Shown here: positions 1-64,000 of the stretch, piece by piece
How the letters are laid out: the number at the start of each line of letters is the position of its first letter
Position numbering within the stretch: the first letter of the stretch is position 1
Source: Planctomicrobium piriforme
Lineage (GTDB): Bacteria; Planctomycetota; Planctomycetia; Planctomycetales; Planctomycetaceae
Assembly (NCBI GenBank): GCA_945860955.1
Contig: CAMATH010000029.1
Location: forward strand, 1-64,000
DNA: 64,000 nucleotides
Reading direction: 5' to 3'
The notes under the pieces: generated by a model
What the model was told of the DNA's origin: nothing
Databases searched by the model: none
Seen by the model: the letters and a program-made list of their open reading frames with translations, nothing else
Made by a program: the position numbers and the translations under genes

Positions 1-3
1 CAT
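1..3 (-). CDS. start codon of a gene leaving the window on the left
   Basis: Only the ATG (complement of bases 3-1) is inside the window. It is called because an AGGAGAGGG Shine-Dalgarno sequence sits four bases upstream (complement of 16-8) and a good promoter lies at 93-65. The product cannot be known from here. Confidence 0.55.
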
Positions 4-7
4 GTAT

Positions 8-93
8 CCCTCTCCTGCACACAATTCCAGGCGTGGTGGCCAGTCCCACCCACGTCGTCGCATAAGTATACTAATGTATATTCATGTTGTCAA
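8..93 (-). promoter_or_regulatory. sigma-70-type promoter and strong ribosome binding site
   Basis: Read on the minus strand: TTGACA at 93-88, a 17-base spacer and TATACT at 70-65, a near-consensus promoter. It is followed by AGGAGAGGG at 16-8 and an ATG at 3-1. The spacer and -10 region contain partly palindromic ATATAC/GTATAC elements that could bind a repressor. The unit starts just after the putative terminator of the head module, so it looks like a separate transcript. Confidence 0.7.
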
Positions 94-126
94 GGGGGAA
101 ATCTCGCTTTTTTTGACTAAAACGAC

Positions 127-149
127 AGACCCCAAGCCGGATGGGGTCT
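127..149 (-). terminator. putative terminator of the head module
   Basis: AGACCCC and GGGGTCT form a 7-bp stem with a 9-base loop. Read leftwards it is followed by a T-rich stretch with a TTTT run. It lies between the last head gene (ending at 352) and the next promoter (93-65). The stem is short and the T tract interrupted. Confidence 0.45.
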
Positions 150-228
150 AGGCACCGCTCGGCAGTAAGCGGTTTCTGCGCAACACAATTGTGATCCTAC
201 GAAACACGAGTCACGATCGAATTGTCGT

Positions 229-330
229 CCCCTCACCCCCGACCCCTCTCCCCGCAGTGGAGGTTTGCGTGCTGGGCGATGATCATTGCGGGGAGAGGGG
301 GGGGACGGTGGCGGCTGCGCCGCGGGGGAT
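229..330. repeat. repeat family R1 (hairpin ending in GGCGGCTGCGCCGCG)
   Basis: CCCCTCTCCCCGCA and TGCGGGGAGAGGGG form a long stem, followed by a GGCGGCTGCGCCGCG palindrome. The same element recurs at 791-883 and 12628-12729. The short ORFs reading through it are repeat translations. Confidence 0.8.
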
Positions 331-351
331 TTTGTGTTGACGTTTCGTTGC

Positions 352-570
352 TCAGGTCACGCCGCGCTCGAGTTCTTCCCGGGCCGGCAGTTCGGCGGCG
401 AGGAGGCGATTGAGCAGTTCGAGTTCCTGATACAGCGACAGGCGGTAGGCGGTGTGATCGACCGACTGCCCGTCAATCTGGTAGGACGGTTTGCCGCCGG
501 GTGACGTGGCGGTCAGCGCCTCCAGCTCGGCAAGGATCACAGATCGGCGGGTGACGAGCGGGTGAGACAT
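352..570 (-). CDS. small phage-like connector protein (hypothetical)
   Basis: A 72-residue protein starting MSHPLVTRRS and the last gene of the leftward head module, 349 bp after the major capsid gene. The central stretch PSYQIDGQSVDHTAYRLSLY resembles small proteins found beside capsid and portal genes, where an 'IDGQ-V-Y' segment precedes an amphipathic helix. That similarity is from memory, not a search. It has no signal peptide or membrane segment. Position after the capsid suggests a head-tail connector or head-completion role. The R1 and R2 repeats between it and the capsid gene suggest it may be transcribed less strongly. The coding call is good; the function is inferred from position. 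Confidence 0.6.
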   Translation of the reverse strand: MSHPLVTRRSVILAELEALTATSPGGKPSYQIDGQSVDHTAYRLSLYQELELLNRLLAAELPAREELERGVT

Positions 571-596
571 GGTGTGTGCAAAGAGGGGAGGACAAC

Positions 597-737
597 CATC
601 CCTGTCATCCCTTTCATCCTCTTCATCCTGTCTTGTTTTGTGACCGCCGCTCCCGTTGCAAAGTCGAATGATCAGTTGGAGCGGATTGATTAAGGTTTTC
701 TAGACAGGATGAAGAGGATGAAAGGGATGGACAGGAT
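597..737. repeat. repeat family R2, inverted pair
   Basis: A 36-38 bp purine-rich unit containing CAGGATGAAGAGGATG occurs in reverse at 597-634 and forward at 702-737, so the two arms can fold into a long hairpin with a loop of about 67 bases. Similar pairs occur at 28445-28577 and 39200-39366. With the R1 copy at 791-883 this fills the gap between the capsid gene and the 72-residue ORF; no other gene is seen there. Confidence 0.8.
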
Positions 738-790
738 CTTTTGGCGAATGTCGAGCTGGTTGTTGGGGGAGTTTTCGCAGGCGATCGTGT

Positions 791-883
791 TCCCCTCACC
801 CCCGGCCCTTCTCCCCGCAGTGGAGTTGAGTGTGCTGGGCGATGTCCATTGCGGGGAGAGGGGGTTGCGGCGGCTGCGCCGCG
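791..883. repeat. repeat family R1, second copy
   Basis: Same layout as 229-330: C-rich arm, ATTGCGGGGAGAGGGG arm and CGGCGGCTGCGCCGC palindrome, close to the 3' end of the major capsid gene. Confidence 0.8.
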
Positions 884-919
884 AGTTGTTTGGCGCGGTA
901 TAGCTCGCCAGCCTCCAGC

Positions 920-2098
920 CTACGGCGTGTTCTTCTCTATATACCGCGGCTCCAGCGTCGCTGTCGCGCCCCGTTCGCTCGCCTTCCAACGAAGAACAAC
1001 GTCGTGCGTGAACTCGACCTCCGAATTCGCCGGGGCCTGATTCACCGACAGCGGCCAATTCTCCATGTAGGCGAACGCCTTTGAGATATCGCCAATGAAC
1101 CAGTGGTTCTTGTTCGCCAGCCGGGCTGTCAGCAGGTTGCTGCTGACGACCTGATAACCGGTCACCGGGTTCGTCGCGCTCGTCTCGGTCGGATTGCCCG
1201 CCGTCGCGAAGCCGGGGGTCTGCACCCGGATCTCCGTCGCGTTCACGATCCGACGAGCCGTATAGAGCAGGTTTCGCGACACGACCAGATGCCGGGGATC
1301 GGTCAGGATCGGCTCCCCCGTGTACGGGTCGACCAGGCCGGCCATTGTCTGTTCCGCTTTGTCGAGACTCGTCCAGTCCACCAGAGGATTGACTGTCGCC
1401 GTGTTGATCCACGGGACCGCCGTCTGGTACGTCGCGTAGGTCGTCCCCTTCCAACGGTAGCGGTGGGCAGGGGTGTTTTCGTCGATGAGGCAATCGATCA
1501 CCCGCTTCTCTTTGTTGACCCCCAGAAAGTTCCCCACTTCGGCGGTTCGCTGCACGAGCAGATTCGTCCGATCGAAAAAGACCGCCTCGCGGGTGAGGCC
1601 GACGATCAGGCCGCGCTTGGTGGTCGCGGGGGTTTCGATATAGTCCTCGGCGATTCCCGCCTGTGGGTACGGCCGCCCCTCGGCGACAATCTCGGCTTCA
1701 TCACCGAGCTTCGCCAGGCCGGCGATTCTTTCGCCGTTGAACTGTGTGGGGATCGTCTTCACCAATGGCGTGAAGACAAACGCCTCGGACTCGAACGCTT
1801 CGAGAATGGCGTTGTAGACGAGCTGCCCGCTGATTCGGCTGAACGTGCCGGCGGTGATCGCGCCGGTCTCTTCGAGCAGTTGCAGGCTGTGTCCCTCTCC
1901 GCCCCGGCGGGGATTCCACGAATCGACCAGTTCACGCCCATCGGGAATGAACTGCTCGAAGAGTTCGCGGATGGAGAATTCTTCCAGACGGAGTTGGCGG
2001 GTGCGCAGCGCTTCGCCAAAGTCGTCGAAGAATCGTTGGGGGCGGGCGTCTTTGACGGCGGCGTCGTGCAGTCGTCGGAGTTGAGTAGTCTTGATCAT
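920..2098 (-). CDS. phage-like major capsid protein
   Basis: About 392 residues. It likely forms the icosahedral shell, with an HK97-type fold expected from family size and context. The sequence starts MIKTTQLRRLHDAAVKDA, and the second half has the alternating strand/helix pattern of capsid subunits, with 'RHLVVSRNLLYTARRI' and 'WFIGDISKAFAYMENWPL' near the end. No HK97-type protease-processed delta domain is obvious. Start: ATG at 2098 has AAGAG six bases upstream; an in-frame TTG at 2119 is less likely. It is fourth in the leftward operon after portal, protease and a lectin-fold-like protein, the usual phage order. Assigned by recognition of the sequence type and by synteny. No frameshift is seen. 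Confidence 0.82.
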   Translation of the reverse strand: MIKTTQLRRLHDAAVKDARPQRFFDDFGEALRTRQLRLEEFSIRELFEQFIPDGRELVDSWNPRRGGEGHSLQLLEETGAITAGTFSRISGQLVYNAILEAFESEAFVFTPLVKTIPTQFNGERIAGLAKLGDEAEIVAEGRPYPQAGIAEDYIETPATTKRGLIVGLTREAVFFDRTNLLVQRTAEVGNFLGVNKEKRVIDCLIDENTPAHRYRWKGTTYATYQTAVPWINTATVNPLVDWTSLDKAEQTMAGLVDPYTGEPILTDPRHLVVSRNLLYTARRIVNATEIRVQTPGFATAGNPTETSATNPVTGYQVVSSNLLTARLANKNHWFIGDISKAFAYMENWPLSVNQAPANSEVEFTHDVVLRWKASERGATATLEPRYIEKNTP

Positions 2099-2143
2099 GG
2101 GGAACTCTTGGGTGTGCAAAAGAAGAAGATCAATACGAAACCC

Positions 2144-2171
2144 TGGCGAGCGGGGTGGCGTCAGCCCCCTG
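2144..2171. repeat. repeat family R3, single copy
   Basis: GGCGAGCGGGGTGGCGTCAG followed by CCCCCTG, in the 75-bp spacer between the capsid gene and the gene before it. Related units occur at 2927, 4024-4111, 5792-5877, 13491, 23744, 55211 and 56891, mostly beside host genes. Confidence 0.75.
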
Positions 2172-2173
2172 CC

Positions 2174-2884
2174 TTACCGCAGTTGGTACGCCGCGATGTA
2201 ATCGACCGACACGATTTCGCTCGCGGCGGAGCCCGCTTTGGCGTAGACCCCCGCCTGAATCGCGGGGAACGCGGCGAGCGAGACGCTGTGTTTGACCGGT
2301 TGCCCGTTCACATCACGAACGGCCGCGTCGTCGACGTAAAAGGTGACCTCGGCGTTGATGGCGTCGAGCGGTTGAATCTCCACGCGCAGCGTCTGGGGAG
2401 CGGTTCCGCCAGCGGGGGTGGTGCCGACGGTAATGGTTTGAACCGCGCCTCGGGCCGACACGCAGCGCCAGACCGAATCGCCGTCCACTTTGAAGAGTCC
2501 CGTGCCATGAAAACTGGCGCGGGGACCGTTGCCGTTGTCCTGCAACAGGTCGGCGGAACCGAGGACGTCGGCGAGGCCGGCGAAGAGGTTGGCGGCGTTG
2601 ATCGCGGCCTCGGTGTATTGCAACCGGGCTTCGAAGAGGATCGGTTTGTCGTCGGCGGGGCGATAAGGGCGCTGAGTCGTTGCGACGGCGCATTCGTTGT
2701 TATCGACGGCACCGGTGGTCAGCAGCACCGCGCCGCCGGTGGACGAGGCTCCTGCCGCCACGGAAGCGCCGGCGTCCGCCGCCAGCGACGTCCAGCGGTG
2801 TGGCGACAGATACCATTCGAAGTCGTCGAAGAAGCCAAACATGCGACGGTCGCGGAGATCGTGGGGAAGATCGAGCAGCTTCAT
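2174..2884 (-). CDS. phage-like structural protein, lectin-fold-like (possible head decoration)
   Basis: A 236-residue protein, MKLLDLPHDLRD at the start, with 'FFDDFEWYL' followed by beta-rich sequence and a glycine-rich 'GGAVLLTTGAVDNNE' strand. This is the usual look of concanavalin-like jelly-roll proteins in phage head modules. It has no signal peptide or membrane segment. It sits between protease/scaffold and major capsid, so a decoration or head-stabilising role is likely. It could instead be a minor virion protein of another kind. Start: ATG at 2884. The 3' spacer to the capsid gene holds one R3 repeat, as does the 5' spacer. Confidence 0.6.
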   Translation of the reverse strand: MKLLDLPHDLRDRRMFGFFDDFEWYLSPHRWTSLAADAGASVAAGASSTGGAVLLTTGAVDNNECAVATTQRPYRPADDKPILFEARLQYTEAAINAANLFAGLADVLGSADLLQDNGNGPRASFHGTGLFKVDGDSVWRCVSARGAVQTITVGTTPAGGTAPQTLRVEIQPLDAINAEVTFYVDDAAVRDVNGQPVKHSVSLAAFPAIQAGVYAKAGSAASEIVSVDYIAAYQLR

Positions 2885-2926
2885 GAGAATCCCTTGTGAA
2901 AAGAACGAATCGTGAGAATGAACCCG

Positions 2927-2954
2927 TGGCGAGCGGGGCGGCGTCAGCCCCCTG
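2927..2954. repeat. repeat family R3, single copy
   Basis: GGCGAGCGGGGCGGCGTCAG followed by CCCCCTG, nearly identical to 2144-2171, in the spacer between the protease/scaffold gene and the lectin-fold-like gene. Confidence 0.75.
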
Positions 2955-2969
2955 CCTGCAAACGCCGCG

Positions 2970-3998
2970 CTACTTCACCGCCGCGACAAACCCCTTCAGA
3001 TCCTCCGGCAGTTTCAGCGTGTGTTCCACGCGGTCGTGCAGCGGGGGGGAGCTGTGCGGGCGTAGGCGTTGCGCGGTGTCGCGAGAGGGCCAGCTTTCGA
3101 TCAACTGCCGACGGGCTTCGTCGGTCGCCAGAGCCGACAGAGCGGCGAGTCGATGCGTGTCGCACGTGCGGTTGTGCAGTTCCAGCAGCGTCCGGCACTG
3201 CGCGTCGGTTTCGAGCTTGGTGACGCGTTCCAGCAGATCATTCAAATCGCGCGGGGGCGTGGGTTTGGAACGGTCGGCGAGTTGTTTGGACAAGTGGTCG
3301 AAGAGAGCCGGGTGATCGAGATCGGGCTGGTCGGCGATTTGTTCGACAATCCCTTCGAGGATGCCCTTTAAGAGCGCGGCACGGACCGAGCGGGGTTCGT
3401 TGGCGTCGGCGATTTCGAGCGTGCGATCGCGCAGCGTTTCGAGCAGGGGATGCGCGAGCAGTGTGTCGAGTCGCGCGTGTTCGCAGAGTTCTTGCAGCGT
3501 GGCGGTCATGGGGGGGTTCTCCGATTCAAACAGACCAAGTGACGTGGCGGGGTTCTGGACGATGTCGACGGAATGCACGCGGTCGATCGATTCGACGATG
3601 AACTGGCCATCGCGCTGAATGACGCGACCGACCGCGTTGTGAGAGAGTCCGAAGCGGCGGGGGTTACGCTCGGCGGCCTCGGCGATCATTGGGGCCTGCG
3701 GATGCGAGCGTAGGAAGTGCAGGTCGCCGAACACGCCGGTCTCGCGCACGCCAACCGAAGTCAGCCAGCCGAAACCGTCGGCGACACAACGTTCCCCCGC
3801 CGCTCCGGACGGGCGGGGATGATCCAGATTCACGGCGAGTCCCTCATAGAGGTACGCGGCCTGATTGAGAGCGGCGTCGCTGTAGACGCGGTGATTGCGG
3901 CTGGTGCGGCCGAGGATCTTGACGCCGCGAATGACACCGGCGTCGCGATCAACCGTGGGGGATTCACTGAAGGTGAGTTCGAGCAGCGGAGTGGACAT
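2970..3998 (-). CDS. prohead protease with scaffold-like C-terminus
   Basis: About 342 residues. Residues 1 to about 170 match the layout of capsid maturation proteases: 'GRTSRNHRVYS', 'LYEGLAVNLDHP' (candidate catalytic His), 'GVFGDLHFLRSHP', 'RFGLSHNAVG' (candidate Ser) and 'VHSVDIVQNPATS'. The C-terminal half is charged and helical, with heptad-like 'LNDLLERVTKLETD', as expected of a scaffold that is cut away during assembly. Protease-scaffold fusions are known in tailed phages. Start: ATG at 3998 preceded by AAAGG; an in-frame TTG at 4010 lacks this site. It lies directly after the portal gene. Confidence 0.75.
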   Translation of the reverse strand: MSTPLLELTFSESPTVDRDAGVIRGVKILGRTSRNHRVYSDAALNQAAYLYEGLAVNLDHPRPSGAAGERCVADGFGWLTSVGVRETGVFGDLHFLRSHPQAPMIAEAAERNPRRFGLSHNAVGRVIQRDGQFIVESIDRVHSVDIVQNPATSLGLFESENPPMTATLQELCEHARLDTLLAHPLLETLRDRTLEIADANEPRSVRAALLKGILEGIVEQIADQPDLDHPALFDHLSKQLADRSKPTPPRDLNDLLERVTKLETDAQCRTLLELHNRTCDTHRLAALSALATDEARRQLIESWPSRDTAQRLRPHSSPPLHDRVEHTLKLPEDLKGFVAAVK

Positions 3999-4023
3999 GA
4001 GGCCTTTCAAAAATGAGATGTTT

Positions 4024-4111
4024 TGGCGAGCCGGCCGGCGTCAGCCGCCGGGTTTTTTGCACGGTGCGATTGAAAGTCGAAAACCCGACGGCTGACGCCG
4101 GTCGGTTCGCC
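4024..4111. repeat. repeat family R3, inverted pair
   Basis: GGCGAGCCGGCCGGCGTCAG at the left arm and its near reverse complement at the right arm (GACGCCGGTCGGTTCGCC) form a long stem with a loop of about 20 bases. It fills the spacer between portal and protease genes. Confidence 0.8.
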
Positions 4112-4122
4112 ATGAGCGCGAG

Positions 4123-5595
4123 TTAGGTGGACGCCGATGACGGAGGTTGGTCATGCGACTGGTCTGCGCCTGCCTCTTCCGCGATTTGCCGGCGTTCGAC
4201 TTCAAACTCCAGTCCCGCCTGGGACGCGGCGGTTCGGCGCGACAGGATCCCGGCTTGCAATTGCAACGCCTGGGTCTGCGCGAGAGCGAGCGGGTCGCGG
4301 GAGGCGACCGCTGGCGTTCCAATTCGCAGGTCCAGCAGGGACACGAGTTGTTCCCAGGGGAGCGCGAATCGGTCGAACCGCCCGGCTTCCCAGGCGAGAC
4401 GGAGAACTTTCCAACAGAGACTTTGAAAGTGCCGACGGAAGAACTGCTGATCCGCTTCCCGAGCCTTCACGAACGGAGACTCGGCGACCAGCGTCGAAGC
4501 GTAGTTGGCATTGCTGGCGTCGCCCGAAATCAGATACTCGGGCATGTTCCACCGCAGTCCGATCGAACGGAGGACGTACTGGGCGACTTGCAAAAAGTGA
4601 GGTATGCGTTCGGAGCCGAGGGGACCGGGTTTGTATTCGAGTCCGGCCGACGGTCGCAGGATCGTCCCCGGCGGATACCGGCGGACGCGCTCGTAGCCTG
4701 TGCCCGTGGGAGACGGCCGTTCGCAGACTGGCAGTTCTCCGCGGGGATAGCCCGAAACCAGCGTCTCAGACGAACCCGGCTGGAGGATCCAGGCGATGGC
4801 GGCTTGCAGCGCGGCCCCCTCGGCGGTGTTTCGGCGGAGAATCGCCTCGCGTTCGAGGTCGGCCTGGATCGGGAGAAAGTCTGAGACTCCCCGTTTGGCG
4901 TTGCGGGGGACATTTCGGCGGACGTGTTCGACGCGCGGGGCGGGGAGGTAATCCCAATCGCGGCCGATGGCGTCGTGGATGATGTGGTAACCCAACGGGG
5001 TCGCCGAGTCGTCGAGTCGGGTGTGAACGCCAAACGACCAGCTTGAAGCGAACGACTCACCGACGCCGAGCCAGTCTTCGAGTGGCCGGGGCCGGGCGGG
5101 TTCGGTGATTTGTTCGGGTTCGAGGAACCGGAGTGCGCAACGGCCGTTGGGACGGGGGACGAGTTGCAGAAACGCCTCTCCCTCTTCGCGGCTGCGGGTG
5201 TGCAGTTCGCGATCGAGAACGCCACAAAGGTCGTTGTCGTCGAGCAGTTCGTCGAGAACTTGTTGGGCGGCCCCTTTGAGATTGTCGGGGGCCGATTCGC
5301 CTGCGATCTTGAAGGTGAACCCGGGGCCGAAGGTGTAGTTGGCGAGCGCGTCGAGCGCACCACCGGCGACCGGTGTGATGAGCGCCAGTCGGCGGGCGGC
5401 ACCGCGAATGCGGGCGAGATCGTGTTCGGTTTCGAAGAGCGGCCGGCAGCGGCCGTCGCGACGGTCGTCGAACAGCGCGCCGGGGGAGGCGATTGCGAGG
5501 TCGTCGCCCGGCGCGTTGCCTCGACAATCGATCGGTTCGCCCCACGCTTCCGGGAGTGCGAGCGAGAATAACGAGGTGTGGGATGCGGAATTCAT
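4123..5595 (-). CDS. phage portal protein
   Basis: A 490-residue protein, normal portal length. Portals form the dodecameric DNA channel at one head vertex. Typical segments are 'ARIRGAARRLALITPVAGGALDALANYTFGPGF', an acidic middle 'DELLDDNDLCGVLDREL', 'REEGEAFLQLVPRPNG' and 'FLEPEQI'. The later 'QVAQYVLRSIGLRWNMPEYLISGD' helix and 'FRRHFQSLCWKVLRLAWEAG' helices are also in the usual order. It is the first gene of the head module, 54 bases downstream of the 28-bp promoter motif at 5650-5677. No strong Shine-Dalgarno sequence is seen before the ATG. No terminase lies upstream; terL is 29 kb away at 34790-36205. Confidence 0.85.
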   Translation of the reverse strand: MNSASHTSLFSLALPEAWGEPIDCRGNAPGDDLAIASPGALFDDRRDGRCRPLFETEHDLARIRGAARRLALITPVAGGALDALANYTFGPGFTFKIAGESAPDNLKGAAQQVLDELLDDNDLCGVLDRELHTRSREEGEAFLQLVPRPNGRCALRFLEPEQITEPARPRPLEDWLGVGESFASSWSFGVHTRLDDSATPLGYHIIHDAIGRDWDYLPAPRVEHVRRNVPRNAKRGVSDFLPIQADLEREAILRRNTAEGAALQAAIAWILQPGSSETLVSGYPRGELPVCERPSPTGTGYERVRRYPPGTILRPSAGLEYKPGPLGSERIPHFLQVAQYVLRSIGLRWNMPEYLISGDASNANYASTLVAESPFVKAREADQQFFRRHFQSLCWKVLRLAWEAGRFDRFALPWEQLVSLLDLRIGTPAVASRDPLALAQTQALQLQAGILSRRTAASQAGLEFEVERRQIAEEAGADQSHDQPPSSAST

Positions 5596-5649
5596 GGCAA
5601 GCCCGGCGTCTCACGACGTTGGGGCGGGTGTGTTTTGGTGACCGCGATA

Positions 5650-5677
5650 AGTCCATTATCCCACAGGAATTTTGAGT
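5650..5677 (-). promoter_or_regulatory. 28-bp shared element, candidate promoter of the head module
   Basis: Identical over 28 bases to 41651-41678, which lies before the other phage-like module. On the minus strand it holds GATAAT (5660-5655) as a -10 hexamer and leaves a leader of about 50 bases to the portal ATG. The -35 hexamer at the expected place, GGGCAA, is weak here, unlike TTGACC at the other copy, so an activator may be needed. It could also be an operator. Confidence 0.65.
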
Positions 5678-5791
5678 TGCCCAGAGGGAATCACGCGTAT
5701 CTGGAAAAGCGCGCGGGATTTTGTTTTCGGCGCGCGAGGCATTGAGCCGATGGGCTTGAAACGGATCCTTCTCCCCGCTTTCGGGGAGTGA

Positions 5792-5877
5792 GGCGAACCG
5801 GTCGGCGTCAGCCACCGGGTCTTTTGACTTTCATGCCACAACAAAAAACCCGACGGCTGACGCCGGTCGGTTCGCCC
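5792..5877. repeat. repeat family R3, inverted pair
   Basis: GGCGAACCGGTCGGCGTCAG and GCTGACGCCGGTCGGTTCGC face each other around a loop of about 40 bases, upstream of the amidohydrolase gene and behind the head-module promoter. Confidence 0.8.
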
Positions 5878-5945
5878 GGGGGAATCGACTCTCCTCTCCC
5901 CGCCGGTTAAAATCCGGGCCTGTTGATTTCCTTCTCGCGCTCCAG

Positions 5946-6980
5946 ATGTCGAAAGACCGCCGCATGAATCCGCTTGATCGTCGTACGTTTCTGAAGTCGT
6001 CCGCCGCCGGTTTGATGGTCGGGGGGGCGCTGCATCATTCGAACACCATTCAGGCGTCGGCCAGCCCGACGGCGCTGGCCAAGGAAGCGAACGTGACCGC
6101 AGATCTGATTCCCATCGTCGACACGCACGAACACCTGTGGGATCTCACCAAGTTCACGCTCCCCTGGGCCAAAGACAACGAGACGTTAAACCGGAGCTTT
6201 GTGACGGCGGACTACCTGAAGGCGACCGCCAACGTCAACGTGGTGAAGAGCGTTTACATGGAGGTCGACGTCGAGCCGAGCCAGCAGGTGGCCGAGGCGG
6301 AATACGTGATCGCCCTGTGCAAGGCCCCCGGGAACCCCATGGTCGGCGCGGTGATCTCGGGCCGACCCGCCAGCGACGGCTTCCGCGATTACATTCTGAA
6401 GTTCAAGGGGAGCGAGTACATCAAGGGAGTTCGCCAGGTGCTGCATGGCGACGGCGACCCGAAGGGACTCTGTCTCGACAAGCAGTTCGTGAAGAGCGTG
6501 CAGTTGCTGGGGGAACTGGGGATGACTTTCGACCTCTGCATGCGTGACAGCGAACTGATGGATGGAGACAAACTGGTCGCGCAGTGTCCGCACACACAGT
6601 TTATCGTCGACCATTGCGGCAACCACAGCGTGCAGGAGACCGATCCCAAGAAGCGGAAGGTGTGGGAAGACGGAATGAAGGCGCTGGCCCAGCGTCCGAA
6701 TGTGGTGTGCAAGATCTCGGGGATCATCGCGACGGCGAAGAAGGGCTGGAAGGTGGCCGACCTGCAGCCGAACATGCAGTTCAGCATGGAGACCTTCGGT
6801 CCCGATCGGCGGATGTTCGCGGGTGACTGGCCGGTCTGCACACTGGCGGCGAGCTTTGAACAGTGGGTCAACGCGCTCAAGGAGATTGTAAAAAACTTGG
6901 GGATGAGCGCCGCCGACCAGAAGAAACTGTTCCACGACAACGCGGTGAAGTTCTATGGGTTGAAGGACAAGGTGGTGTAA
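5946..6980 (+). CDS. Tat-exported amidohydrolase family protein (Amidohydro_2 type)
   Basis: 344 residues. The N-terminus 'DRRTFLKSSAAGLMVGGAL' is a twin-arginine signal, so the protein is probably exported folded with its metal. The mature part is a TIM-barrel metal hydrolase of the Amidohydro_2 group: 'IVDTHEHLWD' carries the N-terminal metal-binding His pair, 'TQFIVDHCGN' a later His, and 'RRMFAGDWPVC' the C-terminal Asp. Relatives include lactonases and decarboxylases of cyclic acids; the substrate is unknown. Start: ATG at 5946; ATG at 5964 would also keep the signal. It appears monocistronic between the head module and the SIMPL gene. Confidence 0.85.
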   Translation: MSKDRRMNPLDRRTFLKSSAAGLMVGGALHHSNTIQASASPTALAKEANVTADLIPIVDTHEHLWDLTKFTLPWAKDNETLNRSFVTADYLKATANVNVVKSVYMEVDVEPSQQVAEAEYVIALCKAPGNPMVGAVISGRPASDGFRDYILKFKGSEYIKGVRQVLHGDGDPKGLCLDKQFVKSVQLLGELGMTFDLCMRDSELMDGDKLVAQCPHTQFIVDHCGNHSVQETDPKKRKVWEDGMKALAQRPNVVCKISGIIATAKKGWKVADLQPNMQFSMETFGPDRRMFAGDWPVCTLAASFEQWVNALKEIVKNLGMSAADQKKLFHDNAVKFYGLKDKVV

Positions 6981-7180
6981 GGCGGTGCCAGGGTTGATGA
7001 CCCCCCCCTTCGGGGAAGGAGCGCGGGATTCGACACACCCCAATTTGTGCCGAGCAGAGTCTAACATCTCTGCTGGGAGAGGTTGCGAGCGCCACTCTAT
7101 AATTGATTTTCCTGTGAACACGTAGCGACCGACGCCGACGTGTATCGACCAGCAATCCCTCAATTTGCCGGAGTGAGTTG

Positions 7181-7936
7181 ATGAACAAGACCACAATGTT
7201 CTGTGTGATCGGGATGTCTCTGATTCTGGTCGGCGTGATCGCCGTTCGCGGTCAATCTGCGCCCGAGAATGTGCCCGCGCCGCCGCAGCGCAGGATCATC
7301 GCCGCAGGCACCGGCTCGATGCCCGCGCGACCTGATTCCGTTCGTGTGCATTTGGGAATTGAGACGCAGGCGAAGACCGTCGCCGAGGCGCGTGAGCAGA
7401 ATTCGAAAACGGTGGCCCAGATTCAATTGGCGATTGTGGCGCTCGAATTGGGTGATCTGAAAGCGAAAACCCAGCACTCCAGTGTTCAAATCGTGAATCG
7501 GAAAGCTGCCAAGGAACCGGGGATTGAGGTCGCCGGCTACCAGGTTTCTCAATCATTCACAGTGGTCTTTCAATCGTCCGACGTCGAGGAACTGGCCTCC
7601 GCCGGCGGAAAGATTCTCGAAGCGGGTTTGCTGAACGGGGCGAACACTCGGGGAGAGGTGGAGTTCTTTCTCGCCGACGATTCCGAACTCGTACGTCAGG
7701 TGAAATCCAAGGCGGTGGAAGACGCCTTGGCGAATGCCCAGGCGCTGGCCGCCGGTGCAGGAGTGAAGATCATTGAAGTCATTGAAATCGACAATGTCGA
7801 GGGAGACGGCAGTTGGTTTGGCGGCAGTGGTGGGGGACAACAAGGGGGCGGATTTGAACGCGGTGCCCGCAGCGGTGGACTGTTTGTCGGCGAACTGCAT
7901 GTTGCGACCAGCGTGAAGATTGTCTGTCGTTATTAG
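7181..7936 (+). CDS. SIMPL domain-containing protein (DUF541)
   Basis: 251 residues with an N-terminal hydrophobic segment (MFCVIGMSLILVGVIAV), so secreted or membrane-anchored. The rest matches the SIMPL/DUF541 pattern: 'IAAGTGSMPARPDSVRVHLGIETQAKTVAEAREQNS' and 'VAGYQVSQSFTVVFQ' are typical. SIMPL proteins are periplasmic and of uncertain role. A glycine-rich linker (GGSGGGQQGGG) lies near the C-terminus before a final strand. Start: ATG at 7181 with GGAG eight bases upstream; the in-frame TTG just before it is less likely. It stands alone, 200 bp after the amidohydrolase gene. Confidence 0.85.
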   Translation: MNKTTMFCVIGMSLILVGVIAVRGQSAPENVPAPPQRRIIAAGTGSMPARPDSVRVHLGIETQAKTVAEAREQNSKTVAQIQLAIVALELGDLKAKTQHSSVQIVNRKAAKEPGIEVAGYQVSQSFTVVFQSSDVEELASAGGKILEAGLLNGANTRGEVEFFLADDSELVRQVKSKAVEDALANAQALAAGAGVKIIEVIEIDNVEGDGSWFGGSGGGQQGGGFERGARSGGLFVGELHVATSVKIVCRY

Positions 7937-7994
7937 TCTGGGTCGCGACCCCGGGACCGACTCATGGCGTTTGTGTGCCGGAATTCCAGGGAAC

Positions 7995-8083
7995 GATCAA
8001 GCCGTTGGGTAGAAGCTGGAGGGGACTCTGTCCCCCCCAGACCCCCCCTGGGATTTTGAAGGCATGGGTCCGATGTCCAATGG
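7995..8083. repeat. left arm of an inverted repeat framing a small ORF
   Basis: About 89 bp that match, in inverted orientation, 8838-8916. Shared features are GATCAAGCCGTTGGG at the outer end, GGGGACTCTGTCCCCCCC in the middle and GTCCAATGG at the inner end. The arms enclose about 750 bp carrying one gene. The rest of the 370-bp gap after the SIMPL gene (7937-8306) shows nothing else I recognise. Confidence 0.75.
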
Positions 8084-8306
8084 GCGGAAAAGAAAACGGC
8101 CCATGCCAGATGTCAGGTTGCGTCCCCGTGGCGGCACAGTAAGGGTCGGTTCGACACGCACGACAGGATCGCGCCATTAGTCATGATCGGCGTGTTCCCC
8201 ACCACCGGAAGTCGGTTTCGGATTCCGTCCGCCGTCAGTCGATAACGGAGAAGATCACCTTTTGGTCTCCGTGCCCCTCTGAAAGCTGGCAGGCTGGAAC
8301 GACACA

Positions 8307-8678
8307 ATGAGCGACTCCCCAACGAACGACATCAGTGCCAATGCCCGAACGAACCAGCGGACCCCGTCGACCGAGGGCCGGCGGGTGCTGTCGGCGAAGA
8401 AGCAATTGTTGCTTGCTGACCCAGCCCACTCCGCGGGACCGGCCGACGTCAAAGCGGGCGAACCGGTGGTTCCCAAGAAATCGGTTGTGGGGGATGAGCC
8501 GCGCGTGGAGCGCCGGCGACAGATCGATCCCACCACCTGCGAACGCGATTACTCGGCCGACGAGATCGAGTTCATGAAAGCGATGGACGACTACAAACGC
8601 AAAAGCGGTCGGCAGTTTCCCACGTGGAGCGAGGTCCTCGAAGTGGTGCGGTCGTTGGGATATCACCGCGACCGGTAA
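8307..8678 (+). CDS. conserved-looking hypothetical protein with YSADEIEF motif
   Basis: 123 residues. The N-terminal half is low in predicted order and rich in charged residues. The C-terminal part '[39 protein letters not shown]' looks like a compact helical domain of a type I associate with short planctomycete proteins of unknown function. It has no signal peptide, membrane segment or catalytic motif. The gene is enclosed by an inverted repeat (7995-8083 and 8838-8916), so it may travel as a small unit, although no transposase is seen. The TPTWSEV-type helices could mediate protein or DNA contacts, but that is speculation. Confidence 0.7.
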
Positions 8679-8837
8679 GAACCTGTCTAAAATCAATACC
8701 GTTGTTTTTGCTTGGTTCGTGGACGGTCGGCACGACGAGTGCCGAAACGCGGAGCGTGGGCCAGCGCCGGGTGAAGCCAGGTTTTCAAGGAATGGCCAAT
8801 GCGTTCCATGAATTAAGGGCTGAGTGGAAGTAGAAAC

Positions 8838-8916
8838 CATTGGACACTGGACCCAAACCTCGAAAATCCCAGGGGGGGGACAGAGTCCCCACGAGCTTCC
8901 GCCCAACGGCTTGATC
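8838..8916. repeat. right arm of the inverted repeat
   Basis: Reverse complement of 7995-8083 with a deletion in the C-rich run. The outer end reads CCCAACGGCTTGATC. No target duplication is obvious. Confidence 0.75.
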
Positions 8917-8939
8917 ACCACAATCTGCGCGGCGATGGA

Positions 8940-9785
8940 TCACCGACGGCCACTGAGAAAGGTGACCAGCACCTGTTCAAGCCTCAGGATGTCCTCGACG
9001 AAGACCTCTTCATTGGCACGGTGGTACGGGAAGATCGACGGTTCGAGTGCGACCGAAGGGATGGGGGGTCGACCGGGGAGATTGAGTTCGGCACCGTACG
9101 TGAGATAGTCGTTGGTATTGTTGGCCACGAGGAGATCGGGGTCGATCGCCAGCAGGCGATCTCGCAATTCCGCCGTCGCGTCACGCAGTTCACCCGAAGC
9201 CTCGACGCCATTGAGTTCCCAGGGAGCGCAATACAACGCCCGGCCGGAAATCCCCTTGAACAGTGGTGTCGTATCAAGCGTGATGACGGCGGAGGGAGTT
9301 CGACCGGTCGCCAGCAACCGCCGAGAGAGCCGTTCTGCCCCCTGTCCCGGTTCCCGCCCGAAACCGCCATTCTTCAGGCGTTGCGGATGCCTTTCGAATC
9401 CGAAACTCTCCTCCATTTCCGAAAGCAACAAGAGCAGCGGGGGAAACGGGTGCTTCGACGCTTGGCGGGCGATCGCCAGACAGATCCCCAGTCCCGCCGA
9501 GTCGTCCATCGGGCCGACAATCTTGCCATCACGCACGTCGACATGCAGTGCCGGGATCCCCTCGACGTAGTGATCGATCTTGTCGAGGTGCGCCGCCATT
9601 GCGATGGGTGGCCCCGGAACCGTGCCGGGAATTGAGACCAGCAGGTTGTTCTCCGGAACAACTTCAATCTGCGCGCCTGGGACGTCGGCGAGAATCTCCC
9701 GGATCAAAGGATGCAGCCGCTCTTCGTAGGAGCTGAACGACGGAACGGCGGCGACCCGGCGGATGAGTTCGACGACTTCAGACAT
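8940..9785 (-). CDS. M42/M20-like metallopeptidase
   Basis: 281 residues. It has the co-catalytic zinc aminopeptidase pattern: 'AMAAHLDKIDHY' (metal His and Asp), 'KIVGPMDDSAGLGICLAIA' (bridging Asp) and 'LLLLLSEMEESFGFE' (catalytic Glu pair). A late 'YHRANEEVFVEDILRLEQVL' would supply the last metal His. No signal peptide is present, so cytoplasmic. Start: ATG at 9785, chosen because the upstream in-frame region overlaps the 3' end of the beta-propeller gene, which stops at 9793; the 7-bp gap suggests co-transcription. It is shorter than most M42 enzymes (around 350 residues), partly in the dimerisation region. Substrate unknown. Confidence 0.75.
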   Translation of the reverse strand: MSEVVELIRRVAAVPSFSSYEERLHPLIREILADVPGAQIEVVPENNLLVSIPGTVPGPPIAMAAHLDKIDHYVEGIPALHVDVRDGKIVGPMDDSAGLGICLAIARQASKHPFPPLLLLLSEMEESFGFERHPQRLKNGGFGREPGQGAERLSRRLLATGRTPSAVITLDTTPLFKGISGRALYCAPWELNGVEASGELRDATAELRDRLLAIDPDLLVANNTNDYLTYGAELNLPGRPPIPSVALEPSIFPYHRANEEVFVEDILRLEQVLVTFLSGRR

Positions 9786-9792
9786 GGTTCGG

Positions 9793-11250
9793 CTACTCCA
9801 CCCCCACCGAACCGAAGCAATACAGGTGGCCGGCGGTTCGCACATACACCCGGCCATCGACCAGCGCGGGGGTCGCGTAGGCGTCTTCGCCAAAGTCAGC
9901 GCCAGCGAGTTCCTTCCATCCCTCCTTCGCTTCGAGGACCGTCAGCTTGCCACGCTGGCTCAGCAGGTAGACCTTGCCATCGCCGGCGACGGGCGAACTG
10001 TAATAGTCTCCCGTCGCTTCGATCCGTCCCTCTTTCAACGCCTTGCCGGTCTTGATGTCGAGGACCGTCAGAATGCCACCATTCTTGATGAGATAGAGCT
10101 GGTCTCCATACACCACGGGAGAAGGGCAGTAGGGAATCACACGGGTGTATTCCCACAACACGTGCGACTTCGAAATATCGCCTGTCCCTCCCGGTTTGAT
10201 CGCCATGACCACATTGCGAGCCTGCTGAAACACCTTGCGCATCGACTCGTATTCCTCGCGCGTGATCTCGCCGTTCTTGTCGCGGTCGATCTGGGTGAAC
10301 CGCTGCTTTGTCGCTCCGTCCCCCAATTCGTCTTTCGACAAAGAGCCGTTCTTGTTCTTGTCGGATTCAGCGACCGCCTCGTCGAACGGCGGGGTGTTGA
10401 TCCGGTCGTTCGCTTCCGCACCGGGGGACCAGGTCGCCACATACAGATTCCCATCGGCCCCGACGACCGGACTCATGTTCACAATACGGGCGATGCCCCG
10501 CACTGTCCAGACTTCGTCGCCCGATTCGAAATCGTAAGCGACAATGCGCAACGTGGCGGCGATGACGATCTGCTTTTTGCCATTCACCTCCCAGATCGTT
10601 GGCGTGCAGTAGTTTCGAGGAAACTCCCCGCGATCGAGCCGCCAGACGATCCGCCCGGTCCGTTTGTCGACCGACATCAGAAACGAATCGGTGTCGTGAT
10701 CCTGACACAATACCACCCGGTCGTCGACGATCAGGGGGGATGTTCCTGAACCGAAATCATTCTTGAACGGCCCCAGGGGAATCTGCCACAACAGCTTGCC
10801 CGAGGTGTCATAGCAAAACAGCCCGGCGGATCCGAAGAAGCTCACGACCCGTTCACCGTCCGACGCGACCGTGGGGGTCGCGTGACTCCCCGTGGGATGG
10901 ATCTCTTCCAGCTTTTCGAACTGGGCTTCCACCTCCCACACAATTTTTCCGGTCGCGCGTTCCAGCGCCAGAGTGACCAGTTTCTGCTTCTCGCGGATTC
11001 CGGTCAGGTAGATGCGATCTCCCACAACCACCGGCGAAGAATGTCCGGGAGGCAGTTCCGATTTCCACACCACGTTTTTCTGTGGTCCGATTTCGGTCGG
11101 CAGTGTCCCTTTCGACACCGCGACACCGTTTCCGCCAGGACCGCGGAACTGGGGCCAGTCCCCCGCGTTCGCGCCAGACCCCCATGCCAGACTCACGACG
11201 AACAGGAGACAAACTCCCGAGAAACTCAATCGGCGATTCCAAGGGAACAT
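9793..11250 (-). CDS. secreted PQQ-like beta-propeller protein with EF-hands
   Basis: 485 residues starting MFPWNRRLSFSGVCLLFVVS with a clear signal peptide ending near GANA. 'WPQFRGPGGNGVA' opens the propeller, as is usual for planctomycete PQQ-like proteins. Blade repeats carry 'ATGKIVWE', 'RTGRIVWRL' and 'KTGKALKEGRI'. Two EF-hand loops interrupt the propeller: 'DKNKNGSLSKDE' and 'DRDKNGEITREE', so calcium binding is likely. Many such proteins lack the catalytic residues of quinoprotein dehydrogenases and are of unknown role. It is upstream of the metallopeptidase in the same unit. A related protein without EF-hands is at 18085-19440. Confidence 0.88.
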   Translation of the reverse strand: MFPWNRRLSFSGVCLLFVVSLAWGSGANAGDWPQFRGPGGNGVAVSKGTLPTEIGPQKNVVWKSELPPGHSSPVVVGDRIYLTGIREKQKLVTLALERATGKIVWEVEAQFEKLEEIHPTGSHATPTVASDGERVVSFFGSAGLFCYDTSGKLLWQIPLGPFKNDFGSGTSPLIVDDRVVLCQDHDTDSFLMSVDKRTGRIVWRLDRGEFPRNYCTPTIWEVNGKKQIVIAATLRIVAYDFESGDEVWTVRGIARIVNMSPVVGADGNLYVATWSPGAEANDRINTPPFDEAVAESDKNKNGSLSKDELGDGATKQRFTQIDRDKNGEITREEYESMRKVFQQARNVVMAIKPGGTGDISKSHVLWEYTRVIPYCPSPVVYGDQLYLIKNGGILTVLDIKTGKALKEGRIEATGDYYSSPVAGDGKVYLLSQRGKLTVLEAKEGWKELAGADFGEDAYATPALVDGRVYVRTAGHLYCFGSVGVE

Positions 11251-11342
11251 AGCAGTCTCCGGTTGCGCCCGGCGGTGATTGGGCGGGTGGGCGCAGTGTG
11301 GTGGTCGGAAGGAAACACGACGCGGACCAGAATACTAACGCA

Positions 11343-11366
11343 GAGCCGCGCCCGTCAGGAAGCGGT
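11343..11366. repeat. repeat family R4, single arm
   Basis: GAGCCGCGCCCGTCAGGAAG followed by CGGT, in the divergent region between the beta-propeller and TPR genes. Other copies: 19471-19494, 28339-28362, 33522-33576 (pair) and 34540-34595 (pair). Confidence 0.75.
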
Positions 11367-11471
11367 CCGGGCCGACGTGTCGCTTTCCGCCGAACGCAGT
11401 GTAAACTCCAACCCGCGACCAGGTGAAACTCGTCCCCCCACCATCCTCCTGAATTCCTCTGGAAGAACCCC

Positions 11472-12332
11472 ATGCGACTGACTCGCTGTCTCTCCGCGAT
11501 TGGCACTGTTTTCACACTCGCATTGTTGGTCGGTGTTGGAATGGTGCGCGCCTGGGGCGATGAGAAATCCCCGGCAGCGGAACAAGCCGGCAAAGCGTCG
11601 CCAGAGCCTCCCTTGTCGGCGGAGGTCGTCGGGAAACTGCATGCGAAGCTGGATCGGGAAATTCAGGAGTTGACCGAAAGTCTGAAACGGTCGCCCGAGA
11701 ACGTCGAGTTGTACTCGCAGCGGGGGGACCGGTTGTTCTTCCGGGGGAAGTTCGCCGAGGCGGTGGCGGACTTTGACAAAATGGTCGAACTCAATCCCCA
11801 GCTTGACAATTCCCACTGGCGACGGGGAATCGCTTGCTTCTACGCGAAGCAGTACGAACAGGCGGCTCACCAGTTTGAGATCTACCATTCGTTCGACAAC
11901 ATCGATCGCGAGAACGGTATCTGGCGGTACCTGTCGCAGGTCAAAGCAGTGGGTCGGGACGAGGCGCGGAAGGGGCTGCTCAAGTACGAAAAAGATGACC
12001 GCGAGCCGTTTCCCGATGTTTACAAGATGTTCGCGGGTGACCGGACAGGAGCCGAGATTCTGGAGAAGATCAAGTCGGCGGATCTGTCAGCGAACGAGCG
12101 GACGCAACGGTTGTTTTACGCCGAGCTGTATGTCGGTCTGAATGAAGCGGTGGAAGGGCGAGCCGAATCTGCCGAGGCGCATTTGCGCGAGGCGGTGGCG
12201 AACACCTGGGGAGCGAAAGCGGGTGGTGGGCCGGGGTGGATGTGGCAGGTCGGTAGGGTGCATTATGACTTGCTGCGACAGGCGCGGGAGAAGGAATCGT
12301 CAAAAGCGAACGAGCCGACTTCGGGAAAATAG
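11472..12332 (+). CDS. secreted TPR-repeat protein
   Basis: 286 residues with an N-terminal signal peptide (LSAIGTVFTLALLVGVGMV followed by RAWG). TPR-like helices follow: 'SPENVELYSQRGDRLFFRGKFAEAVADFDKMVELNPQLDNSHWRRGIACFYAKQYEQAAHQFE'. The C-terminal part has 'AEAHLREAVANTWGAK'. It is probably a periplasmic protein-interaction scaffold; no enzymatic motif is seen. It is transcribed away from the beta-propeller gene at 9793-11250. Start: ATG at 11472; GGAAGAAC upstream is a weak ribosome binding site. It is followed by a 485-bp repeat-rich gap. Confidence 0.8.
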   Translation: MRLTRCLSAIGTVFTLALLVGVGMVRAWGDEKSPAAEQAGKASPEPPLSAEVVGKLHAKLDREIQELTESLKRSPENVELYSQRGDRLFFRGKFAEAVADFDKMVELNPQLDNSHWRRGIACFYAKQYEQAAHQFEIYHSFDNIDRENGIWRYLSQVKAVGRDEARKGLLKYEKDDREPFPDVYKMFAGDRTGAEILEKIKSADLSANERTQRLFYAELYVGLNEAVEGRAESAEAHLREAVANTWGAKAGGGPGWMWQVGRVHYDLLRQAREKESSKANEPTSGK

Positions 12333-12817
12333 GGATCCTCTTGATTCATTTCCTCCGGTCGAAAAATTCTCGTGTTGAAACGGTCCGACGACAACGTGTG
12401 CGTGCCGCGCGATTTGGTTACGCCCCGTTGGGGCTACCCTCGCGTGGCGGTCACGTCCGTTGCATCCGCGACAGCGGTACGTACGTCGTACAAACGCAGC
12501 TCGGCTTGAATCGGATCCTTCTCCCCGCTTTCGGGGAGAAGGTGGCCGACAGGCCGGATGAGGGGCATTGCGGGTGAATCGTATTCAATGCATGACCCAG
12601 GGTGGTGTCGTTGCCATCAATGGGTGTCCCCCTCACCCCCGGCCCCTCTCCCCGCAGTGGAGTCGAGTTTGCCGTGCAATGTCGCACGCGGGGAGAGGGG
12701 GGAGGGGGGAGGCGGCGGCTGCGCCGCGGTTTGTTTTCGATGCGGCGTTTTCAATCTGTCTCCACTCGACTTTGCCGTCGAGAGTCCAGACCGCGGCGTC
12801 GCCGGTACGCCGTCCGT
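12333..12817. repeat. repeat-only gap with an R1 copy at 12628-12729
   Basis: Contains CGCCCCGTTGGGGCT near 12420 (the palindrome common at 46.8-48 kb), CTTCTCCCCGCTTTCGGGGA near 12505 (also at about 5768) and a full R1 element at 12628-12729. Short ORFs here are repeat translations; no gene is supported. Confidence 0.7.
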
Positions 12818-13405
12818 TCACTCCAACTCGATCACCTCTCGTAATCGGTCTCCCAATGGGGCCGGGAGACGGTCGCACCATGTCGCATCGATCAGTCCGA
12901 CGCCTAAAAGATCCTGCAGGTGCAATTTGTCCTTCAGGCGAAAGGCGTTGAGTTTCATCCGGACAAGCGCGTCGAGAGTCGCGATAGGAAAATCGGGACC
13001 GGGTTCGTTTTCATCAACGCCCGGAGAGTCCAGCGGATGGTCGGGGTGGATCCGTTCCCGCTCAAATGCCAGGTGGACCGCGCTGCGGACCGAACCTCCC
13101 TCACCATCGAGAAACAAATCCAGCCCGCCAACGTTCTGATACGCGAAACCCGCCTGACTCATCGCTACGATGATTGCGGGGAGGTCGGCTCGACGCACTA
13201 ACAGGTCGACATCTTTGGTATTACGAACCGCCTCCAAATCCACACGAGCCACCCAGGCCCCCACCGCGTTTCCGCCAATGACCGTGAAAGGGAGTCGGGC
13301 GCGTTCCAGCGCGCTGGATGCACGCAAAACACGCTGTCGAACCAGTTCGATCGCGTCGGCCATGCGAGTCCAGGAAAAATCGTGTAGCGCGGGGCGGGTG
13401 ATCAT
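12818..13405 (-). CDS. nucleotidyltransferase-fold protein
   Basis: 195 residues. 'LPFTVIGGNAVGAWVAR' followed by 'RNTKDVDLLVRR' is the glycine-rich and DxD signature of minimal nucleotidyltransferases (AbiEii/MNT type): GG, then 'DVD' for metal binding. 'DALVRMKLNAFRLKDKLHLQDLL' is the usual late helix of this group, where 'K-D-HLQD' contacts follow the active site. The protein lacks a signal. Some relatives are toxins of toxin-antitoxin pairs, but no antitoxin-like neighbour is seen, so a stand-alone role is more likely. It ends near repeats and starts 126 bp from the end of gyrB. Confidence 0.72.
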   Translation of the reverse strand: MITRPALHDFSWTRMADAIELVRQRVLRASSALERARLPFTVIGGNAVGAWVARVDLEAVRNTKDVDLLVRRADLPAIIVAMSQAGFAYQNVGGLDLFLDGEGGSVRSAVHLAFERERIHPDHPLDSPGVDENEPGPDFPIATLDALVRMKLNAFRLKDKLHLQDLLGVGLIDATWCDRLPAPLGDRLREVIELE

Positions 13406-13490
13406 GTTGGCAACGGGGCCACCATCACAAAATTCAGGCCAGCCGGGTCGGGTGGCGATACCCGATTGGCCTCGGCTGTCGTCGGCCGCG

Positions 13491-13522
13491 GAAAACCGGC
13501 CGGCTGACGCCGGCCGTTCGCC
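13491..13522. repeat. repeat family R3, single copy
   Basis: AAAACCGGCCGGCTGACGCC followed by GGCCGTTCGCC, just beyond the 3' end of gyrB; the internal palindrome could act as a weak terminator. Confidence 0.7.
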
Positions 13523-13530
13523 TGGGGAAG

Positions 13531-16206
<2,676 letters not shown>

Positions 16207-16220
16207 TCATGCGGGGCCAT

Positions 16221-16556
16221 TCAACTCTCTGAATTCCCCTGGCGTCCCGCCGCTCCGTCGAGACGGAACTTCACATCCTTGATTCGCAACTCGGGGGAGA
16301 GCGCTTTCAGTCGCGCCACCAGTTGGACGCGATAGAAACCGACCAGTTCCGACAGCAGTGGCGAAGTGGCGACCGCGACCTGCAGCACACCCCGCTTGAT
16401 CTCCATCGCCCGGGTCTGTTTGGCCACCGCCTCGCCGGCGGCGGCGGCCCAGGCGTTCTGCAACTCGCGATTCGCATCCCGCCGGGCGTAACCGCGCAGG
16501 GCGATCAGCTCGGAAAGCACCTGTGACAAGGGCAACGGGTCGCGACGGTCGGACAT
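16221..16556 (-). CDS. dciA: DciA-like replication protein (DUF721)
   Basis: 111 residues, DUF721 type. DciA proteins load or assist the replicative helicase in bacteria without DnaC. Visible family features are 'PLSQVLSELIALRGY', 'RELQNAWAAAAGEAVAKQTRAMEIKRGVLQVAVATSPLLSEL' and 'LVARLKALSPELRIKDVKFRL': a basic surface and the central strand-helix unit. The start codon overlaps the dnaN stop (TGATG), so translation is coupled. Forty-one bp separate it from gyrB. The position between dnaN and gyrB, where recF often sits, supports a replication role. Confidence 0.85.
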   Translation of the reverse strand: MSDRRDPLPLSQVLSELIALRGYARRDANRELQNAWAAAAGEAVAKQTRAMEIKRGVLQVAVATSPLLSELVGFYRVQLVARLKALSPELRIKDVKFRLDGAAGRQGNSES

Positions 16557-17668
16557 CAGCGATCTCTCGAGAGGGGCATCACGATGTAAATCGAGCCATC
16601 CTCAGTCTTCAGAACCACCGCGCTTTCGCTGTCGGTCAATTCCACTCGAATCGTCGACGCCTGATCCAGCGTTCGCAGAAAGTCGGAGACGAACTTGGGA
16701 TCGAGGCTGACCGTGATCGCTGGCCCGTCGTAGCTGATGGGGAGATCGACCTTGGATTCCCCAATGTCGGGAGCCTGGCTGGTGAGCGTGAGGAGCCCCG
16801 GCGCGAATTCGAAATCGACCCCGCGACTGTCTTCGTTTGTGACGATTTGCGCCTGCCGAACGACCGCCAGAAACGATTCGACCTGCAACTCGAGCGACGT
16901 CTTGCAGCTTCGCGGAACGACATCCTGATACTTGGGGAACCGCCCTTCCACCAGTCGGCTGTAGATCGTCGCCAACCCCCCTCGCATCAGCATGTCGTTG
17001 GCGCGAATCGCCAACTGCACCTGCGACGTATCCTCGGCGAGGCTCCGTTCGATCAGCAGCATCGCCCGGGCGGGAACGACCGGGGGGGAGCCCTCGGCAT
17101 GCGGTGTTCCATGGACCGAACACTTTCCGACCGCGATCGACAGTCGACGGGTGTCGGTCGCCGCCAGCGTCGCTTTCTCGGCCCCCAGCTCGACCAGCAC
17201 GCCTCCCAAAGCGTAACGGGTACTCTCGGTGTCAACCGCGAAGATCGTGCGGCGGATCAACTGCCGGAGCGTCCCTGCGTCGAGCGTGTGATAGTTCTCT
17301 TCGCGAAAATCTTGAATCGTGGGGAACAGGTCGGGGTTTTCGAGGCCGAGTTTGTAGTCGGCCCGTTCGCCTTTAATGCGAACATTGTTGGTCATCGTTT
17401 CCAGCGTGACCGAATCCCCTTGCAGTTCCCGCAGAATGGTCAGCGTGCGATTGGTGGGGACCAGGAGGGCTCCCGGGGTCTCGATCGACGCGTCGGGAAT
17501 GACGTAACGGATCGACGAGTCGCCATCTGTCGCGAGCAACGTCACCTGGCCATCAATCGCTTCAATCTTCGTGTTCATCAAGACCGCTTTGGTGGTCTTG
17601 GTCGGAACAATTCCACTGACGGTCTGAAACGCAGCGGCCAGGGTGAGCCGCTGACAGGTCATCTTCAT
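16556..17668 (-). CDS. dnaN: DNA polymerase III beta subunit (sliding clamp)
   Basis: 370 residues, normal length. The clamp is a ring-shaped dimer that tethers polymerase to DNA. The three clamp domains follow in order: 'MKMTCQRLTLAAAFQTVSGIVPTKTTKAVLMNTKIEA', the central 'AVDTESTRYALGGVLVEL' with 'LAATDTRRLSIAVGK' and the C-terminal 'VRQAQIVTNEDSRGVDFEF' with 'YIVMPLSRDR', the clamp C-terminus. Start: ATG at 17668 preceded by GGGAGG. It is the first gene of the dnaN-dciA-gyrB run, which leads away from the putative origin at 17669-18060. No dnaA is in the window. Confidence 0.95.
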   Translation of the reverse strand: MKMTCQRLTLAAAFQTVSGIVPTKTTKAVLMNTKIEAIDGQVTLLATDGDSSIRYVIPDASIETPGALLVPTNRTLTILRELQGDSVTLETMTNNVRIKGERADYKLGLENPDLFPTIQDFREENYHTLDAGTLRQLIRRTIFAVDTESTRYALGGVLVELGAEKATLAATDTRRLSIAVGKCSVHGTPHAEGSPPVVPARAMLLIERSLAEDTSQVQLAIRANDMLMRGGLATIYSRLVEGRFPKYQDVVPRSCKTSLELQVESFLAVVRQAQIVTNEDSRGVDFEFAPGLLTLTSQAPDIGESKVDLPISYDGPAITVSLDPKFVSDFLRTLDQASTIRVELTDSESAVVLKTEDGSIYIVMPLSRDR

Positions 17669-18060
17669 GAATCGACGCCTCCCGATGCCTCAGGGGCGAT
17701 GCACAGCACGGTTCGCCCTCCGGGAACTTTCCACAAGCTCGGGGGGGGTTGTTCAGGTCTCTTCCTTGTAGAATGAACTGAACAGTATTCGTCGTATCTG
17801 CGACCGCCGGAAATGTGGGAAAACTCGCACGTTTTTTCGTAGTGGCATGATACCAAACCGGTTAGGTTCGGGCAATCACCCGCGTTGGGCTGGGGATGAG
17901 TTGTTCAGTATCTGTGGATTCCTGTGTGCAATCTGTGAACGAAACGGGGAGTTGTTCACAGCGTGTGGCGAGGATGATGAATTTCCTGACAAGTTTTCAC
18001 GAAGATTCCAGCGAGAATTGACAAGTTTTCCACCAAGTCGAATCGGTGGCTACTGATCAA
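17669..18060. other. putative replication origin region beside dnaN
   Basis: About 390 bp without genes. DnaA-box-like nonamers (TTATNCACA consensus): TTGTTCACA at 17952-17960, CTTTCCACA at 17727-17735, and on the minus strand GAATCCACA (17921-17913) and TCGTTCACA (17942-17934). Two direct TGACAAGTTTT repeats lie at 17987-17997 and 18019-18029, each followed by a TCACG or CCACC context. It is AT-richer than its surroundings. Position next to dnaN is typical for origins. All boxes are imperfect and dnaA is absent, so this stays a candidate. Confidence 0.5.
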
Positions 18061-18084
18061 TTTGATTTGTTCGTGGACAGGTTC

Positions 18085-19440
18085 TTACCGCCGCGCCGAT
18101 GCCTGGTCGGCGATCCGGTACAGATACGTATCGGTCCGGAAGATCAACGACTCGCGCCAGACCGCCGGGCTGGCCATCAACTGCCCTTCCAAAGCGTTCG
18201 TCCCCAGTGGCTTGAATTCCGGGCTGGCGGCGATCACCGTGACCTCCCCCGCCCGGCTGCTGAACAACAGTTTGCCATCGACTTCCAAAGGCGAAGCGCT
18301 GTGATTCCCCGCGATCCGTTCGCGGAATTTCGCCTCGCCTGACTTCAACTCGACGCACGATACAACCCCTTGATCCGAGACCATATACAGGTAGTCACCT
18401 ACGACGACAGGCGACGACATTGGCGGAACCTGCTTATTGACCCGCCACACCACGTGTGTCTTCGTCACATCCCCCGTACCGTCGACGCGAATCGCCACCA
18501 GTTCATGCGCCATGTAGCCGGTGCAAATGAATACCATACCCTGCGCGTAGACCGGGCGGGGCGAATTCGAGAAGCCGTCACCATGCTTGACCTGCCACAG
18601 GGTTTTGCCCGTCCGGGGATCATACGCGACAACCCACTGTGCCCCCGGGGCGATCACTTGGTCCCGTTTTCCGTCATTGACCACCAGCGGCGTGCTAAAC
18701 GCTTTGTGAAAGTCGCCAGTGTCCCCCGCCATGGGGGGCCGCTTCGCCTTCCACACTTCTTTGCCTGTTTGAATATCCAGCGCCACGACCGATTGATTGT
18801 CGGTTCCATCGCACGGGATGATCAACAGGTTTTCAAACCGCGCCGGTGTGCTGCCTGGCCCCACACTGTGTTCCACGGGAATCCGAGCGGTCCACAATAC
18901 CTTCCCCTGTTTGGTGTCGAGGCAGGCGGTCCCCAGATTGCCGAAATGGCACAGCAGCCGGCCTTCATGCACAATCGGCGTCGGCGACGCGTAGCTGTTC
19001 AACGAGTGGATTGGCTCGGGTTCTGAAACCTGAAGCAGTTCGACAATCTGCAGGATCTTCCCCGACGACATGTCGACCGCCACCGCCCGCAGCGACACCG
19101 AGTCGATGATCTCCATGTCGGCCGCGAGAGGATTGGATGCGAGCCGGGTCTTGCGAATCTCGGCGATCCGCTCCGGAGTCGCCTCTTTGATCACCGCCGT
19201 CGTCATCCAGCAGATCCCGTCCGAAATCACCGGCGAAGACCAACCTCTGCCGGGAATTTTCTGCTTCCAGACGACGTTTTCGGTGTCACTGAATCGCGTG
19301 GGAACCCGCACGGCCCCCGCGTGCCCCTGACCATCCGGACCGCGAAACTGAGGCCACTCGTCGGCTGATCGGGCGACCGCAGCGTTGAGCAGAATTGCCG
19401 TTCCGAAAACGGCCAAGAGTCGGGAGATCGTGCGGTGCAT
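18085..19440 (-). CDS. secreted PQQ-like beta-propeller protein
   Basis: 451 residues with a signal peptide (MHRTISRLLAVFGTAILLNAAVA). 'EWPQFRGPDGQGH' opens the propeller, then blades with 'KQGKVLWTARIP', 'QTGKEVWKAKRP' and 'RTGKTLWQVKHG' follow. It has no EF-hands and no obvious cytochrome motif (CxxCH), so electron transfer is not indicated. The role is unknown; such proteins are abundant in planctomycetes and may bind ligands or act as scaffolds. It ends beside the putative origin. It resembles the product of 9793-11250. Confidence 0.85.
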   Translation of the reverse strand: MHRTISRLLAVFGTAILLNAAVARSADEWPQFRGPDGQGHAGAVRVPTRFSDTENVVWKQKIPGRGWSSPVISDGICWMTTAVIKEATPERIAEIRKTRLASNPLAADMEIIDSVSLRAVAVDMSSGKILQIVELLQVSEPEPIHSLNSYASPTPIVHEGRLLCHFGNLGTACLDTKQGKVLWTARIPVEHSVGPGSTPARFENLLIIPCDGTDNQSVVALDIQTGKEVWKAKRPPMAGDTGDFHKAFSTPLVVNDGKRDQVIAPGAQWVVAYDPRTGKTLWQVKHGDGFSNSPRPVYAQGMVFICTGYMAHELVAIRVDGTGDVTKTHVVWRVNKQVPPMSSPVVVGDYLYMVSDQGVVSCVELKSGEAKFRERIAGNHSASPLEVDGKLLFSSRAGEVTVIAASPEFKPLGTNALEGQLMASPAVWRESLIFRTDTYLYRIADQASARR

Positions 19441-19792
19441 GGTGGGCCGGAGTTGAAGGAGGGTTGTGCAGAGCCGCGCCTTTTAGGAAGCGCTCGAAAA
19501 ATCACTTCCAGGCAGGCGCGGCTCAAGCGGAAGCGTACCCATTCCGCCCCGCCGAATGTAGCCCTCCCAAACACAACGATCAACACCTTTTAGCTGTCCG
19601 GGACGAATCTCGTAGCCTGTTTTACTGGATCTGAATGCTTGACCGGAAACAATCTCTGTTCATTTGATCAATAATTAGGACTCGGGACATATGCCCCAAA
19701 AATCTCAGTGGGGGTCGGGTGGGGCGACAAAAGTCACTCCTGCCTTCACCCAACGGCGAGATCACAGGTGTCGACGACAACGTGGCGGCTTT
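19441..19792. other. gene-free interval with an R4 repeat arm
   Basis: Contains GAGCCGCGCCTTTTAGGAAG (R4 variant, 19471-19494), an AT-richer stretch around 19650-19690 and nothing I can call coding. Promoters for the beta-propeller gene should lie at the left edge. Confidence 0.5.
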
Positions 19793-20767
19793 TCAACCAC
19801 CCGGAGAATTCAACCGACCCGCCCGCTCACGAACGCTGTACGCCTCGTGATCGCGACTTGTGTTTGCGACAATCAGCTCGGCGAGCAATCCCAATGAGAG
19901 GAGCTGCCCCCCCAAGAGCAGTGCCGCGATTGAGTAGGCGAGCAGCGGTCGGTTGCCAATCGGCTCGGCGGTCGCGGCGTCAGCACCGGGCCAATGCCTG
20001 AGCAGCCACAGAGCGGCCAACCACGCCAATCCCAGCCCTCCCAAGGAAAAGAACCCCAGCCCCAGTCCGCCCAAAATGTGCAGCGGACGTTGGCCGAACG
20101 CCGTGAGAAATTTGACCGTGAGCAGGTCAAGAAAGCCCCGCAGGAATCGGCGGACGCCATATTTGCTGTGACCGTGCTGTCGGGGGCGGTGATGGACCCC
20201 CAGCTCGGCGACACGGAAACCGCGAGCGTGGGCGAGGACGGGAATGAAGCGATGGAGTTCGCCGTAGAGGTGGAGTTCTTCGGCCACAGGGCGTCGAAAG
20301 CACTTGAGGCCGCAGTTGTGGTCGTGGAGTGAGAGTCCGGTGAGTCGGCTGACCAACAGGTTAAAGACCTTGCTGGGACCGGTTTTGTGCCACGGGTCGA
20401 GGCGGCGGAGTTTCCAGCCGTTGACGACGTCGTACCCCTCGGCGAGTTTTTCGAGGAATTTGGGGATTTCGGCGGGGTCGTCCTGCAGGTCGGCGTCCAT
20501 CATGAAGAGGACGTCGCCGCTGGTGGCGCGCATGCCGGCGGACAGCGCCGACGCCTTGCCAAAGTTTCGTCGGAAGCGAATTCCCGAAACGCGGTCATCT
20601 TCAGCGGCCAGATCGCAAATTGTCTTCCAACTGGCGTCGGTGGAGCCATCGTCGACGAAGACGATTTCGACGTTGGGGATGGGGGGGCGACACGCTGTCG
20701 CGATTTGCGCGTGGAGTTCACGAAGGCTGTCGGCTTCGTTGAAGACGGGGATGATGATGGAGAGCAT
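19793..20767 (-). CDS. family 2 glycosyltransferase with C-terminal membrane segments (DPM1/GtrB type)
   Basis: 324 residues. The GT-A domain starts '[18 protein letters not shown]' and has '[13 protein letters not shown]', '[11 protein letters not shown]' and '[11 protein letters not shown]' (DxD metal site), then '[11 protein letters not shown]'. Two C-terminal hydrophobic segments ('[27 protein letters not shown]' and '[27 protein letters not shown]') anchor it in the membrane. This layout fits undecaprenyl- or polyprenyl-phosphate glycosyltransferases that feed envelope glycans. Start: ATG at 20767, where the GT2 fold begins. A much longer open frame upstream is only the antisense of gyrA. 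It diverges from gyrA. Confidence 0.85.
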
Positions 20768-20998
20768 GCGCGACGGTAGCCACAGTTGTGGGAGTTGTCG
20801 GCCAGATTGTCGCGTATCGGGCGGGCCGCCACAAGATTGTGAATTTCCCCGAAATTCGCTAGAATCCCCGTTCTGTTCTCGCGCCCGTTTTCTCTCTCCA
20901 AGAGGACACGGGTCGCGCTGTTTTCCGGGAAACCGCGGAGGGCGTTTTCGCCGTCGTCCCGGGTCTCCAGACCGCCCCCCACCTGAGGAGTCCGCACG

Positions 20999-23743
20999 TT
21001 GTCGACCGACGGAAACGGCAGCGACGAACGCATTCGTCCGCTCGACATTCAGGATGAAATGCGCACGAGCTACCTGACGTACGCCATGAGCGTCATCGTC
21101 AGCCGCGCTCTGCCCGACGTGCGCGACGGTCTCAAACCATCGCAACGCCGAATCCTCGTCGCGATGAACGACCTCAACCTCAACCCCGGGGCCTCCCGGA
21201 CCAAGTGTTCCAAAATCGCCGGCGAGACGATGGGTAATTACCATCCGCACGGCGACCAGGCGATTTACCCCACGCTGGTGCGCCTTGCGCAGTCGTGGAT
21301 GATGCGCGAGGTGCTGATCGACAAACAGGGGAACTTCGGCTCGCTCGCCGGCCTTCCCCCCGCGGCGATGCGGTATACCGAAGCCCGCCTGTCGTCTGTC
21401 GCCGCCGAACTCCTCGACGACCTCGACCGCGACACGGTCGATTTCATCCCCACCTACGACCAGCAACGGCAGGAGCCGGTCGTGCTGCCGGCGCGGGTGC
21501 CGAACCTGCTGATCAACGGTTCCTACGGCATCGCCGTCGGGATGGCAACCAGCATCCCCCCGCACAATCTCGATGAAACGTGCGACGCGGTGATCAAGTT
21601 GATCGACGACCCGGCCGCCTCGATCTGGGATCTGCTCGAAGTTCTTCCCGGTCCCGATTTTCCGACCGGAGGCATCATCTGTGGACGGAGCGGGATCCGG
21701 CAGGGATACATCACGGGGCGTTCGACAATCACCTTGCGGGCTCGCACCCATTTCGAGACCGAAAAGAACAGCGACGTCATTGTCGTCACCGAAATTCCGT
21801 ATCTCGAAACACGCGACCGCGTCCGCGAAAAACTTGAACAGTTGGTTCGCGATGACCGGATTCAGGGCATCTCCAAGATCGTCGACCTGACCGACCGCAA
21901 CACGCCCGACTGGCAGGTTCGGCTGCACATCGTGCTGCGACGAGACGCCGACCGCGATGTGGTGCTGAACCAGTTGTTCGAGTTCTCGCCACTGCAGGGA
22001 ACGTTCAGCATCATTCTGTTGGCGCTTGTGGGAAATCGCCCGCAGACGCTGTCGATCAAACAGATGCTGCAGGAGTTCATTCGGCACCGCGTCGACGTGC
22101 TGCGCCGGCGGACGGAATTCCTGCTCGCCGAGTCGCGCAAACGGAAGCACACGGTCGAAGGTTTGCTCATCGCGCAGATCAACATCGACGAGGTGATCAG
22201 CACGATTCGCAACAGCCCGAGCCGATCGGAGGCGAAGGACCGGTTGCAGACCCTGCAAGTGCCCGGCGGCCTCATCGAACGGGCGCTGGGTGAAAAAGGC
22301 TGGCCCGCGTTTGTCGAAGACCGGGGTGCCGCCGAGTCGTACACGCTGTCGGCGACGCAAGCCGAGGCGATTGTCGCGATGCAGTTGGGATCGCTGGCGG
22401 GGCTGGAACGGGAAAAGCTGGGGGACGAGTTCCGCAAGCTGCTCGACGACATCATCGAGTTCCTGCGGCTGTTGTCGGACGAAGCGAACCTCTTGGCGCT
22501 CGTTCGCGAGGATATGGAAGAGGTCAAGCGAAAGTACGGCGACAAACGCCGCACGACGATCACCGACGAAGAGGCGGGAGCCGTTCTGCGCGACGATCTC
22601 ATTCCGGAAGAGACGATGGCCGTGACGCTGTCGCACCGGGGTTACATCAAGCGGATGGAGTTGTCGGCGTATCGGGCGCAGAAACGGGGTGGCCGGGGAA
22701 TCGCCGGCGCGAAGAGTGGTGAAGAAGATCCCATTCAGCAGTTGTTCGTCGCCAGCACGCACAACTACCTGTTGTTCTTCACCGATCGTGGCAAGGTCTT
22801 CTGGCAGAAGGTGTACGACCTGCCGCTGTTGAACCGCACGGCCAAAGGTCGGGCGGTGGTGAATCTGCTCAACCTGCAAGAGGGGGAAAAGGTCTTCAAC
22901 TGCCTGGCGGTGCGTGAATTCGACGACGTGCGGCAGGTGGTGATGGCGACCCGTAACGGCGTGGTGAAGAAGACGAGTCTGTCGGAATACAGCCGGCCGA
23001 AGTCGGGGGGGATCATCGCGATCCGCCTGGAAGATGGGGACGAGCTGATTGATGTGGTGCTGGTCTCGCCGGGCCAGGATCTGCTGATCGCAACCTCGCA
23101 GGGGATGGCGATTCGGTTCTCGCAGGATGACGCCCGCAGCATGGGGCGCGCCACGTACGGCGTGAAGGGGATCGATCTGGGACAGGGGGATTACGTTGTG
23201 GGGATGGTGGTCGCCGACCCGGCGATGGACCTGTTGACGGTGTGCGAGAACGGGTACGGCAAGCGGACGCCGTTTGGCGGAGCCGAGGAAGTCGCTGACG
23301 ATGTGACAGAAGACGCCGTGCCTGCGGAGGTGACTTCGCCAGCCCCAATCGAAGAGGCTCCCGCCACTGAATCGGCGGTCACACCCGAAGGGGGCGAAGG
23401 AGAAGTGACGGACGAAGCGGGAGCGCGGGGAGGCAGCGCGAGTTACCGTCGGCAACGGCGTGGCGGGAAGGGGTTGCGGAACATCCGCTGCACCGAACGC
23501 AACGGTCGGGTGGTCGATGTCATCGGTGTTTCGGAGAATGACGAAGTGCTGATGGTGACCTCCAACGGCATCATCCAACGGATTCGGGCCATCGACGTCA
23601 GTCGGATCGGTCGAAACACGCAAGGCGTGCGCGTCATCCGACTCGATGGTGGAGACAAACTGGTGGGACTGGCCCGCGTTCCGCCGGAAGATGGCGTCGA
23701 AGACGAGCTGCCTCCCGAAACGCCGATGGCACCTGTAGTGTAA
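20999..23743 (+). CDS. gyrA: DNA gyrase subunit A
   Basis: 914 residues. It cuts and rejoins DNA; the catalytic Tyr is Y126 in '[11 protein letters not shown]'. The first beta-pinwheel blade has the GyrA box QKRGGRG at 561-567, which marks a gyrase rather than topoisomerase IV. A second box-like QRRGGKG lies at 819-825, preceded by an acidic, Pro/Ala-rich insertion of about 50 residues. In the quinolone-resistance region '[12 protein letters not shown]' has Gln and Pro where E. coli has S83 and D87. Start: TTG at 20999, supported by GAGGAG 9 bases upstream; no ATG competes. gyrB is 5 kb away on the other strand. Confidence 0.95.
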
Positions 23744-23777
23744 GGCGAACCGGCCGACGTAAGTCGCCGGGTTTTTC
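23744..23777. repeat. repeat family R3, single copy
   Basis: GGCGAACCGGCCGACGTAAG then TCGCCGGGTTTTT, immediately after the gyrA stop; the palindrome followed by T5 may terminate gyrA. Confidence 0.7.
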
Positions 23778-23914
23778 GACGCGCGTCCGCTGCCTTGACC
23801 CGGCCCGCCGCGGCGGGACGCCAACCGGCTCGCCATGGTTGCCGATGTGGTCAGGTCGCACGATAATCCCGCAAACGTGGTTCTGTCCGCTTTTCGCGCT
23901 TCTTGGGTTGTCGC

Positions 23915-25957
23915 ATGCGTTTCACGATTGATCGACCGATTCGGTCCGCCGGCTGGCTTTGCTTCGCGGTCGCCGCGCTCTGCGTCGCCCCACTCCGCGC
24001 CGACGGCCCCGCCGACAACAACCCGGAAACTGTTCGGCGGGTTCCCCTGCTGGGAGTCGAAGTCCCGGCACCGGTTCGCGAGGAGTTGACCAAAGGGCTG
24101 ACCGAGCTGAAGCAGGCGATAGCGGCACTTGAGGCGAACCCCAACCCGCGCGTCAAAGCGCTGCTCCCCGACGTCATCATCTTTCACCGCGCCGTTTCCG
24201 ACGCGCTCGAATTCCGGGAATTCTTCAATGAAAAGGAACTTCCGTCGGCGACAGAACTGTTGAAACAAGGGCTCGAACGGGCGAAACAACTGGCGGCGGG
24301 GCAGGCTCCGTGGACCGAGCAGACCGGTCTGATTGTGCGAGGATATGTCTCGAAGATCGACGGTTCGGTTCAGCCCTATGGGTTGATTGTTCCCGAGTCG
24401 TATGTCGCACGCGGTACGCAACGGCATCGATTGGACCTCTGGTTCCACGGCCGGGGTGAGACGTTGAGTGAGGTGAACTTTCTGGTGGGTCGGCAGAGAG
24501 ATCGCGGAGTGTTCGCGCCGGCGGACGGGTTCGTGCTGCATCCGTATGGCCGGTATTGCAACGCCTTCAAATTCGCTGGCGAGATCGACGTTCTGGAAGC
24601 GCTCGAATCGGTCGAACGGAACTACCGCATCGACGCCGACCGGATCGCGTCGCGTGGTTTCTCGATGGGTGGAGCCGCCTGCTGGCAGTTCGCGGTGCAC
24701 TACGCCGACCGGTTTGTCGGCGCGACCCCCGGGGCCGGCTTTTCGGAAACGCCCGAGTTCCTGCGAGTCTTCCAGAAAGAAACGCTCGATCCAAAGCCGT
24801 GGGAGAAGACGCTGTGGCACATGTACGACTGCAACGACTGGGCGGTCAATTTGTGGCATTGCCCGACGATCGCCTACTCGGGTGAAGACGACTCGCAAAA
24901 ACAGGCGGCCGACGTGATGGAAAAGGCGCTCGGCGACGTGGGGATCGATCTGGTGCATCTCATCGGCCCTAAAACCGGTCACTCGTATCATCCCGTTGTC
25001 CGCGATGAGATTGAACGCCGGTTCAACTCGATCGTCGCCCGCGGCCGCGATCGCAATCCGCAGGAAATTCACTTCACCACCTACACCCTGCGCTACAACC
25101 GTATGCACTGGGTGACGGTTGACGCGCTCGACGAACATTGGCAGAAAGCTCAGGTCGACGCGCAGTGGCATCCGGAAGGAAGCGTCGACGTGCAGTCGAC
25201 GAACGTGGCAGCCTTGACGCTGTCATTCGTTCCGGGAGAAGCCCCCTTCGACATCACGAAGCCGGTCTCATTGACGATCGACGGCAAAGACGTGAAGGGA
25301 CCGCGTCCCCGTTCCGATCGTTCCTGGAGCGTGTCGCTGAAGCGGGACCAGGGAAGCTGGGTCATTGCAAAGCCAAACGCGGAGACCGCCCGGAAGAAGC
25401 ACGGACTGCAAGGTCCGATCGATGATGCCTTCATGGACTCGTTCGTATTCGTGACGCCGACCGGCACGGGCAAGCACCCCGATATCGACCGATGGGTGAA
25501 GTCGGAACTCGAGCGGGCGATTGAACACTGGCGTCGGCAGTTTCGCGGCCGGCCCCGCGTGGTCGATGACCAGTCGCTGACCGACGCCGACATCGCCAGC
25601 AAAAACCTCGTGCTGTGGGGTGATCCCGCGTCGAACAAGATTCTCGCCAAAATCGCCAACCAGTTGCCCATCGCCTGGAACGACGCGGAGGTCGCGGTCG
25701 ACAATCGCAAGTTCCCGTCGGCTCATCACGGCCTGATCCTCTGCTGTCCCAATCCGCTCAACGCCAATCGCTACGTTGTGCTGAACAGCTCGTTCACTTA
25801 TCGCGACTACGATTATCTCAACAACGCCCGGCAGGTCTCCCGTCTGCCCGACTGGGCGGTGATTGACATTCGGACTCCGCCGGGAACCCAATACCCCGGC
25901 AAGGTCGCCGACGCCGACTTCTTCGACGAGTCGTGGAAGGTCCGTCCGCCCAAGTGA
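23915..25957 (+). CDS. secreted alpha/beta-hydrolase-like protein (prolyl-oligopeptidase-like)
   Basis: About 680 residues. The N-terminus [29 protein letters not shown] is a signal peptide. The middle is an alpha/beta-hydrolase: '[13 protein letters not shown]' (oxyanion strand), '[13 protein letters not shown]' (nucleophile elbow), '[21 protein letters not shown]' (acid) and '[10 protein letters not shown]' (His). The C-terminal third is beta-rich and carries '[16 protein letters not shown]', as in relatives annotated as peptidase S9 or feruloyl-esterase-like proteins. Substrate unknown; polysaccharide esters are plausible. Start: ATG at 23915; a TTG at 23903 is in frame but unsupported. 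LOG and ferritin-like genes follow on the same strand. Confidence 0.8.
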
Positions 25958-26032
25958 TTCAGGTTTGGCCCCCCTGATCTTCCTGACTGTCGCTGTGACG
26001 CTCGTGTTCGCTCTCTCTGCCAGCCTGCCCCC

Positions 26033-26620
26033 ATGTCATTGCAACGCGTCGCCGTCTATTGCGCCTCCAGTAACCAGGTGCATCCCGACTTCCATGACGC
26101 CGCCTTTCGCATGGGGCAGATCCTGGCCCAGGCAAAGATCACCATCGTCTACGGTGGCGGCCGGATCGGCTCGATGGGTCAGCTCGCCGACGGTGCACTG
26201 GCCGCCGGCGGTCGGGTCGTCGGCGTGATCCCCAACTTCATGGCGGAAATCGAATGGGGGCACACGGGGGTCAACGAGCTGCTGGTCGTTGACGATATGC
26301 ATGGTCGCAAGCGAATCATGCTGGAACAGTCGGACGCTGTCATCGCTCTCCCGGGAGGTTGTGGCACGTTTGAAGAACTGCTCGAAGCGATCACGCTCAA
26401 ACGCCTGGGGATCTACCACAAACCGATCGTGCTGGTGAACACCCGCAACTACTTCGACAAGCTCCAGGAACTGATGCAGCAATGCGTCGCCGAGCGGTTC
26501 ATGTCGGAGAAACACTTGGCGATGTGGCAACTGGTCGAACGTCCGGAAGATGTGCTGGGAGCGATCGCCGGCGCGAAAAACTGGGGTGGAGACGCCCGGG
26601 AATTCGCGGTGATGAAGTGA
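26033..26620 (+). CDS. LOG family protein (TIGR00730)
   Basis: 195 residues. LOG enzymes release adenine or cytokinin bases from nucleoside 5'-monophosphates with phosphoribohydrolase activity; the bacterial role is often nucleotide salvage. The signature 'PGGCGTFEEL' is complete, and 'YGGGRIGSMGQLADGAL' is the Rossmann-like phosphate-binding region. 'RKRIMLEQSDAVIALPGG' precedes it. Length is normal and there is no signal. The gene starts 75 bp after the secreted hydrolase gene and ends five bases before the next start, so the last two at least are co-transcribed. Confidence 0.9.
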   Translation: MSLQRVAVYCASSNQVHPDFHDAAFRMGQILAQAKITIVYGGGRIGSMGQLADGALAAGGRVVGVIPNFMAEIEWGHTGVNELLVVDDMHGRKRIMLEQSDAVIALPGGCGTFEELLEAITLKRLGIYHKPIVLVNTRNYFDKLQELMQQCVAERFMSEKHLAMWQLVERPEDVLGAIAGAKNWGGDAREFAVMK

Positions 26621-26625
26621 CCCAC

Positions 26626-28062
26626 ATGTCCGAATCTCCCTCCGCCAATTCCCCTGTCGTTCCCCAAATTCCACCGCTCGCGGGACTCTGTTCATTCGAG
26701 GCGGCGAGCGCCCACGGGATGTCGGTGGACGAGTGCGTCGCGTGGCTCAAGCGGTTGCATTATCTGTTTCGGCAATTGCACGAGATCTTTACGGCACGCA
26801 TCACCTCCGAGCCGTTGTATGAGTTGAAGACCGCGTTCAGCCATCACGGCTGGCTCTGTGCCGAGCAGGCGACGGCGTTGCGCACCCGCGTGGGTGAGAT
26901 GCGCGAACCCCCCTTGGGACTGGAGGCTGTTCCCCACCCGGGTTTAAAGCTCGCGGTGGATGAAGTCCGGTCGGCACCCGACGCGACTGCGCTGTGCGTG
27001 GGGTTGTACGACCTGCTGCTCCCTTCGCTGCGGGAATCGCTGGAGGAATATCGACAGGCGACCAATCCGCTCGCCGACGCTCCGAGCGTGCGGCTCTCGC
27101 GATTTGCGCTGCTGGATGTCGACGACATGCTGCGATTCGGTCGGGTTGCGATCGAAGGACTGGCGACAACGCACGAGTCCCAAGCCATGGACGGTTGGCG
27201 TGAACTCCTGCGTCAGTCGTTGAAGTGTGCCGGGGGGATTTCTGGGCGCGGTGAGGAAACGACTGTACTCCCTTCCCCATGCTACTCGGCACGTCCCTGG
27301 CATTACGACCCGGTTCCACGCCGGGATGCACGCTTTCACGACTCCTACAACGGCGGCGTGAATCCCGAGGCGTTTCTGTACGACGAGCGATTCTCCCCGC
27401 GGGACAAGACCCTCATGCTGTTTTACAAACGGCTGCGTGAGATCGACGTCCCTGAGATGATGGCGAGTATTCTGGTCGAGTCTCCGGAAAAGCCCTGGGG
27501 GTTCCACCACGACATGTCCCGACAGCTCTGGGACGAAGCGCGTCACGCGATGATGGGAGAGGTTGGCTTTCATCAACTGGGAATTGACTGGACGCGAATC
27601 CCAATCAACTACACGTGGTCGCTCAATCTCAACACGCAACTGACCGCGCAAGAACGACACGCTGTCCTGTTTTTTATCGAACAGGGGCTGATGCCCCGCA
27701 CCGGCAAGCGGTATGAATGGGAAGTGGGGAAGGAGTCGGGGGTGGCGCTCGCCTCGCTGTTTCAGGACTTCGACTGGGCCGACGAAGTGTTGCACGCGCA
27801 ACTTGGGAGGGAGTGGTATGTGAAGGGGTTTGGCGATTTGAATTCCGCCTTGGCGTATGGCGACCGCTGCTGGTCGAAAGTGATGAGCCGCTGGGGGGAG
27901 TACCGTGAACAAGGCCTGACACAACATCGCAATTGGTGGCCCGAATTGTACGCCAATGCGTGCGCGATCTTGGGAGTTCCCCCAGACACTCAGGCCGCCG
28001 CGTTTTGCGAGACGTATGAAACGGTGCGGGCTGACCTGAAGGAGATCTCGGCGTCGGGTTGA
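26626..28062 (+). CDS. ferritin-like-fold candidate protein, function unknown
   Basis: 478 residues. I do not recognise a named family. The C-terminal half carries 'KPWGFHHDMSRQLWDEARHAMMGEVGFHQLG', whose 'DEARHAMMGE' resembles the E-x-x-H iron-ligand helix of ferritin-like or DUF455 proteins. 'TAQERHAVLFFIEQGLM' follows. The N-terminal half is helical ('WLKRLHYLFRQLHEIFTARITSEPLYELKTAFSHHGWLCAEQATALRTRV'). There is no signal. Start: ATG at 26626; an upstream ORF extension overlaps the LOG gene and is rejected. A di-metal oxygenase or a scaffold is possible; the evidence is one motif. Confidence 0.6.
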   Translation: MSESPSANSPVVPQIPPLAGLCSFEAASAHGMSVDECVAWLKRLHYLFRQLHEIFTARITSEPLYELKTAFSHHGWLCAEQATALRTRVGEMREPPLGLEAVPHPGLKLAVDEVRSAPDATALCVGLYDLLLPSLRESLEEYRQATNPLADAPSVRLSRFALLDVDDMLRFGRVAIEGLATTHESQAMDGWRELLRQSLKCAGGISGRGEETTVLPSPCYSARPWHYDPVPRRDARFHDSYNGGVNPEAFLYDERFSPRDKTLMLFYKRLREIDVPEMMASILVESPEKPWGFHHDMSRQLWDEARHAMMGEVGFHQLGIDWTRIPINYTWSLNLNTQLTAQERHAVLFFIEQGLMPRTGKRYEWEVGKESGVALASLFQDFDWADEVLHAQLGREWYVKGFGDLNSALAYGDRCWSKVMSRWGEYREQGLTQHRNWWPELYANACAILGVPPDTQAAAFCETYETVRADLKEISASG

Positions 28063-28690
28063 TTCTGGTGCGTCGTCTTGACGTTGTGCGTCCAGCAGGG
28101 GCAGTCTTTCGGAGAATGACGCAATGTAGCCCGCACTCTCCGAGTGCGCGGCCCGCAGTGCGAATTCCGTCGCACGGCGCACTCCGGGCTGGCGCAACCC
28201 CCCAAGCGAGGCGTCCGTCGCGAAATGAATTGACCCCCATCGGGGCTTCGCCTCTTCGCCGCGACTCACCCCGCACCGCGTCGCCCGCCGTGGCGTGGGT
28301 TTCAACCCGCGCGCGGACGGTGTTGAGACTTTCTGACAGAGCCGCGCCCGTCAGGAAGCGGTTGCCGGTTTGCGCCTCCGGATAGGCGCGGCACTGCGCC
28401 CAGATCCATCGAGCGCCTCCCAAGGTTCAAAAGAAAGAAGTTTTGACAGGATGAAGAGGATGAAAGGGATGAACAGGATTCTCAAATTCAACGTCCCGGG
28501 TCGGCTTTTCCCGCCATTCCGCCTCCTTCCATCACCTGCCTGATCCTGTTCATCCTCTTCATCCCTTTCATCCTGTCTCCCCTTTTACGTCCGTACGTCC
28601 CTTCCGTTTTTTTTCTTGTACCCCGATGGGATCTCCTCGCGATGGCCTCGCCTTTTGAGCTGTGCGTTAGAACCAGGTCAGAAACCCGTC
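28063..28690. repeat. repeat-only gap with R4 arm and R2 inverted pair
   Basis: R4 arm at 28339-28362 and an R2 inverted pair at 28445-28577 (GACAGGATGAAGAGGATG and its reverse complement). The remainder has many short palindromes (for example GCCCGCACTCTCCGAGTGCG near 28130). The short ORFs are not credible. No terminator is obvious for either flanking gene. Confidence 0.7.
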
Positions 28691-30094
28691 CTACCGAGCA
28701 AGCGGTTTGTTTTCGGCGGCGTCCGATTGAGAGTTCCAGGCGATCTGGTCAAAGAGCTTCAATAACCGTTCCCCCCGCGCGGGATGGATTCCCTTCACCC
28801 AGGCGATTCGACCGGCGAGATGCTGGCGGAAGTTGGGGTGCTGGTCGCGGTTCTGTTCTGAGGGACCGGTCCGCGCGCAGTTGAACAGAATTGCCTTCAA
28901 AGTATCGAAATCGCGGCGGTCGACATTCGGTCGCTCATTGACGACAACCCCCAGCACTGACTGGCGCTTCCCCGATCGTTGGATCCGGGTCTTGCGATGT
29001 TGAATCGCGAACCCTTCATCGAGTGTGATGGCCCCGACGAAAATGCGAAATCGGCCAAGCCGGCGTTCAAACGACGCGTCGCCTGAAAAGACCAGATCGT
29101 CGGCGTAGCGCGTGTAGAACGCACCCGACTTTCGCGCCAGCCCCAGCAGCCGGCAGTCGAGTCGATAGGCGCATAGATTGGCGAGCGCTGGAGATGTCGG
29201 CGCGCCCTGTGGCAAATGCCGACGTCCGAACCGCAACCAGACCGACCTCCACGTCTCGACAGGATGAGCGGACCTCACCACTTGAGCCGGAGTCGCATTC
29301 GTGCAGAGTCCGGCCAGCAGACGGGCGACCGCCTCGGGGTATCCGATCCAGCGAAAGGTCGCCTGAATCCGTTCCACGGTGATCGAAGGAAAGAAGTCCC
29401 GCAGATCGATCGACAGCACGACCCGCTGTCCGACGTGTCCCTCGGCACAGGTGACCGGGGAATGACCCATTCGAAAGGCGTGAGCCGACGGGTGAGGGGG
29501 AATCGGGTTGAGAATCTCGGCGAGGATGCGTCGCTGAATCGCTTTGAGAAGTGGCTTGGGGTGTTCGATGAGCCGACGTCGGCCGCGACCTTTGTCGATC
29601 CAGCGATACCGGTAGCGTCGAAACCGGGTGTCGCAACGCAGCCGTTCTCTCCCCGCGACGTCGGCTAGCCAATCAAGCTGTTTTGTCGAAACGGCCAGCC
29701 AGTCGGCGAGTTCTCGGGGCGTGGTCAGCGGGGGGAGGAGGTCGGTGTACGGAATCTCCGGCATTGGCCGCATCAGGGGCGCAGGAGGGGCCACCCACAA
29801 CTCACCCGCTGCCAGCAGCAGCCGGGTCGGCGTCCGGGGACGTCGCCGTCGGAGCGCCTGGAGGAGTTGCGAGACCGGGCGTGAACGGGTAGCCAGAAAG
29901 TCGTCGAGTGCGGATTGTGTCGGGGAGGGGGGGGCGGTTCCCAACTGGAGCAGCAGCGCCTCGACGAAACCCTGAACCGCGCGTCCGGCAGCGGGGAGTT
30001 CGCACAGGTCGGCGACTCGTTCGGTGATCGCGGGGCGATCCCAGATTCCACCCAGCAGGTGGTCGCGGAGCAGTGCTTGGAAACGGGGATGCAT
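28691..30094 (-). CDS. retron-like reverse transcriptase
   Basis: 467 residues. Residues 1-125 are an N-terminal extension; the RT fingers-palm follows. Motifs: 'SAHAF' and 'CAEGH' (216-220) before motif A 'SIDLRDFFPSI' (228-238), 'PQGAPTSPALANL' (295-307), catalytic 'YTRYADD' (327-333, YADD 330-333), and 'KTRIQRSGKRQSVLGVVVN'. The order and wording are those of retron RTs such as Mx162. The retron signatures N-A-x-x-H and V-T-G read C-A-E-G-H and V-L-G here, so it may be a divergent retron or a sister clade. The 5' leader is hairpin-rich (30095-30340). No accessory effector gene is adjacent; the N-terminal extension could serve. Confidence 0.85.
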   Translation of the reverse strand: MHPRFQALLRDHLLGGIWDRPAITERVADLCELPAAGRAVQGFVEALLLQLGTAPPSPTQSALDDFLATRSRPVSQLLQALRRRRPRTPTRLLLAAGELWVAPPAPLMRPMPEIPYTDLLPPLTTPRELADWLAVSTKQLDWLADVAGRERLRCDTRFRRYRYRWIDKGRGRRRLIEHPKPLLKAIQRRILAEILNPIPPHPSAHAFRMGHSPVTCAEGHVGQRVVLSIDLRDFFPSITVERIQATFRWIGYPEAVARLLAGLCTNATPAQVVRSAHPVETWRSVWLRFGRRHLPQGAPTSPALANLCAYRLDCRLLGLARKSGAFYTRYADDLVFSGDASFERRLGRFRIFVGAITLDEGFAIQHRKTRIQRSGKRQSVLGVVVNERPNVDRRDFDTLKAILFNCARTGPSEQNRDQHPNFRQHLAGRIAWVKGIHPARGERLLKLFDQIAWNSQSDAAENKPLAR

Positions 30095-30340
30095 GGGACT
30101 CCGGCACTCGACCGCTCCAGGGGTTTGAAAGAGGGGCTCGACGCTCCGCGGACTCTCGTGGGGCGCGACCAGCTCTGCGCAGGGCGCAGGATCGGTCGCG
30201 CGTCGGCGTGATCAGGGTCCAACAGGTTCGCCGGGGTTACCCCGGCAAGGCGAAAGCCACAGGGCGATCACCAGCCAGGAGCGCCGGCCCCTCGTGGGTG
30301 ACGATAGGGCAGGCGGAGTGGTGGTGTCAAATTAGAGCGT
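30095..30340 (-). ncRNA. candidate retron-type non-coding RNA (msr-msd)
   Basis: The 246 bp between the SirB1-like gene and the RT gene are highly structured on the RT strand. One hairpin is a perfect GCCGGGG/CCCCGGC stem with a 3-base loop (30230-30246). Another is GCGCGACC/GGTCGCGC (30201-30163) with a 4x4 internal loop enclosing CTGCGC/GCGCAG. Retron msr-msd RNAs lie in this position. A priming guanosine and a1/a2 arms could not be fixed by eye. Confidence 0.45.
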
Positions 30341-31186
30341 TCAATTAAACGCCGAAACCGCGCCCTTTGCCTTGTTCGCGTGTTCGCGCAGAATCGCCCG
30401 CTCTTCTTCCGGGCAATTCTTCAAACATTGCTCCAGCATGGTGAGTGCCGGCCCGGGGCGACCCGCCTTCAGCGACACCAGCGCCCAGTCTCTGCGTTCC
30501 GAATACGCCGACGGATTGAGCGCGAGCAGCCGATGTTGAACTTTCCAGCAGAGCTTCCAGTTCTCGACCTTCGCGGTGATCGCTTTCAGATTGTTCAACA
30601 TCCGCGCCACGATGGGACGGGGGCCGGTCCCCTCCAGCGCTTTCCGGGCCTGGGGCTTTGTCAGATCGTGTTCCGTGACCAAGCGCTCGATGCACTCGGC
30701 GAGCGTCAGAATTCTGCCACCATGGTAGGCATCAATAAAGAACGGCTTGTGCAACGTGTCGTAGCGGGTCAGAAAGTGACCGGGGGCGCAGACACCGCGA
30801 AGTCCAATTCCCGCCTTGTCGGCCACCGCCAAGTACAACACCGCCAGACAAATCGGGATCCCCGTGCGGGTCTCAATCACGCGGTTGAGGTAACTGCCGT
30901 CCGGTGTCTCGTATGCTTCGGGACTGCCGGTGATCTCAAACCGACCGGCGAGGCAGTCGGTCAAAGCCCGCAGAATCGCCTCGTCTCCCGATGCGCGGGC
31001 GATCGGTCCCGAGAGTTCGCCGGCCCGCTCGGCGACCCAGTTCAACACGGGGTCAAACGAGAGGTTGGGATAGGCGTCGCGCGCGAGTTCCAACGCCGCT
31101 CGCGTCAGGTCCACCTCGTCGTCGCGGCGTCCCAGCAATTTGCTGAATTCGCTGTCTTCCGCGAAATCGCCGAGAAAATCGATCAT
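30341..31186 (-). CDS. SirB1/transglutaminase-like TPR protein
   Basis: 281 residues. The core 'YLNRVIETRTGIPICLAVLYLAVADKAGIGLRGVCAPGHFLTRYD' is the SirB1 family (transglutaminase-like core 2), with a candidate Cys in 'GIPICLA' and His in 'PGHFL'. The C-terminal part is TPR-like: 'KLCWKVQHRLLALNPSAYSERRDWALVSLKAGRPGPALTMLEQCLKNCPEEERAI'. There is no signal peptide. The function of the family is uncertain, with some members tied to regulation of virulence or of peptide modification. It is directly upstream of the RT gene on the same strand and could share its promoter, though the structured 246-bp leader separates them. Confidence 0.85.
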   Translation of the reverse strand: MIDFLGDFAEDSEFSKLLGRRDDEVDLTRAALELARDAYPNLSFDPVLNWVAERAGELSGPIARASGDEAILRALTDCLAGRFEITGSPEAYETPDGSYLNRVIETRTGIPICLAVLYLAVADKAGIGLRGVCAPGHFLTRYDTLHKPFFIDAYHGGRILTLAECIERLVTEHDLTKPQARKALEGTGPRPIVARMLNNLKAITAKVENWKLCWKVQHRLLALNPSAYSERRDWALVSLKAGRPGPALTMLEQCLKNCPEEERAILREHANKAKGAVSAFN

Positions 31187-31388
31187 TTGTCACCGTGGTT
31201 GCTGGCCAACGTCTGTGCCGGCCGATCTGGGGATTCTAGTCCGATTCCCCATTCAGGGGTAGATGGAGTTTCGACTCGGGAAGGCCCGTCTTGACAGATC
31301 CCGCCGTTTGTTGCAGAGTCCCGCGTTTCAACACCCGCTGCGGTCCCCGACCGGCCCGCGACGCATGGACGCAGGAGTAGCACAGGTC

Positions 31389-33407
31389 ATGCCGACCGCC
31401 GCCGTCGATTCCCTTCCCCCCGGTACCGACCGGCTTGCCACCGCCGCGTCGACCGTGGCGCGGCTCGCCGCGCAGCGCGGTTCCGAAGCGGACTTCCTGG
31501 CGCAGGTTGTCGAGGAGTTGAAAACCCAGATACCGGTACGGGCGGTCGCGGTCTGGTTGTTGAATTCCCAGGGGGTGTTGTCGCTCGCGACCGAACGTGG
31601 TCTCCCCGACACCGGGATCACGCGCGACCCCCAACGGAGCAAGACCAACATCCGGCGGTTGCTGGATGTGATTCAGGGAGAACAAGCCGCCGCCCATCCC
31701 GAGTCGGCCGTCGTGTCGGGAAGTCCCGTCGCGATGTCGGCCCTATTTGCCCCGCTGCTGGCGCGGGAAAAGTGCCTGGGGGCTGTGCAGATTTTTCTGG
31801 ATGTCGACGATTCCTTTGACCCCCGAAACGACCATCTTCCGTTCGTCGAAGAGACCGCGAGTACTATTGCCTGGTCGCTGGCATGGCGTGAGGAACTCGC
31901 TTCGACGACCGGGCATCTGGCATTCTGGAATCGGTTTGAACGGTCGGTCTCCCACCTGGGACGAACACTCGAGACTCGTCAGGTCGCGGCGGCGGCGGTG
32001 AACGAGGGGCGGCTGTTGCTCGAATGCGATCGGCTCAGCGTGGTGGTTCGACGGGGTCGGTCGGTGAAAGTCTTGGCTGTCACGGGACAAGATCGGCTGC
32101 ATGCCCGGGCGGTTCAAACGCGATCTCTTGCCGATCTGGGAGAAGCGGTGATTTCCGCCGGTCGAACTCTCGACTCGCAATCGGGTGCCGAGGGCTGGCC
32201 CGACGCGATTCAGCGGCAGATGTTCGAACACCTGCGGTCGGCGGGAGCCCGGTCGTTGCGGATTGTTCCGTTGCGTGAACCCGAACCGTTTCACAACGCC
32301 GACGAGCCGAGCGCTCAACACCAGCCGCCGAGCGCACCGGTGTTCGGCGCGATGATCTTCGAACAGTTTTCGTCGGCCTGGCTGACACCGGTCGCCGCCG
32401 AGCGGGGCGATTTGTTCGCCACCCACGTCGCGCGGGCTCTGCACCATGCCCTGTCGCACGAGCAGATTTTCTTGTTGAGGGTCCGGCGCTGGGTGGGTGG
32501 GGGGCTGGAATGGTTCCGTGGCCGAACCGGGGCGATGGTGTGTGCCGGCGTGCTGGTCGCTGTTGTTCTGCTGGCGGGCCTCGCGCTGGTTCCCGCGACC
32601 TATCGCGTGGAGGGACGCGGCAAGCTGATGCCGGCGGTGCAGCGCGATGTCTTCGCACCGCGAGATTCCGAGGTGACCGAACTGGTCGTTCAAGGGGGTG
32701 ACCGGGTCGAGGTGGGGCAACCACTGCTGGTCTTGCGCGACGTTCAACTGGAAACGGAATTGCTCGCGGCCCGCAACCGTCTGACGGAAAAACGACAACA
32801 ACTCGAAGCGCAGCAGGCGGAGATTGACGAATCGACCCGCCGGGGTGGCCGGTCGGACGACGTGGTCCGCTTGCGAGGGAGACAGGCGCAGGCCCGCGTC
32901 GAACTCAGCGCGGCGGTGGAGCGACTTCAATCGCTGGAAGCCGAGCAGGAACGTCTGACACTTCGGGCCCCAATCGCGGGCACGGTTGCGTCGTTTCAAT
33001 TGGAGCAGGAGCTGTTGCATCGGCCGGTTCGGCGGGGTGAGGTGTTATTGCAAGTGATGGATGAAGAATCCAACTGGCACCTGGAACTGACGATCCCCGA
33101 ACATCGCATGGGGCACCTGCTGGCGGCGCGTTTAGAACTTCCGGACGGCCAATTGCCGGTTGAGTTCGTCCTGGCGACGACGCCAGAAACCAGTTATTCG
33201 GGAACACTCGCGGGACTTTCCACGCGGAGCAGTGCCCGCCCGGAGGAAGGGGCGGTGGTCGAGGCTCAGGTGGCGGTCGACGCGGCGAACATCGAACATC
33301 GGCGGATTGGAGCCGAGGCGGTCGCGAAACTCGACTGCGGGCGGAAGTCGCTGTTTTATGTGCTGTTTGGCGACGTCGTGGAGCTTGTTGAGCGGCTGGT
33401 TTGGTGA
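31389..33407 (+). CDS. GAF-domain plus HlyD-type membrane adaptor protein
   Basis: About 672 residues. N-terminal half: GAF-like 'FLAQVVEELKTQIPVRAVAVWLLNSQGVLSLA' and 'FAPLLAREKCLGAVQIFLD'. One membrane segment, 'GAMVCAGVLVAVVLLAGLALVPATY', then a HlyD-type adaptor: 'VEGRGKLMPAVQRDVFAPRDSEVTELVVQGGDRVEVGQPLLVLRD' (lipoyl half), a helical hairpin (LAARNRLTEKRQQLEAQQAEID) and 'LTLRAPIAGTVASF'. It should sit in the inner membrane and link an exporter to the outer envelope. GAF on the cytoplasmic side is unusual. The exporter gene is not adjacent. Start: ATG at 31389 with AGGAG 11 bases upstream; ATG at 31365 is possible. Confidence 0.8.
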   Translation: MPTAAVDSLPPGTDRLATAASTVARLAAQRGSEADFLAQVVEELKTQIPVRAVAVWLLNSQGVLSLATERGLPDTGITRDPQRSKTNIRRLLDVIQGEQAAAHPESAVVSGSPVAMSALFAPLLAREKCLGAVQIFLDVDDSFDPRNDHLPFVEETASTIAWSLAWREELASTTGHLAFWNRFERSVSHLGRTLETRQVAAAAVNEGRLLLECDRLSVVVRRGRSVKVLAVTGQDRLHARAVQTRSLADLGEAVISAGRTLDSQSGAEGWPDAIQRQMFEHLRSAGARSLRIVPLREPEPFHNADEPSAQHQPPSAPVFGAMIFEQFSSAWLTPVAAERGDLFATHVARALHHALSHEQIFLLRVRRWVGGGLEWFRGRTGAMVCAGVLVAVVLLAGLALVPATYRVEGRGKLMPAVQRDVFAPRDSEVTELVVQGGDRVEVGQPLLVLRDVQLETELLAARNRLTEKRQQLEAQQAEIDESTRRGGRSDDVVRLRGRQAQARVELSAAVERLQSLEAEQERLTLRAPIAGTVASFQLEQELLHRPVRRGEVLLQVMDEESNWHLELTIPEHRMGHLLAARLELPDGQLPVEFVLATTPETSYSGTLAGLSTRSSARPEEGAVVEAQVAVDAANIEHRRIGAEAVAKLDCGRKSLFYVLFGDVVELVERLVW

Positions 33408-33420
33408 AGTGGACCCGTAG

Positions 33421-33438
33421 CGTGGATTTGAATCCACG
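33421..33438. terminator. short perfect hairpin after the HlyD-type gene
   Basis: CGTGGATT and AATCCACG form an 8-bp stem with a 2-base loop, 14 bases after the stop codon. No T tract follows, so it may be only a weak terminator or an mRNA-stabilising hairpin. Confidence 0.4.
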
Positions 33439-33521
33439 CGTATCTCCCCAAGCGTGCCGCGTGCGAACGAGAGAATTGCTCTCGCGCCGTGCTGGCGGCC
33501 AAAGTTGCGACAAAAAGCCCA

Positions 33522-33576
33522 AGCCGCGCCCGTCAGGAAGCGGTAGTCGATCACCGCTTCCTAACGGGCGCGGCTC
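33522..33576. repeat. repeat family R4, inverted pair
   Basis: GCCGCGCCCGTCAGGAAGCG faces CGCTTCCTAACGGGCGCGGC around an 11-base loop: a stem of about 20 bp. It lies just beyond the end of the phage-like module and could end its transcript. Confidence 0.75.
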
Positions 33577-33624
33577 GGTGCCAACACCTCGTTTTCTGCC
33601 GACTGGAGAATCGTCGCGACGGCC

Positions 33625-33906
33625 TCAATCGGCAGACCCCGGGTGGGCGTTCGTCCTGGTCCCAGAGGAAGACTCCTGGTTGTCGTTCCTCGGCGAAGGA
33701 TTGTTTCGGGCTGGCCAGCGTTTGTGTGGCGAGTGTTCGCGCGAGGTGACACGCGACTGTTTGCACCCTTCCACCCGGCAATAGCGGTATTGCACGGTTC
33801 CCAGGGTCCGCCCGACCAGTAGGGCGAGGCCGTGGTCCGGACAGACCGGCCGTTCCAAGGACTGTCGGTTGGTTTTGGTTGTTCCGCTCCGTTCGTTTCT
33901 CATCAT
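33625..33906 (-). CDS. small zinc-ribbon-like protein at the end of module B
   Basis: 93 residues, starting MMRNERSG. 'CPDHGLALL' and 'YCRVEGC' give a C-x-x-H ... C-x4-C set that could bind zinc, as in small phage transcription or DNA-binding proteins. The C-terminal third is polar and probably disordered. Start: ATG at 33906 overlaps the stop of the upstream gene (ATGATGA arrangement) and has AGGAG in front, so translation is coupled. Its position after the terminase genes suggests membership of the phage-like operon. The function is unknown. Confidence 0.6.
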   Translation of the reverse strand: MMRNERSGTTKTNRQSLERPVCPDHGLALLVGRTLGTVQYRYCRVEGCKQSRVTSREHSPHKRWPARNNPSPRNDNQESSSGTRTNAHPGSAD

Positions 33907-34355
33907 CGCTCCTGTTTGTTGTTCAAGTGTTCCATCAAGCCGTCGGTCATCCAGCGCTCGGGGGAGGTTTTGCCGAGCTGTCGCACGATTTCGTCGTGAT
34001 ACTCGGCGGAGCACCAGTCACCCAACCGTCGTTGGTCGCGCCGCCGCCTTACCTCGGCCTCGACCACCCGTTTTCCGGATGAGATCCGCAAGCCGAGACA
34101 CCAGGTCCGGGCCAGTTCCCAGGCCGACCGTTCTCCCGGATCTCCGCCGTCGGTCCATCCCGGTCGGCAGCGCTGGGCGGGACGAAAAACCCCCTCGACC
34201 CGCAAATGAAATTCGATCCCACGCTCGCCATCCTCCACCCGGATTTCACGGTCGAACATCTCTGATGTCCACGTAGTGTAGATCTGTACAAAGTCGGTGT
34301 CAACTGGGAATTTGTGCTTCGGGGAATTCGGATATTCGCGGGTCGCGGGAACCAA
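33903..34355 (-). CDS. hypothetical protein of module B; 5' end uncertain, perhaps disrupted
   Basis: About 150 residues from a TTG at 34355. The frame stays open to an ATG at 34601, but that stretch lies inside two repeat elements (34403-34780 and 34506-34630), so the native start was probably lost or replaced. Visible sequence: 'VDTDFVQIYTTWTSEMFDREIRVEDGERGIEFHLRVEGVFRPAQRC' (strand-rich), then 'SAWELARTWCLGLRIS' and a basic segment 'KRVVEAEVRRRRDQRR'. No known family is recognised. It overlaps the next gene by four bases. It may be a decaying phage gene; the product from 34601 would be 232 residues. Confidence 0.5.
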   Translation of the reverse strand: MVPATREYPNSPKHKFPVDTDFVQIYTTWTSEMFDREIRVEDGERGIEFHLRVEGVFRPAQRCRPGWTDGGDPGERSAWELARTWCLGLRISSGKRVVEAEVRRRRDQRRLGDWCSAEYHDEIVRQLGKTSPERWMTDGLMEHLNNKQER

Positions 34356-34402
34356 TGCGTAACCGCTAACCAGACCACGTAAACGGGCAAAATCCGACTC
34401 GA

Positions 34403-34780
34403 TGGGAGGGCGAACGTCCTCGTGAGCCGCCAGTGTGCGATCAACCACCAAGGACCGCCCTCTGGGCAGCGCTCGGCATCCAACCGAACCATGTTGTCGA
34501 ATTGATACCTCGCACGGCCGGAAACGAGACAATTTCGGGGAGCCGCGCCCGTCATTAAGCGGGAGTCTGATACCGCTTCCTGATGGGCGCGGCTCCATCA
34601 AAATGTCTCAACGCGGGCCGCGCGGTGTAGAAATCGACGTCGTGGACACCCCAAGCACGCGTTTGGACCACCGCGAATCCAGCGGTGGCTTCCGTGGGAA
34701 CTCGGATCGACGGCCGCCCGGAGAACGTCGTTTTTGCACTCGAAAGCACACTGGCGGCTCGGCAGGAGCCTCGCCCTCCC
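34403..34780. mobile_element. MITE-like element with terminal inverted repeats (interrupted copy)
   Basis: Ends GGGAGGGCGA...CGTGAGCC and GGCTCGGCAGGAGCCTCGCC...CTCCC are near inverted repeats. The interior matches 53797-54046 in reverse orientation almost base for base, except for an extra 125 bp at 34506-34630. Without that insert it is about 253 bp, like the other copy. No transposase is encoded, so movement would be in trans. Confidence 0.75.
34506..34630. mobile_element. nested insert carrying an R4 hairpin
   Basis: This 125-bp block is absent from the 53.8-kb copy of the surrounding element, where GTTGTCGAATTG runs straight into AAATCGATG. The insert contains the R4 inverted pair at 34540-34595. 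It shows directly that the R4-bearing sequence can be inserted. No clear target duplication is seen. Confidence 0.7.
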
Positions 34781-34789
34781 ATGACGTGT

Positions 34790-36205
34790 CTACTCCAACG
34801 ACCACCCCCGTGGATCGCAGACGTGAAACCCCATCACATCGGGGGACAACACGCCGCGTAACGAGAACTCCAGCGCGTCGGGACCGTCGTCGTGTCGGCC
34901 GGCGGGAAATTCGCGGAGTTGTCGCACCAGCAGTTCCGTCCCTGGCGAACGCACGAACCGGAATTCCCGATTCCGCAGAAACCGTCCCAGGCGCGACAGG
35001 CGGATCGGCTTGGGGACCAGATTCAGCGCGGTGGTCACTGTCACCTCTTCCAGTCCGCGAATCGCGAGTTGCTGCTGAATCTCCTTCTGAAGCAACGTGC
35101 CATAGAGATTCGATTCGACCGCGAGCGTTCGCGCCCGGTGCTTCTCGAGAAGATCCAGGGTTCGCGCCACGAAGAGCTCGGGCGGACGTCTCTCCAGAAT
35201 CGCGTCGACCCAGTAGAGATTGTCCGAGACCCCCAAGAAGACGGCGGCGGAATAGTCGCCTGAGGTGGCACCGGTCGCCGGGTCGCAACCGACCACCGAG
35301 CGCTCAAATCTGGGGGGACACTCATCGACAAACAGCGAGTCGGGAAAGTAGTCGGCCGGCCACTGCGCCACTGACCCCCGACCGGGATCCTGCTGGTACA
35401 GCGCGTCCCACCATTGGTCATCCAGGTTTTTGCGATGCCGAGACAGCCGGTCCAACGGCCACCGCTCGGGCCACAACGCGTCCCCCGGACGTCGACCAAG
35501 TGAGTCGCGGGTGGTCGCGTGCGCAGGGAGGTGCAACCGCGTGATCGCGTGCCCTTCGGGATCCTCGGAATTGGCGATCAGCCGGCCGGTCAGGTCGTCG
35601 GCGTGCCAGCGGGTGGCAATGATGATCGCGCACCCGCCCGGCTCAATGCGGGTGCTGGCGGTCGACTGCCACCAGTCCCACAGCTTGTCGCGAATGGTTT
35701 CACTCTGGGCGTCTTCGGCGTTCTTGATCGGGTCATCAATGATGAGCAGATGCGCGCCGCGGCCGGTCATCGGTCCGCCGGCCCCCGCGGTCAACATCCC
35801 TCCCGCGCGACCGTCGATTCCCCAATCGTTGGCGGCCCGCACATCGTCGCGGACGGCGACATCGAAGAGTTTCGGTCCCCACTGTTCGAGAACTTCCCGG
35901 GCGCGACGTCCCCAGGAACGGGCGAAGTGTGCCTCGTAGCCGGCGAGCATCACCTGCTTGTCGGGATAGACTCCCAGAAACCACGCCGGCAGGTATTTGC
36001 TCACCAGCTCGGATTTTCCGTGCCGGGGTGGGGCCTCGATCACCAAGAGCTGGGGACCGCCACCGACAACTGTTTTCATAATCGCCCGGTCAATCTCCAG
36101 CAGATGTTTCGCCAGCTTCCATTGCCCCTGCGACGCTGTCCGCGCAAACAACGCCGGTGTCGCAATCGAGGCCACGCGCTCGGCAATACTCGAGATAGTC
36201 GTCAT
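34790..36205 (-). CDS. phage terminase large subunit
   Basis: 471 residues. It is the ATP-driven DNA packaging motor and nuclease. Walker A-like 'EAPPRHGKSELVSK', Walker B 'LLIIDDPIKNAED', 'IIIATRWHADD' (motif III/C-type segment), and the nuclease start 'VGCDPATGATSGDYSAAVFLG', with a late 'DGPDALEFSL' Asp. Start: ATG at 36205, overlapping the preceding gene by 116 bp, which keeps the usual 50 residues before the Walker motif; ATG at 36079 would be a shorter alternative. The expected downstream portal is not here but at 4123-5595. A mobile element follows the stop. Confidence 0.88.
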   Translation of the reverse strand: MTTISSIAERVASIATPALFARTASQGQWKLAKHLLEIDRAIMKTVVGGGPQLLVIEAPPRHGKSELVSKYLPAWFLGVYPDKQVMLAGYEAHFARSWGRRAREVLEQWGPKLFDVAVRDDVRAANDWGIDGRAGGMLTAGAGGPMTGRGAHLLIIDDPIKNAEDAQSETIRDKLWDWWQSTASTRIEPGGCAIIIATRWHADDLTGRLIANSEDPEGHAITRLHLPAHATTRDSLGRRPGDALWPERWPLDRLSRHRKNLDDQWWDALYQQDPGRGSVAQWPADYFPDSLFVDECPPRFERSVVGCDPATGATSGDYSAAVFLGVSDNLYWVDAILERRPPELFVARTLDLLEKHRARTLAVESNLYGTLLQKEIQQQLAIRGLEEVTVTTALNLVPKPIRLSRLGRFLRNREFRFVRSPGTELLVRQLREFPAGRHDDGPDALEFSLRGVLSPDVMGFHVCDPRGWSLE

Positions 36206-36587
36206 GTTTCAAAACCTCGGCAAGGACGTCCTGTATGCTCACAGTGGGTCCGGTGGTTTGCGTGTGTGAATCGCCGGCGGACTCCACAGCGTCGCCCAGC
36301 GTGTCGGAACCCCGGCTGGTTTTCAGCGCGAGTGAAATCGCCCAGGAATCGCCGTTCTTGATGGCGGCACGCAACCGCAACACCGCCATCTCGAACAGTT
36401 CCGCCCGGATCGCATCCCGCTCGGCACGCAAGCGGGGAGATTCGGCGATGCGTTTCAACAACCCCTCGGGCACACATCCCAGTTTGCGAGCGGCCAGAAC
36501 CGGTTGACCCGCGGTGAGCAACAACGCCGCGATGATCTCATCATCACTCGGTCCGCGCTCCTCTGGCCAGGATTCACCGGACCTCAT
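36090..36587 (-). CDS. putative terminase small subunit
   Basis: 165 residues, starting MRSGESWPEE. Residues 15-85 look like a helical DNA-recognition region: 'DDEIIAALLLTAGQPVLAARKLGCVPEGLLKRIAESPRLRAERDAIRAELFEMAVLRLRAAIKNGD' is the usual form of small terminase or helix-turn-helix terminase partners. 'GDSWAISLALKTSRG' continues the family pattern. The start overlaps the upstream stop (ATGA) so translation is coupled. Its place immediately before terL supports the call. The C-terminus overlaps the start of terL by 116 bp, more than usual. Confidence 0.7.
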   Translation of the reverse strand: MRSGESWPEERGPSDDEIIAALLLTAGQPVLAARKLGCVPEGLLKRIAESPRLRAERDAIRAELFEMAVLRLRAAIKNGDSWAISLALKTSRGSDTLGDAVESAGDSHTQTTGPTVSIQDVLAEVLKHDDYLEYCRARGLDCDTGVVCADSVAGAMEAGETSAGD

Positions 36588-37741
36588 GGGGCGCTCCTGT
36601 TGGGAAAGGGGTCGGCGTCGGGGGAGTCGGAAATCAAACCGAACAGGCGCGCGGACATTCGGTCGGCGGGACCGATGTATTGGAATCCCGCCGTCAGTCG
36701 CCCGAGCGCAGCCGTGCGGTTGAAGGTGGCATGTTTCCCCTCGGTCCGATGCCCCAACGAGGGAGCGCGGCGCAGTTCCCAGAGCGGGCTGCGCACGCGA
36801 TGTGCGATCATTCCCGGATGTGAGGTGACACTGCAATACCGCTTCCCCGTCGCGCGGTGCATGGCGGCGACGAACTCGCTGAGTGCGTGACCGATGCCAA
36901 CCCCTTGAAAATCGGGGAGGCAGACCGTGCGGTGTTCGCGCCACAAGCCGCCTCCCGCGCCGGGCTGACTGAGTACCGCGGTGAAGGCGGCCGGCCTCCC
37001 ATCACACAGCGCCACGAAACACCGCGACGACTTGTGCAGACCACCGCTCAGATAATGATGCGAACGGAACAGGTTCCAAGCCGAGGAATGCGCGCGGACC
37101 ACGTCGAGCCGAACCCGGGGGCGTCGTTGAAGAGACCTCCATTCGAACCGATTCGATGAAGGATCGAACAGCCAGTCGGGCTGGAGCCAGTCGATGACAT
37201 CGTAATGGCAACCTACGGCGACGAGTTTTCGATTCGAACCGCGTACGGTCCGGGCGATCGCCGCGCTGCCAATGCGGGCGACCGTGCGATCGACGACCGA
37301 CGTGAATTCATCAATGACCGCCAGTTCAGGGCTTTCCGCGAGCGCGCGGGCGATGGTCGCACGGAATTGTTCGCCGGTCGAGAGGGTGGCGAACGGTCGC
37401 AACCACGCCGGGGGAGACGAAAAGCCGACGCTCGAAAGCAAACCGGTGATCTCTTTGATTCCCAAGGAAGCGGGGAATCCGTCGACCAAAGACCGGTCGG
37501 GTGGCCAATCGTATCCGCTGACGATCGCCGACCCGAATAGTTCGCGTGCGAGGGTGGATTTGCCACAGCCAGAGGGGCCGACGATCAGGCCGATCTGCCA
37601 GGGGCGCTCTTCGATCGGCAATTCGACGGTCCAGCGTTGTTCGCTGCGTTGTGAGGGAGGGATATCGAACAGCCCCTCGAGTTGGGCCACGCGGGGGGTG
37701 CGGAGGATGAGAGAGGATTTCAGGCAATCAACGCGCGGCAT
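36584..37741 (-). CDS. ABC-type ATPase fused to GNAT acetyltransferase-like domain (COG2401 type)
   Basis: 385 residues. ABC half: Walker A 'GPSGCGKST' (55-63), a degenerate signature 'LSTGEQFR' (120-127), Walker B 'LAVIDEF' (140-146) and 'AVGCHYDVIDWL' in the switch position. GNAT-like half (about 215-340): 'HYLSGGLHKSSRCFVAL', 'VCLPDFQGVGIGHALSEFVAAM' (acetyl-CoA loop), then 'SHPGMI' and a conserved C-terminal 'AGFQYIGP'. This fusion, COG2401, occurs in phage-like loci. It has no membrane partner, so it is not a transporter. The GNAT half might modify DNA or a virion protein, by comparison with Mom of phage Mu; that is speculation. Overlaps the next gene by four bases. Confidence 0.75.
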   Translation of the reverse strand: MPRVDCLKSSLILRTPRVAQLEGLFDIPPSQRSEQRWTVELPIEERPWQIGLIVGPSGCGKSTLARELFGSAIVSGYDWPPDRSLVDGFPASLGIKEITGLLSSVGFSSPPAWLRPFATLSTGEQFRATIARALAESPELAVIDEFTSVVDRTVARIGSAAIARTVRGSNRKLVAVGCHYDVIDWLQPDWLFDPSSNRFEWRSLQRRPRVRLDVVRAHSSAWNLFRSHHYLSGGLHKSSRCFVALCDGRPAAFTAVLSQPGAGGGLWREHRTVCLPDFQGVGIGHALSEFVAAMHRATGKRYCSVTSHPGMIAHRVRSPLWELRRAPSLGHRTEGKHATFNRTAALGRLTAGFQYIGPADRMSARLFGLISDSPDADPFPNRSAP

Positions 37742-38325
37742 GAGAGTCCCTCGGCGGCAAAGCGTTCGAGCAGGGTCAGTTGTTGGGCCTCGTTTTCACA
37801 GTCAATGAGGACGCAATAGCGTGAAGGAAGCGCGTCGCCCGGTGGAGATTGCACCGCCGGCGGGGTGGCTGCGGTTTCAGGCGGTGGCGGATCGCGCTGA
37901 AGGTCATCGACGGCCCGTTCCCATTCGCCCGCGAGCGCGTCGATCACTTCGGACCGGTCGAACTGTACGCAGTCGAGGAGGGTGTCGAGTTCCTGGGATT
38001 CGACGCCGGCGAGAGCCGCCAGCGGGTCGAGCGTGACCAGCAACTTGTCCGCCTCGGCTTCGGTGAGATCGAGAACCAGGACGGGGACGAGGGCTTTGGG
38101 AGTGGTCTCGGCACGCAGGTGACCATCGATCAACTGGAGCCGGCCGTCGGGAAGTTCACGGGCGAGCAACGCGTCGGCGTAACCGATTTCGGCGAGCAGG
38201 CATTTGAGCGCGGTGCGCTGGCCGGCGGGATGCGTGCGCCAGTTGTGAGGATGCGGAACGAGGTCGGCGGCGCGGACCCGACGAAGTTCACGGATGCGAT
38301 CGCGAATGGGGGGGAGGCGGGGCAT
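37720..38325 (-). CDS. ParB-like nuclease-domain protein
   Basis: 201 residues, starting MPRLPPIRDRIREL. 'LVPHPHNWRTHPAGQRTALKCLLAEIGYADALLARELPDGRLQLIDGHLRAETTP' is the ParB/Srx fold signature with 'GHLRAE' for nucleotide binding, and 'VPVLVLDLTEAEADKLLVTLDPLAALAG' follows as in phage ParB-like proteins. CTP binding or nuclease activity is possible; in phages such genes often sit beside DNA modification or packaging genes. Start: ATG at 38325; the upstream extension reads through repeat DNA. It overlaps the ABC-GNAT gene by 22 bp. No ParA is present, so chromosome segregation is unlikely. Confidence 0.82.
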   Translation of the reverse strand: MPRLPPIRDRIRELRRVRAADLVPHPHNWRTHPAGQRTALKCLLAEIGYADALLARELPDGRLQLIDGHLRAETTPKALVPVLVLDLTEAEADKLLVTLDPLAALAGVESQELDTLLDCVQFDRSEVIDALAGEWERAVDDLQRDPPPPETAATPPAVQSPPGDALPSRYCVLIDCENEAQQLTLLERFAAEGLSCRALIA

Positions 38326-38622
38326 GGGGGCGAGGGATGAAGGCGGAGGGATGAAGGCGGAGGGATGAAGGATGAAGTACGGGGGCACGTTGTTGGACGG
38401 GGGGGGCGATGGGATTCGCGCCCTCGTTCCCAAGCTCTGCTTGGGAACGCATCGTCCGAAGCTCTGCTTCGCGAGAGCATCGCAAAGAGTGTTGACGCCA
38501 CCACCGAATTGTTTGCCGCCCGAAGCAGAGCTTCGGAAGGGTGCGTTCCCAAGGAGACCTTGGGAACGAGATCTGTTTCCCTGTGAGACCATCATGTTCT
38601 GATTTCGTGCCACAGCGTGACT
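38326..38622. repeat. repeat-rich spacer inside module B
   Basis: Contains two GAGGGATGAAGGCGGAGGGA tandem units (38335-38370) and pairs of 'CCAAGCTCTGCTTGGGAACG'-type and 'CGAAGCTCTGCTTCG'-type palindromes at 38428-38480 and 38515-38570, in inverted arrangement. These resemble host repeat families. No gene is supported. Confidence 0.65.
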
Positions 38623-38964
38623 TCAGTCCCTGACTTGTAAGGCGCACACACCGGCACGGACGTTGCCTCGGGTTGTGTTGACGGTGATTGTGAGGCGGTA
38701 GTTGGTGTCGGGTGTTCCGCCAGTGATGCGGAATTGAACTCCCGCGCCTGTCGGTACGGTGCCGGCGGTCTCGTTGCTGAAGGGGGTTGAGTTGATCGAC
38801 GCGGGGCCGATTTCCAGATCAGAGGGCTCGACGCTGACTGACACGGGCGCGGTGAGCAGTTCGCCACTGGCGAGCAGGCGACGGAAATCGACGCCGAACA
38901 GAATCGACTCGGCGGGATGTTTGACCAGAGGTCGAACGGCGGAGACAGAGAGCGAGGCGGACAC
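38623..38964 (-). CDS. phage fiber-tail adaptor-like protein (Ig-like)
   Basis: 113 residues. 'PLVKHPAESILFGVDFRRLLASGELLTAPVSVSV', then 'GVQFRITGGTPDTNYRLTITVNTTRGNVRAGVCALQV' is the pattern of small beta-sandwich proteins described as phage fiber-tail adaptors: K-P-x-x..D-Y-x-F-D-W..LxxGExI..., followed by GG-TxxTxYxLTxxVxTxxGR. Ours keeps the order with some replaced residues. It should connect tail or fiber components in the virion. The gene starts four bases downstream of the stop of the 69-residue ORF. Module B otherwise lacks clear tail tube or tape measure genes. Confidence 0.7.
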   Translation of the reverse strand: MSASLSVSAVRPLVKHPAESILFGVDFRRLLASGELLTAPVSVSVEPSDLEIGPASINSTPFSNETAGTVPTGAGVQFRITGGTPDTNYRLTITVNTTRGNVRAGVCALQVRD

Positions 38965-38967
38965 GAT

Positions 38968-39177
38968 TCAGCTCCAGAAAAACGTCCACAAACCGCCGCG
39001 TGGCGGCAGAGACCACGCGTCGCCGCGCGAGGGGATCTTCCACGTGTCGTCGCGGGGAGACAACGACGCGACCCGCTCGACAACGGAATCAGACGAAGGG
39101 GGTGGTGAAACGACCACAGTCGGCCGCCAGTAAGCCGGGGCAAACCAGGGGGTAGGGAAATAGGGGAGGGGGAACAT
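38968..39177 (-). CDS. small Trp/Pro-rich protein of module B (hypothetical)
   Basis: 69 residues: MFPLPYFPTPWFAPAYWRPTV, then 'DDTWKIPSRGDAWSLPPRGGLWTFFWS'. The C-terminal part has a repeated W-x(1,2)-P-x-R-G-x-x-W-x-P pattern, so it may be a small structural peptide or an adaptor. It lies between two virion-like genes with a gap of only three bases to the next one, which supports it being real. No family is recognised. An alternative view is that it is a chance ORF in the operon. Confidence 0.5.
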   Translation of the reverse strand: MFPLPYFPTPWFAPAYWRPTVVVSPPPSSDSVVERVASLSPRDDTWKIPSRGDAWSLPPRGGLWTFFWS

Positions 39178-39579
39178 GATTTGACGGACGGAAAGGGGGG
39201 ACAGGATGAAAGGAATGAAGAGGATGGACAGGATAAGGACGAGCGCAGGAGAGAATCGGAGAACTGAGAATTGGGTTTTTCAGGATGTAGGATTCCACGA
39301 TTCGCTCAATATCTTCCGCCTGCCCCTTGTAAATCCTGTCCATCCCTTTCATCCTCTTCATCCTATCAAAAATCGTCCTGCTAACGACCACACTCCGGAC
39401 AGCGATGCCGTCGGTTGGTTGGACGGACGGAAAAGGGGGACAGGATGAAAGGGATGAAAAGGATGGACAGGATTTGGACGAGTGCGGGAGGGAGTCGGCG
39501 GATAGGGGTGGGGTCGTCTGGAAGGGGGGATTTCACGATTCGCTCAACATCTTTCGCCTGCCGTTTGTAGATCCTGTGG
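39178..39579. repeat. R2 repeat block, duplicated
   Basis: R2 arms at 39200-39234 (forward) and 39333-39366 (reverse), then a second forward copy at 39439-39472 with a decayed partner near 39569. The blocks 39183-39345 and 39420-39575 are tandem copies (shared CACGATTCGCTCAA stretch). No gene is seen. The block interrupts the phage-like operon. Confidence 0.75.
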
Positions 39580-40539
39580 CTATTCTGCGTCCGTCACCAC
39601 CGTGGTCCGGTTGCCTGTCGCGTCGACGGTCGCTGTCACGCGGTTTTTGCCGTCCGCTTTGTCGCGAAACGTGAACGGGCCATTTGGAAAGCCGGCGGAT
39701 TTTCCCACGCAGACGGCGCGGAGGAGTCGCAGGGTTTGCCTGGGGGATTCTCCTGGTTCAATCCCGTCGATCCTGTCGAGCAGAGTGTCGGCGACCGCCA
39801 CGCGTTCCGCTGGCGTCAGGCTGGCGACAATCGTCGCGTCGGCACGCGCCTCGAGACTGTCGGTCGCATTGTCAAAAGTGCCACCCAGATCGCTTGGGGT
39901 GAGTGTCGGGTCTTTACGCATCAAGGAGCGCAGAAAACCGAGTACGGTGTTGAGGCCGGTTCCAGTGAACGCGCCGAGGCGCGCCAAGAGCGTCTCCTGA
40001 TTCGCCGACGTCGCGTCGCCTCGTGTCGACACCGCGACATCGACCAGATCAAGTCGAGCGGCTCGGGCCGGCGTGTAGTCGACGCCGGCGGCGCGACTGC
40101 CAATCGACGTGTCGAGCCGGCTGGGGGATCCGACTCCGCGCAGCGGATCGCAAAGCTGAATCTGAAACGGGGTCGGCACCAGACTGACGGCACCGTAGAG
40201 CATGCCTCCCAGACTGCGGCGGTCTCCCGTACTATCAAACAGCGCGTCGGCGAACTGCAGTTCGTACCACCCGGGGAGTGTGGTCGGATCGATCTCCCGA
40301 AGTCGACAGTGCCCCACCGGCGGCGCGACATAGGTGCCAACATTCGCGATCGGGCCGATGGTTCCCGACGCCGCCGAGTAGACAATTGGCGCGGCATCGC
40401 CCGGTCGAATGACGGCGATCGCCAGATTGGCCGACGTTGGGTTGAGTCCCGTCCGGCCTTGGCCGCTGTTGGAACTGGCGTCGGGAAGAAAGACATGCAG
40501 CACGACCGACGTCGCGCCCCGTTCGATGATCTCTTTCAT
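39580..40539 (-). CDS. phage-like structural protein (hypothetical)
   Basis: 319 residues, MKEIIERGATSVVLHVFLPDASSN at the start. 'TGLNPTSANLAIAVIRPGDA', 'LPGWYELQFADALFD' and 'GAVSLVPTPFQIQLCD' form a beta-rich N-terminal domain of the type seen in tail or fiber-associated proteins. A helical middle 'ETLLARLGAFTGTGLNTVLGFLRSLMRKDP' is followed by 'LTPSDLGGTFDNATDSLEAR' and a strand-rich end with 'DKADGKNRVTATVDATGNRTTVVTDAE'. Start: ATG at 40539 overlaps the preceding stop (ATGA), so translation is coupled. The longer ORF start at 40680 is rejected because it lies inside the upstream gene. Confidence 0.6.
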   Translation of the reverse strand: MKEIIERGATSVVLHVFLPDASSNSGQGRTGLNPTSANLAIAVIRPGDAAPIVYSAASGTIGPIANVGTYVAPPVGHCRLREIDPTTLPGWYELQFADALFDSTGDRRSLGGMLYGAVSLVPTPFQIQLCDPLRGVGSPSRLDTSIGSRAAGVDYTPARAARLDLVDVAVSTRGDATSANQETLLARLGAFTGTGLNTVLGFLRSLMRKDPTLTPSDLGGTFDNATDSLEARADATIVASLTPAERVAVADTLLDRIDGIEPGESPRQTLRLLRAVCVGKSAGFPNGPFTFRDKADGKNRVTATVDATGNRTTVVTDAE

Positions 40540-41603
40540 CCGTTCAATCCTCCACACATCCCCGGGTGCCGCTGCACGTTTTGCGGGGGAATATTGATGG
40601 CCGACACTCTTGGAGAAATCACCGCCACGGACGTCAAGTCTTCCGTCCAGGGTCCGGTGCCCGTCCGTTGAACCCACCACGCGTCACCAAAAATTGCGGC
40701 CCGCGACGCGGCGTCGGCGAAGGTGAGCTTGCACTGGTAACAGCCGACGGTGTTGGTTGGCCGAATGGAGCAGACATAGCGCGTCCCCGCTGACAGATCG
40801 AGGGGGGCAATGGGCGCGATGATGGTGCCAATGGTCGATGTCGCGGCAGAATCTTTGAGGGCGTCAATCGGTTGCGCGTCGATGCCGGCGAGTTGTGTGC
40901 CGGCGTCGTCATACAACCGCAGCGTCGCCTGGCCACTCGCGACCAGGCGGGTGAGTACGCCGAGAGCGTCGATGGTGAGACCTGCGGGGGAGATGAACCG
41001 GTTGCCAACCTCGTTGGGAGAGGAGCTGGTCGAGAATGCCGCGAGCGTCGCGGTTCGAACGGGGGCGAGTCCCGGATGGATCGTTCCATCGGAGTAGCGA
41101 ATCCCCAGGATTGGGAGGGTTCCGCTCGAGGCGGTCCAGGCAGTACCGTTAAAGGAAGTGGGCCAGGGATTGGCACCGGCGAATGCGGAGGTTAGGCGGA
41201 AATTGAAGGTCGCGGAGTTGCCGGTACCGATCGTGTCTGCGGACCAGGCGACGACAGCGGAGATCGCCGCGCTGGAGGCGGGAGTGTAGCCAGCGTCGAG
41301 CGGCACCCAGCTCCAGGAAGTGGCGGCAGGGGTGAACGCGCCTCGTGCGTCGGGGGCGAGCAGCGTTCCCGAGGGTGTGCCGGCGGCCACGGATTCGAGT
41401 CGCACTTCGAAGACAGGGGGAGCGCCGACGAGAGCAGAGCAGTAAGCGCCAATGTGGGAAATGGTCTTCCCGGGGATGGGGCGAAAAACCGTGGCAAAGC
41501 GTTTGGTGCCGGCGTCGAAGAGGAACGTGGTGATCGCGACGGCGGCGGTGCGGTCGACGCATTGTTCGAGATTGAACAACCAACGGGGAACCAGAGCGCT
41601 CAA
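40536..41603 (-). CDS. phage-like virion protein, first gene of module B
   Basis: 355 residues, beta-rich and low in charge: MSALVPRWLFNLEQCVDRT, 'KTISHIGAYCSALVGAPPVFEVRLESV', 'WSWVPLDAGYTPASSAAISAVVAWSADTIGTGNSATFNFRL'. This looks like a tail-fiber or receptor-binding type structural protein; no named family is recognised. Start: TTG at 41603, supported by GAGGTGA six bases upstream. A leader of about 46 bases separates it from the shared promoter motif at 41651-41684. It overlaps the next gene by four bases. In a normal phage a protein like this would be near the end of a late operon, so its first position is unusual. Confidence 0.6.
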   Translation of the reverse strand: MSALVPRWLFNLEQCVDRTAAVAITTFLFDAGTKRFATVFRPIPGKTISHIGAYCSALVGAPPVFEVRLESVAAGTPSGTLLAPDARGAFTPAATSWSWVPLDAGYTPASSAAISAVVAWSADTIGTGNSATFNFRLTSAFAGANPWPTSFNGTAWTASSGTLPILGIRYSDGTIHPGLAPVRTATLAAFSTSSSPNEVGNRFISPAGLTIDALGVLTRLVASGQATLRLYDDAGTQLAGIDAQPIDALKDSAATSTIGTIIAPIAPLDLSAGTRYVCSIRPTNTVGCYQCKLTFADAASRAAIFGDAWWVQRTGTGPWTEDLTSVAVISPRVSAINIPPQNVQRHPGMCGGLNG

Positions 41604-41650
41604 GAATCACCTCACCGTGAAAACCACACCGCCCGCGAGAAATGCACATT

Positions 41651-41684
41651 AGTCCATTATCCCACAGGAATTTTGAGTGGTCAA
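41651..41684 (-). promoter_or_regulatory. 28-bp shared element with promoter of module B
   Basis: Bases 41651-41678 are identical to 5650-5677. On the minus strand TTGACC (41684-41679), a 17-base spacer and GATAAT (41661-41656) make a good sigma-70-type promoter. Transcription should start about 46 bases before the TTG start at 41603. Identity in the 28 bases includes the spacer, which suggests a regulator binds there. Confidence 0.75.
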
Positions 41685-41844
41685 CGGGGGAATCGAGGAG
41701 AGGTTTCCAGATGGCTTGGAATCGGTTCGGCGAATCCCGGACGGACGAAGGCAATCGGGCACGAGTTGTCGGACCCGGTGCCGCGCGCAGTATATTCCCA
41801 CTCCGGATTCACAGCGTCTCTGTCTTCACCTGGAGCAGTTTCCC

Positions 41845-42771
41845 ATGTCTCGGTTGCTGATTTCTCTATTCATCGTCATCGCGCTGGTGGTCGCGCGCAA
41901 CGTGTCTGTCTGCGCCAACGACACGGTCCGCCGAACGGAAGACGTCGTCTACGGCCGAAAATTCGGCATGGCGCTGACGCTCGACGTGTTTCAACCCCCA
42001 AAGCCCATTGGAGCGGGCTTGTTGTTCCTGGTGAACGGGGGCTGGTTGTCGAGCAAGGCGACACCGCTCATGGTGACGATTCGCCCCGACGACTACCGAG
42101 TCTATCTCGACCGGGGCTATACCGTCTTCGCGGTGGTGACCAGTTCGCAACCCAGGTTCACCATCGCGGAAGAAATGCTCGACGTCGAACGAGCGGTGCG
42201 GTTCGTTCGGGCGAACGCCGGGCGATTTGAAATCGATCCGCAACGGCTCGGTGTGATGGGGTCGAGTTCGGGGGGGCACTTGACGCTGTCGGTGTCAGCC
42301 CGGGGTGGGGCAGGCAAGCCTGATGCGGTCGATCCGGTGGATCGCGAAAGCGCCGTGGTGCAGGCGGCCGCCTGTTTTTTCCCGCCGACCGACTTTTTGA
42401 ATTATGGCGGTCCCGGTAAAAGCGGGGTGGGTGAAGGGCCACTGGCGCCCCTGGAAGTGGCGTTCGGGTCAAACGGGATGTCGGCGGAGGAGCGGGCAAA
42501 ACTCGGTCGCGAGATCTCGCCAGTGACGTATGTCAGCCAAGATCTTCCCCCGATATTGATCATCCACGGAGATCAGGACGACGTGGTGCCGCTCCAGCAG
42601 GCGGAACGGTTCGCCGACCGGGCGAAGGAAATGGGGGCTTCGCCGGTCAAAATCATCGTCCGCCCAGGAAAAGGGCACGGCTGGGGAGATTTCTGGCGGT
42701 CCGCGGACGATGTGAACGCATTCGCCGACTGGTTTGACGCTCATCTGGCGAAAAGTCGGACCAAACCGTGA
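41845..42771 (+). CDS. secreted alpha/beta-hydrolase (esterase/BD-FAE type)
   Basis: 308 residues with a signal peptide (MSRLLISLFIVIALVVARNVSVCA). 'FLVNGGWLSSKATP' is the oxyanion segment, 'LGVMGSSSGGHLTLSV' the nucleophile elbow, 'ILIIHGDQDDVVPL' the acid, and 'KGHGWGDF' the His. This set fits the BD-FAE or carboxylesterase type. Length is normal. Start: ATG at 41845 with GGAG nine bases upstream; the longer ORF start runs through module-B promoter DNA. The gene diverges from module B, so its own promoter lies between 41685 and 41840. Substrate unknown; acetylated or feruloylated polysaccharides are plausible. Confidence 0.85.
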   Translation: MSRLLISLFIVIALVVARNVSVCANDTVRRTEDVVYGRKFGMALTLDVFQPPKPIGAGLLFLVNGGWLSSKATPLMVTIRPDDYRVYLDRGYTVFAVVTSSQPRFTIAEEMLDVERAVRFVRANAGRFEIDPQRLGVMGSSSGGHLTLSVSARGGAGKPDAVDPVDRESAVVQAAACFFPPTDFLNYGGPGKSGVGEGPLAPLEVAFGSNGMSAEERAKLGREISPVTYVSQDLPPILIIHGDQDDVVPLQQAERFADRAKEMGASPVKIIVRPGKGHGWGDFWRSADDVNAFADWFDAHLAKSRTKP

Positions 42772-43073
42772 TTGGGAAGTGCCGTTCTGTGCCTGAATGC
42801 GCGACAAGCGTGCAATTGTCGCTGTGGGGATTGGCAAATGATTCGCATGATAACAGTCGTCGTAAGTCGCGTTTGAAAGGGAGGTTGCAACCGAACGAGA
42901 GAACCGAACGGGGGAGTGCGGACGCGGTCTGGGCACGGCATTTGCGAAACAGGGATTTCGACGATTCGCAACTGGGATTGGATGGTTGTTGACCGTTGTC
43001 TGGAAGCAAACACTTGGCCAGCCCATTCTGGGCGGGCTGGATCGACTGTTTCCCCCTCTTGAGAGACCTAGCG
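42772..43073. other. gene-free interval with a leader hairpin
   Basis: 302 bp. The only clear structure is CCAGCCC/GGGCTGG at 43018-43040 (7-bp stem, 9-base loop), 34 bases before the next start codon, which could form in its mRNA leader. Nothing else is recognised. Confidence 0.4.
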
Positions 43074-43505
43074 ATGAGCGCGGCATATGAATTGGGTGTC
43101 CCCATTTCCAAAGGCTCTTTGTCTTCTCTGGCGCAAAAGCGGCCGGCGATTTGGAATTTCGCCGACGAGGCGGCCGCGACGGCGAACAACGACTTCAAAA
43201 CCAAGGTGGGCGTGTTCGCCGCCTTGTGGGTGCTGATCGGTGGCGTTTCCGCCTACGACACCTACCTGACGGTGCGCTATCAGGAGACCCTGGTCCTTCT
43301 GGAGCGCAATCCCGTGGCGATCTGGTTGTTGTCGTACGATGATTGGAATCCTGCGACGCTGGTCGGGCTGAAATTCCTCGGCTCGATGATCGTACTCGGG
43401 GCCCTGTCGCTGTCGTTCTGGTGGCGCCCCCGCTGGGGGTTGCTGATGTCACTTTCCATCGCGTTGTTTCAGACCGCGCTATTGGTCTTCTTGACGATCG
43501 TGTGA
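43074..43505 (+). CDS. small membrane protein (hypothetical)
   Basis: 143 residues, three hydrophobic segments: 'KVGVFAALWVLIGGVSAYDTYL', 'LVGLKFLGSMIVLGALSLSF' and 'GLLMSLSIALFQTALLVFLTIV'. The stretch 'YDTYLTVRYQETLVLLERNPVAIWLL' between the first two is characteristic of a small membrane-protein group I have seen in planctomycetes, but I cannot name it. Start: ATG at 43074; an in-frame upstream ATG at 42996 adds poorly composed residues. The gene ends 36 bp before a strong hairpin that mainly terminates csrA from the other side. Confidence 0.72.
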   Translation: MSAAYELGVPISKGSLSSLAQKRPAIWNFADEAAATANNDFKTKVGVFAALWVLIGGVSAYDTYLTVRYQETLVLLERNPVAIWLLSYDDWNPATLVGLKFLGSMIVLGALSLSFWWRPRWGLLMSLSIALFQTALLVFLTIV

Positions 43506-43529
43506 CGGGTTTGCAGACTTAAGCGAGCC

Positions 43530-43571
43530 GATAAAAAAAACCACTCCCCGGAACAGTTTCCGTGGGAGTGG
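43530..43571 (-). terminator. rho-independent terminator of csrA
   Basis: CCACTCCC...GGGAGTGG (43541-43571) forms a long stem with inner GGAA/TTCC. On the minus strand the hairpin is followed by eight T residues (complement of 43540-43533), a near-ideal terminator for csrA. It may also serve the convergent membrane-protein gene. Confidence 0.88.
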
Positions 43572-43594
43572 AATAGTGGGGAAGACTTGTTGAT

Positions 43595-43837
43595 CTACCG
43601 CGCCGCAGCGGTTTCGCCGGTCACACTGGGGACTGCGAGGGGGCGGCCAGATTGGGGGAGATCGGTGAGGGGGAGTTCAGACTCGGCCCGTTGATCGAGT
43701 TCCATCCGTCGCACGCTGATATCGCGGGGGGCTTCAATCCCCAACCGGACTTTGCCACCACGGATCTCGACCACCGCGATCTCGATCCCCGGTTCAATGA
43801 CAATCCGCTCACCAATCTTTCGACTGAGAACCAACAT
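43595..43837 (-). CDS. csrA: carbon storage regulator CsrA
   Basis: 80 residues. CsrA binds GGA-containing RNA hairpins and represses or stabilises target mRNAs. The full conserved stretch is present: 'MLVLSRKIGERIVI' and 'IAVVEIRGGKVRLGIEAPRDISVRRMEL' with the RNA-binding arginine in the last strand-to-helix region. The C-terminus is about 20 residues longer than a minimal CsrA and Pro/Ser-rich. Start: ATG at 43837 with a strong GGAGG seven bases upstream. It stands alone, with its own terminator. The GGAGG could itself be autoregulated by CsrA. Confidence 0.95.
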   Translation of the reverse strand: MLVLSRKIGERIVIEPGIEIAVVEIRGGKVRLGIEAPRDISVRRMELDQRAESELPLTDLPQSGRPLAVPSVTGETAAAR

Positions 43838-44330
43838 CGCAAATCCTCCTTGAATTGTGTCGACTGGCGTCATGGTTGCCAGACGAACGCTGCGGGACAG
43901 GTTGCCACCACGATTCCCCCAAAATCCTGGGTCGGGGATTCGCAGCGGACGAAATCAACTGGACGTGAGTATTTATACGCACAGTGAATGGTTTAGACGC
44001 TAACCAGATTCGAAAGTTCACGCGATTTATTCGAAGAATTCCTATTTTTTCAGAATTCCCCTCAAGAAAACGACCGCTGGAGACCGAGAAAAGTCACACC
44101 AGTCCACGTGTTCTTAAGGGATTGTGTGGACGCAAGTATATTTTTCAAGAAACATTTGTCAAGTCGGAATGTGCGCTTGTCTTGACGATTCCCTTCCCAT
44201 AAACTGCTGGTTCGCCGCGCCGTGGCAGCAGATTGTTTCCGGGCCGCGTTGGGACAAAGCCGATTCCGTATCGGTTTCCATCCCGGTTTCTTCACCCCAT
44301 TCAGGTTCGCGTCCCCGGGGGACGAGCATC
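43838..44330. other. divergent csrA/rpmE intergenic region
   Basis: 493 bp. A TATAAA at about 43977-43972 (minus strand) is a plausible -10 element for csrA. On the plus side an AT-rich tract at 44010-44160 and TTGACG near 44182 are possible rpmE promoter parts. No gene is supported. Confidence 0.4.
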
Positions 44331-44609
44331 ATGCAGCAAGACATCCATCCCAATTACGTTGAAACGGCCGTCGTCTGCGGTTGTGGCAACACCTTCAAAA
44401 CCCGCAGCACCCGCGCCAAGATTCACGTCGAAATCTGCTCGGCGTGCCATCCGTTTTTCACGGGCAAGGTGAAGTTCATCGACACGGCGGGCCGCGTCGA
44501 GAAGTTCCAGCGGAAGTACAACTGGGGCAACAAGCCGGGCGAAGCGGAAGCCGCGAAGGCCGAAGCGAAAGCCGAGGCCGCCCGCAACGAAGCCGAAGCG
44601 AAGGGCTAG
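44331..44609 (+). CDS. rpmE: ribosomal protein bL31
   Basis: 92 residues. The core '[63 protein letters not shown]' is bL31 with the zinc-binding set CxC ... CxxC (16, 18, 36, 39), i.e. the C+ form. It bridges the ribosomal subunits. The C-terminal 22 residues are Ala/Glu/Lys-rich, an extension beyond most bL31. Start: ATG at 44331. A perfect 13-bp hairpin follows at 44648, then prfA, a common bacterial order. Confidence 0.95.
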
Positions 44610-44647
44610 CTGGGCCGCATCCCCTGTGGCGTGGAATTCCCGGGTTG

Positions 44648-44679
44648 AATCGGGAGTGTGTTGAAGCACACTCCCGATT
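44648..44679 (+). terminator. perfect hairpin between rpmE and prfA
   Basis: AATCGGGAGTGTG and CACACTCCCGATT form a 13-bp perfect stem with a 6-base loop, 38 bases after the rpmE stop. No T tract follows, so it probably attenuates or protects mRNA ends rather than ending transcription completely. Confidence 0.6.
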
Positions 44680-44739
44680 CCCCTTGGTGGTGTTCCCCGT
44701 TGTCTCCCGGCCGTCCTTAGATTTTTCAGGGGTTTTGTC

Positions 44740-45810
44740 GTGTTTCCCAGTTTGCAGGCCAAGCTCGAGCGGTTCGAAGAGCTCGAACGCTCCATTCAGG
44801 ATCCCGCCGTCCTCGCCGACTCCGCCGTGCTGCAGACCGTGCAGCGCGAATATGGTGGTCTGGCGAAATTGGCGCATAAAGTCCGCGAGTTCAATCGGCT
44901 CGAAACCGAAGTCGAAGTCGCGCGAACGATGGTCGACAGCGAGGCCGACCCCGACCTCAAGGCGTACGCCCAAGAGGAATTCAACACGCTCGACGCGCAG
45001 CGGTTGACGTTGCAGACCGAACTGGAAGATCTGGTTCTGGCGGGAGACGCCGCCACGCGCGGCAGTCTCATCATGGAAATCCGAGCGGGAACGGGGGGGG
45101 AAGAGGCGGCTCTCTTCGCCCGCGATCTGTACGACATGTACCAGAAATACGCCGCCGTCCGTGATTGGAAGTGCGAAGTTCTGGAATTCTCCCCCTCCGA
45201 TATGGGCGGGGTGCGGGAAGTGGTCTTTTCCGTCGCGGGCGAAGGGGCGTACCGCAGTCTGCAATTCGAGAGCGGCGGACACCGGGTGCAGCGCGTTCCC
45301 GAGACCGAAACGCAAGGCCGGGTGCATACCAGTCTCGCGACGGTTGCCGTCCTTCCGGAAGCGACCGAAGTGGAAATCGAAATCAAAGAAGAAGACCTGC
45401 GACTCGATACCATGCGGGCCGGTGGCCCTGGCGGCCAAAAGGTTAATAAGATCGAAAGCGCCGTCCGCATCACGCACATTCCGACCGGGCTGGTCGTGAA
45501 GTGTCAGGACGAAAAGAGCCAGCACAAGAACAAAGCCAAGGCGATGCGCGTTCTCCGCAGTCGGCTGCTTGAGCTGCGACAGGAACAGGCGCACGCCGAA
45601 CGCGCCACGCAGCGCAAACTGCAAGTCGGTTCGGGAGATCGCAGCGAACGGATTCGCACGTACAATTTCCCGCAGAATCGCCTGACCGATCACCGCATCG
45701 GCGTGACGTTGTACAAGCTCGATCAGGTCATCATGGGTCAGCTTGATGACATGGTCGACGCGTTATTGAAATTTGACCGCGACGAACGGCTCGGACAACA
45801 GCCGGAATAA
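44740..45810 (+). CDS. prfA: peptide chain release factor 1
   Basis: 356 residues, normal length. RF1 reads UAA and UAG and triggers peptide release with its GGQ loop: '[26 protein letters not shown]' is the GGQ region. The stop-recognition segment '[26 protein letters not shown]' carries an R/H-x-HTS-type sequence in place of the more usual R-x-HTS. '[21 protein letters not shown]' and '[17 protein letters not shown]' are fully conserved. Start: GTG at 44740 with AGGGG upstream; no nearer ATG. It is followed by prmC, whose product methylates the GGQ glutamine. Confidence 0.95.
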
Positions 45811-45871
45811 GAGCCCTCCGCGAACAGAATCGATCGCTGACCCGTCTCCGCACCATATCAAGGCGTCCGCT

Positions 45872-46762
45872 GTGTCCGCTCCCGCCGCTCAACCTCCCGC
45901 CGACGCTCCCTGGACGGTGGGACGCATTCTCGAGTGGACGACGCAGCACCTGAAGAAGAACGGGTGCGAGAACGCCCGGCTTGACGCCGAGCTGTTGCTG
46001 TCGGAAGCGCGGGGCTGCCCGCGAATTCAGCTCTACGTGCAGTTCAACGAGGTCGTCACCGATCCGCAGCGGACCCGCATGCGCGATCTGGTGAAGCGTC
46101 GCACGCAGGCTGAGCCGGTGGCGTATCTGATCGGTCGGCGGGAGTTTTTCAGCCTCGATTTTCTGGTCAATCGCGATGTGCTGGTTCCCCGCCCGGATAC
46201 CGAAACACTGGTGCTGGAACTGATCACCGAGGCCCGCAAGTATGAGAACCCGCGGATTCTGGAACTGGGAACCGGGTCGGGCTGCATCGCGATCTCGACG
46301 GCGGTCAATGTGCCGACGGCGCGGGTGACCGCGGTCGACGTCTCGGCACCGGCACTGGTGGTGGCGAACGACAATGTCCAAAAGCACAAAGTCGCCGACC
46401 GGGTGACGTTGCTGCATGGCGATTTGTTCGCCCCGCTCCCTGCGGATTCGCAGTTTGATTTTGTTGTCAGCAATCCGCCGTATATCGCCGACGCCGAGAT
46501 TGAGCAGTTGTCAAACGACGTCAAATTGCATGAACCGCACTTGGCGCTCAAGGGGGGAACCGACGGGCTGGAGATCATTCGCAGGCTGTTTGCCGCCGTA
46601 CCGGCGTTTTTGGTTTCGGGAGGCAGGCTGCTGATTGAGTTTTCGCCGGAGCAGGCGGAGCGGATGTTGCGGCTGGTTGCGGAGAATGAGTCGTTTCGGG
46701 ATCCGCGGATCTTGAAGGATATGGCGGGTCGGGCGCGAGTGTTGGTGGCGACGCGGCGGTAG
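45872..46762 (+). CDS. prmC: release factor glutamine methyltransferase
   Basis: 296 residues, normal length. PrmC methylates the Gln of the RF1/RF2 GGQ motif, using S-adenosylmethionine. 'ILELGTGSGCIAIST' is the SAM-binding loop and 'FDFVVSNPPYIADAEI' the NPPY active-site motif; 'EPVAYLIGRREFFSLDFLVNRDVLVPRPDTETLV' is the N-terminal substrate-binding region. Start: GTG at 45872 with AAGG eight bases upstream gives the normal length; a TTG at 45773 inside prfA is possible but unlikely. The pairing with prfA is standard. Confidence 0.93.
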   Translation: MSAPAAQPPADAPWTVGRILEWTTQHLKKNGCENARLDAELLLSEARGCPRIQLYVQFNEVVTDPQRTRMRDLVKRRTQAEPVAYLIGRREFFSLDFLVNRDVLVPRPDTETLVLELITEARKYENPRILELGTGSGCIAISTAVNVPTARVTAVDVSAPALVVANDNVQKHKVADRVTLLHGDLFAPLPADSQFDFVVSNPPYIADAEIEQLSNDVKLHEPHLALKGGTDGLEIIRRLFAAVPAFLVSGGRLLIEFSPEQAERMLRLVAENESFRDPRILKDMAGRARVLVATRR

Positions 46763-47038
46763 GTGTCCGCGAAGAAATAGTTTGATCAAATTCCAGCGAT
46801 TACAGGATTCTGTGCGCCAACGCGATTTGCCCTGAACGGGCCAGACAAGCCCGCCCAAGGGCTGGCGAATTCCGCCCCGTTGGGGCTGGATCCCTGGCGG
46901 TCGATGCGCCCCGTGGTTGGGGCGTGTTGGGCGTTTGCAGGGATCGTCGTGTGTACGGCTTATGCGCCGCGGTCACGCATGCAACGGCCCCGTCCGTTGA
47001 CTCCGTGATGCCTCCGTGACGGCGGCACGTCGGAGGTC

Positions 47039-47334
47039 CACACGCCGTTCAAGTCGACCGCCGTCACCCCGTGCGAGACTTGCGGGTATCGACCGCCCAC
47101 GAGTCCGCCCCAACGGGGGTATGGGAATCCCTTCGGCGTCACGAGCGATTGATTAGCCGTATCAACCACCCACGACGCAGCCCCAACGGGGCGGAATTCG
47201 ATAGCCCAGGGTGGAGCCCCGTGTCTGGGCGAAGCCCAGATCCGGGGCGGAGCCCTGGGTTCAATGACGTTACCTCACACGCCAAGCCCCAACGGGGCGC
47301 AACCCGCATCGGCGCGGTCTGGGAACACGGCGAC
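47039..47334. repeat. long direct repeat, copy 1
   Basis: About 296 bp, nearly identical to 47704-47998. It starts at CACACGCCGTTCAA and ends near GGGAACACGGCGA. The spacing of the two copies is 665 bp. Confidence 0.85.
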
Positions 47335-47703
47335 GGCGAACGCGGGCCGTTCCACGGAATGGCGGTTTCGAATCGCGTCGACCGCATGTATATGCATGCC
47401 GCGTGATTTGGTCGCGCCCCGTTGGGGCTTAACGGATGTGTTGTGGTGGGACGTGACCCAGGGCTGCGCCGAGTGTCAGGGCGGTGCCCTGACGCTCGGC
47501 TCCACCCTGGGCTTTCGAATGACGCCCCTTTGGGGCTACGCAGGCGTGCCGGCCACGTCCGTTGCCTCCGTGATGCCCTCGTTACGGCGGCACGTGTGCG
47601 GGACACAGGCCGATCCGGACCACCACCGGCAACCCGAGAGAGAATTGGGAGGATCGACCGCCCACCACGCAGCCCCAACAAGGCGGAATTCGATTGTGCC
47701 GTA

Positions 47704-47998
47704 CACACGCCGTTCAAATCGACCGCCGTCACCCCGTGCGAGACTTGCGGGTATCGACCGCCCACGAGTCCGCCCCAACGGGGGTATGGGAATCCCTTCG
47801 GCGTCACGAGCGATTGAATAGCCGTATCAACCACCCACGACGCAGCCCCAACGGGGCGGAATTCGATAGCCCAGGGTGGAGCCCCGCGTCTGGGCGAAGC
47901 CCAGATCCGGGGCGGAGCCCTGGGTTCAATGACGTTACCTCACACGCCAAGCCCCAACGGGGCGCAACCCGCATCGGCGCGGTCTGGGAACACGGCGA
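47704..47998. repeat. long direct repeat, copy 2
   Basis: Second copy of 47039-47334 with only a few changes (for example TCAAGTCGACC against TCAAATCGACC). It lies 118 bp upstream of the LRR-Roc-COR-TIR start codon. Confidence 0.85.
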
Positions 47999-48115
47999 AG
48001 GTGGGCCGGGGCGAGACGGTGGCAACGCGGGAGGGGAAGCGGGATAATCCGCACCACAACAAGCCACCGGACGATCATTTCTTCAAATCAGATACCCCAG
48101 GGGGGAGCGGCGGGG

Positions 48116-51100
48116 ATGAGCGAGGGAACCTGGACTTCCGAGGAGGCGTATCGGGAAGCGCAAGCCCGCATTCGGCAGGTGATCGAGACGCGTGCGAAAA
48201 TGCTCGATCTGGGCGATCTGCCGCTGGAGGAGATTCCCGACGAATTGCAGCAGGCGACGTGGCTGGAGGGGTTGTCGCTGGGGGCCAGCGGATTCCGTGA
48301 AGTGGCTGGCAAATATTTTCTTGCCGCAGATGAGAGTTTTAGTCGATGGCGCTTGGAACGGTCCCTGAATTCCATTGCTAAATTGGCGGCCCTCCGCGAA
48401 TTAAGGCAACTCGATCTGTCGGGGTGCCGGCAACTGACCGACATCGACCCCCTGCGGAACCTGACGGCGCTTGCCTCGCTCAATCTGTCGTCGTGCGAGC
48501 AACTGACCGACATCGCCCCCCTGCGGAACCTGACGGCGCTTGCCTCGCTCAACCTGGCTGGGTGCTGGCAACTGACGGACATCAACCCCCTGCGGCACCT
48601 GCCGGCGGTCGCCTCGCTCAGTCTGTTTGGGTGCAGGCAACTGACCGACATCGAACCCCTGCGGCATCTGCCGGCGGTCGCCTCGCTCAATCTGTTTGGG
48701 TGCAGGCAACTGACCGACATCGTCCCCCTGCGGAACCTGACGGCGCTTGCCTCGCTCAATCTGTCGTGGTGCGAGCAACTGACCGACATCGACCCCCTGC
48801 GGAACCTGACGACGCTTGCCTCGCTCTATCTGTCGGGGTGCCAGCAACTGACCGACATCGACCCCCTACGGAATCTGACGGCGCTCACCTCGCTCGATTT
48901 GGCATGGTGCCGAAACCTCAAACGAGTGGAGTGTCTTCCGCACCTGTCTGCGCTGCGTAGACTGGACTTGGTCCAGTGTACCGGGATTTCGAGTTTTGAA
49001 GTCCTGACACCCCTGTTGCCACAGTTGGAAGAATTGGATGTCCACGGCTGCCGATTCAGCGACCTGCCAGCGGAGATTTTGGGGGAATACGACGGTGCCG
49101 ACGCACTGCCGGCAATTCGCGCCTACTACGCCGACCTCGATACCGAGGCCCGCCAAGACCGTGAAGTGAAGGTCTTTATCCTCGGGAACGGCGGCGTCGG
49201 TAAGACGCAGCTTTGCCGGCGGTTGCAGAATCTCGATTACGATCCAAAAATCCCCAGCACCCACGGCGTGCAACTCGGCGCGATCGAAATCCCTCTTCCC
49301 GACGGGGATCGACCGGTTCGGGGAAACGTCTGGGATTTCGGCGGGCAGGATATCTACCACGGTTCACACGCCCTGTTCCTGCACGGGCAGGCGATCTTTC
49401 TGATCCTCTGGACCCCCGAAACCGAACAGGGAGTCCAGACCCGAGGCGAGCTGACCATGGCACACCGCCCGCTCGCCTACTGGCTCGATTACGTCCGCCA
49501 GCTTGCGGGGACCGACTCCCCCGTGCTGGTTGTCCAAAGCCAGTGCGAACGGAATGACCAGCGGGTGCCGCGGAATGACCTGCCAAACCAGGAGTTTCGG
49601 CTACTGAAACATCTTGCGGTCAGCGCCCGGACGACCCTCGGCCTGACGGAACTGAAAGGGGCGCTGGAAGTGGCGGTCGCCGCCCTGTATGAACGCCGCC
49701 CACCGGTCCGCATCGGGAAGGGACGGGCCGGGGTGCGAGATCATGTGCGGAAACTGCTGGCGAAAGACCAGAAACAGCCAAACAGCAAACGCAAACATCG
49801 GATTCTGACACTCGATCAGTTCCAGGCACTCTGCGACCAGATCGGCGGCGTCAGCAGCGCCACCGCGCTGCTGGAATTCCTGCATCACACGGGAGTGCTG
49901 CTCTATCGGCCAAACCACCTTCCCGGCCGGGTCATCCTCGACCAGACCTGGGCGCTCGACGCGATCTACACCCTGTTCGACCGGGACGCGTCGTACCCCA
50001 TGCTGCGCAACGGAGGGCGCTTCACACTCCGCGATCTCGAACTGGTCGCCTGGAAAAAACAAACCTCCGAGGAACGGGAACTGTTTCTCGATCTGATGCA
50101 GGCGTGCGGAATCTGTTTTCCCACTCGCAAGCTACGGATCGATCGGCAGGAATTCCAGGAGTACATCGCCCCCGAATTGCTTCCCGACTGGGAGGGGGTG
50201 CAGTCGCAATTGCGAGGACGAATACCCGATGCGCCCGCCGACGTCACCGATCGGCTGCATTACAAATTCCTGCACGATGGCGTTCTGCGCGGCATTCTCT
50301 CGCGCATCGGGCGTGAGGCGCAAGATAACGCCGAGTACTGGAAGTTCGGCGTCTGGATGTACGAAGAACAGACCCGCTCGCGGCTGCTGCTCAAGAGCGA
50401 ATTGCACCCGACCGACCAGCATCCGGCGGCGGGAACGATCACGCTGGAGGCGTGGGGAGAGCAGCCGGGGGAATTGTGTGACCGCGTTATTGCGCGGATC
50501 CAGGAAATTCAAGTGGGGAACGCTCCCGAGATTGTTCTGGACCCGCGAGCGCGGCGGGCAGCGGGGCCGGGCGTCGGTGGGATGCGTCACGGAAAGACGA
50601 TCGGCGTCGCGAGTGCGGAACTCGACCCCCGGCTGCAACCTGAATCGCCGTTATCGCGCGAGGAACCGCTCCAGGCGGGACCACTGCCGGAGGGGGAGCG
50701 AACCGGACCGCCGGAGGTGTTTGTGTCGTATGCGTGGGGGGAGGACAAGACCGAAGCGGGGAGGGAACGGCAGAAGACGGTGGAAGACCTGTGCGACAAA
50801 CTCAAGGAGTGGGGGTACTTGGTTCGACGGGATTCGAGCGAGATCCGCAACGGCGGGATCATTTCCGACTACATGCGTCGGCTCAGCAAGTCGGATCGCG
50901 TGCTGGTGATTTTGAGCGAAAAATACCTCCGTTCGGTATATTGCCTCAGCGAGTTGTACGCGATCTATCAACGGGCTCAAGGAGAGGAACGCGAGTTCCT
51001 GAAGCGGGTGATTCCCACATCGCTCCAATGTGCCCGGTTCGCCACGATCGAAGAACGGGACGAACATGCGGAATACTGGGATAACCGTTATGAATCGTTA

Positions 51101-51286
51101 CGAAAGAGCCAGACTCGAAATCGAGGTAATAAAGACGCCGCTTTGGTCCGCGAGATGGGACGCTGGGCGTATGAAATCAGCGACATGCTCGCCTGTGTCA
51201 ACAACGTATTGCACCCGAAAAGTTTCGAAGACATCGCGGCGAACGACTTTCAGGCGATTCGGGAGATGCTCTCGCCGGTGGTGTGA
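48116..51286 (+). CDS. LRR-Roc-COR-TIR protein (NLR-like Roco protein)
   Basis: 1056 residues. Residues 85-330: leucine-rich repeats of 23 residues (unit 'QLTDIDPLRNLTALASLNLS'). 345-520: Roc GTPase with P-loop 'GNGGVGKTQ' (357-364), 'WDFGGQD' switch (406) and 'VVQSQCE' (474-478), a deviant form of the N-K-x-D motif. About 560-840: COR, with 'LLEFLHHTGVLLYRPNHLPGRVILDQTWALDAIYTLFD'. 866-1000: TIR, starting 'EVFVSYAWGED', with candidate catalytic Glu E946 in 'CLSELYA'. No signal or membrane segment, so cytoplasmic. Start: ATG at 48116, GGGGGAGCG upstream. Domain order suggests a sensor (LRR), switch (Roc-COR) and effector (TIR, possible NAD+ cleavage). A role in phage defence is inference. Confidence 0.92.
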   Translation: MSEGTWTSEEAYREAQARIRQVIETRAKMLDLGDLPLEEIPDELQQATWLEGLSLGASGFREVAGKYFLAADESFSRWRLERSLNSIAKLAALRELRQLDLSGCRQLTDIDPLRNLTALASLNLSSCEQLTDIAPLRNLTALASLNLAGCWQLTDINPLRHLPAVASLSLFGCRQLTDIEPLRHLPAVASLNLFGCRQLTDIVPLRNLTALASLNLSWCEQLTDIDPLRNLTTLASLYLSGCQQLTDIDPLRNLTALTSLDLAWCRNLKRVECLPHLSALRRLDLVQCTGISSFEVLTPLLPQLEELDVHGCRFSDLPAEILGEYDGADALPAIRAYYADLDTEARQDREVKVFILGNGGVGKTQLCRRLQNLDYDPKIPSTHGVQLGAIEIPLPDGDRPVRGNVWDFGGQDIYHGSHALFLHGQAIFLILWTPETEQGVQTRGELTMAHRPLAYWLDYVRQLAGTDSPVLVVQSQCERNDQRVPRNDLPNQEFRLLKHLAVSARTTLGLTELKGALEVAVAALYERRPPVRIGKGRAGVRDHVRKLLAKDQKQPNSKRKHRILTLDQFQALCDQIGGVSSATALLEFLHHTGVLLYRPNHLPGRVILDQTWALDAIYTLFDRDASYPMLRNGGRFTLRDLELVAWKKQTSEERELFLDLMQACGICFPTRKLRIDRQEFQEYIAPELLPDWEGVQSQLRGRIPDAPADVTDRLHYKFLHDGVLRGILSRIGREAQDNAEYWKFGVWMYEEQTRSRLLLKSELHPTDQHPAAGTITLEAWGEQPGELCDRVIARIQEIQVGNAPEIVLDPRARRAAGPGVGGMRHGKTIGVASAELDPRLQPESPLSREEPLQAGPLPEGERTGPPEVFVSYAWGEDKTEAGRERQKTVEDLCDKLKEWGYLVRRDSSEIRNGGIISDYMRRLSKSDRVLVILSEKYLRSVYCLSELYAIYQRAQGEEREFLKRVIPTSLQCARFATIEERDEHAEYWDNRYESLRKSQTRNRGNKDAALVREMGRWAYEISDMLACVNNVLHPKSFEDIAANDFQAIREMLSPVV
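48431..48913 (+). repeat. tandem 69-bp LRR repeats
   Basis: CAACTGACCGACATCG-type units begin at 48431, 48500, 48569, 48638, 48707, 48776 and 48845, exactly 69 bp apart, and are nearly identical in DNA sequence. Such units can change number by slippage or recombination. Antisense ORFs here are by-products. Confidence 0.9.
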
Positions 51287-52017
51287 ATCGCGGGGATTTG
51301 GCATTCACTGTGGAAGGTTCTTGGGTGAGTTGCGACACGTAGAACCGGTCTACGATTAAAATTCGCGGTTTTGATGGGTTCGTCGCGGCGCAGCCGCCGT
51401 AGCATCCCGAATGGGATGCCAGAAAGTAGCCGGGGGTCGGAGCGCCGCGTAGACCCCCGGAATGCTGCGTGTCAAAAACAGCATCCTGAAGGGATGCCAG
51501 AATCGTGTTCGGTTGTTTGACTCGCAACTCACTGCGTCCGCATATCAGACCGGCGCGAGAGCGTCTCTATTTCGCCCGCTGCAAAACGCTGCCAACCATG
51601 GAATGTCTCCCAAGGCAACCACGCTTCTTGCATCCCTCCAGGATGCACTCGACGAGAAACGGCTGCCCGGGGGTCTCCGCTGCGCTCTGACCCCCGGCTA
51701 CTTTATTGCATCCTTAACAGGATGCGACCGGCGGCTGCGCCGCTTTGGGGGTAGAACCATGAATCGTCGATCGTGTTGGCGACAGTTCTCTGAACGCGAC
51801 CACCAGTTGAAACTGGTGGCAAAAGGGGAGTCGGCTGAAGCCGACTGAGATGGACAGGCTTCGCCTGAGCTGTTGGCGTTGTCAATCGCTCGTCGATAGA
51901 CCGAAAGCCTCCGATGCGGTGTTTCAATCTGTCTCCACTCAACTCTGCCGAAGATGTCCAGACCGCGGCGTCGTAGGAACGCCGTCCGCCACATGTCGCG
52001 ACGACGCTCCGGCAGCT
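51287..52017. repeat. repeat family R5, inverted pair, and gene-free DNA
   Basis: Forward copy at 51392-51550: GGCGCAGCCGCC, GCATCCCGAATGGGATGC, AGCCGGGGGTCGGAGCGC, CAGCATCCTGAAGGGATGCC. Reverse copy at 51605-51743. The same element occurs in reverse at 59030-59175. Short ORFs through it are translations of the repeat. No gene is supported in this 731-bp interval; the right part (51760-52000) shows other GC-rich repeats and nothing I can name. Confidence 0.8.
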
Positions 52018-53112
52018 TCACTTCCACCGCTTCAGTTTCGCCTGAAACCCCGGTCGATCCACCACTTCGCGATTCACGATGTGGTCCGGAAGCTCTCCCT
52101 TCGCAACCGCCAGAACCGACGCCACCACGTTTCGCCCTGTCGCCTGAAACACATCCTTCGACGACGCGTTCCAGTGCGGCGTCAGGATCACGTTATCGAG
52201 CGCGATCAACGGATCGTCGGCTGGCAACGGCTCGACCGCGAATACGTCCAGCCCCGCGCCCGCGATCTGTCGCGACCGCAGCGCGTCAACCAGCGCCGGC
52301 TGATCGACCAGTTCCCCCCGGGCGATGTTGATGAAATACGCCGACGGTTTCATCGCCCCGAATTGCGCCGCCCCGAACATCTTCCGGTTTTCCGGCCGGG
52401 GCCGCGCGTGGACACTCACAAAATCACTCTCCGCCAGCAGCCGATCGAGCGAAACCAGCTCGACCCCCAGCTCCCGCGCCTGTTCCAAACTCGCGTGTGG
52501 CGAATACGCCAACACGTTCATCTCAAACGGCGCGACCAGTCGCACCAGCTCCCGGCCACTGTGCCCCAGCCCCACGACTCCCAAAGTCCGACCCAGGATC
52601 TCGTGACCCATCTCGGCGGCCTGCAGATCCCACCGACCGGCCCGTGTGATTCGTTCCTGGGGCATCAGCCGTTTCGCGAGCGCCAGCATGAACAACAGCG
52701 CGGTGGACGCCGTCGGATGGTTGAGCGCCAGCGGCGCGTTGGTCAGCAGAACGTCGTTGTCGGTGCAGGCGGCGACATCGACTTTGTCGTAGCCGGCCCC
52801 GGAACGGGCGACCACGATCAGCCGATCACGCACCGCCTCGACAACCTCCCGCGACAACCACGGACGCAGCAGAATCAGCGCGTCGACATCCCGTAACTGC
52901 TCCGCGGTCATCCGCAGCGAATAGAACCGGTTCCAGTATTCCGTGTCACCCAGTTGGGGAGCCTGGTCGTGTAGAAAGTGGTAGGCGACCCGGGTATCGG
53001 CGGCCAGTCGATCCAGTGGCAAACCGCCGTAGGCGTCGCGTCCCTGTTCATCCAGAAAATCACCACTGAGGGCGATCTGGAATGGGGTTCCACGGGAATC
53101 GAGGTTCGGCAT
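52018..53112 (-). CDS. D-isomer-specific 2-hydroxyacid dehydrogenase family protein
   Basis: 364 residues. 'LGRTLGVVGLGHSGRELVRLVAPFEMNVLAYSP' is the NAD-binding G-x-G-x-x-G, with 'FINIARGELVDQPALVDALRSRQIAGAGLDVFAVEPLP' and 'VILTPHWNASS' giving the catalytic Arg, Glu and His in normal order. Such enzymes reduce 2-keto acids or oxidise hydroxyacids; the substrate is unclear. N-terminal residues before about 60 are a non-standard lead-in. Start: ATG at 53112, within 21 bases of the uspA stop; an upstream start would overlap that gene. Co-transcription with the stress-protein gene is likely. Confidence 0.9.
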   Translation of the reverse strand: MPNLDSRGTPFQIALSGDFLDEQGRDAYGGLPLDRLAADTRVAYHFLHDQAPQLGDTEYWNRFYSLRMTAEQLRDVDALILLRPWLSREVVEAVRDRLIVVARSGAGYDKVDVAACTDNDVLLTNAPLALNHPTASTALLFMLALAKRLMPQERITRAGRWDLQAAEMGHEILGRTLGVVGLGHSGRELVRLVAPFEMNVLAYSPHASLEQARELGVELVSLDRLLAESDFVSVHARPRPENRKMFGAAQFGAMKPSAYFINIARGELVDQPALVDALRSRQIAGAGLDVFAVEPLPADDPLIALDNVILTPHWNASSKDVFQATGRNVVASVLAVAKGELPDHIVNREVVDRPGFQAKLKRWK

Positions 53113-53132
53113 GCCGATGGTTTCGCGGGGAG

Positions 53133-53624
53133 TTACGCGTCGACGATACACAACGTCCGGCCGAACGCTTCGCGCGCGACCTTCTCGGCGACCCCGCCCA
53201 GGAACGAGCTGATCAGGGCGTTGGTTCCGCGACGTCCGATGACGATCGTGTCGTAGTTGCCCGATTTCATCTCTTCAATAATCGCCAGAGCCGCCACCAC
53301 CCGGGACGATTCGGGAAGACTTTCTTTCTGACGGCACGTGGTGTGAATGCGGGCCGCCGGCACGCCGGCGGCCACCAGCGTCTGCTTCTGCGCTTCCAGC
53401 AACTGCTCGCCAATCTTTAGATTGATGTCGGACCATTCCTGGGCGACGGTCGCGAATGCCCCACCCGCCGTCGACCGTGCCACAATGAACTCCGGCAGCG
53501 ATTCGACGACATGAAACAGCGTGACGCTCGCGGAGTCGGACTTTTCTCCCAGAATCAGCCGCGACGCGAACGAGACCGCTTTTTTCGAAGCGTCGGAATT
53601 GTCAACGGCAACCAGAACTTTCAC
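53133..53624 (-). CDS. universal stress protein (UspA family)
   Basis: 163 residues. 'MKVLVAVDNSDASKKAVSFASRL' opens the fold (ATP-binding Asp after strand 1), and 'DTIVIGRRGTNALISSFLGGVAEKVAREA' matches the G-x2-G-x9-G ATP-binding pattern, with Gly instead of Ser/Thr after the last Gly, which may weaken ATP binding. The tail 'FGRTLCIVDA' is normal. Cytoplasmic, probable dimer. It is upstream of the dehydrogenase gene. Several repeat sequences and the MITE-like copy lie behind it. Confidence 0.9.
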   Translation of the reverse strand: MKVLVAVDNSDASKKAVSFASRLILGEKSDSASVTLFHVVESLPEFIVARSTAGGAFATVAQEWSDINLKIGEQLLEAQKQTLVAAGVPAARIHTTCRQKESLPESSRVVAALAIIEEMKSGNYDTIVIGRRGTNALISSFLGGVAEKVAREAFGRTLCIVDA

Positions 53625-54095
53625 GAAAGATCCTTTCCAGACTCAACGGGGAAAACCCGACTGATCTCAGTCGCGGTCCGCCTGTTCGAACGCACGGGAA
53701 TGCGGCTCGGCAGGTCAGGCGAAATTTTCGCAGAGCGTCGCTTGCCGGGCAAGGGCCGGCGAAATGGACCGCATGCGTCTTGGGGTTTCGGGCCACGGGA
53801 GGGCGAAGCTCCCGCTGAGCCACCAGTGTGCTTTCGAGCGCAATACGACGTTCTCCGGGCAGCCATCGACCCACTTTCCCACGGAAGCCGCCGCTGGATT
53901 CGCGCTGGTCCTAATGCGTGTTTGGGGTTTCCACAACATCGATTTCAATTCGACAACACGGTTCGGTTGGATGCCGAGCGCTGCCCAGCGGGCGGTGCTT
54001 GGCGGTTGTTCGCACAGCGGCGGCTCGGCAGGAGCCTCGCCCTCCCGTGACGCGGTTCCTTGAAACCACACGTCGCGGAACGCGACGACGAGTAT
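53625..54095. other. gene-free interval with the intact MITE-like copy
   Basis: 471 bp. The only recognised element is the 250-bp unit at 53797-54046. Bases 53625-53796 show no gene; the promoter for uspA should be there. Short ORFs inside the element are translations of it. Confidence 0.5.
53797..54046. mobile_element. MITE-like element, uninterrupted copy
   Basis: Ends GGGAGGGCGAAGCTCCCGCT and GGAGCCTCGCCCTCCC are terminal inverted repeats of about 28 bp. The interior matches 34403-34780 in reverse orientation, without the 125-bp insert. It carries no transposase gene. Confidence 0.75.
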
Positions 54096-54803
54096 TCACG
54101 GAGAAGTCCGCCCTCCGGACGCGTCGGAATTTACCCCACTCGGCAATGAATCATCACACCCCGCCCCCACCTCCGGGCAAACCAGCCGAAACAGCGTTTC
54201 GATCATACCGACAGCGACATCCGACAGGTGCGTATGCAGCAGGATTCGCAATTGGTGGACGGTTTCCCGGTGCCGGTTGATCTGGTCGGCGACCTGCCGA
54301 ACTCCTTCGTCGGTGAGCGCCCCTCCCGTCGCGAATGTGCTGTACAGTTCCTCCCAATCACTCGGTGACCAGCCAGCGAAAAGCTGCGGATCCGAGGCGG
54401 CGACCACTTCGACCGCCGGGTTGGTCGCCCGGTCAAATCGACAGGCGGGCGAGAGCGAGTCCCCGGGATGCGTTCCGTTGCGAGAGCCTTCCGTGGACCA
54501 CTCTGGGGACGAATTGACGGGAATAGAGCGTCCCCGAGTGGAGTGCGGCGGGACCGGGTCGGCGATCGGGGCGATCAACCGTTCGACCTCCACGCCATAC
54601 GCCTCGGCCAGACGATGTACGGTCGCCGACCTGGGATTCGCGGTGGTCCCCCGTTCCAGATGATAGAGCGTACTTCGGGAAACCCCGGCCCGGTCAGCGA
54701 CCTCTTCAAGCCGCCAACCCATTTTGAGCCGCAGGGTTTGCAGCCGTTGGGCGAGCGCGTGTGTCGAAATGACCGGTTCTGGAGTGGCTGGTGTCGTGTC
54801 CAT
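54096..54803 (-). CDS. XRE-type helix-turn-helix regulator
   Basis: 235 residues. Residues 18-75 are a Cro/C1-type helix-turn-helix: 'LAQRLQTLRLKMGWRLEEVADRAGVSRSTLYHLERGTTANPRSATVHRLAEAYGVEVERL'. The rest is a 140-residue C-terminal domain with 'ELYSTFATGGALTDEGVRQVADQINRHRETVHQLRILL', helical and without a known ligand motif. Start: ATG at 54803 with GGAG ten bases upstream. It diverges from a small gene at 54960; the palindrome at 54876-54889 between them is a likely binding site. It probably autoregulates and controls the small gene. Confidence 0.8.
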   Translation of the reverse strand: MDTTPATPEPVISTHALAQRLQTLRLKMGWRLEEVADRAGVSRSTLYHLERGTTANPRSATVHRLAEAYGVEVERLIAPIADPVPPHSTRGRSIPVNSSPEWSTEGSRNGTHPGDSLSPACRFDRATNPAVEVVAASDPQLFAGWSPSDWEELYSTFATGGALTDEGVRQVADQINRHRETVHQLRILLHTHLSDVAVGMIETLFRLVCPEVGAGCDDSLPSGVNSDASGGRTSP

Positions 54804-54875
54804 GGGTGACTTTCTCCTCGAAATCAAGCGAATTCGAACAATCCGCAACGATCTGGAAAACTCGGCTTGGTTTTG

Positions 54876-54889
54876 TGTACTTCGGTACA
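54876..54889. promoter_or_regulatory. perfect palindrome, likely operator of the XRE regulator
   Basis: TGTAC-TTCG-GTACA, a perfect 5+4+5 palindrome between the divergent regulator and small gene. A TACAAT -10 hexamer (54891-54896) for the small gene lies directly after it, so binding would block that promoter. Confidence 0.7.
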
Positions 54890-54959
54890 TTACAATACAA
54901 AAAGATCGTAGTCCAGTCCACAATGTGAAACGCAACAGATTTGAGAGGAGGGTTTGTCC

Positions 54960-55229
54960 ATGGTTCAGCAGTCGAAGTTTATGTTTGATGACGGCACACC
55001 CACGCCGTGGGAGATCACTCGGGAAGGGTTTGACGACGAAGCGGATCATTTCAAGGTCAAGAAAAGTCGACGGGGCCGACCGTCGCAACGGCGGGCCGAC
55101 AAAAACGCGCCTCCACGCGACGCATCATTGCAACGGACCGAGCAGCCCGAGAATCGCACCGTCGACCCCCGCCAGGAAGCGGCGGACCACTGGCCCCTGC
55201 CATCGCCCGAGGCGAGCGGGGCGGCGTAA
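54960..55229 (+). CDS. small hypothetical protein divergent from the XRE regulator
   Basis: 89 residues. 'MVQQSKFMFDDGTPTPWEITREGFDDEADHFKVKKSRRGRPSQ' is mixed charged and aromatic; the second half is Pro/Gln/Arg-rich and probably disordered. No family is recognised. Start: ATG at 54960 with GAGGAGGG seven bases upstream, stronger than the TTG at 54954. The C-terminal codons run into an R3 repeat (55211-55237), which may have changed the original end. It is probably controlled by the neighbouring regulator; a role cannot be inferred. Confidence 0.65.
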   Translation: MVQQSKFMFDDGTPTPWEITREGFDDEADHFKVKKSRRGRPSQRRADKNAPPRDASLQRTEQPENRTVDPRQEAADHWPLPSPEASGAA

Positions 55230-55327
55230 GCCACCTGCGTCCCCCGCGTCACCCCACCCCTTCCCCCCACCCTGCGCATCGTCTACGTTCTCGGTTCCGG
55301 TTCCATTCACCTTGGGGAGTTCTTTCA

Positions 55328-56863
55328 ATGCGGCGTTGGAAACAGTGTCTGATCGTGGCGGTTGTCGCGCTGGCGTTCCCTGTGTCGACCCACGCGAACG
55401 TGACCCTGCCTGCGATCATTGGCGACCACATGGTACTCCAGGCCGACAAGCCGTTGCCCATCTGGGGCTGGGCCGAGCCGGGGGAAGAGGTGGTGGTGAC
55501 CCTGGGGGAAGACACGTTGGCGACGAAGGCGAATGAAAAGGGAGAGTGGCGCGTCAAACTGCCGGCGCGAAAGCCGAGCCGAAATCCTTTGCAGATGACC
55601 GTCGCCGGCCGCAACACGCTCAAGCTGAATGACATTCTGGTCGGCGAGGTCTGGCTGGGTTCGGGGCAATCGAACATGGCGTGGCCGGTCGATATTTCGA
55701 CCAATTCGAAAGAGGAACTGGCCCAGGCGAAACTCCCCGAGATCCGCCTGTTCTTTACCCCGGTCGCCACTTCGGGAACCCCGGTCACGCGGATCGGCGG
55801 CCAATGGATTGTGTGTAATCCCGATACCGCGCGGGGATTCTCGGCGGTGCTGTTCTTCTTCGGTCGCGAGTTGCATCGTGAATTGAATCTGCCGGTCGGG
55901 TTGATCGCCACCTCGGTCGGTGGCACACCGATCGAGCCGTGGATCGCCCCCGAGGGATTCGACATAATCCCCGAACTGGAAGCCGAGCGGAAGTTTTACC
56001 GTGACTCCCTCACATCGTACGCGAAGGCCCGCGTTGATCATTTGACGGCGGTGCAAAAATGGGTGTCGATCGCGACACCGCTTCACGAAGCGGGAAAGGA
56101 ATTCCCCGATCCCCCCGTCGCCCCCGGACATCCACTGAATGGCTTTGGAACCTCGACCGGGCTCTACAACGCGATGGTTCATCCCCTGGTTCCGTTCGCC
56201 ATTCGCGGCGTGCTCTGGTACCAGGGTGAGTCCAACCGGGGCCGGGGGATGCAGTACCACAACCTGCAGCGCGGGTTGATTGGCGGGTGGCGAAAGATCT
56301 GGAATCAGGGGGATTTTCCGTTCCTGTTCGTCCAGCTCGCTCCGTTCCGGTATGACGACAACGCGACGTTGCTCCCCGAGATCTGGGAAGCGCAAACCGC
56401 TGGCCTGAAGCTCCCGAACACCGGAATGGCGGTGACCACGGATATCAGCACAATCAACGACATTCATCCCCCCAATAAGCTCGACGTGGGGAAGCGGCTC
56501 GCGCTGTGGGCGCTTGCGAAAACGTATGACAAGAATGTGGTCTATTCGGGACCACTGCTGGAGTCGTTCCAGGTCGATGGGGAAGCGATCCGGGTGAAGT
56601 TTCAACACACCGCTGGCTTGAAGTCACGCGACGGAAAACCGTTGACCTGGTTTTCGGTCGCGGGAGAAGACAAGAAATTCGTGGCTGCGACCGCGACCAT
56701 TGAAGGGGACGCAGTCGTTGTGCGAGCCGACGGAGTGGCGAAACCGGTCGCGGTCCGGTTTGGCTGGAATCAGATCGCCGAGCCGAACCTGGTCAACGCC
56801 GCCGGCCTCCCCGCTTCGCCATTTCGAAGCGATGTCTGGACCGACGCGGTGAACGTGAAGTGA
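55328..56863 (+). CDS. sialate O-acetylesterase-like protein
   Basis: 511 residues with a signal peptide (MRRWKQCLIVAVVALAFPVSTHA). 'NVTLPAIIGDHMVLQADKPLPIWGWAEPGE' starts the beta-sandwich, 'EVWLGSGQSNMAWPV' carries the SGNH nucleophile Ser and 'IRGVLWYQGESNRGRGMQYHNL' the second active-site block. 'TDISTINDIHPPNKLDVGKRLALWAL' provides the Asp-x-x-His. These enzymes remove O-acetyl groups from sialic acids or related glycans. Length is normal. Such enzymes are common in planctomycete polysaccharide utilisation. It starts 98 bp after the small gene, with an R3 repeat between. Confidence 0.92.
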   Translation: MRRWKQCLIVAVVALAFPVSTHANVTLPAIIGDHMVLQADKPLPIWGWAEPGEEVVVTLGEDTLATKANEKGEWRVKLPARKPSRNPLQMTVAGRNTLKLNDILVGEVWLGSGQSNMAWPVDISTNSKEELAQAKLPEIRLFFTPVATSGTPVTRIGGQWIVCNPDTARGFSAVLFFFGRELHRELNLPVGLIATSVGGTPIEPWIAPEGFDIIPELEAERKFYRDSLTSYAKARVDHLTAVQKWVSIATPLHEAGKEFPDPPVAPGHPLNGFGTSTGLYNAMVHPLVPFAIRGVLWYQGESNRGRGMQYHNLQRGLIGGWRKIWNQGDFPFLFVQLAPFRYDDNATLLPEIWEAQTAGLKLPNTGMAVTTDISTINDIHPPNKLDVGKRLALWALAKTYDKNVVYSGPLLESFQVDGEAIRVKFQHTAGLKSRDGKPLTWFSVAGEDKKFVAATATIEGDAVVVRADGVAKPVAVRFGWNQIAEPNLVNAAGLPASPFRSDVWTDAVNVK

Positions 56864-56890
56864 ATCGATACGGTTTGCCGATAGGGGCCG

Positions 56891-56923
56891 AAAAACCCGG
56901 TGCCTGACGGCGACCGGCTCGCC
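56891..56923. repeat. repeat family R3, single copy (reverse)
   Basis: AAAAACCCGGTGCCTGACGG then CGACCGGCTCGCC, after the sialate O-acetylesterase stop; the palindromic core can form a hairpin. Confidence 0.7.
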
Positions 56924-56968
56924 GTCGGATACAACCAACAATGGCGGCCTGTTAAAATTGCGAGTTGA

Positions 56969-57820
56969 ATGCCCACGCCACCCACTGCCAGCAGCGCCCT
57001 TCAACGTCCCCCGCACCCGGATTACTTGCGGGTCTTAAAGACGTTCGTGCGCAATTCCCTCGTGCGCGAGATGCAGTTTCGGGGGAATTTTCTCATCGAA
57101 GTCCTGACGCACGCGTTCTGGTTTTCGATGCAACTGGTGTTTTTCAAGTTGGTGTTTGGCGGCGTCAACAATGTGAGCGGCTGGACTCAGGCCGAGTATT
57201 TCGGCTTCATGGCGACCGGGATGATTCTGAACGCGCTGATGGAAGCGTTCTTCGTTCCGAATCTGGCGAACCTGAGCGAACTGGTCCGCACGGGGGGGCT
57301 CGATTTCGCCCTGCTCAAGCCGATCGACACGCAATTTCTCATTTCGTTTGAGAAACTCGATCTGGGTGCCTTTTGCCATCTGGTACTCCCCGCCGCGCTG
57401 TTGAGTTACAGCCTGATCGAACGGAATCACGTTCCGACCGTGGGGGATGTCGGGTTGTACGTGTTGCTGCTGACACTCGCCGTGCTGTTCTTCTACAGCC
57501 TGATGCTGGTGTTTGCGAGTACCAGTGTCTGGTTGGGGCGCAACCAGGGGTTGTACGAATTCTGGTTCTACATCACGATTTTCGCCCGTTATCCCCGCGA
57601 CATCTATCAGGGATCGCTGGCGGCGGATGTGGTGGCGATTGGGTTTTCGTATGTGATTCCGATTCTGCTGGTGGTGACTGTTCCCGCCGAGGTGATCGTG
57701 GGAAAGCCGTTCCAGCCGTTCTGGCTGCTGACTTTGGCGGTCGCCGCCGTCGTGGCGTTGTTCGTTTCGCGATTCGTGTTCCATTTGGCGCTGCGCAGTT
57801 ACCGCAGCGCCAGCAGTTAG
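56969..57820 (+). CDS. ABC-2-type permease (COG3694-like)
   Basis: 283 residues with six predicted membrane segments, for example 'FWFSMQLVFFKLVF', 'FGFMATGMILNALMEAFF', 'LYVLLLTLAVLFFYSLMLVFAS' and 'FWLLTLAVAAVVALFVSRFVFH'. 'SELVRTGGLDFALLKPID' in a cytoplasmic loop is typical for the COG3694 permease group. It should form an exporter with an ATPase, but no ATPase gene is adjacent here, so the partner is elsewhere or in another operon. Start: ATG at 56969 without a strong Shine-Dalgarno sequence. The SGNH hydrolase gene follows after 13 bp. Confidence 0.82.
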   Translation: MPTPPTASSALQRPPHPDYLRVLKTFVRNSLVREMQFRGNFLIEVLTHAFWFSMQLVFFKLVFGGVNNVSGWTQAEYFGFMATGMILNALMEAFFVPNLANLSELVRTGGLDFALLKPIDTQFLISFEKLDLGAFCHLVLPAALLSYSLIERNHVPTVGDVGLYVLLLTLAVLFFYSLMLVFASTSVWLGRNQGLYEFWFYITIFARYPRDIYQGSLAADVVAIGFSYVIPILLVVTVPAEVIVGKPFQPFWLLTLAVAAVVALFVSRFVFHLALRSYRSASS

Positions 57821-57833
57821 CGCAGGTGTACTG

Positions 57834-58793
57834 ATGCGTCGATGCATGCTGATTTGCGGACTGTTTCTGGCCACCGCGTTGGGGGGTGTCGCCGTCCGTG
57901 GCGACGAGGCCACCGAGTCGGCGGAGCTGGCGAAACTGGTGCTGAATTCCAAGCGGCTGGTTTTTCTGGGAGACAGCATCACAGCGGCCGGCCCCTATGT
58001 GGGGAATTTTGACGCCTGGCTGGTGGCTCAAAAGCGGGACCAGATTCCGGTGGTGATCAACGCCGGGCTGCCCAGTGAAACCGTTTCCGGTCTCAGTGAA
58101 GAGGGACACGCGGGGGGGCAGTTCCCCCGTCCCGACCTCGACGAACGGCTCGACCGGGTGCTGAAAGTGACCCAACCCGATCTGGTGATCGCCTGCTACG
58201 GCATGAATTGCGGCATCTATGAACCGCTGGACGCTGGCCGATTCGAGCGATACCAGAAAGGGATCAAGAACCTGAAGTCAAAAGTCGAGGCGGCGGGGGC
58301 GAAGATCATTTTCGTGACCCCTCCGTTCTACGACGATCTCCGTTCCCCCCGGAAGTTTCTGTACAACGGGGTACTCGACCGGTATTCGGAATGGCTGTTG
58401 GAACGGAAGAAAGAGGGCTGGCGGGTCGTTGACCTGCACAATCCCATGTCGCGGGAGGTGGCGAAGCGCCGCGAAGCCGACAAGACCTTCACATTCCAGC
58501 CCGACGGCGTCCATCCGAACGAAGCGGGCTACTGGTTTGTGTCTGCACAGTTGATTCGCGCCCTGGCGGACGACCAGTCGGCGGCCGCCGAGACCCCCCA
58601 GAAAATGTTGGAAGCCAAGAAGGTGCCTCCCGAGATTCTGGGGCTGGTGATGGAACGGGCGGCGGTCCGACGCGACGCCTATCTGGGGGCCGCCGGCCAC
58701 AAGCGACCGGGAGTGGCGAAGGGATTGCCGATTGAGGAGGCGGAGAAGAAGGCGGCCGAGTTGACGGCGAGAATTCAGAAGGCTCTCAAGTAG
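57834..58793 (+). CDS. secreted SGNH/GDSL-type hydrolase
   Basis: 319 residues, signal peptide (MRRCMLICGLFLATALGGVA). 'LVFLGDSITAAGPYVGNFDAWLV' carries the GDS nucleophile, 'ACYGMNCGIYEPL' the oxyanion Asn and 'FQPDGVHPNEAGY' the Asp-x-x-His. The C-terminal third ('VPPEILGLVMERAAVRRDAYLGAAG') is helical and unlike short lipases. It may act on acetylated or phospholipid-type substrates; unknown. The 13-bp gap to the ABC-2 permease gene suggests a shared transcript. Confidence 0.88.
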   Translation: MRRCMLICGLFLATALGGVAVRGDEATESAELAKLVLNSKRLVFLGDSITAAGPYVGNFDAWLVAQKRDQIPVVINAGLPSETVSGLSEEGHAGGQFPRPDLDERLDRVLKVTQPDLVIACYGMNCGIYEPLDAGRFERYQKGIKNLKSKVEAAGAKIIFVTPPFYDDLRSPRKFLYNGVLDRYSEWLLERKKEGWRVVDLHNPMSREVAKRREADKTFTFQPDGVHPNEAGYWFVSAQLIRALADDQSAAAETPQKMLEAKKVPPEILGLVMERAAVRRDAYLGAAGHKRPGVAKGLPIEEAEKKAAELTARIQKALK

Positions 58794-59312
58794 AAAGCCG
58801 TCCACAAACAACCCGTGTCAAGTCGAGTGCATCCTGGAGGGATGCCAGAAGCGTGGTTGAAGTGGGTGCGAACGACGGACGGAAAGAATTTGACAGGATG
58901 AAGAGGATGAAAGGGATGAACAGTCAACGGGCATTGCTGTTGGAGTTCGGGCGATCCTAGCCCCGAAGCGGGCCGTTGAAACAATCGATCGCGCGCCGGT
59001 CCGATAGAGGAAGCTGAGAATTGCGAATCAAACAACCGTACACGATTCTGGCATCCCTTCAGGATGCTGTTCCTGCGACGAAGCATTCCGGGGGTCTCCG
59101 CTGCGCTCCGACCCCCGGCTACTGTCGGGCATCCCATTCGGGATGCAAAGGCGGCTGCGCCGCAATGAACTCCACGGCATTGATCCAGGACGGGTTCTAA
59201 AAACAGTCCGGATTGGCGTCGCTTGGACCGGGGGGGTATCATAGAGTCGGGGTTCGCGCCTCCGTTGCGCCCCGTCCGCCGACTTTCCGTTTGAAGATCC
59301 CGCGTCCCGCCC
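58794..59312. repeat. repeat-rich gap with R2 arm and reverse R5 copy
   Basis: R5 fragment near 58828-58850 (GCATCCTGGAGGGATGCC), R2 arm at 58891-58922 and a full reverse R5 copy at 59030-59175 (GCATCCCTTCAGGATGC, GGGGGTCTCCGCTGCGCTCC, GCATCCCATTCGGGATGC, GGCGGCTGCGCCGC). No gene is seen; the kinase promoter must lie between 59200 and 59310. Confidence 0.75.
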
Positions 59313-60920
59313 ATGTCCGCAACCGACTCTTCCAGCGCGCCCGAACCCGATCCGCCCGCCCCGCAGTCGGCGGAGGACGGCGCAATCGGGAGTCAGATGC
59401 TGGGTGAGTACAAGATCATCCGCCGACTCGGGCAGGGGGGGATGGCCCAGGTCTATCTGGCTGAGCAGACCTCACTGGGGCGGAAGGTCGCGCTCAAGGT
59501 GATGCGGCCCGAGCGGGTGAAAGACGACATCAACAAGCAGCGGTTTCAAACGGAAGCGACCGCCGCCGCCGCCCTCAGTCATCCCAACATTGTCGCGGTC
59601 TACACGGTCGGCGAACACGCGGGAACGAATTTCATCGTCCAGGAGTACGTATCGGGAGGGAATCTGCGCGAACTGATCACAAAAAAGGGGCCGCTCGAAT
59701 TGCCCCGCGCACTGCAGATTCTGAAGCAGGCGGCCTCGGCGCTGGAAGCGGCGCACGCCGCGGGAATTGTGCATCGCGACATCAAGCCCGAGAACATCCT
59801 GTTGACCACCAAAGGGGACGTAAAGGTCGCCGACTTTGGGCTGGCCCAACTGACGCTGGAAGGGGAACGCCTGAATCTGACTCAGGATGGCGTGACGATG
59901 GGGACGCCGTTGTACATGAGTCCCGAGCAGGTCGCCGACAGCAAGCTCGACGCGCGGAGCGACATCTATTCTCTGGGTGTCACCTGTTACCACATGCTCA
60001 CGGGAAAACCGCCGTTCAGCGGGAAGACCGCGATGGCGGTGGCGATGGCGCATGTGAAACAGAAGGCGACGCCGCTGAATGAGGTCCGCGAGGATCTGCC
60101 GGTCATCTTGTGCAAGATTATCCACAAGATGATGGCCAAAGACCCGGAGAAGCGCTATCAGTCGGCCACCGAATTGCTGCGCGACTTGAAGCGGATGGCT
60201 CAGAAGTCGGCACAAGACGGGGGGGATGACACCGACGACACCGAAGTGACCCCCACTCGAAATCCCGCGAAACCCGATGTGCCGCAGGGATCGTTTCCCG
60301 TGCGCCTGGCCCGGGGGATCTGGCAGGCTCCCGACCGTTCATGGGGGGGTTATCTGTTGCGGGTTTTTGGTCTGGCGATTCTGGTGGCGGGGGCCGCCGC
60401 CGGCACGGGGTGGCTGCTGCGAACCCCCGATCCCATGGCGACCGAGCCACGCCGCGGCGCGGTGGTCGAGAACCTGGGCTCGGCGGACAAGCAGTATTTT
60501 TACGCGATGTCGATGGGGGACAGCATTCCCGCCTGGAAGGCGGTGGTCGAGAACTTCCCCGACAAGCAATTCTACCGCAACTACGCCACAAAGCAGCTCG
60601 CGACGCTGCACCTGGCGCGCGGGGAATTCAACGAGGCGGGAGAGTATTTTGATCAACTGGCGTCGCTGCCAGCCTCAGAAGCGAAGTTTCGCGCGTTTGG
60701 CAAAGCGGGCCAGGCTATTCTGTTGACCCATGTGAAGCACGACTACCGCGCCTCGCAGGAGCAGATCTCGAAACTCGCGGGGAATTTCGGGGACTTTGAC
60801 CCCTGGATGAAGGACCAGATCACCGACACGATTCAGCGCAACCGCAAACAGTTGAATGAAGAGCTGAACGCGAGTCTGAAATCCATTCTCGAACCAAAGC
60901 AGGTCGACGGTGAACCCTGA
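59313..60920 (+). CDS. PknB-like serine/threonine protein kinase
   Basis: 535 residues. Kinase domain (about 33-290): 'LGQGGMAQVYLAEQTSLGRKVALKVM' (Gly loop, catalytic Lys), 'GIVHRDIKPENILLTTKGDVKVADFGLAQ' (HRD and DFG) and 'GTPLYMSPEQVAD' (activation segment). A membrane segment follows near residue 355 ('LLRVFGLAILVAGAAAGTGWLL'). The extracytoplasmic C-terminus is helical, with TPR-like 'YRNYATKQLATLHLARGEFNEAGEYFDQLASLP'. The kinase should sit in the inner membrane and sense a signal outside. The next gene, 39 bp away, encodes a phosphatase with an FHA domain, which can bind the kinase's phospho-Thr. Confidence 0.95.
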   Translation: MSATDSSSAPEPDPPAPQSAEDGAIGSQMLGEYKIIRRLGQGGMAQVYLAEQTSLGRKVALKVMRPERVKDDINKQRFQTEATAAAALSHPNIVAVYTVGEHAGTNFIVQEYVSGGNLRELITKKGPLELPRALQILKQAASALEAAHAAGIVHRDIKPENILLTTKGDVKVADFGLAQLTLEGERLNLTQDGVTMGTPLYMSPEQVADSKLDARSDIYSLGVTCYHMLTGKPPFSGKTAMAVAMAHVKQKATPLNEVREDLPVILCKIIHKMMAKDPEKRYQSATELLRDLKRMAQKSAQDGGDDTDDTEVTPTRNPAKPDVPQGSFPVRLARGIWQAPDRSWGGYLLRVFGLAILVAGAAAGTGWLLRTPDPMATEPRRGAVVENLGSADKQYFYAMSMGDSIPAWKAVVENFPDKQFYRNYATKQLATLHLARGEFNEAGEYFDQLASLPASEAKFRAFGKAGQAILLTHVKHDYRASQEQISKLAGNFGDFDPWMKDQITDTIQRNRKQLNEELNASLKSILEPKQVDGEP

Positions 60921-60959
60921 GTTGACTCGCATTTTCACCACCGCCACGAGGGGCGACTC

Positions 60960-62720
60960 ATGGCTGTCTTGAAGGTCATCGCGGGGAGCTGTCCCGGGCA
61001 GATCATTGAGCTGCACGGGGAACGCTGCACCCTGGGGCGCCTCCCCAGTTGTCAGATCGTGCTGGAAAACGGCGCGGTCAGCCGGGCGCACGCGCAAATT
61101 CTCGAAAGCCACGGCGCATTCTATCTCGAAGACCTTCGCAGCCGAAATGGGACGCAAATCAATGGTGAACCGATCCAGGGAAAAGGCCGCGTCGAGCTGC
61201 ATCACCGGGACATCATCAGCGTTTGCGAAGTCGAACTGCGATTTCTGCTGAAGGTCACGCCCGACGACTCTGAGCCGGCGCAACCGGAAGACGAGGCGGA
61301 CGCTGCCGATGGCTCACCGAATGCCAAAAAGACCCTGGAGGCCACCGACACCTCTCCTCGTCCCAAGGCGTCATCAACGCCCCGGCCTCCCGAACTGGTG
61401 GAAGATGGCGAGGCGTCGTCGATCTCGTCGAGTTTCGATGTGCGGTCCCGGGCGTATCCGCAGGTCCATGTCCGTCCAGAAGCGAAGCTGCGCGCGATTC
61501 TCGAAATCACCGACAATCTGGGGGGAAGTCTCGACATTGACGTGGTCCTCCCCCGGATTCTCGAGAGTCTCTTTAAGATCTTTCCACAGGCGGACCGGGG
61601 GGTGGTGGTTCTGCAAGATCCCTCGACGGGGGATTTTCAGATCAAGGCGTTTCGACTCCGGCGGGAAGGGTCAGAACTCGACTCGGCCCGGATCAGCACG
61701 ACGATTCTCCGCGAGGCGATCGACAAATCGAAGGCGGTTTTGTGCAGCGACGCTGCCAAAGATCCGCGGTTTCTCACCGAGAGTATCGCCAACTTGCGGA
61801 TCCGTTCGTTCATGTGCGTTCCGCTGCCGTGTCGGTCGCTGGATGTGCGGGGAGCCATTCAGCTCGACACCTTCAGCCTCGCGGGGATGTTCTCGCAGGA
61901 TGATCTCGACCTGCTGGCATCGGTCTGTACCCAGGCGGCGCTGGCACTCGATAACGTGCGGATGCACCAGGCGGCGATCAAGCAGCGCGATCTGGAGCGG
62001 GAGCTGGAATTCGCCACACAGGTACAGCTTGGCTTTCTCCCCAGCGAACGGCCGCTGATTCCCGGTTACTCGTTCAGCGATCACTACTCGCCCGCCCAGC
62101 GCGTGGGGGGCGACTTCTTCGACTATGTCGCGCTGCCGGGTGGCCGGACGGCGATCACCGTGGGGGATGTCGCGGGCAAAGGGGTGCCGGCGGCGCTCTT
62201 GATGGCCAGGATGTACAGCGACGTCCGCTACATGCTGCTCTCTCAACCGACCCCCGCCGACGCGGTGACCAAACTCAACGAAGGGCTTTCCACAGGAGGT
62301 CTGGGGCATCGCTTCATCACGTTCGCGTTACTGGTTCTCGATCCGACGGCTCACACCCTAACCATCGTCAACGCTGGCCACCTGCCCCCGTTGCTTCGGT
62401 CGAAGACGAACGAGGTCACGTCGCTGGGGCTGAATCTGTCGGGGTTGCCGTTGGGGATCCAGCCCGATCTCAAATACCGGCAGACAACCGTCAAAATCGC
62501 CTCCGGTGAAACCGTGCTGCTGTATACCGACGGAGTGACCGAGGCGATGAATCACACGAACGAATGCTACGGATCCGATCGGCTCGCCGCCCGCCTGGCG
62601 AGCGCCGGGGGAGACGTCGCCGCTGTTGTCGAAGCGGTGATCGAGGATGTCGAGTCGTTTGGCGACGGACTTGCGCAGCGCGACGATATCTGTCTGTTGT
62701 GTTTCGAACGTCACGCCTGA
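60960..62720 (+). CDS. FHA-GAF-SpoIIE (PP2C-type) phosphatase
   Basis: 586 residues. FHA (1-95): 'CTLGRLPSCQIVLENGAVSRAHAQI' and 'LEDLRSRNGTQINGE', with the key Arg, Ser-Arg-x-His and Asn-Gly residues. A linker with Pro/Thr runs to about 165, then GAF (about 175-340). SpoIIE/PP2C (about 380-585): 'RVGGDFFDYVALPGGRTAITVGDVAGKGVPAALLMA' and 'LLYTDGVTEAMNHTNE', with metal-binding Asp residues. It should dephosphorylate a Ser/Thr target in a partner-switch-like system, with the upstream kinase as its likely partner. Start: ATG at 60960. Target protein unknown. Confidence 0.95.
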   Translation: MAVLKVIAGSCPGQIIELHGERCTLGRLPSCQIVLENGAVSRAHAQILESHGAFYLEDLRSRNGTQINGEPIQGKGRVELHHRDIISVCEVELRFLLKVTPDDSEPAQPEDEADAADGSPNAKKTLEATDTSPRPKASSTPRPPELVEDGEASSISSSFDVRSRAYPQVHVRPEAKLRAILEITDNLGGSLDIDVVLPRILESLFKIFPQADRGVVVLQDPSTGDFQIKAFRLRREGSELDSARISTTILREAIDKSKAVLCSDAAKDPRFLTESIANLRIRSFMCVPLPCRSLDVRGAIQLDTFSLAGMFSQDDLDLLASVCTQAALALDNVRMHQAAIKQRDLERELEFATQVQLGFLPSERPLIPGYSFSDHYSPAQRVGGDFFDYVALPGGRTAITVGDVAGKGVPAALLMARMYSDVRYMLLSQPTPADAVTKLNEGLSTGGLGHRFITFALLVLDPTAHTLTIVNAGHLPPLLRSKTNEVTSLGLNLSGLPLGIQPDLKYRQTTVKIASGETVLLYTDGVTEAMNHTNECYGSDRLAARLASAGGDVAAVVEAVIEDVESFGDGLAQRDDICLLCFERHA

Positions 62721-62753
62721 CCCCTACGGACGGGCCTTGCCGTCGAAAGTCGT

Positions 62754-64000
62754 ATGACCACAGTTTTCACTCCCGAATCGATTCTCGGCCCGCAAGGACG
62801 GATCGCGCAAAAGCTGCAGCGCTACGAGCATCGGCAACAGCAGCTCGAAATGGCCGAGGCGGTCGCCGACGCGATCACCGCGAAGGTTCATCTGGTGGTT
62901 GAGGCGGGGACCGGCACGGGCAAGTCGTTCGCGTATCTCGTTCCCGCGATCCTCGCCGCCACCGCGAAACAACGCGACGATACCCCCGCCCGCGGCAAAG
63001 AGCCAGGCGAGAAGTCCGACCGCACCCGCGTCGTCATTTCCACGCACACGATCAGCCTGCAGGAACAACTGATCGGAAAAGACATCCCGTTTCTGAACGC
63101 GGTCCTGCCACTGGAATTCTCGGCGGTTCTGGTCAAAGGACGCGGGAACTACGTGAGCCTGCGTCGGTTAAAAGGGGCGGCCGACCGGGCCGGTTCCATC
63201 TTCCCGAATCCCGAACAGGTCGATCAGGTAGGGGAGCTGCTGAAGTGGGCGCAGACCACCTCCGACGGCAGCCTCGCGTCACTCGATTTTCGACCTCCGA
63301 ACGAAGTCTGGGACGAGGTCCGCAGCGATCACGGCAATTGTCTCGGGAAGAAGTGCGCGACCTACGAAGATTGCCTCTATTACAAGGCCCGGCGTCGAGT
63401 GTGGAACGCCGACCTGATGGTGGTGAACCACGCGCTGTTCTTCGCCGACCTGGCGCTTCGGCGCGACGGTGCGAGCCTGCTGCCCGATTACGATGTGGTC
63501 GTCTTCGATGAGGCGCACACGGTCGAACAGGTGGCCGCCGACCATCTGGGATTGAAGATCACCAGCGGGCAGGTTGATTACCTGCTCAACAAGCTGGCCA
63601 ATGACCGCACCCAGAAAGGGTTGCTGTATCACCATGGATTCACGGAAGGGCAGCGGCTGGTCACCGAACTGCACTTCATCGCCGAGGATCTATTCGCCGA
63701 GATGCGTCACTTTCGCGCGCAGAACTGCGCGAAAAACGGACGCGTTCATCGGACCCCGGAAACCCCCACCGACCTCGCCACCCCCTTGCGCGATCTCGGT
63801 CGCGCGATCAGCCTGTTCGCCGAGGGGATTCCGCTGGAAGAACACCGCATCGAACTGGAATCGGCGGCCAAACGCTGCCTGACTTTCGCGGTCGGATTGG
63901 AATCGTGGATCAAACAGTCGATTCAGGGTTCGGTCTATTGGATCGATCTGACCGGGCGTAATCAGGACCGGGTCGAACTCTGCTGTTCGCCCGTCGAAAT
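62754..64000 (+). CDS. DinG/XPD-type helicase, truncated by the window end
   Basis: 415 codons without a stop to the window end. 'LVVEAGTGTGKSFAYLVPAIL' is Walker A, 'VVFDEAHTVEQVA' the DEAH box, and 'GKKCATYEDCLYYKARRRVWNADLMVVNHALFFADL' holds clustered Cys residues that may ligate an iron-sulphur cluster, as in the XPD/DinG group. Start: ATG at 62754, 33 bases after the phosphatase stop. The enzyme unwinds 5'-overhang DNA or R-loops in repair and replication. The C-terminal helicase part is outside the window. Confidence 0.88.
   Translation, partial: MTTVFTPESILGPQGRIAQKLQRYEHRQQQLEMAEAVADAITAKVHLVVEAGTGTGKSFAYLVPAILAATAKQRDDTPARGKEPGEKSDRTRVVISTHTISLQEQLIGKDIPFLNAVLPLEFSAVLVKGRGNYVSLRRLKGAADRAGSIFPNPEQVDQVGELLKWAQTTSDGSLASLDFRPPNEVWDEVRSDHGNCLGKKCATYEDCLYYKARRRVWNADLMVVNHALFFADLALRRDGASLLPDYDVVVFDEAHTVEQVAADHLGLKITSGQVDYLLNKLANDRTQKGLLYHHGFTEGQRLVTELHFIAEDLFAEMRHFRAQNCAKNGRVHRTPETPTDLATPLRDLGRAISLFAEGIPLEEHRIELESAAKRCLTFAVGLESWIKQSIQGSVYWIDLTGRNQDRVELCCSPVE

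Follow-up and report, generated by a model that had tools for sequence, protein, structure and literature searches.

The window analysed here, a stretch of 64,000 nt from Planctomicrobium piriforme (GCA_945860955.1, CAMATH010000029.1, positions 1-64,000, forward strand; genome G000, contig C29), contains two blocks of phage-derived genes that probably belong to a single virion gene set of a domesticated tailed phage, now chromosomal, largely vertically inherited and gene-transfer-agent-like (GTA-like). The blocks, a structural unit of head and tail genes and a packaging unit, both lie on a 68.6-kb contig, where gyrB, dnaN and gyrA separate them. That these particle genes are intact, under selection and split, with the same habit in relatives, suggests a phage tamed to make gene-carrying particles and not a dying virus. 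The window's element was designated type B. Type A, a second and commoner element in the same planctomycete family, is likewise dispersed.

Structural unit

352..570, minus strand: 72-aa gene downstream of the capsid gene, possibly head completion by position
920..2119, minus strand: major capsid protein (PF25209, E 4.1e-17)
2174..2884, minus strand: 236-aa protein encoded between protease and capsid, predicted to be a beta-sandwich with a lectin-like fold
2970..4010, minus strand: putative prohead protease with a scaffold-like part fused at its C-terminus (phrog_29592, a family without assigned function, E 3.7e-8)
4123..5595, minus strand: portal protein (phrog_21, E 1.9e-29; PF05136 above its cutoff)
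5753..5876, no strand: REP-like palindromic repeats of the host, immediately upstream of the portal gene

A preliminary description placed five leftward genes in 920-5595 and took them for half of a head module lacking a tail. All five are open, the fifth, the 72-aa gene, falling just beyond that range. The reading of a missing tail was wrong because contig C29 ends at window base 1, and the left side of the module is thereby cut off. The tail genes of G000 are on a 4,045-bp contig, C267, which contains neck-, tail-terminator- and tail-tube-like genes and a further gene. In G079, the closest relative, neck and tail genes directly follow the capsid gene on one contig, and from this order C267 probably continues C29 directly; repeats are the only sequence shared by the ends of the two contigs. 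The tail-tip profile search gave no match in G000 or G079, though G046 and G099 were matched, and a type A tail protein used as query found no match in G000. The reported absence of integrase and lysis genes holds among the scanned window proteins, which represent part of the window's genes.

The capsid matches PF25209 only, with no GTA-named NCBIfam model among its matches. The 72-aa gene has orthologues at the same place in G079, G046, G062 and G084. Residues H60, S119 and D145 of the protease are invariant in all 22 aligned sequences; 4 of the 22 match the head maturation protease family phrog_207 (best E 1.8e-6) and one matches the phage scaffold family PF06810. An AlphaFold2 model of the protease made without an alignment was unusable (mean pLDDT 35), and searches with protease, capsid and portal found no PDB sequence relatives of note. 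For the 236-aa protein, the AlphaFold2 model has a mean pLDDT of 67 and a pTM of 0.74, with residues 1-51 under 50. Its best Foldseek match has an E of 2.4e-07, and the 50 matches listed are mostly lectin, carbohydrate-recognition and alginate-lyase folds with TM about 0.3-0.6. By position it may be a capsid decoration protein.

Packaging unit

33903..34259, minus strand: 118-aa gene downstream of TerL; a homologue (36%, 87 codons) is downstream of TerL in G057 contig C211
34790..36205, minus strand: TerL, terminase large subunit (phrog_38, E 2.1e-87)
36090..36587, minus strand: TerS-like protein by position, with a helix-turn-helix-like N-terminus by eye
36584..37741, minus strand: ABC-type ATPase fused to a GNAT-like domain (phrog_11143, E 4.6e-104; PF00005 and PF00583 above their cutoffs)
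37720..38325, minus strand: ParB-like protein (phrog_620, E 5.1e-8; phrog_498, E 3.7e-9)
38623..38964, minus strand: 113-aa gene, with relatives beside ParB in G062, G099 and G057
39580..40539, minus strand: 319-aa protein, possibly a fibre (no PHROG match)
40536..41579, minus strand: 347-aa protein at the upstream end of the unit (relative in viral locus L122, E 4e-17; no PHROG match)

The separate terminase noted earlier is truly apart and on the same strand, with TerL 29.2 kb from the portal gene. That account was incomplete, as TerL is one gene of another conserved unit within this phage-derived set. This unit (33903-41579) comprises ParB-like, ABC-GNAT, TerS-like and TerL genes and lies beyond gyrB-dnaN-gyrA from the portal. 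TerL residues G63 K64 S65, D157 D158, D308, E364 and D439 D440, which we take to be ATPase and nuclease residues, are invariant in 8 sequences, and the predicted residues for both activities are intact. Relatives of the TerS-like protein occupy the matching place in G062, G099 and G046 and are beside the portal in G057. Its PHROG match is weak (E 0.0035, function unknown) and it evolves fast (dN/dS 0.39-0.90), and by eye the TerS-like proteins of both types appear to keep the helix-turn-helix segment. Partial relatives of the 319-aa protein are found in G057 contig C211, where they adjoin the packaging unit, and in viral locus L166.

Selection and frame integrity

Between G000 and G079, dN/dS is 0.018 for the capsid (99% identity), 0.043 for the protease, 0.071 for the lectin-like protein, 0.10 for the portal and 0.106 for the tail tube. 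Values for four other genes are 0.147-0.31; 0.31 is that of the 72-aa gene, over 70 codons. The dS of these genes (0.15-0.27) is comparable with the 0.223 of gyrB. The window copies have no internal stops, as first described. The suggested dN/dS check thus gave purifying selection (0.02-0.31) and not values near 1, and a decaying prophage, already doubted on the evidence of the frames, is rejected because dN/dS shows constraint. The separate type A loci are also under purifying selection; in the G004 and G060 comparison most dS values were saturated and were left out.

In relatives, one stop was seen in each of two comparisons (TerS of G099 and ABC-GNAT of G046), and in both the alignment extends beyond the end of the open frame. 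Recoding or pseudogenes as the source of in-frame stops in relatives were considered and rejected for the cases followed individually. The stop in gyrB of G089 (L091) precedes the conserved part, the TerL match in the same genome reaches past the start of the open frame, and no stops occur in the aligned parts of three other loci tested.

Separation of terminase and portal in relatives and phages

Synteny in related genomes, a check proposed at the outset, shows that the packaging and structural units are on separate contigs in G046, G099 and G062 as well. No terminase match is present upstream of the portal in the visible 27.9 kb (G046), 14.6 kb (G099) or approximately 1.2 kb (G062). Most type B genomes are fragmented assemblies. 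Of 11 near-complete type A genomes, 9 have at least one of the pairs terminase-portal, portal-capsid and capsid-tail separated by 24 kb to 2.8 Mb, and 7 of those 9 consist of a single contig.

In the phage family from which the genes derive, terminase and portal normally sit side by side. Informative viral loci, those that have a capsid and show 3 kb or more ahead of the portal, number 23. In 19 of them TerL is immediately upstream of the portal and on its strand (-75 to 2,894 bp), and in the other four no TerL is in view. Of these 19 loci, 11 also have ParB and 7 have ABC-GNAT.

Descent with the host

In the portal tree, G000, G079, G046, G057 and G062 group as in the gyrB tree, except for the order of G057 and G062. 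G099 and G106, where only a second gyrB-like gene was found, were left out of these trees. Type A portal and gyrB distances are correlated (Mantel r=0.482, a value reached in 0 of 2000 shuffles); with both types pooled, r=0.309 is not above every shuffle (largest 0.341).

Judged from the trees, descent is not cleanly vertical further out. G086 is an outlier, and the capsid tree places G062 with G030/G093. In the gyrB tree the window's group has the type A genome G058 as its supported sister, and simple inheritance therefore does not account for type B in G030 and G093. IMG/VR contains many capsid relatives of type B (103), which makes phage exchange possible. As the capsid of viral locus L115 is indistinguishable from that of G099 on the tree, some IMG/VR type B contigs may be host DNA.

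Origin of the split gene set

It is unlikely that rearrangement recently fragmented a temperate prophage that is now heading to decay. The virion genes are indeed phage-like with relatives among IMG/VR contigs, the type B copy in G086 carries portal-to-tail genes together with a tyrosine integrase, and no tail tip was found in G000 and G079; against this are the low dN/dS, the gyrB-like dS, the intact frames and the recurrence of separated units in three other genomes. We consider it equally improbable that the phage parts were domesticated for a role other than transfer, such as a capsid compartment or a killing particle. The undetected tail tip would fit such a role, as would type A genome G007, which keeps head and terminase genes while the tail profile has no match, but TerL with its key residues, portal, protease and neck and tail genes have all been retained, and a DNA-packaging motor is needless for a shell or a tail weapon. 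Chimeric or broken contigs are a very improbable cause of the separation. G000 is in 282 contigs with the structural unit at a contig end, and contig C501 of G079 includes a run of N; yet a single contig holds both units and the intervening gyrB, dnaN and gyrA, three other genomes have the two units on different contigs, and type A is split in single-contig genomes.

The domesticated, GTA-like reading is favoured by the constraint on the genes, the recurring separation of the units, the adjacency of TerL and portal in most viral loci, the agreement of portal and gyrB trees, the host repeats in the gaps, the intact TerL residues and the parallel in type A. Points against it are the helix-turn-helix segment that the TerS-like proteins appear to keep, the fast evolution of TerS, the lack of a tail-tip match in G000 and G079, the uneven descent further out, the pooled Mantel result, the four viral loci with no TerL in view, the absence of the REP core word from L053 and L054, the many IMG/VR capsid relatives and the fragmented type B assemblies. 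If the units do belong to one domesticated, GTA-like set, TerL and the TerS-like protein would pump host DNA via the portal into protease-matured heads, and the tail would deliver it. Because the gene set is scattered along the chromosome, no particle would be able to carry all of it, and self-packaging would presumably be impossible. General scrambling of these chromosomes is the probable cause of the dispersal, operons such as portal-to-tail probably being held together by selection. Extended to both types, the proposal is that two or more distinct tailed phages became domesticated in one planctomycete family into GTA-like systems, with terminase, portal, capsid and tail later dispersed (in the extreme cases, G004 and G060, to four places, which in G004 are up to 2.8 Mb apart), under joint control by the host and never self-packaging; we regard this wider proposal as evenly balanced between true and false.

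Comparison with known systems

Attributes listed for GTAs in a section of PMC9662315 are tailed-phage-like particle components, full endogenisation, often at multiple loci, mostly vertical inheritance, packaging of mostly random host DNA, a head too small for the element's own genome and delivery of DNA to other cells. Here, TerL, portal, protease/scaffold, capsid and neck-, tail-terminator- and tail-tube-like genes are present; a tail tip was not found in G000. The units are 29 kb apart around gyrB-dnaN-gyrA, with type A split in 9 of 11 near-complete genomes, and inheritance is mostly vertical apart from G086, G030/G093 and the placing of G062. A contiguous genome with an integrase, as in an intact prophage, was not seen, since housekeeping genes lie between terminase and portal and the scanned window proteins include no integrase; the copy in G086, with its tyrosine integrase, is the contrasting case.

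RcGTA of R. capsulatus, with genes at five chromosomal loci, and RcGTA-like elements (Rhodogtaviriformidae) share phage-derived head-tail genes, mostly vertical descent and several chromosomal loci, according to the same section (PMC9662315). PF05065 is the family of putative GTA capsids (PMC8346489), whereas the window capsid belongs to PF25209. Terminase and portal are separated here, unlike in RcGTA, as are portal and capsid in type A, and the host phylum is Planctomycetota. The small terminases of known GTAs are described in a passage of PMC11841831 as without a detectable DNA-binding domain, whereas the planctomycete TerS-like protein seems, by eye, to keep such a segment. GTAs of Brachyspira, Desulfovibrio, Methanococcus voltae and Bartonella are separate phage domestications too and have experimental support, whereas the planctomycete system is predicted from its genes. 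IMG/VR type B contigs (e.g. L136 and L191) have TerL, portal, protease, the lectin-like or another small gene, capsid, the 72-aa gene, neck and tail in one contiguous row, whereas in the window's lineage the row is split by housekeeping genes, with host repeats in the gaps.

Our best reading is that these are GTA-like domesticated phages. Open PMC full texts, covered mostly at listing level, yielded no GTA in Planctomycetota. If the reading is true, the known range of horizontal gene transfer by means of domesticated phage particles would widen to include this phylum. Prophage finders look for clusters and would be likely to miss systems with scattered core genes.

Host repeats and neighbourhood

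An Rfam scan of the window gave no match. PADLOC and Pfam searches of neighbouring genes gave, on the defence side, nothing beyond a reverse transcriptase and some weak matches of ABC or HTH type. G000 and G057 each have the portal approximately 8 kb downstream from gyrB, in opposite orientation and with different intervening genes, and the resemblance was set aside as a possible coincidence. REP-like host repeats occupy gaps in the structural unit. The core word of these repeats is uncommon across 79 viral loci, and the congener loci L053 and L054 lack it; the repeat pattern has 67 matches genome-wide compared with 0 for a control. Homology between G000 and G079 ends at approximately 5721, near the repeats upstream of the portal.

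Structural genes at the start of the window

The window takes up the first 64,000 bases of a contig of 68,602 bp (C29) from an 8.4 Mb genome in 282 contigs (G000). Its kind of phage-derived gene set is referred to here as type B, and a second, commoner, related kind in the same family as type A.

Features of the window
352–570, minus strand: 72-aa gene, coding by codon scoring
920–2119, minus strand: capsid (PF25209, E 4.1e-17)
2174–2884, minus strand: 236-aa protein with a predicted lectin-like fold, coding by codon scoring
2970–4010, minus strand: putative protease/scaffold; H60, S119 and D145 invariant in an alignment of 22 sequences
4123–5595, minus strand: portal (phrog_21, E 1.9e-29)
2928, 4025, 4090, 5792 and 5855: five REP-like repeats, in gaps between and before phage genes
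41579 down to 33903, minus strand: packaging row of 347-aa, 319-aa, 113-aa, ParB-like, ABC-GNAT fusion, TerS-like, TerL and 118-aa genes
34790–36205, minus strand: terminase TerL, key residues intact

All five genes at the window start score as coding, and as the training set included the capsid, protease and portal genes, the independent check is provided by the 72-aa and 236-aa genes only. We conjecture that the 236-aa protein would suit a capsid decoration binding cell-surface sugars.

The portal, protease and capsid genes of the preliminary description are present, but its statement that there is no tail does not hold. Base 1 of the window is the contig end, so that absence of a tail is not readable from the window, and neck and tail genes are found on another contig, C267. 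In the closest relative found, G079, with a capsid 99% identical to that of G000, the capsid row continues on one contig with neck-like, tail-terminator-like, tail-tube-like and 235-aa genes. The G000 counterparts of these four genes are on C267, where the tube-like gene matches a tail family (phrog_290, E 7.4e-19); the type B neck and tail-terminator labels are assigned by gene position. C267 probably continues C29, though this join is taken from the G079 arrangement because the two contig ends have only repeats in common. A tail-tip profile (A7), built partly from G062 and G086, matched 5 of the 13 genomes searched, including these two and the congeners G046 and G099, and had no match in G000 or G079, where loss and non-assembly would look alike.

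The packaging unit and its separation from the portal

The ParB/ABC-GNAT/TerS/TerL core is present again in G099 (C381) and in a further type B relative, G062 (C799), is partial in G084 (C191) and in G046, where contig C281 begins within the ABC-GNAT gene, and is found with no TerS match in G057 (C211). The two units of the window are separated by gyrB, dnaN, gyrA, a reverse transcriptase and further genes. They sit on separate contigs in G046, G099 and G062, with no terminase match upstream of the portal in the visible 27.9 kb, 14.6 kb and about 1.2 kb, respectively. G057 has a portal and a TerS-like gene near gyrB, and a search of this genome found no capsid; a TerL search of G079 gave no match. 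In G030, G093, G106 and G002, a more distantly related TerL is directly upstream of the portal. Five matches to the window terminase were seen in G057 (C211, C31, C47, C273 and C271), possibly including other prophages. The reverse transcriptase (28691–30094, minus strand; PF00078, E 1.5e-18) has retron-set models as its best PADLOC matches (RT_other, E 4e-151; RT_outgroup, E 3.4e-141).

IMG/VR contigs whose capsid is of the window's family carry TerL, portal, protease and capsid in one row (such as L136, L191, L134, L141 and L170). Among 23 informative viral loci, namely those showing a capsid and 3 kb or more of sequence before the portal, 19 have a same-strand TerL upstream of the portal at a distance of −75 to 2,894 bp, and TerL is not in view in L116, L119, L190 and L193. 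The separation of terminase and portal seen in the window is thus most likely a derived state. ParB is found in 11 and ABC-GNAT in 7 of the 19. The IMG/VR scans begin from short peptide patterns and the counts are lower bounds, with at least 103 type B capsid relatives (80 kept) and at least one type A capsid contig. A phage collection included no match to either capsid type or to the window portal; distant matches were obtained for the terminase (1,754 records) and for the ABC-GNAT protein (70). The latter records, from many hosts, cover ≥80% of the protein (36584–37741, minus strand) in 31 cases, and in Gordonia phage Jace the gene adjoins a ParB-like gene. ABC-GNAT is a phage cassette.

Selection and descent of type B genes

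Purifying selection, for which dN/dS had been proposed as a check, was confirmed by values of 0.018–0.31 over nine structural-unit genes of G000 and G079: capsid 0.018, protease 0.043, lectin-like 0.071, portal 0.10, tail tube 0.106, others 0.147, 0.166 and 0.209, and the 72-aa gene 0.31. Their dS of 0.15–0.27 compares with 0.223 for gyrB (dN/dS 0.037), and together with the low dN/dS this indicates that the phage-derived genes have diverged for about as long as gyrB and under constraint. TerS is a fast-evolving exception (dN/dS 0.39–0.90). G000 and G046 are 82% identical in capsid and 85% in gyrB, with dS near saturation.

In the portal tree, G000, G079, G046, G057 and G062 cluster as in gyrB, with G057 and G062 in a different order as the one exception. 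At greater distances descent is less clean: gyrB places the type A genome G058, with support, as sister to the window's group, so that type B in G030 and G093 would need a separate gain, or loss elsewhere. The G086 type B copy, which has an integrase, is an outlier in the portal–gyrB comparison. This prophage-like copy is on C1 (L041, L067), and G086 also carries type A genes on four contigs (C13, C48, C75 and C18). A capsid tree that took in 78 rows from viral contigs unites the window genus and G084 in one supported set, to which viral contig L115 belongs as well, with a capsid indistinguishable from the G099 copy; G062 joins G030, G093 and two viral contigs. Both sets are nested inside viral diversity, and their source is a phage.

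Repeats and gene order

Genome-wide, the REP-like palindromic repeat is matched 67 times, against 0 for the control, and further gaps of the structural unit hold other dispersed repeats. The window has 7 copies of the REP-like core word, the 79 viral loci (993 kb) have 13, and congener loci L053 and L054 have 0; the genus as a whole therefore does not share the repeat. Upstream of the portal, the homology of G000 with G079 stops at about 5721, beside REP-like repeats, which could drive rearrangements. Host gene order is scrambled as well: downstream of gyrB the two genomes have one more gene in common and then differ (20 kb of G079 contig).

A probable dispersed gene set

A TerL with intact key residues, the portal, the protease-like protein, the capsid and tail genes are all maintained. 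The preliminary reading, half of a head module with unbroken frames, is in part supported and is to be widened; the terminase belongs to a conserved second unit. Both units probably come from a single set of phage genes that was domesticated and dispersed. Products of the scattered loci would together build phage-like particles, which would package host DNA and hand it to other cells. With the genes scattered, no packaged fragment could hold the full set, which would fit a gene transfer agent (GTA) and not a virus. Counting against a GTA, the TerS-like protein appears by eye to keep its HTH, whereas those of known GTAs, according to PMC11841831, do not, and the tail tip has no match in G000.

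Known GTAs are multi-locus, with five loci in R. capsulatus (PMC9662315). Published mentions of planctomycetes include a Zavarzinella prophage terminase close to RcGTA-like terminases (PMC7947584), encapsulins in anammox bacteria (PMC8346489), incomplete prophages in hot-spring planctomycetes (PMC8597652) and ecological counts (PMC12507015, PMC11694666); the GTA described in PMC13055281 belongs to a Rhodobacteraceae genome. No planctomycete GTA was found in the open PMC full-text literature, mostly at the level of abstracts.

Type A across the family

The parallel across the family is stronger than the window case. Window-related portals were detected in 54 and capsids in 55 of 120 genomes sampled from the family, mostly one per genome; among the 94 good-quality genomes the counts are 44 and 42. 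Ten of the 54 portal genomes are type B, with portals 37–100% identical to the window's; the remaining portals are about 27–36% identical, and those examined are type A. Of nine type A capsids compared, eight are 73–77% identical to the remaining one. The complete type A row consists of ParB-like, ABC-GNAT, TerS-like, TerL, portal, protease, a small gene, capsid and neck-/tail-like genes. In the 11 of 54 genomes with ≤6 contigs, all type A, this row is interrupted by >15 kb in 9 (7 of 9 genera). TerL and portal are 42–229 kb apart in G033, G040, G070, G074 and G004, and a gap of 24 kb to 2.8 Mb separates portal from capsid in G007, G018, G066, G089, G070 and G004. Terminase, portal, capsid and tail occupy four places in G004, with portal and tail only about 14 kb apart on opposite strands, and four contigs in the congener G060. 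G007 contig C1 carries type A head and terminase genes with no match to the tail profile, possibly a partial loss.

Between G066 and G089, dN/dS is 0.020–0.365 over 14 genes (dS 0.13–0.29) of 15 sought, the protease having no match in the fetched stretch; gyrB gives dS 0.33 and dN/dS 0.030. For G033 and G074, dN/dS is 0.060 (portal), 0.140 (protease), 0.076 (TerL) and 0.020 (gyrB), the capsid lying outside the stretch compared. Type A portal and gyrB divergence correlate over 20 genomes (r=0.482, equalled by 0 of 2000 shuffles); pooling both types (28 genomes) gives r=0.309, with a largest shuffle of 0.341.

The type A capsid profile matched 25 of 392 genomes of the phylum. All 15 matches with E below 1e-160 are in this family, one genome of another family gave E 1.4e-74, and the other nine, including G000, are weaker. 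More distant type A-like capsids occur in other families of the phylum (G235, G279, G315, G427, G433, G439, G456, G466 and G159).
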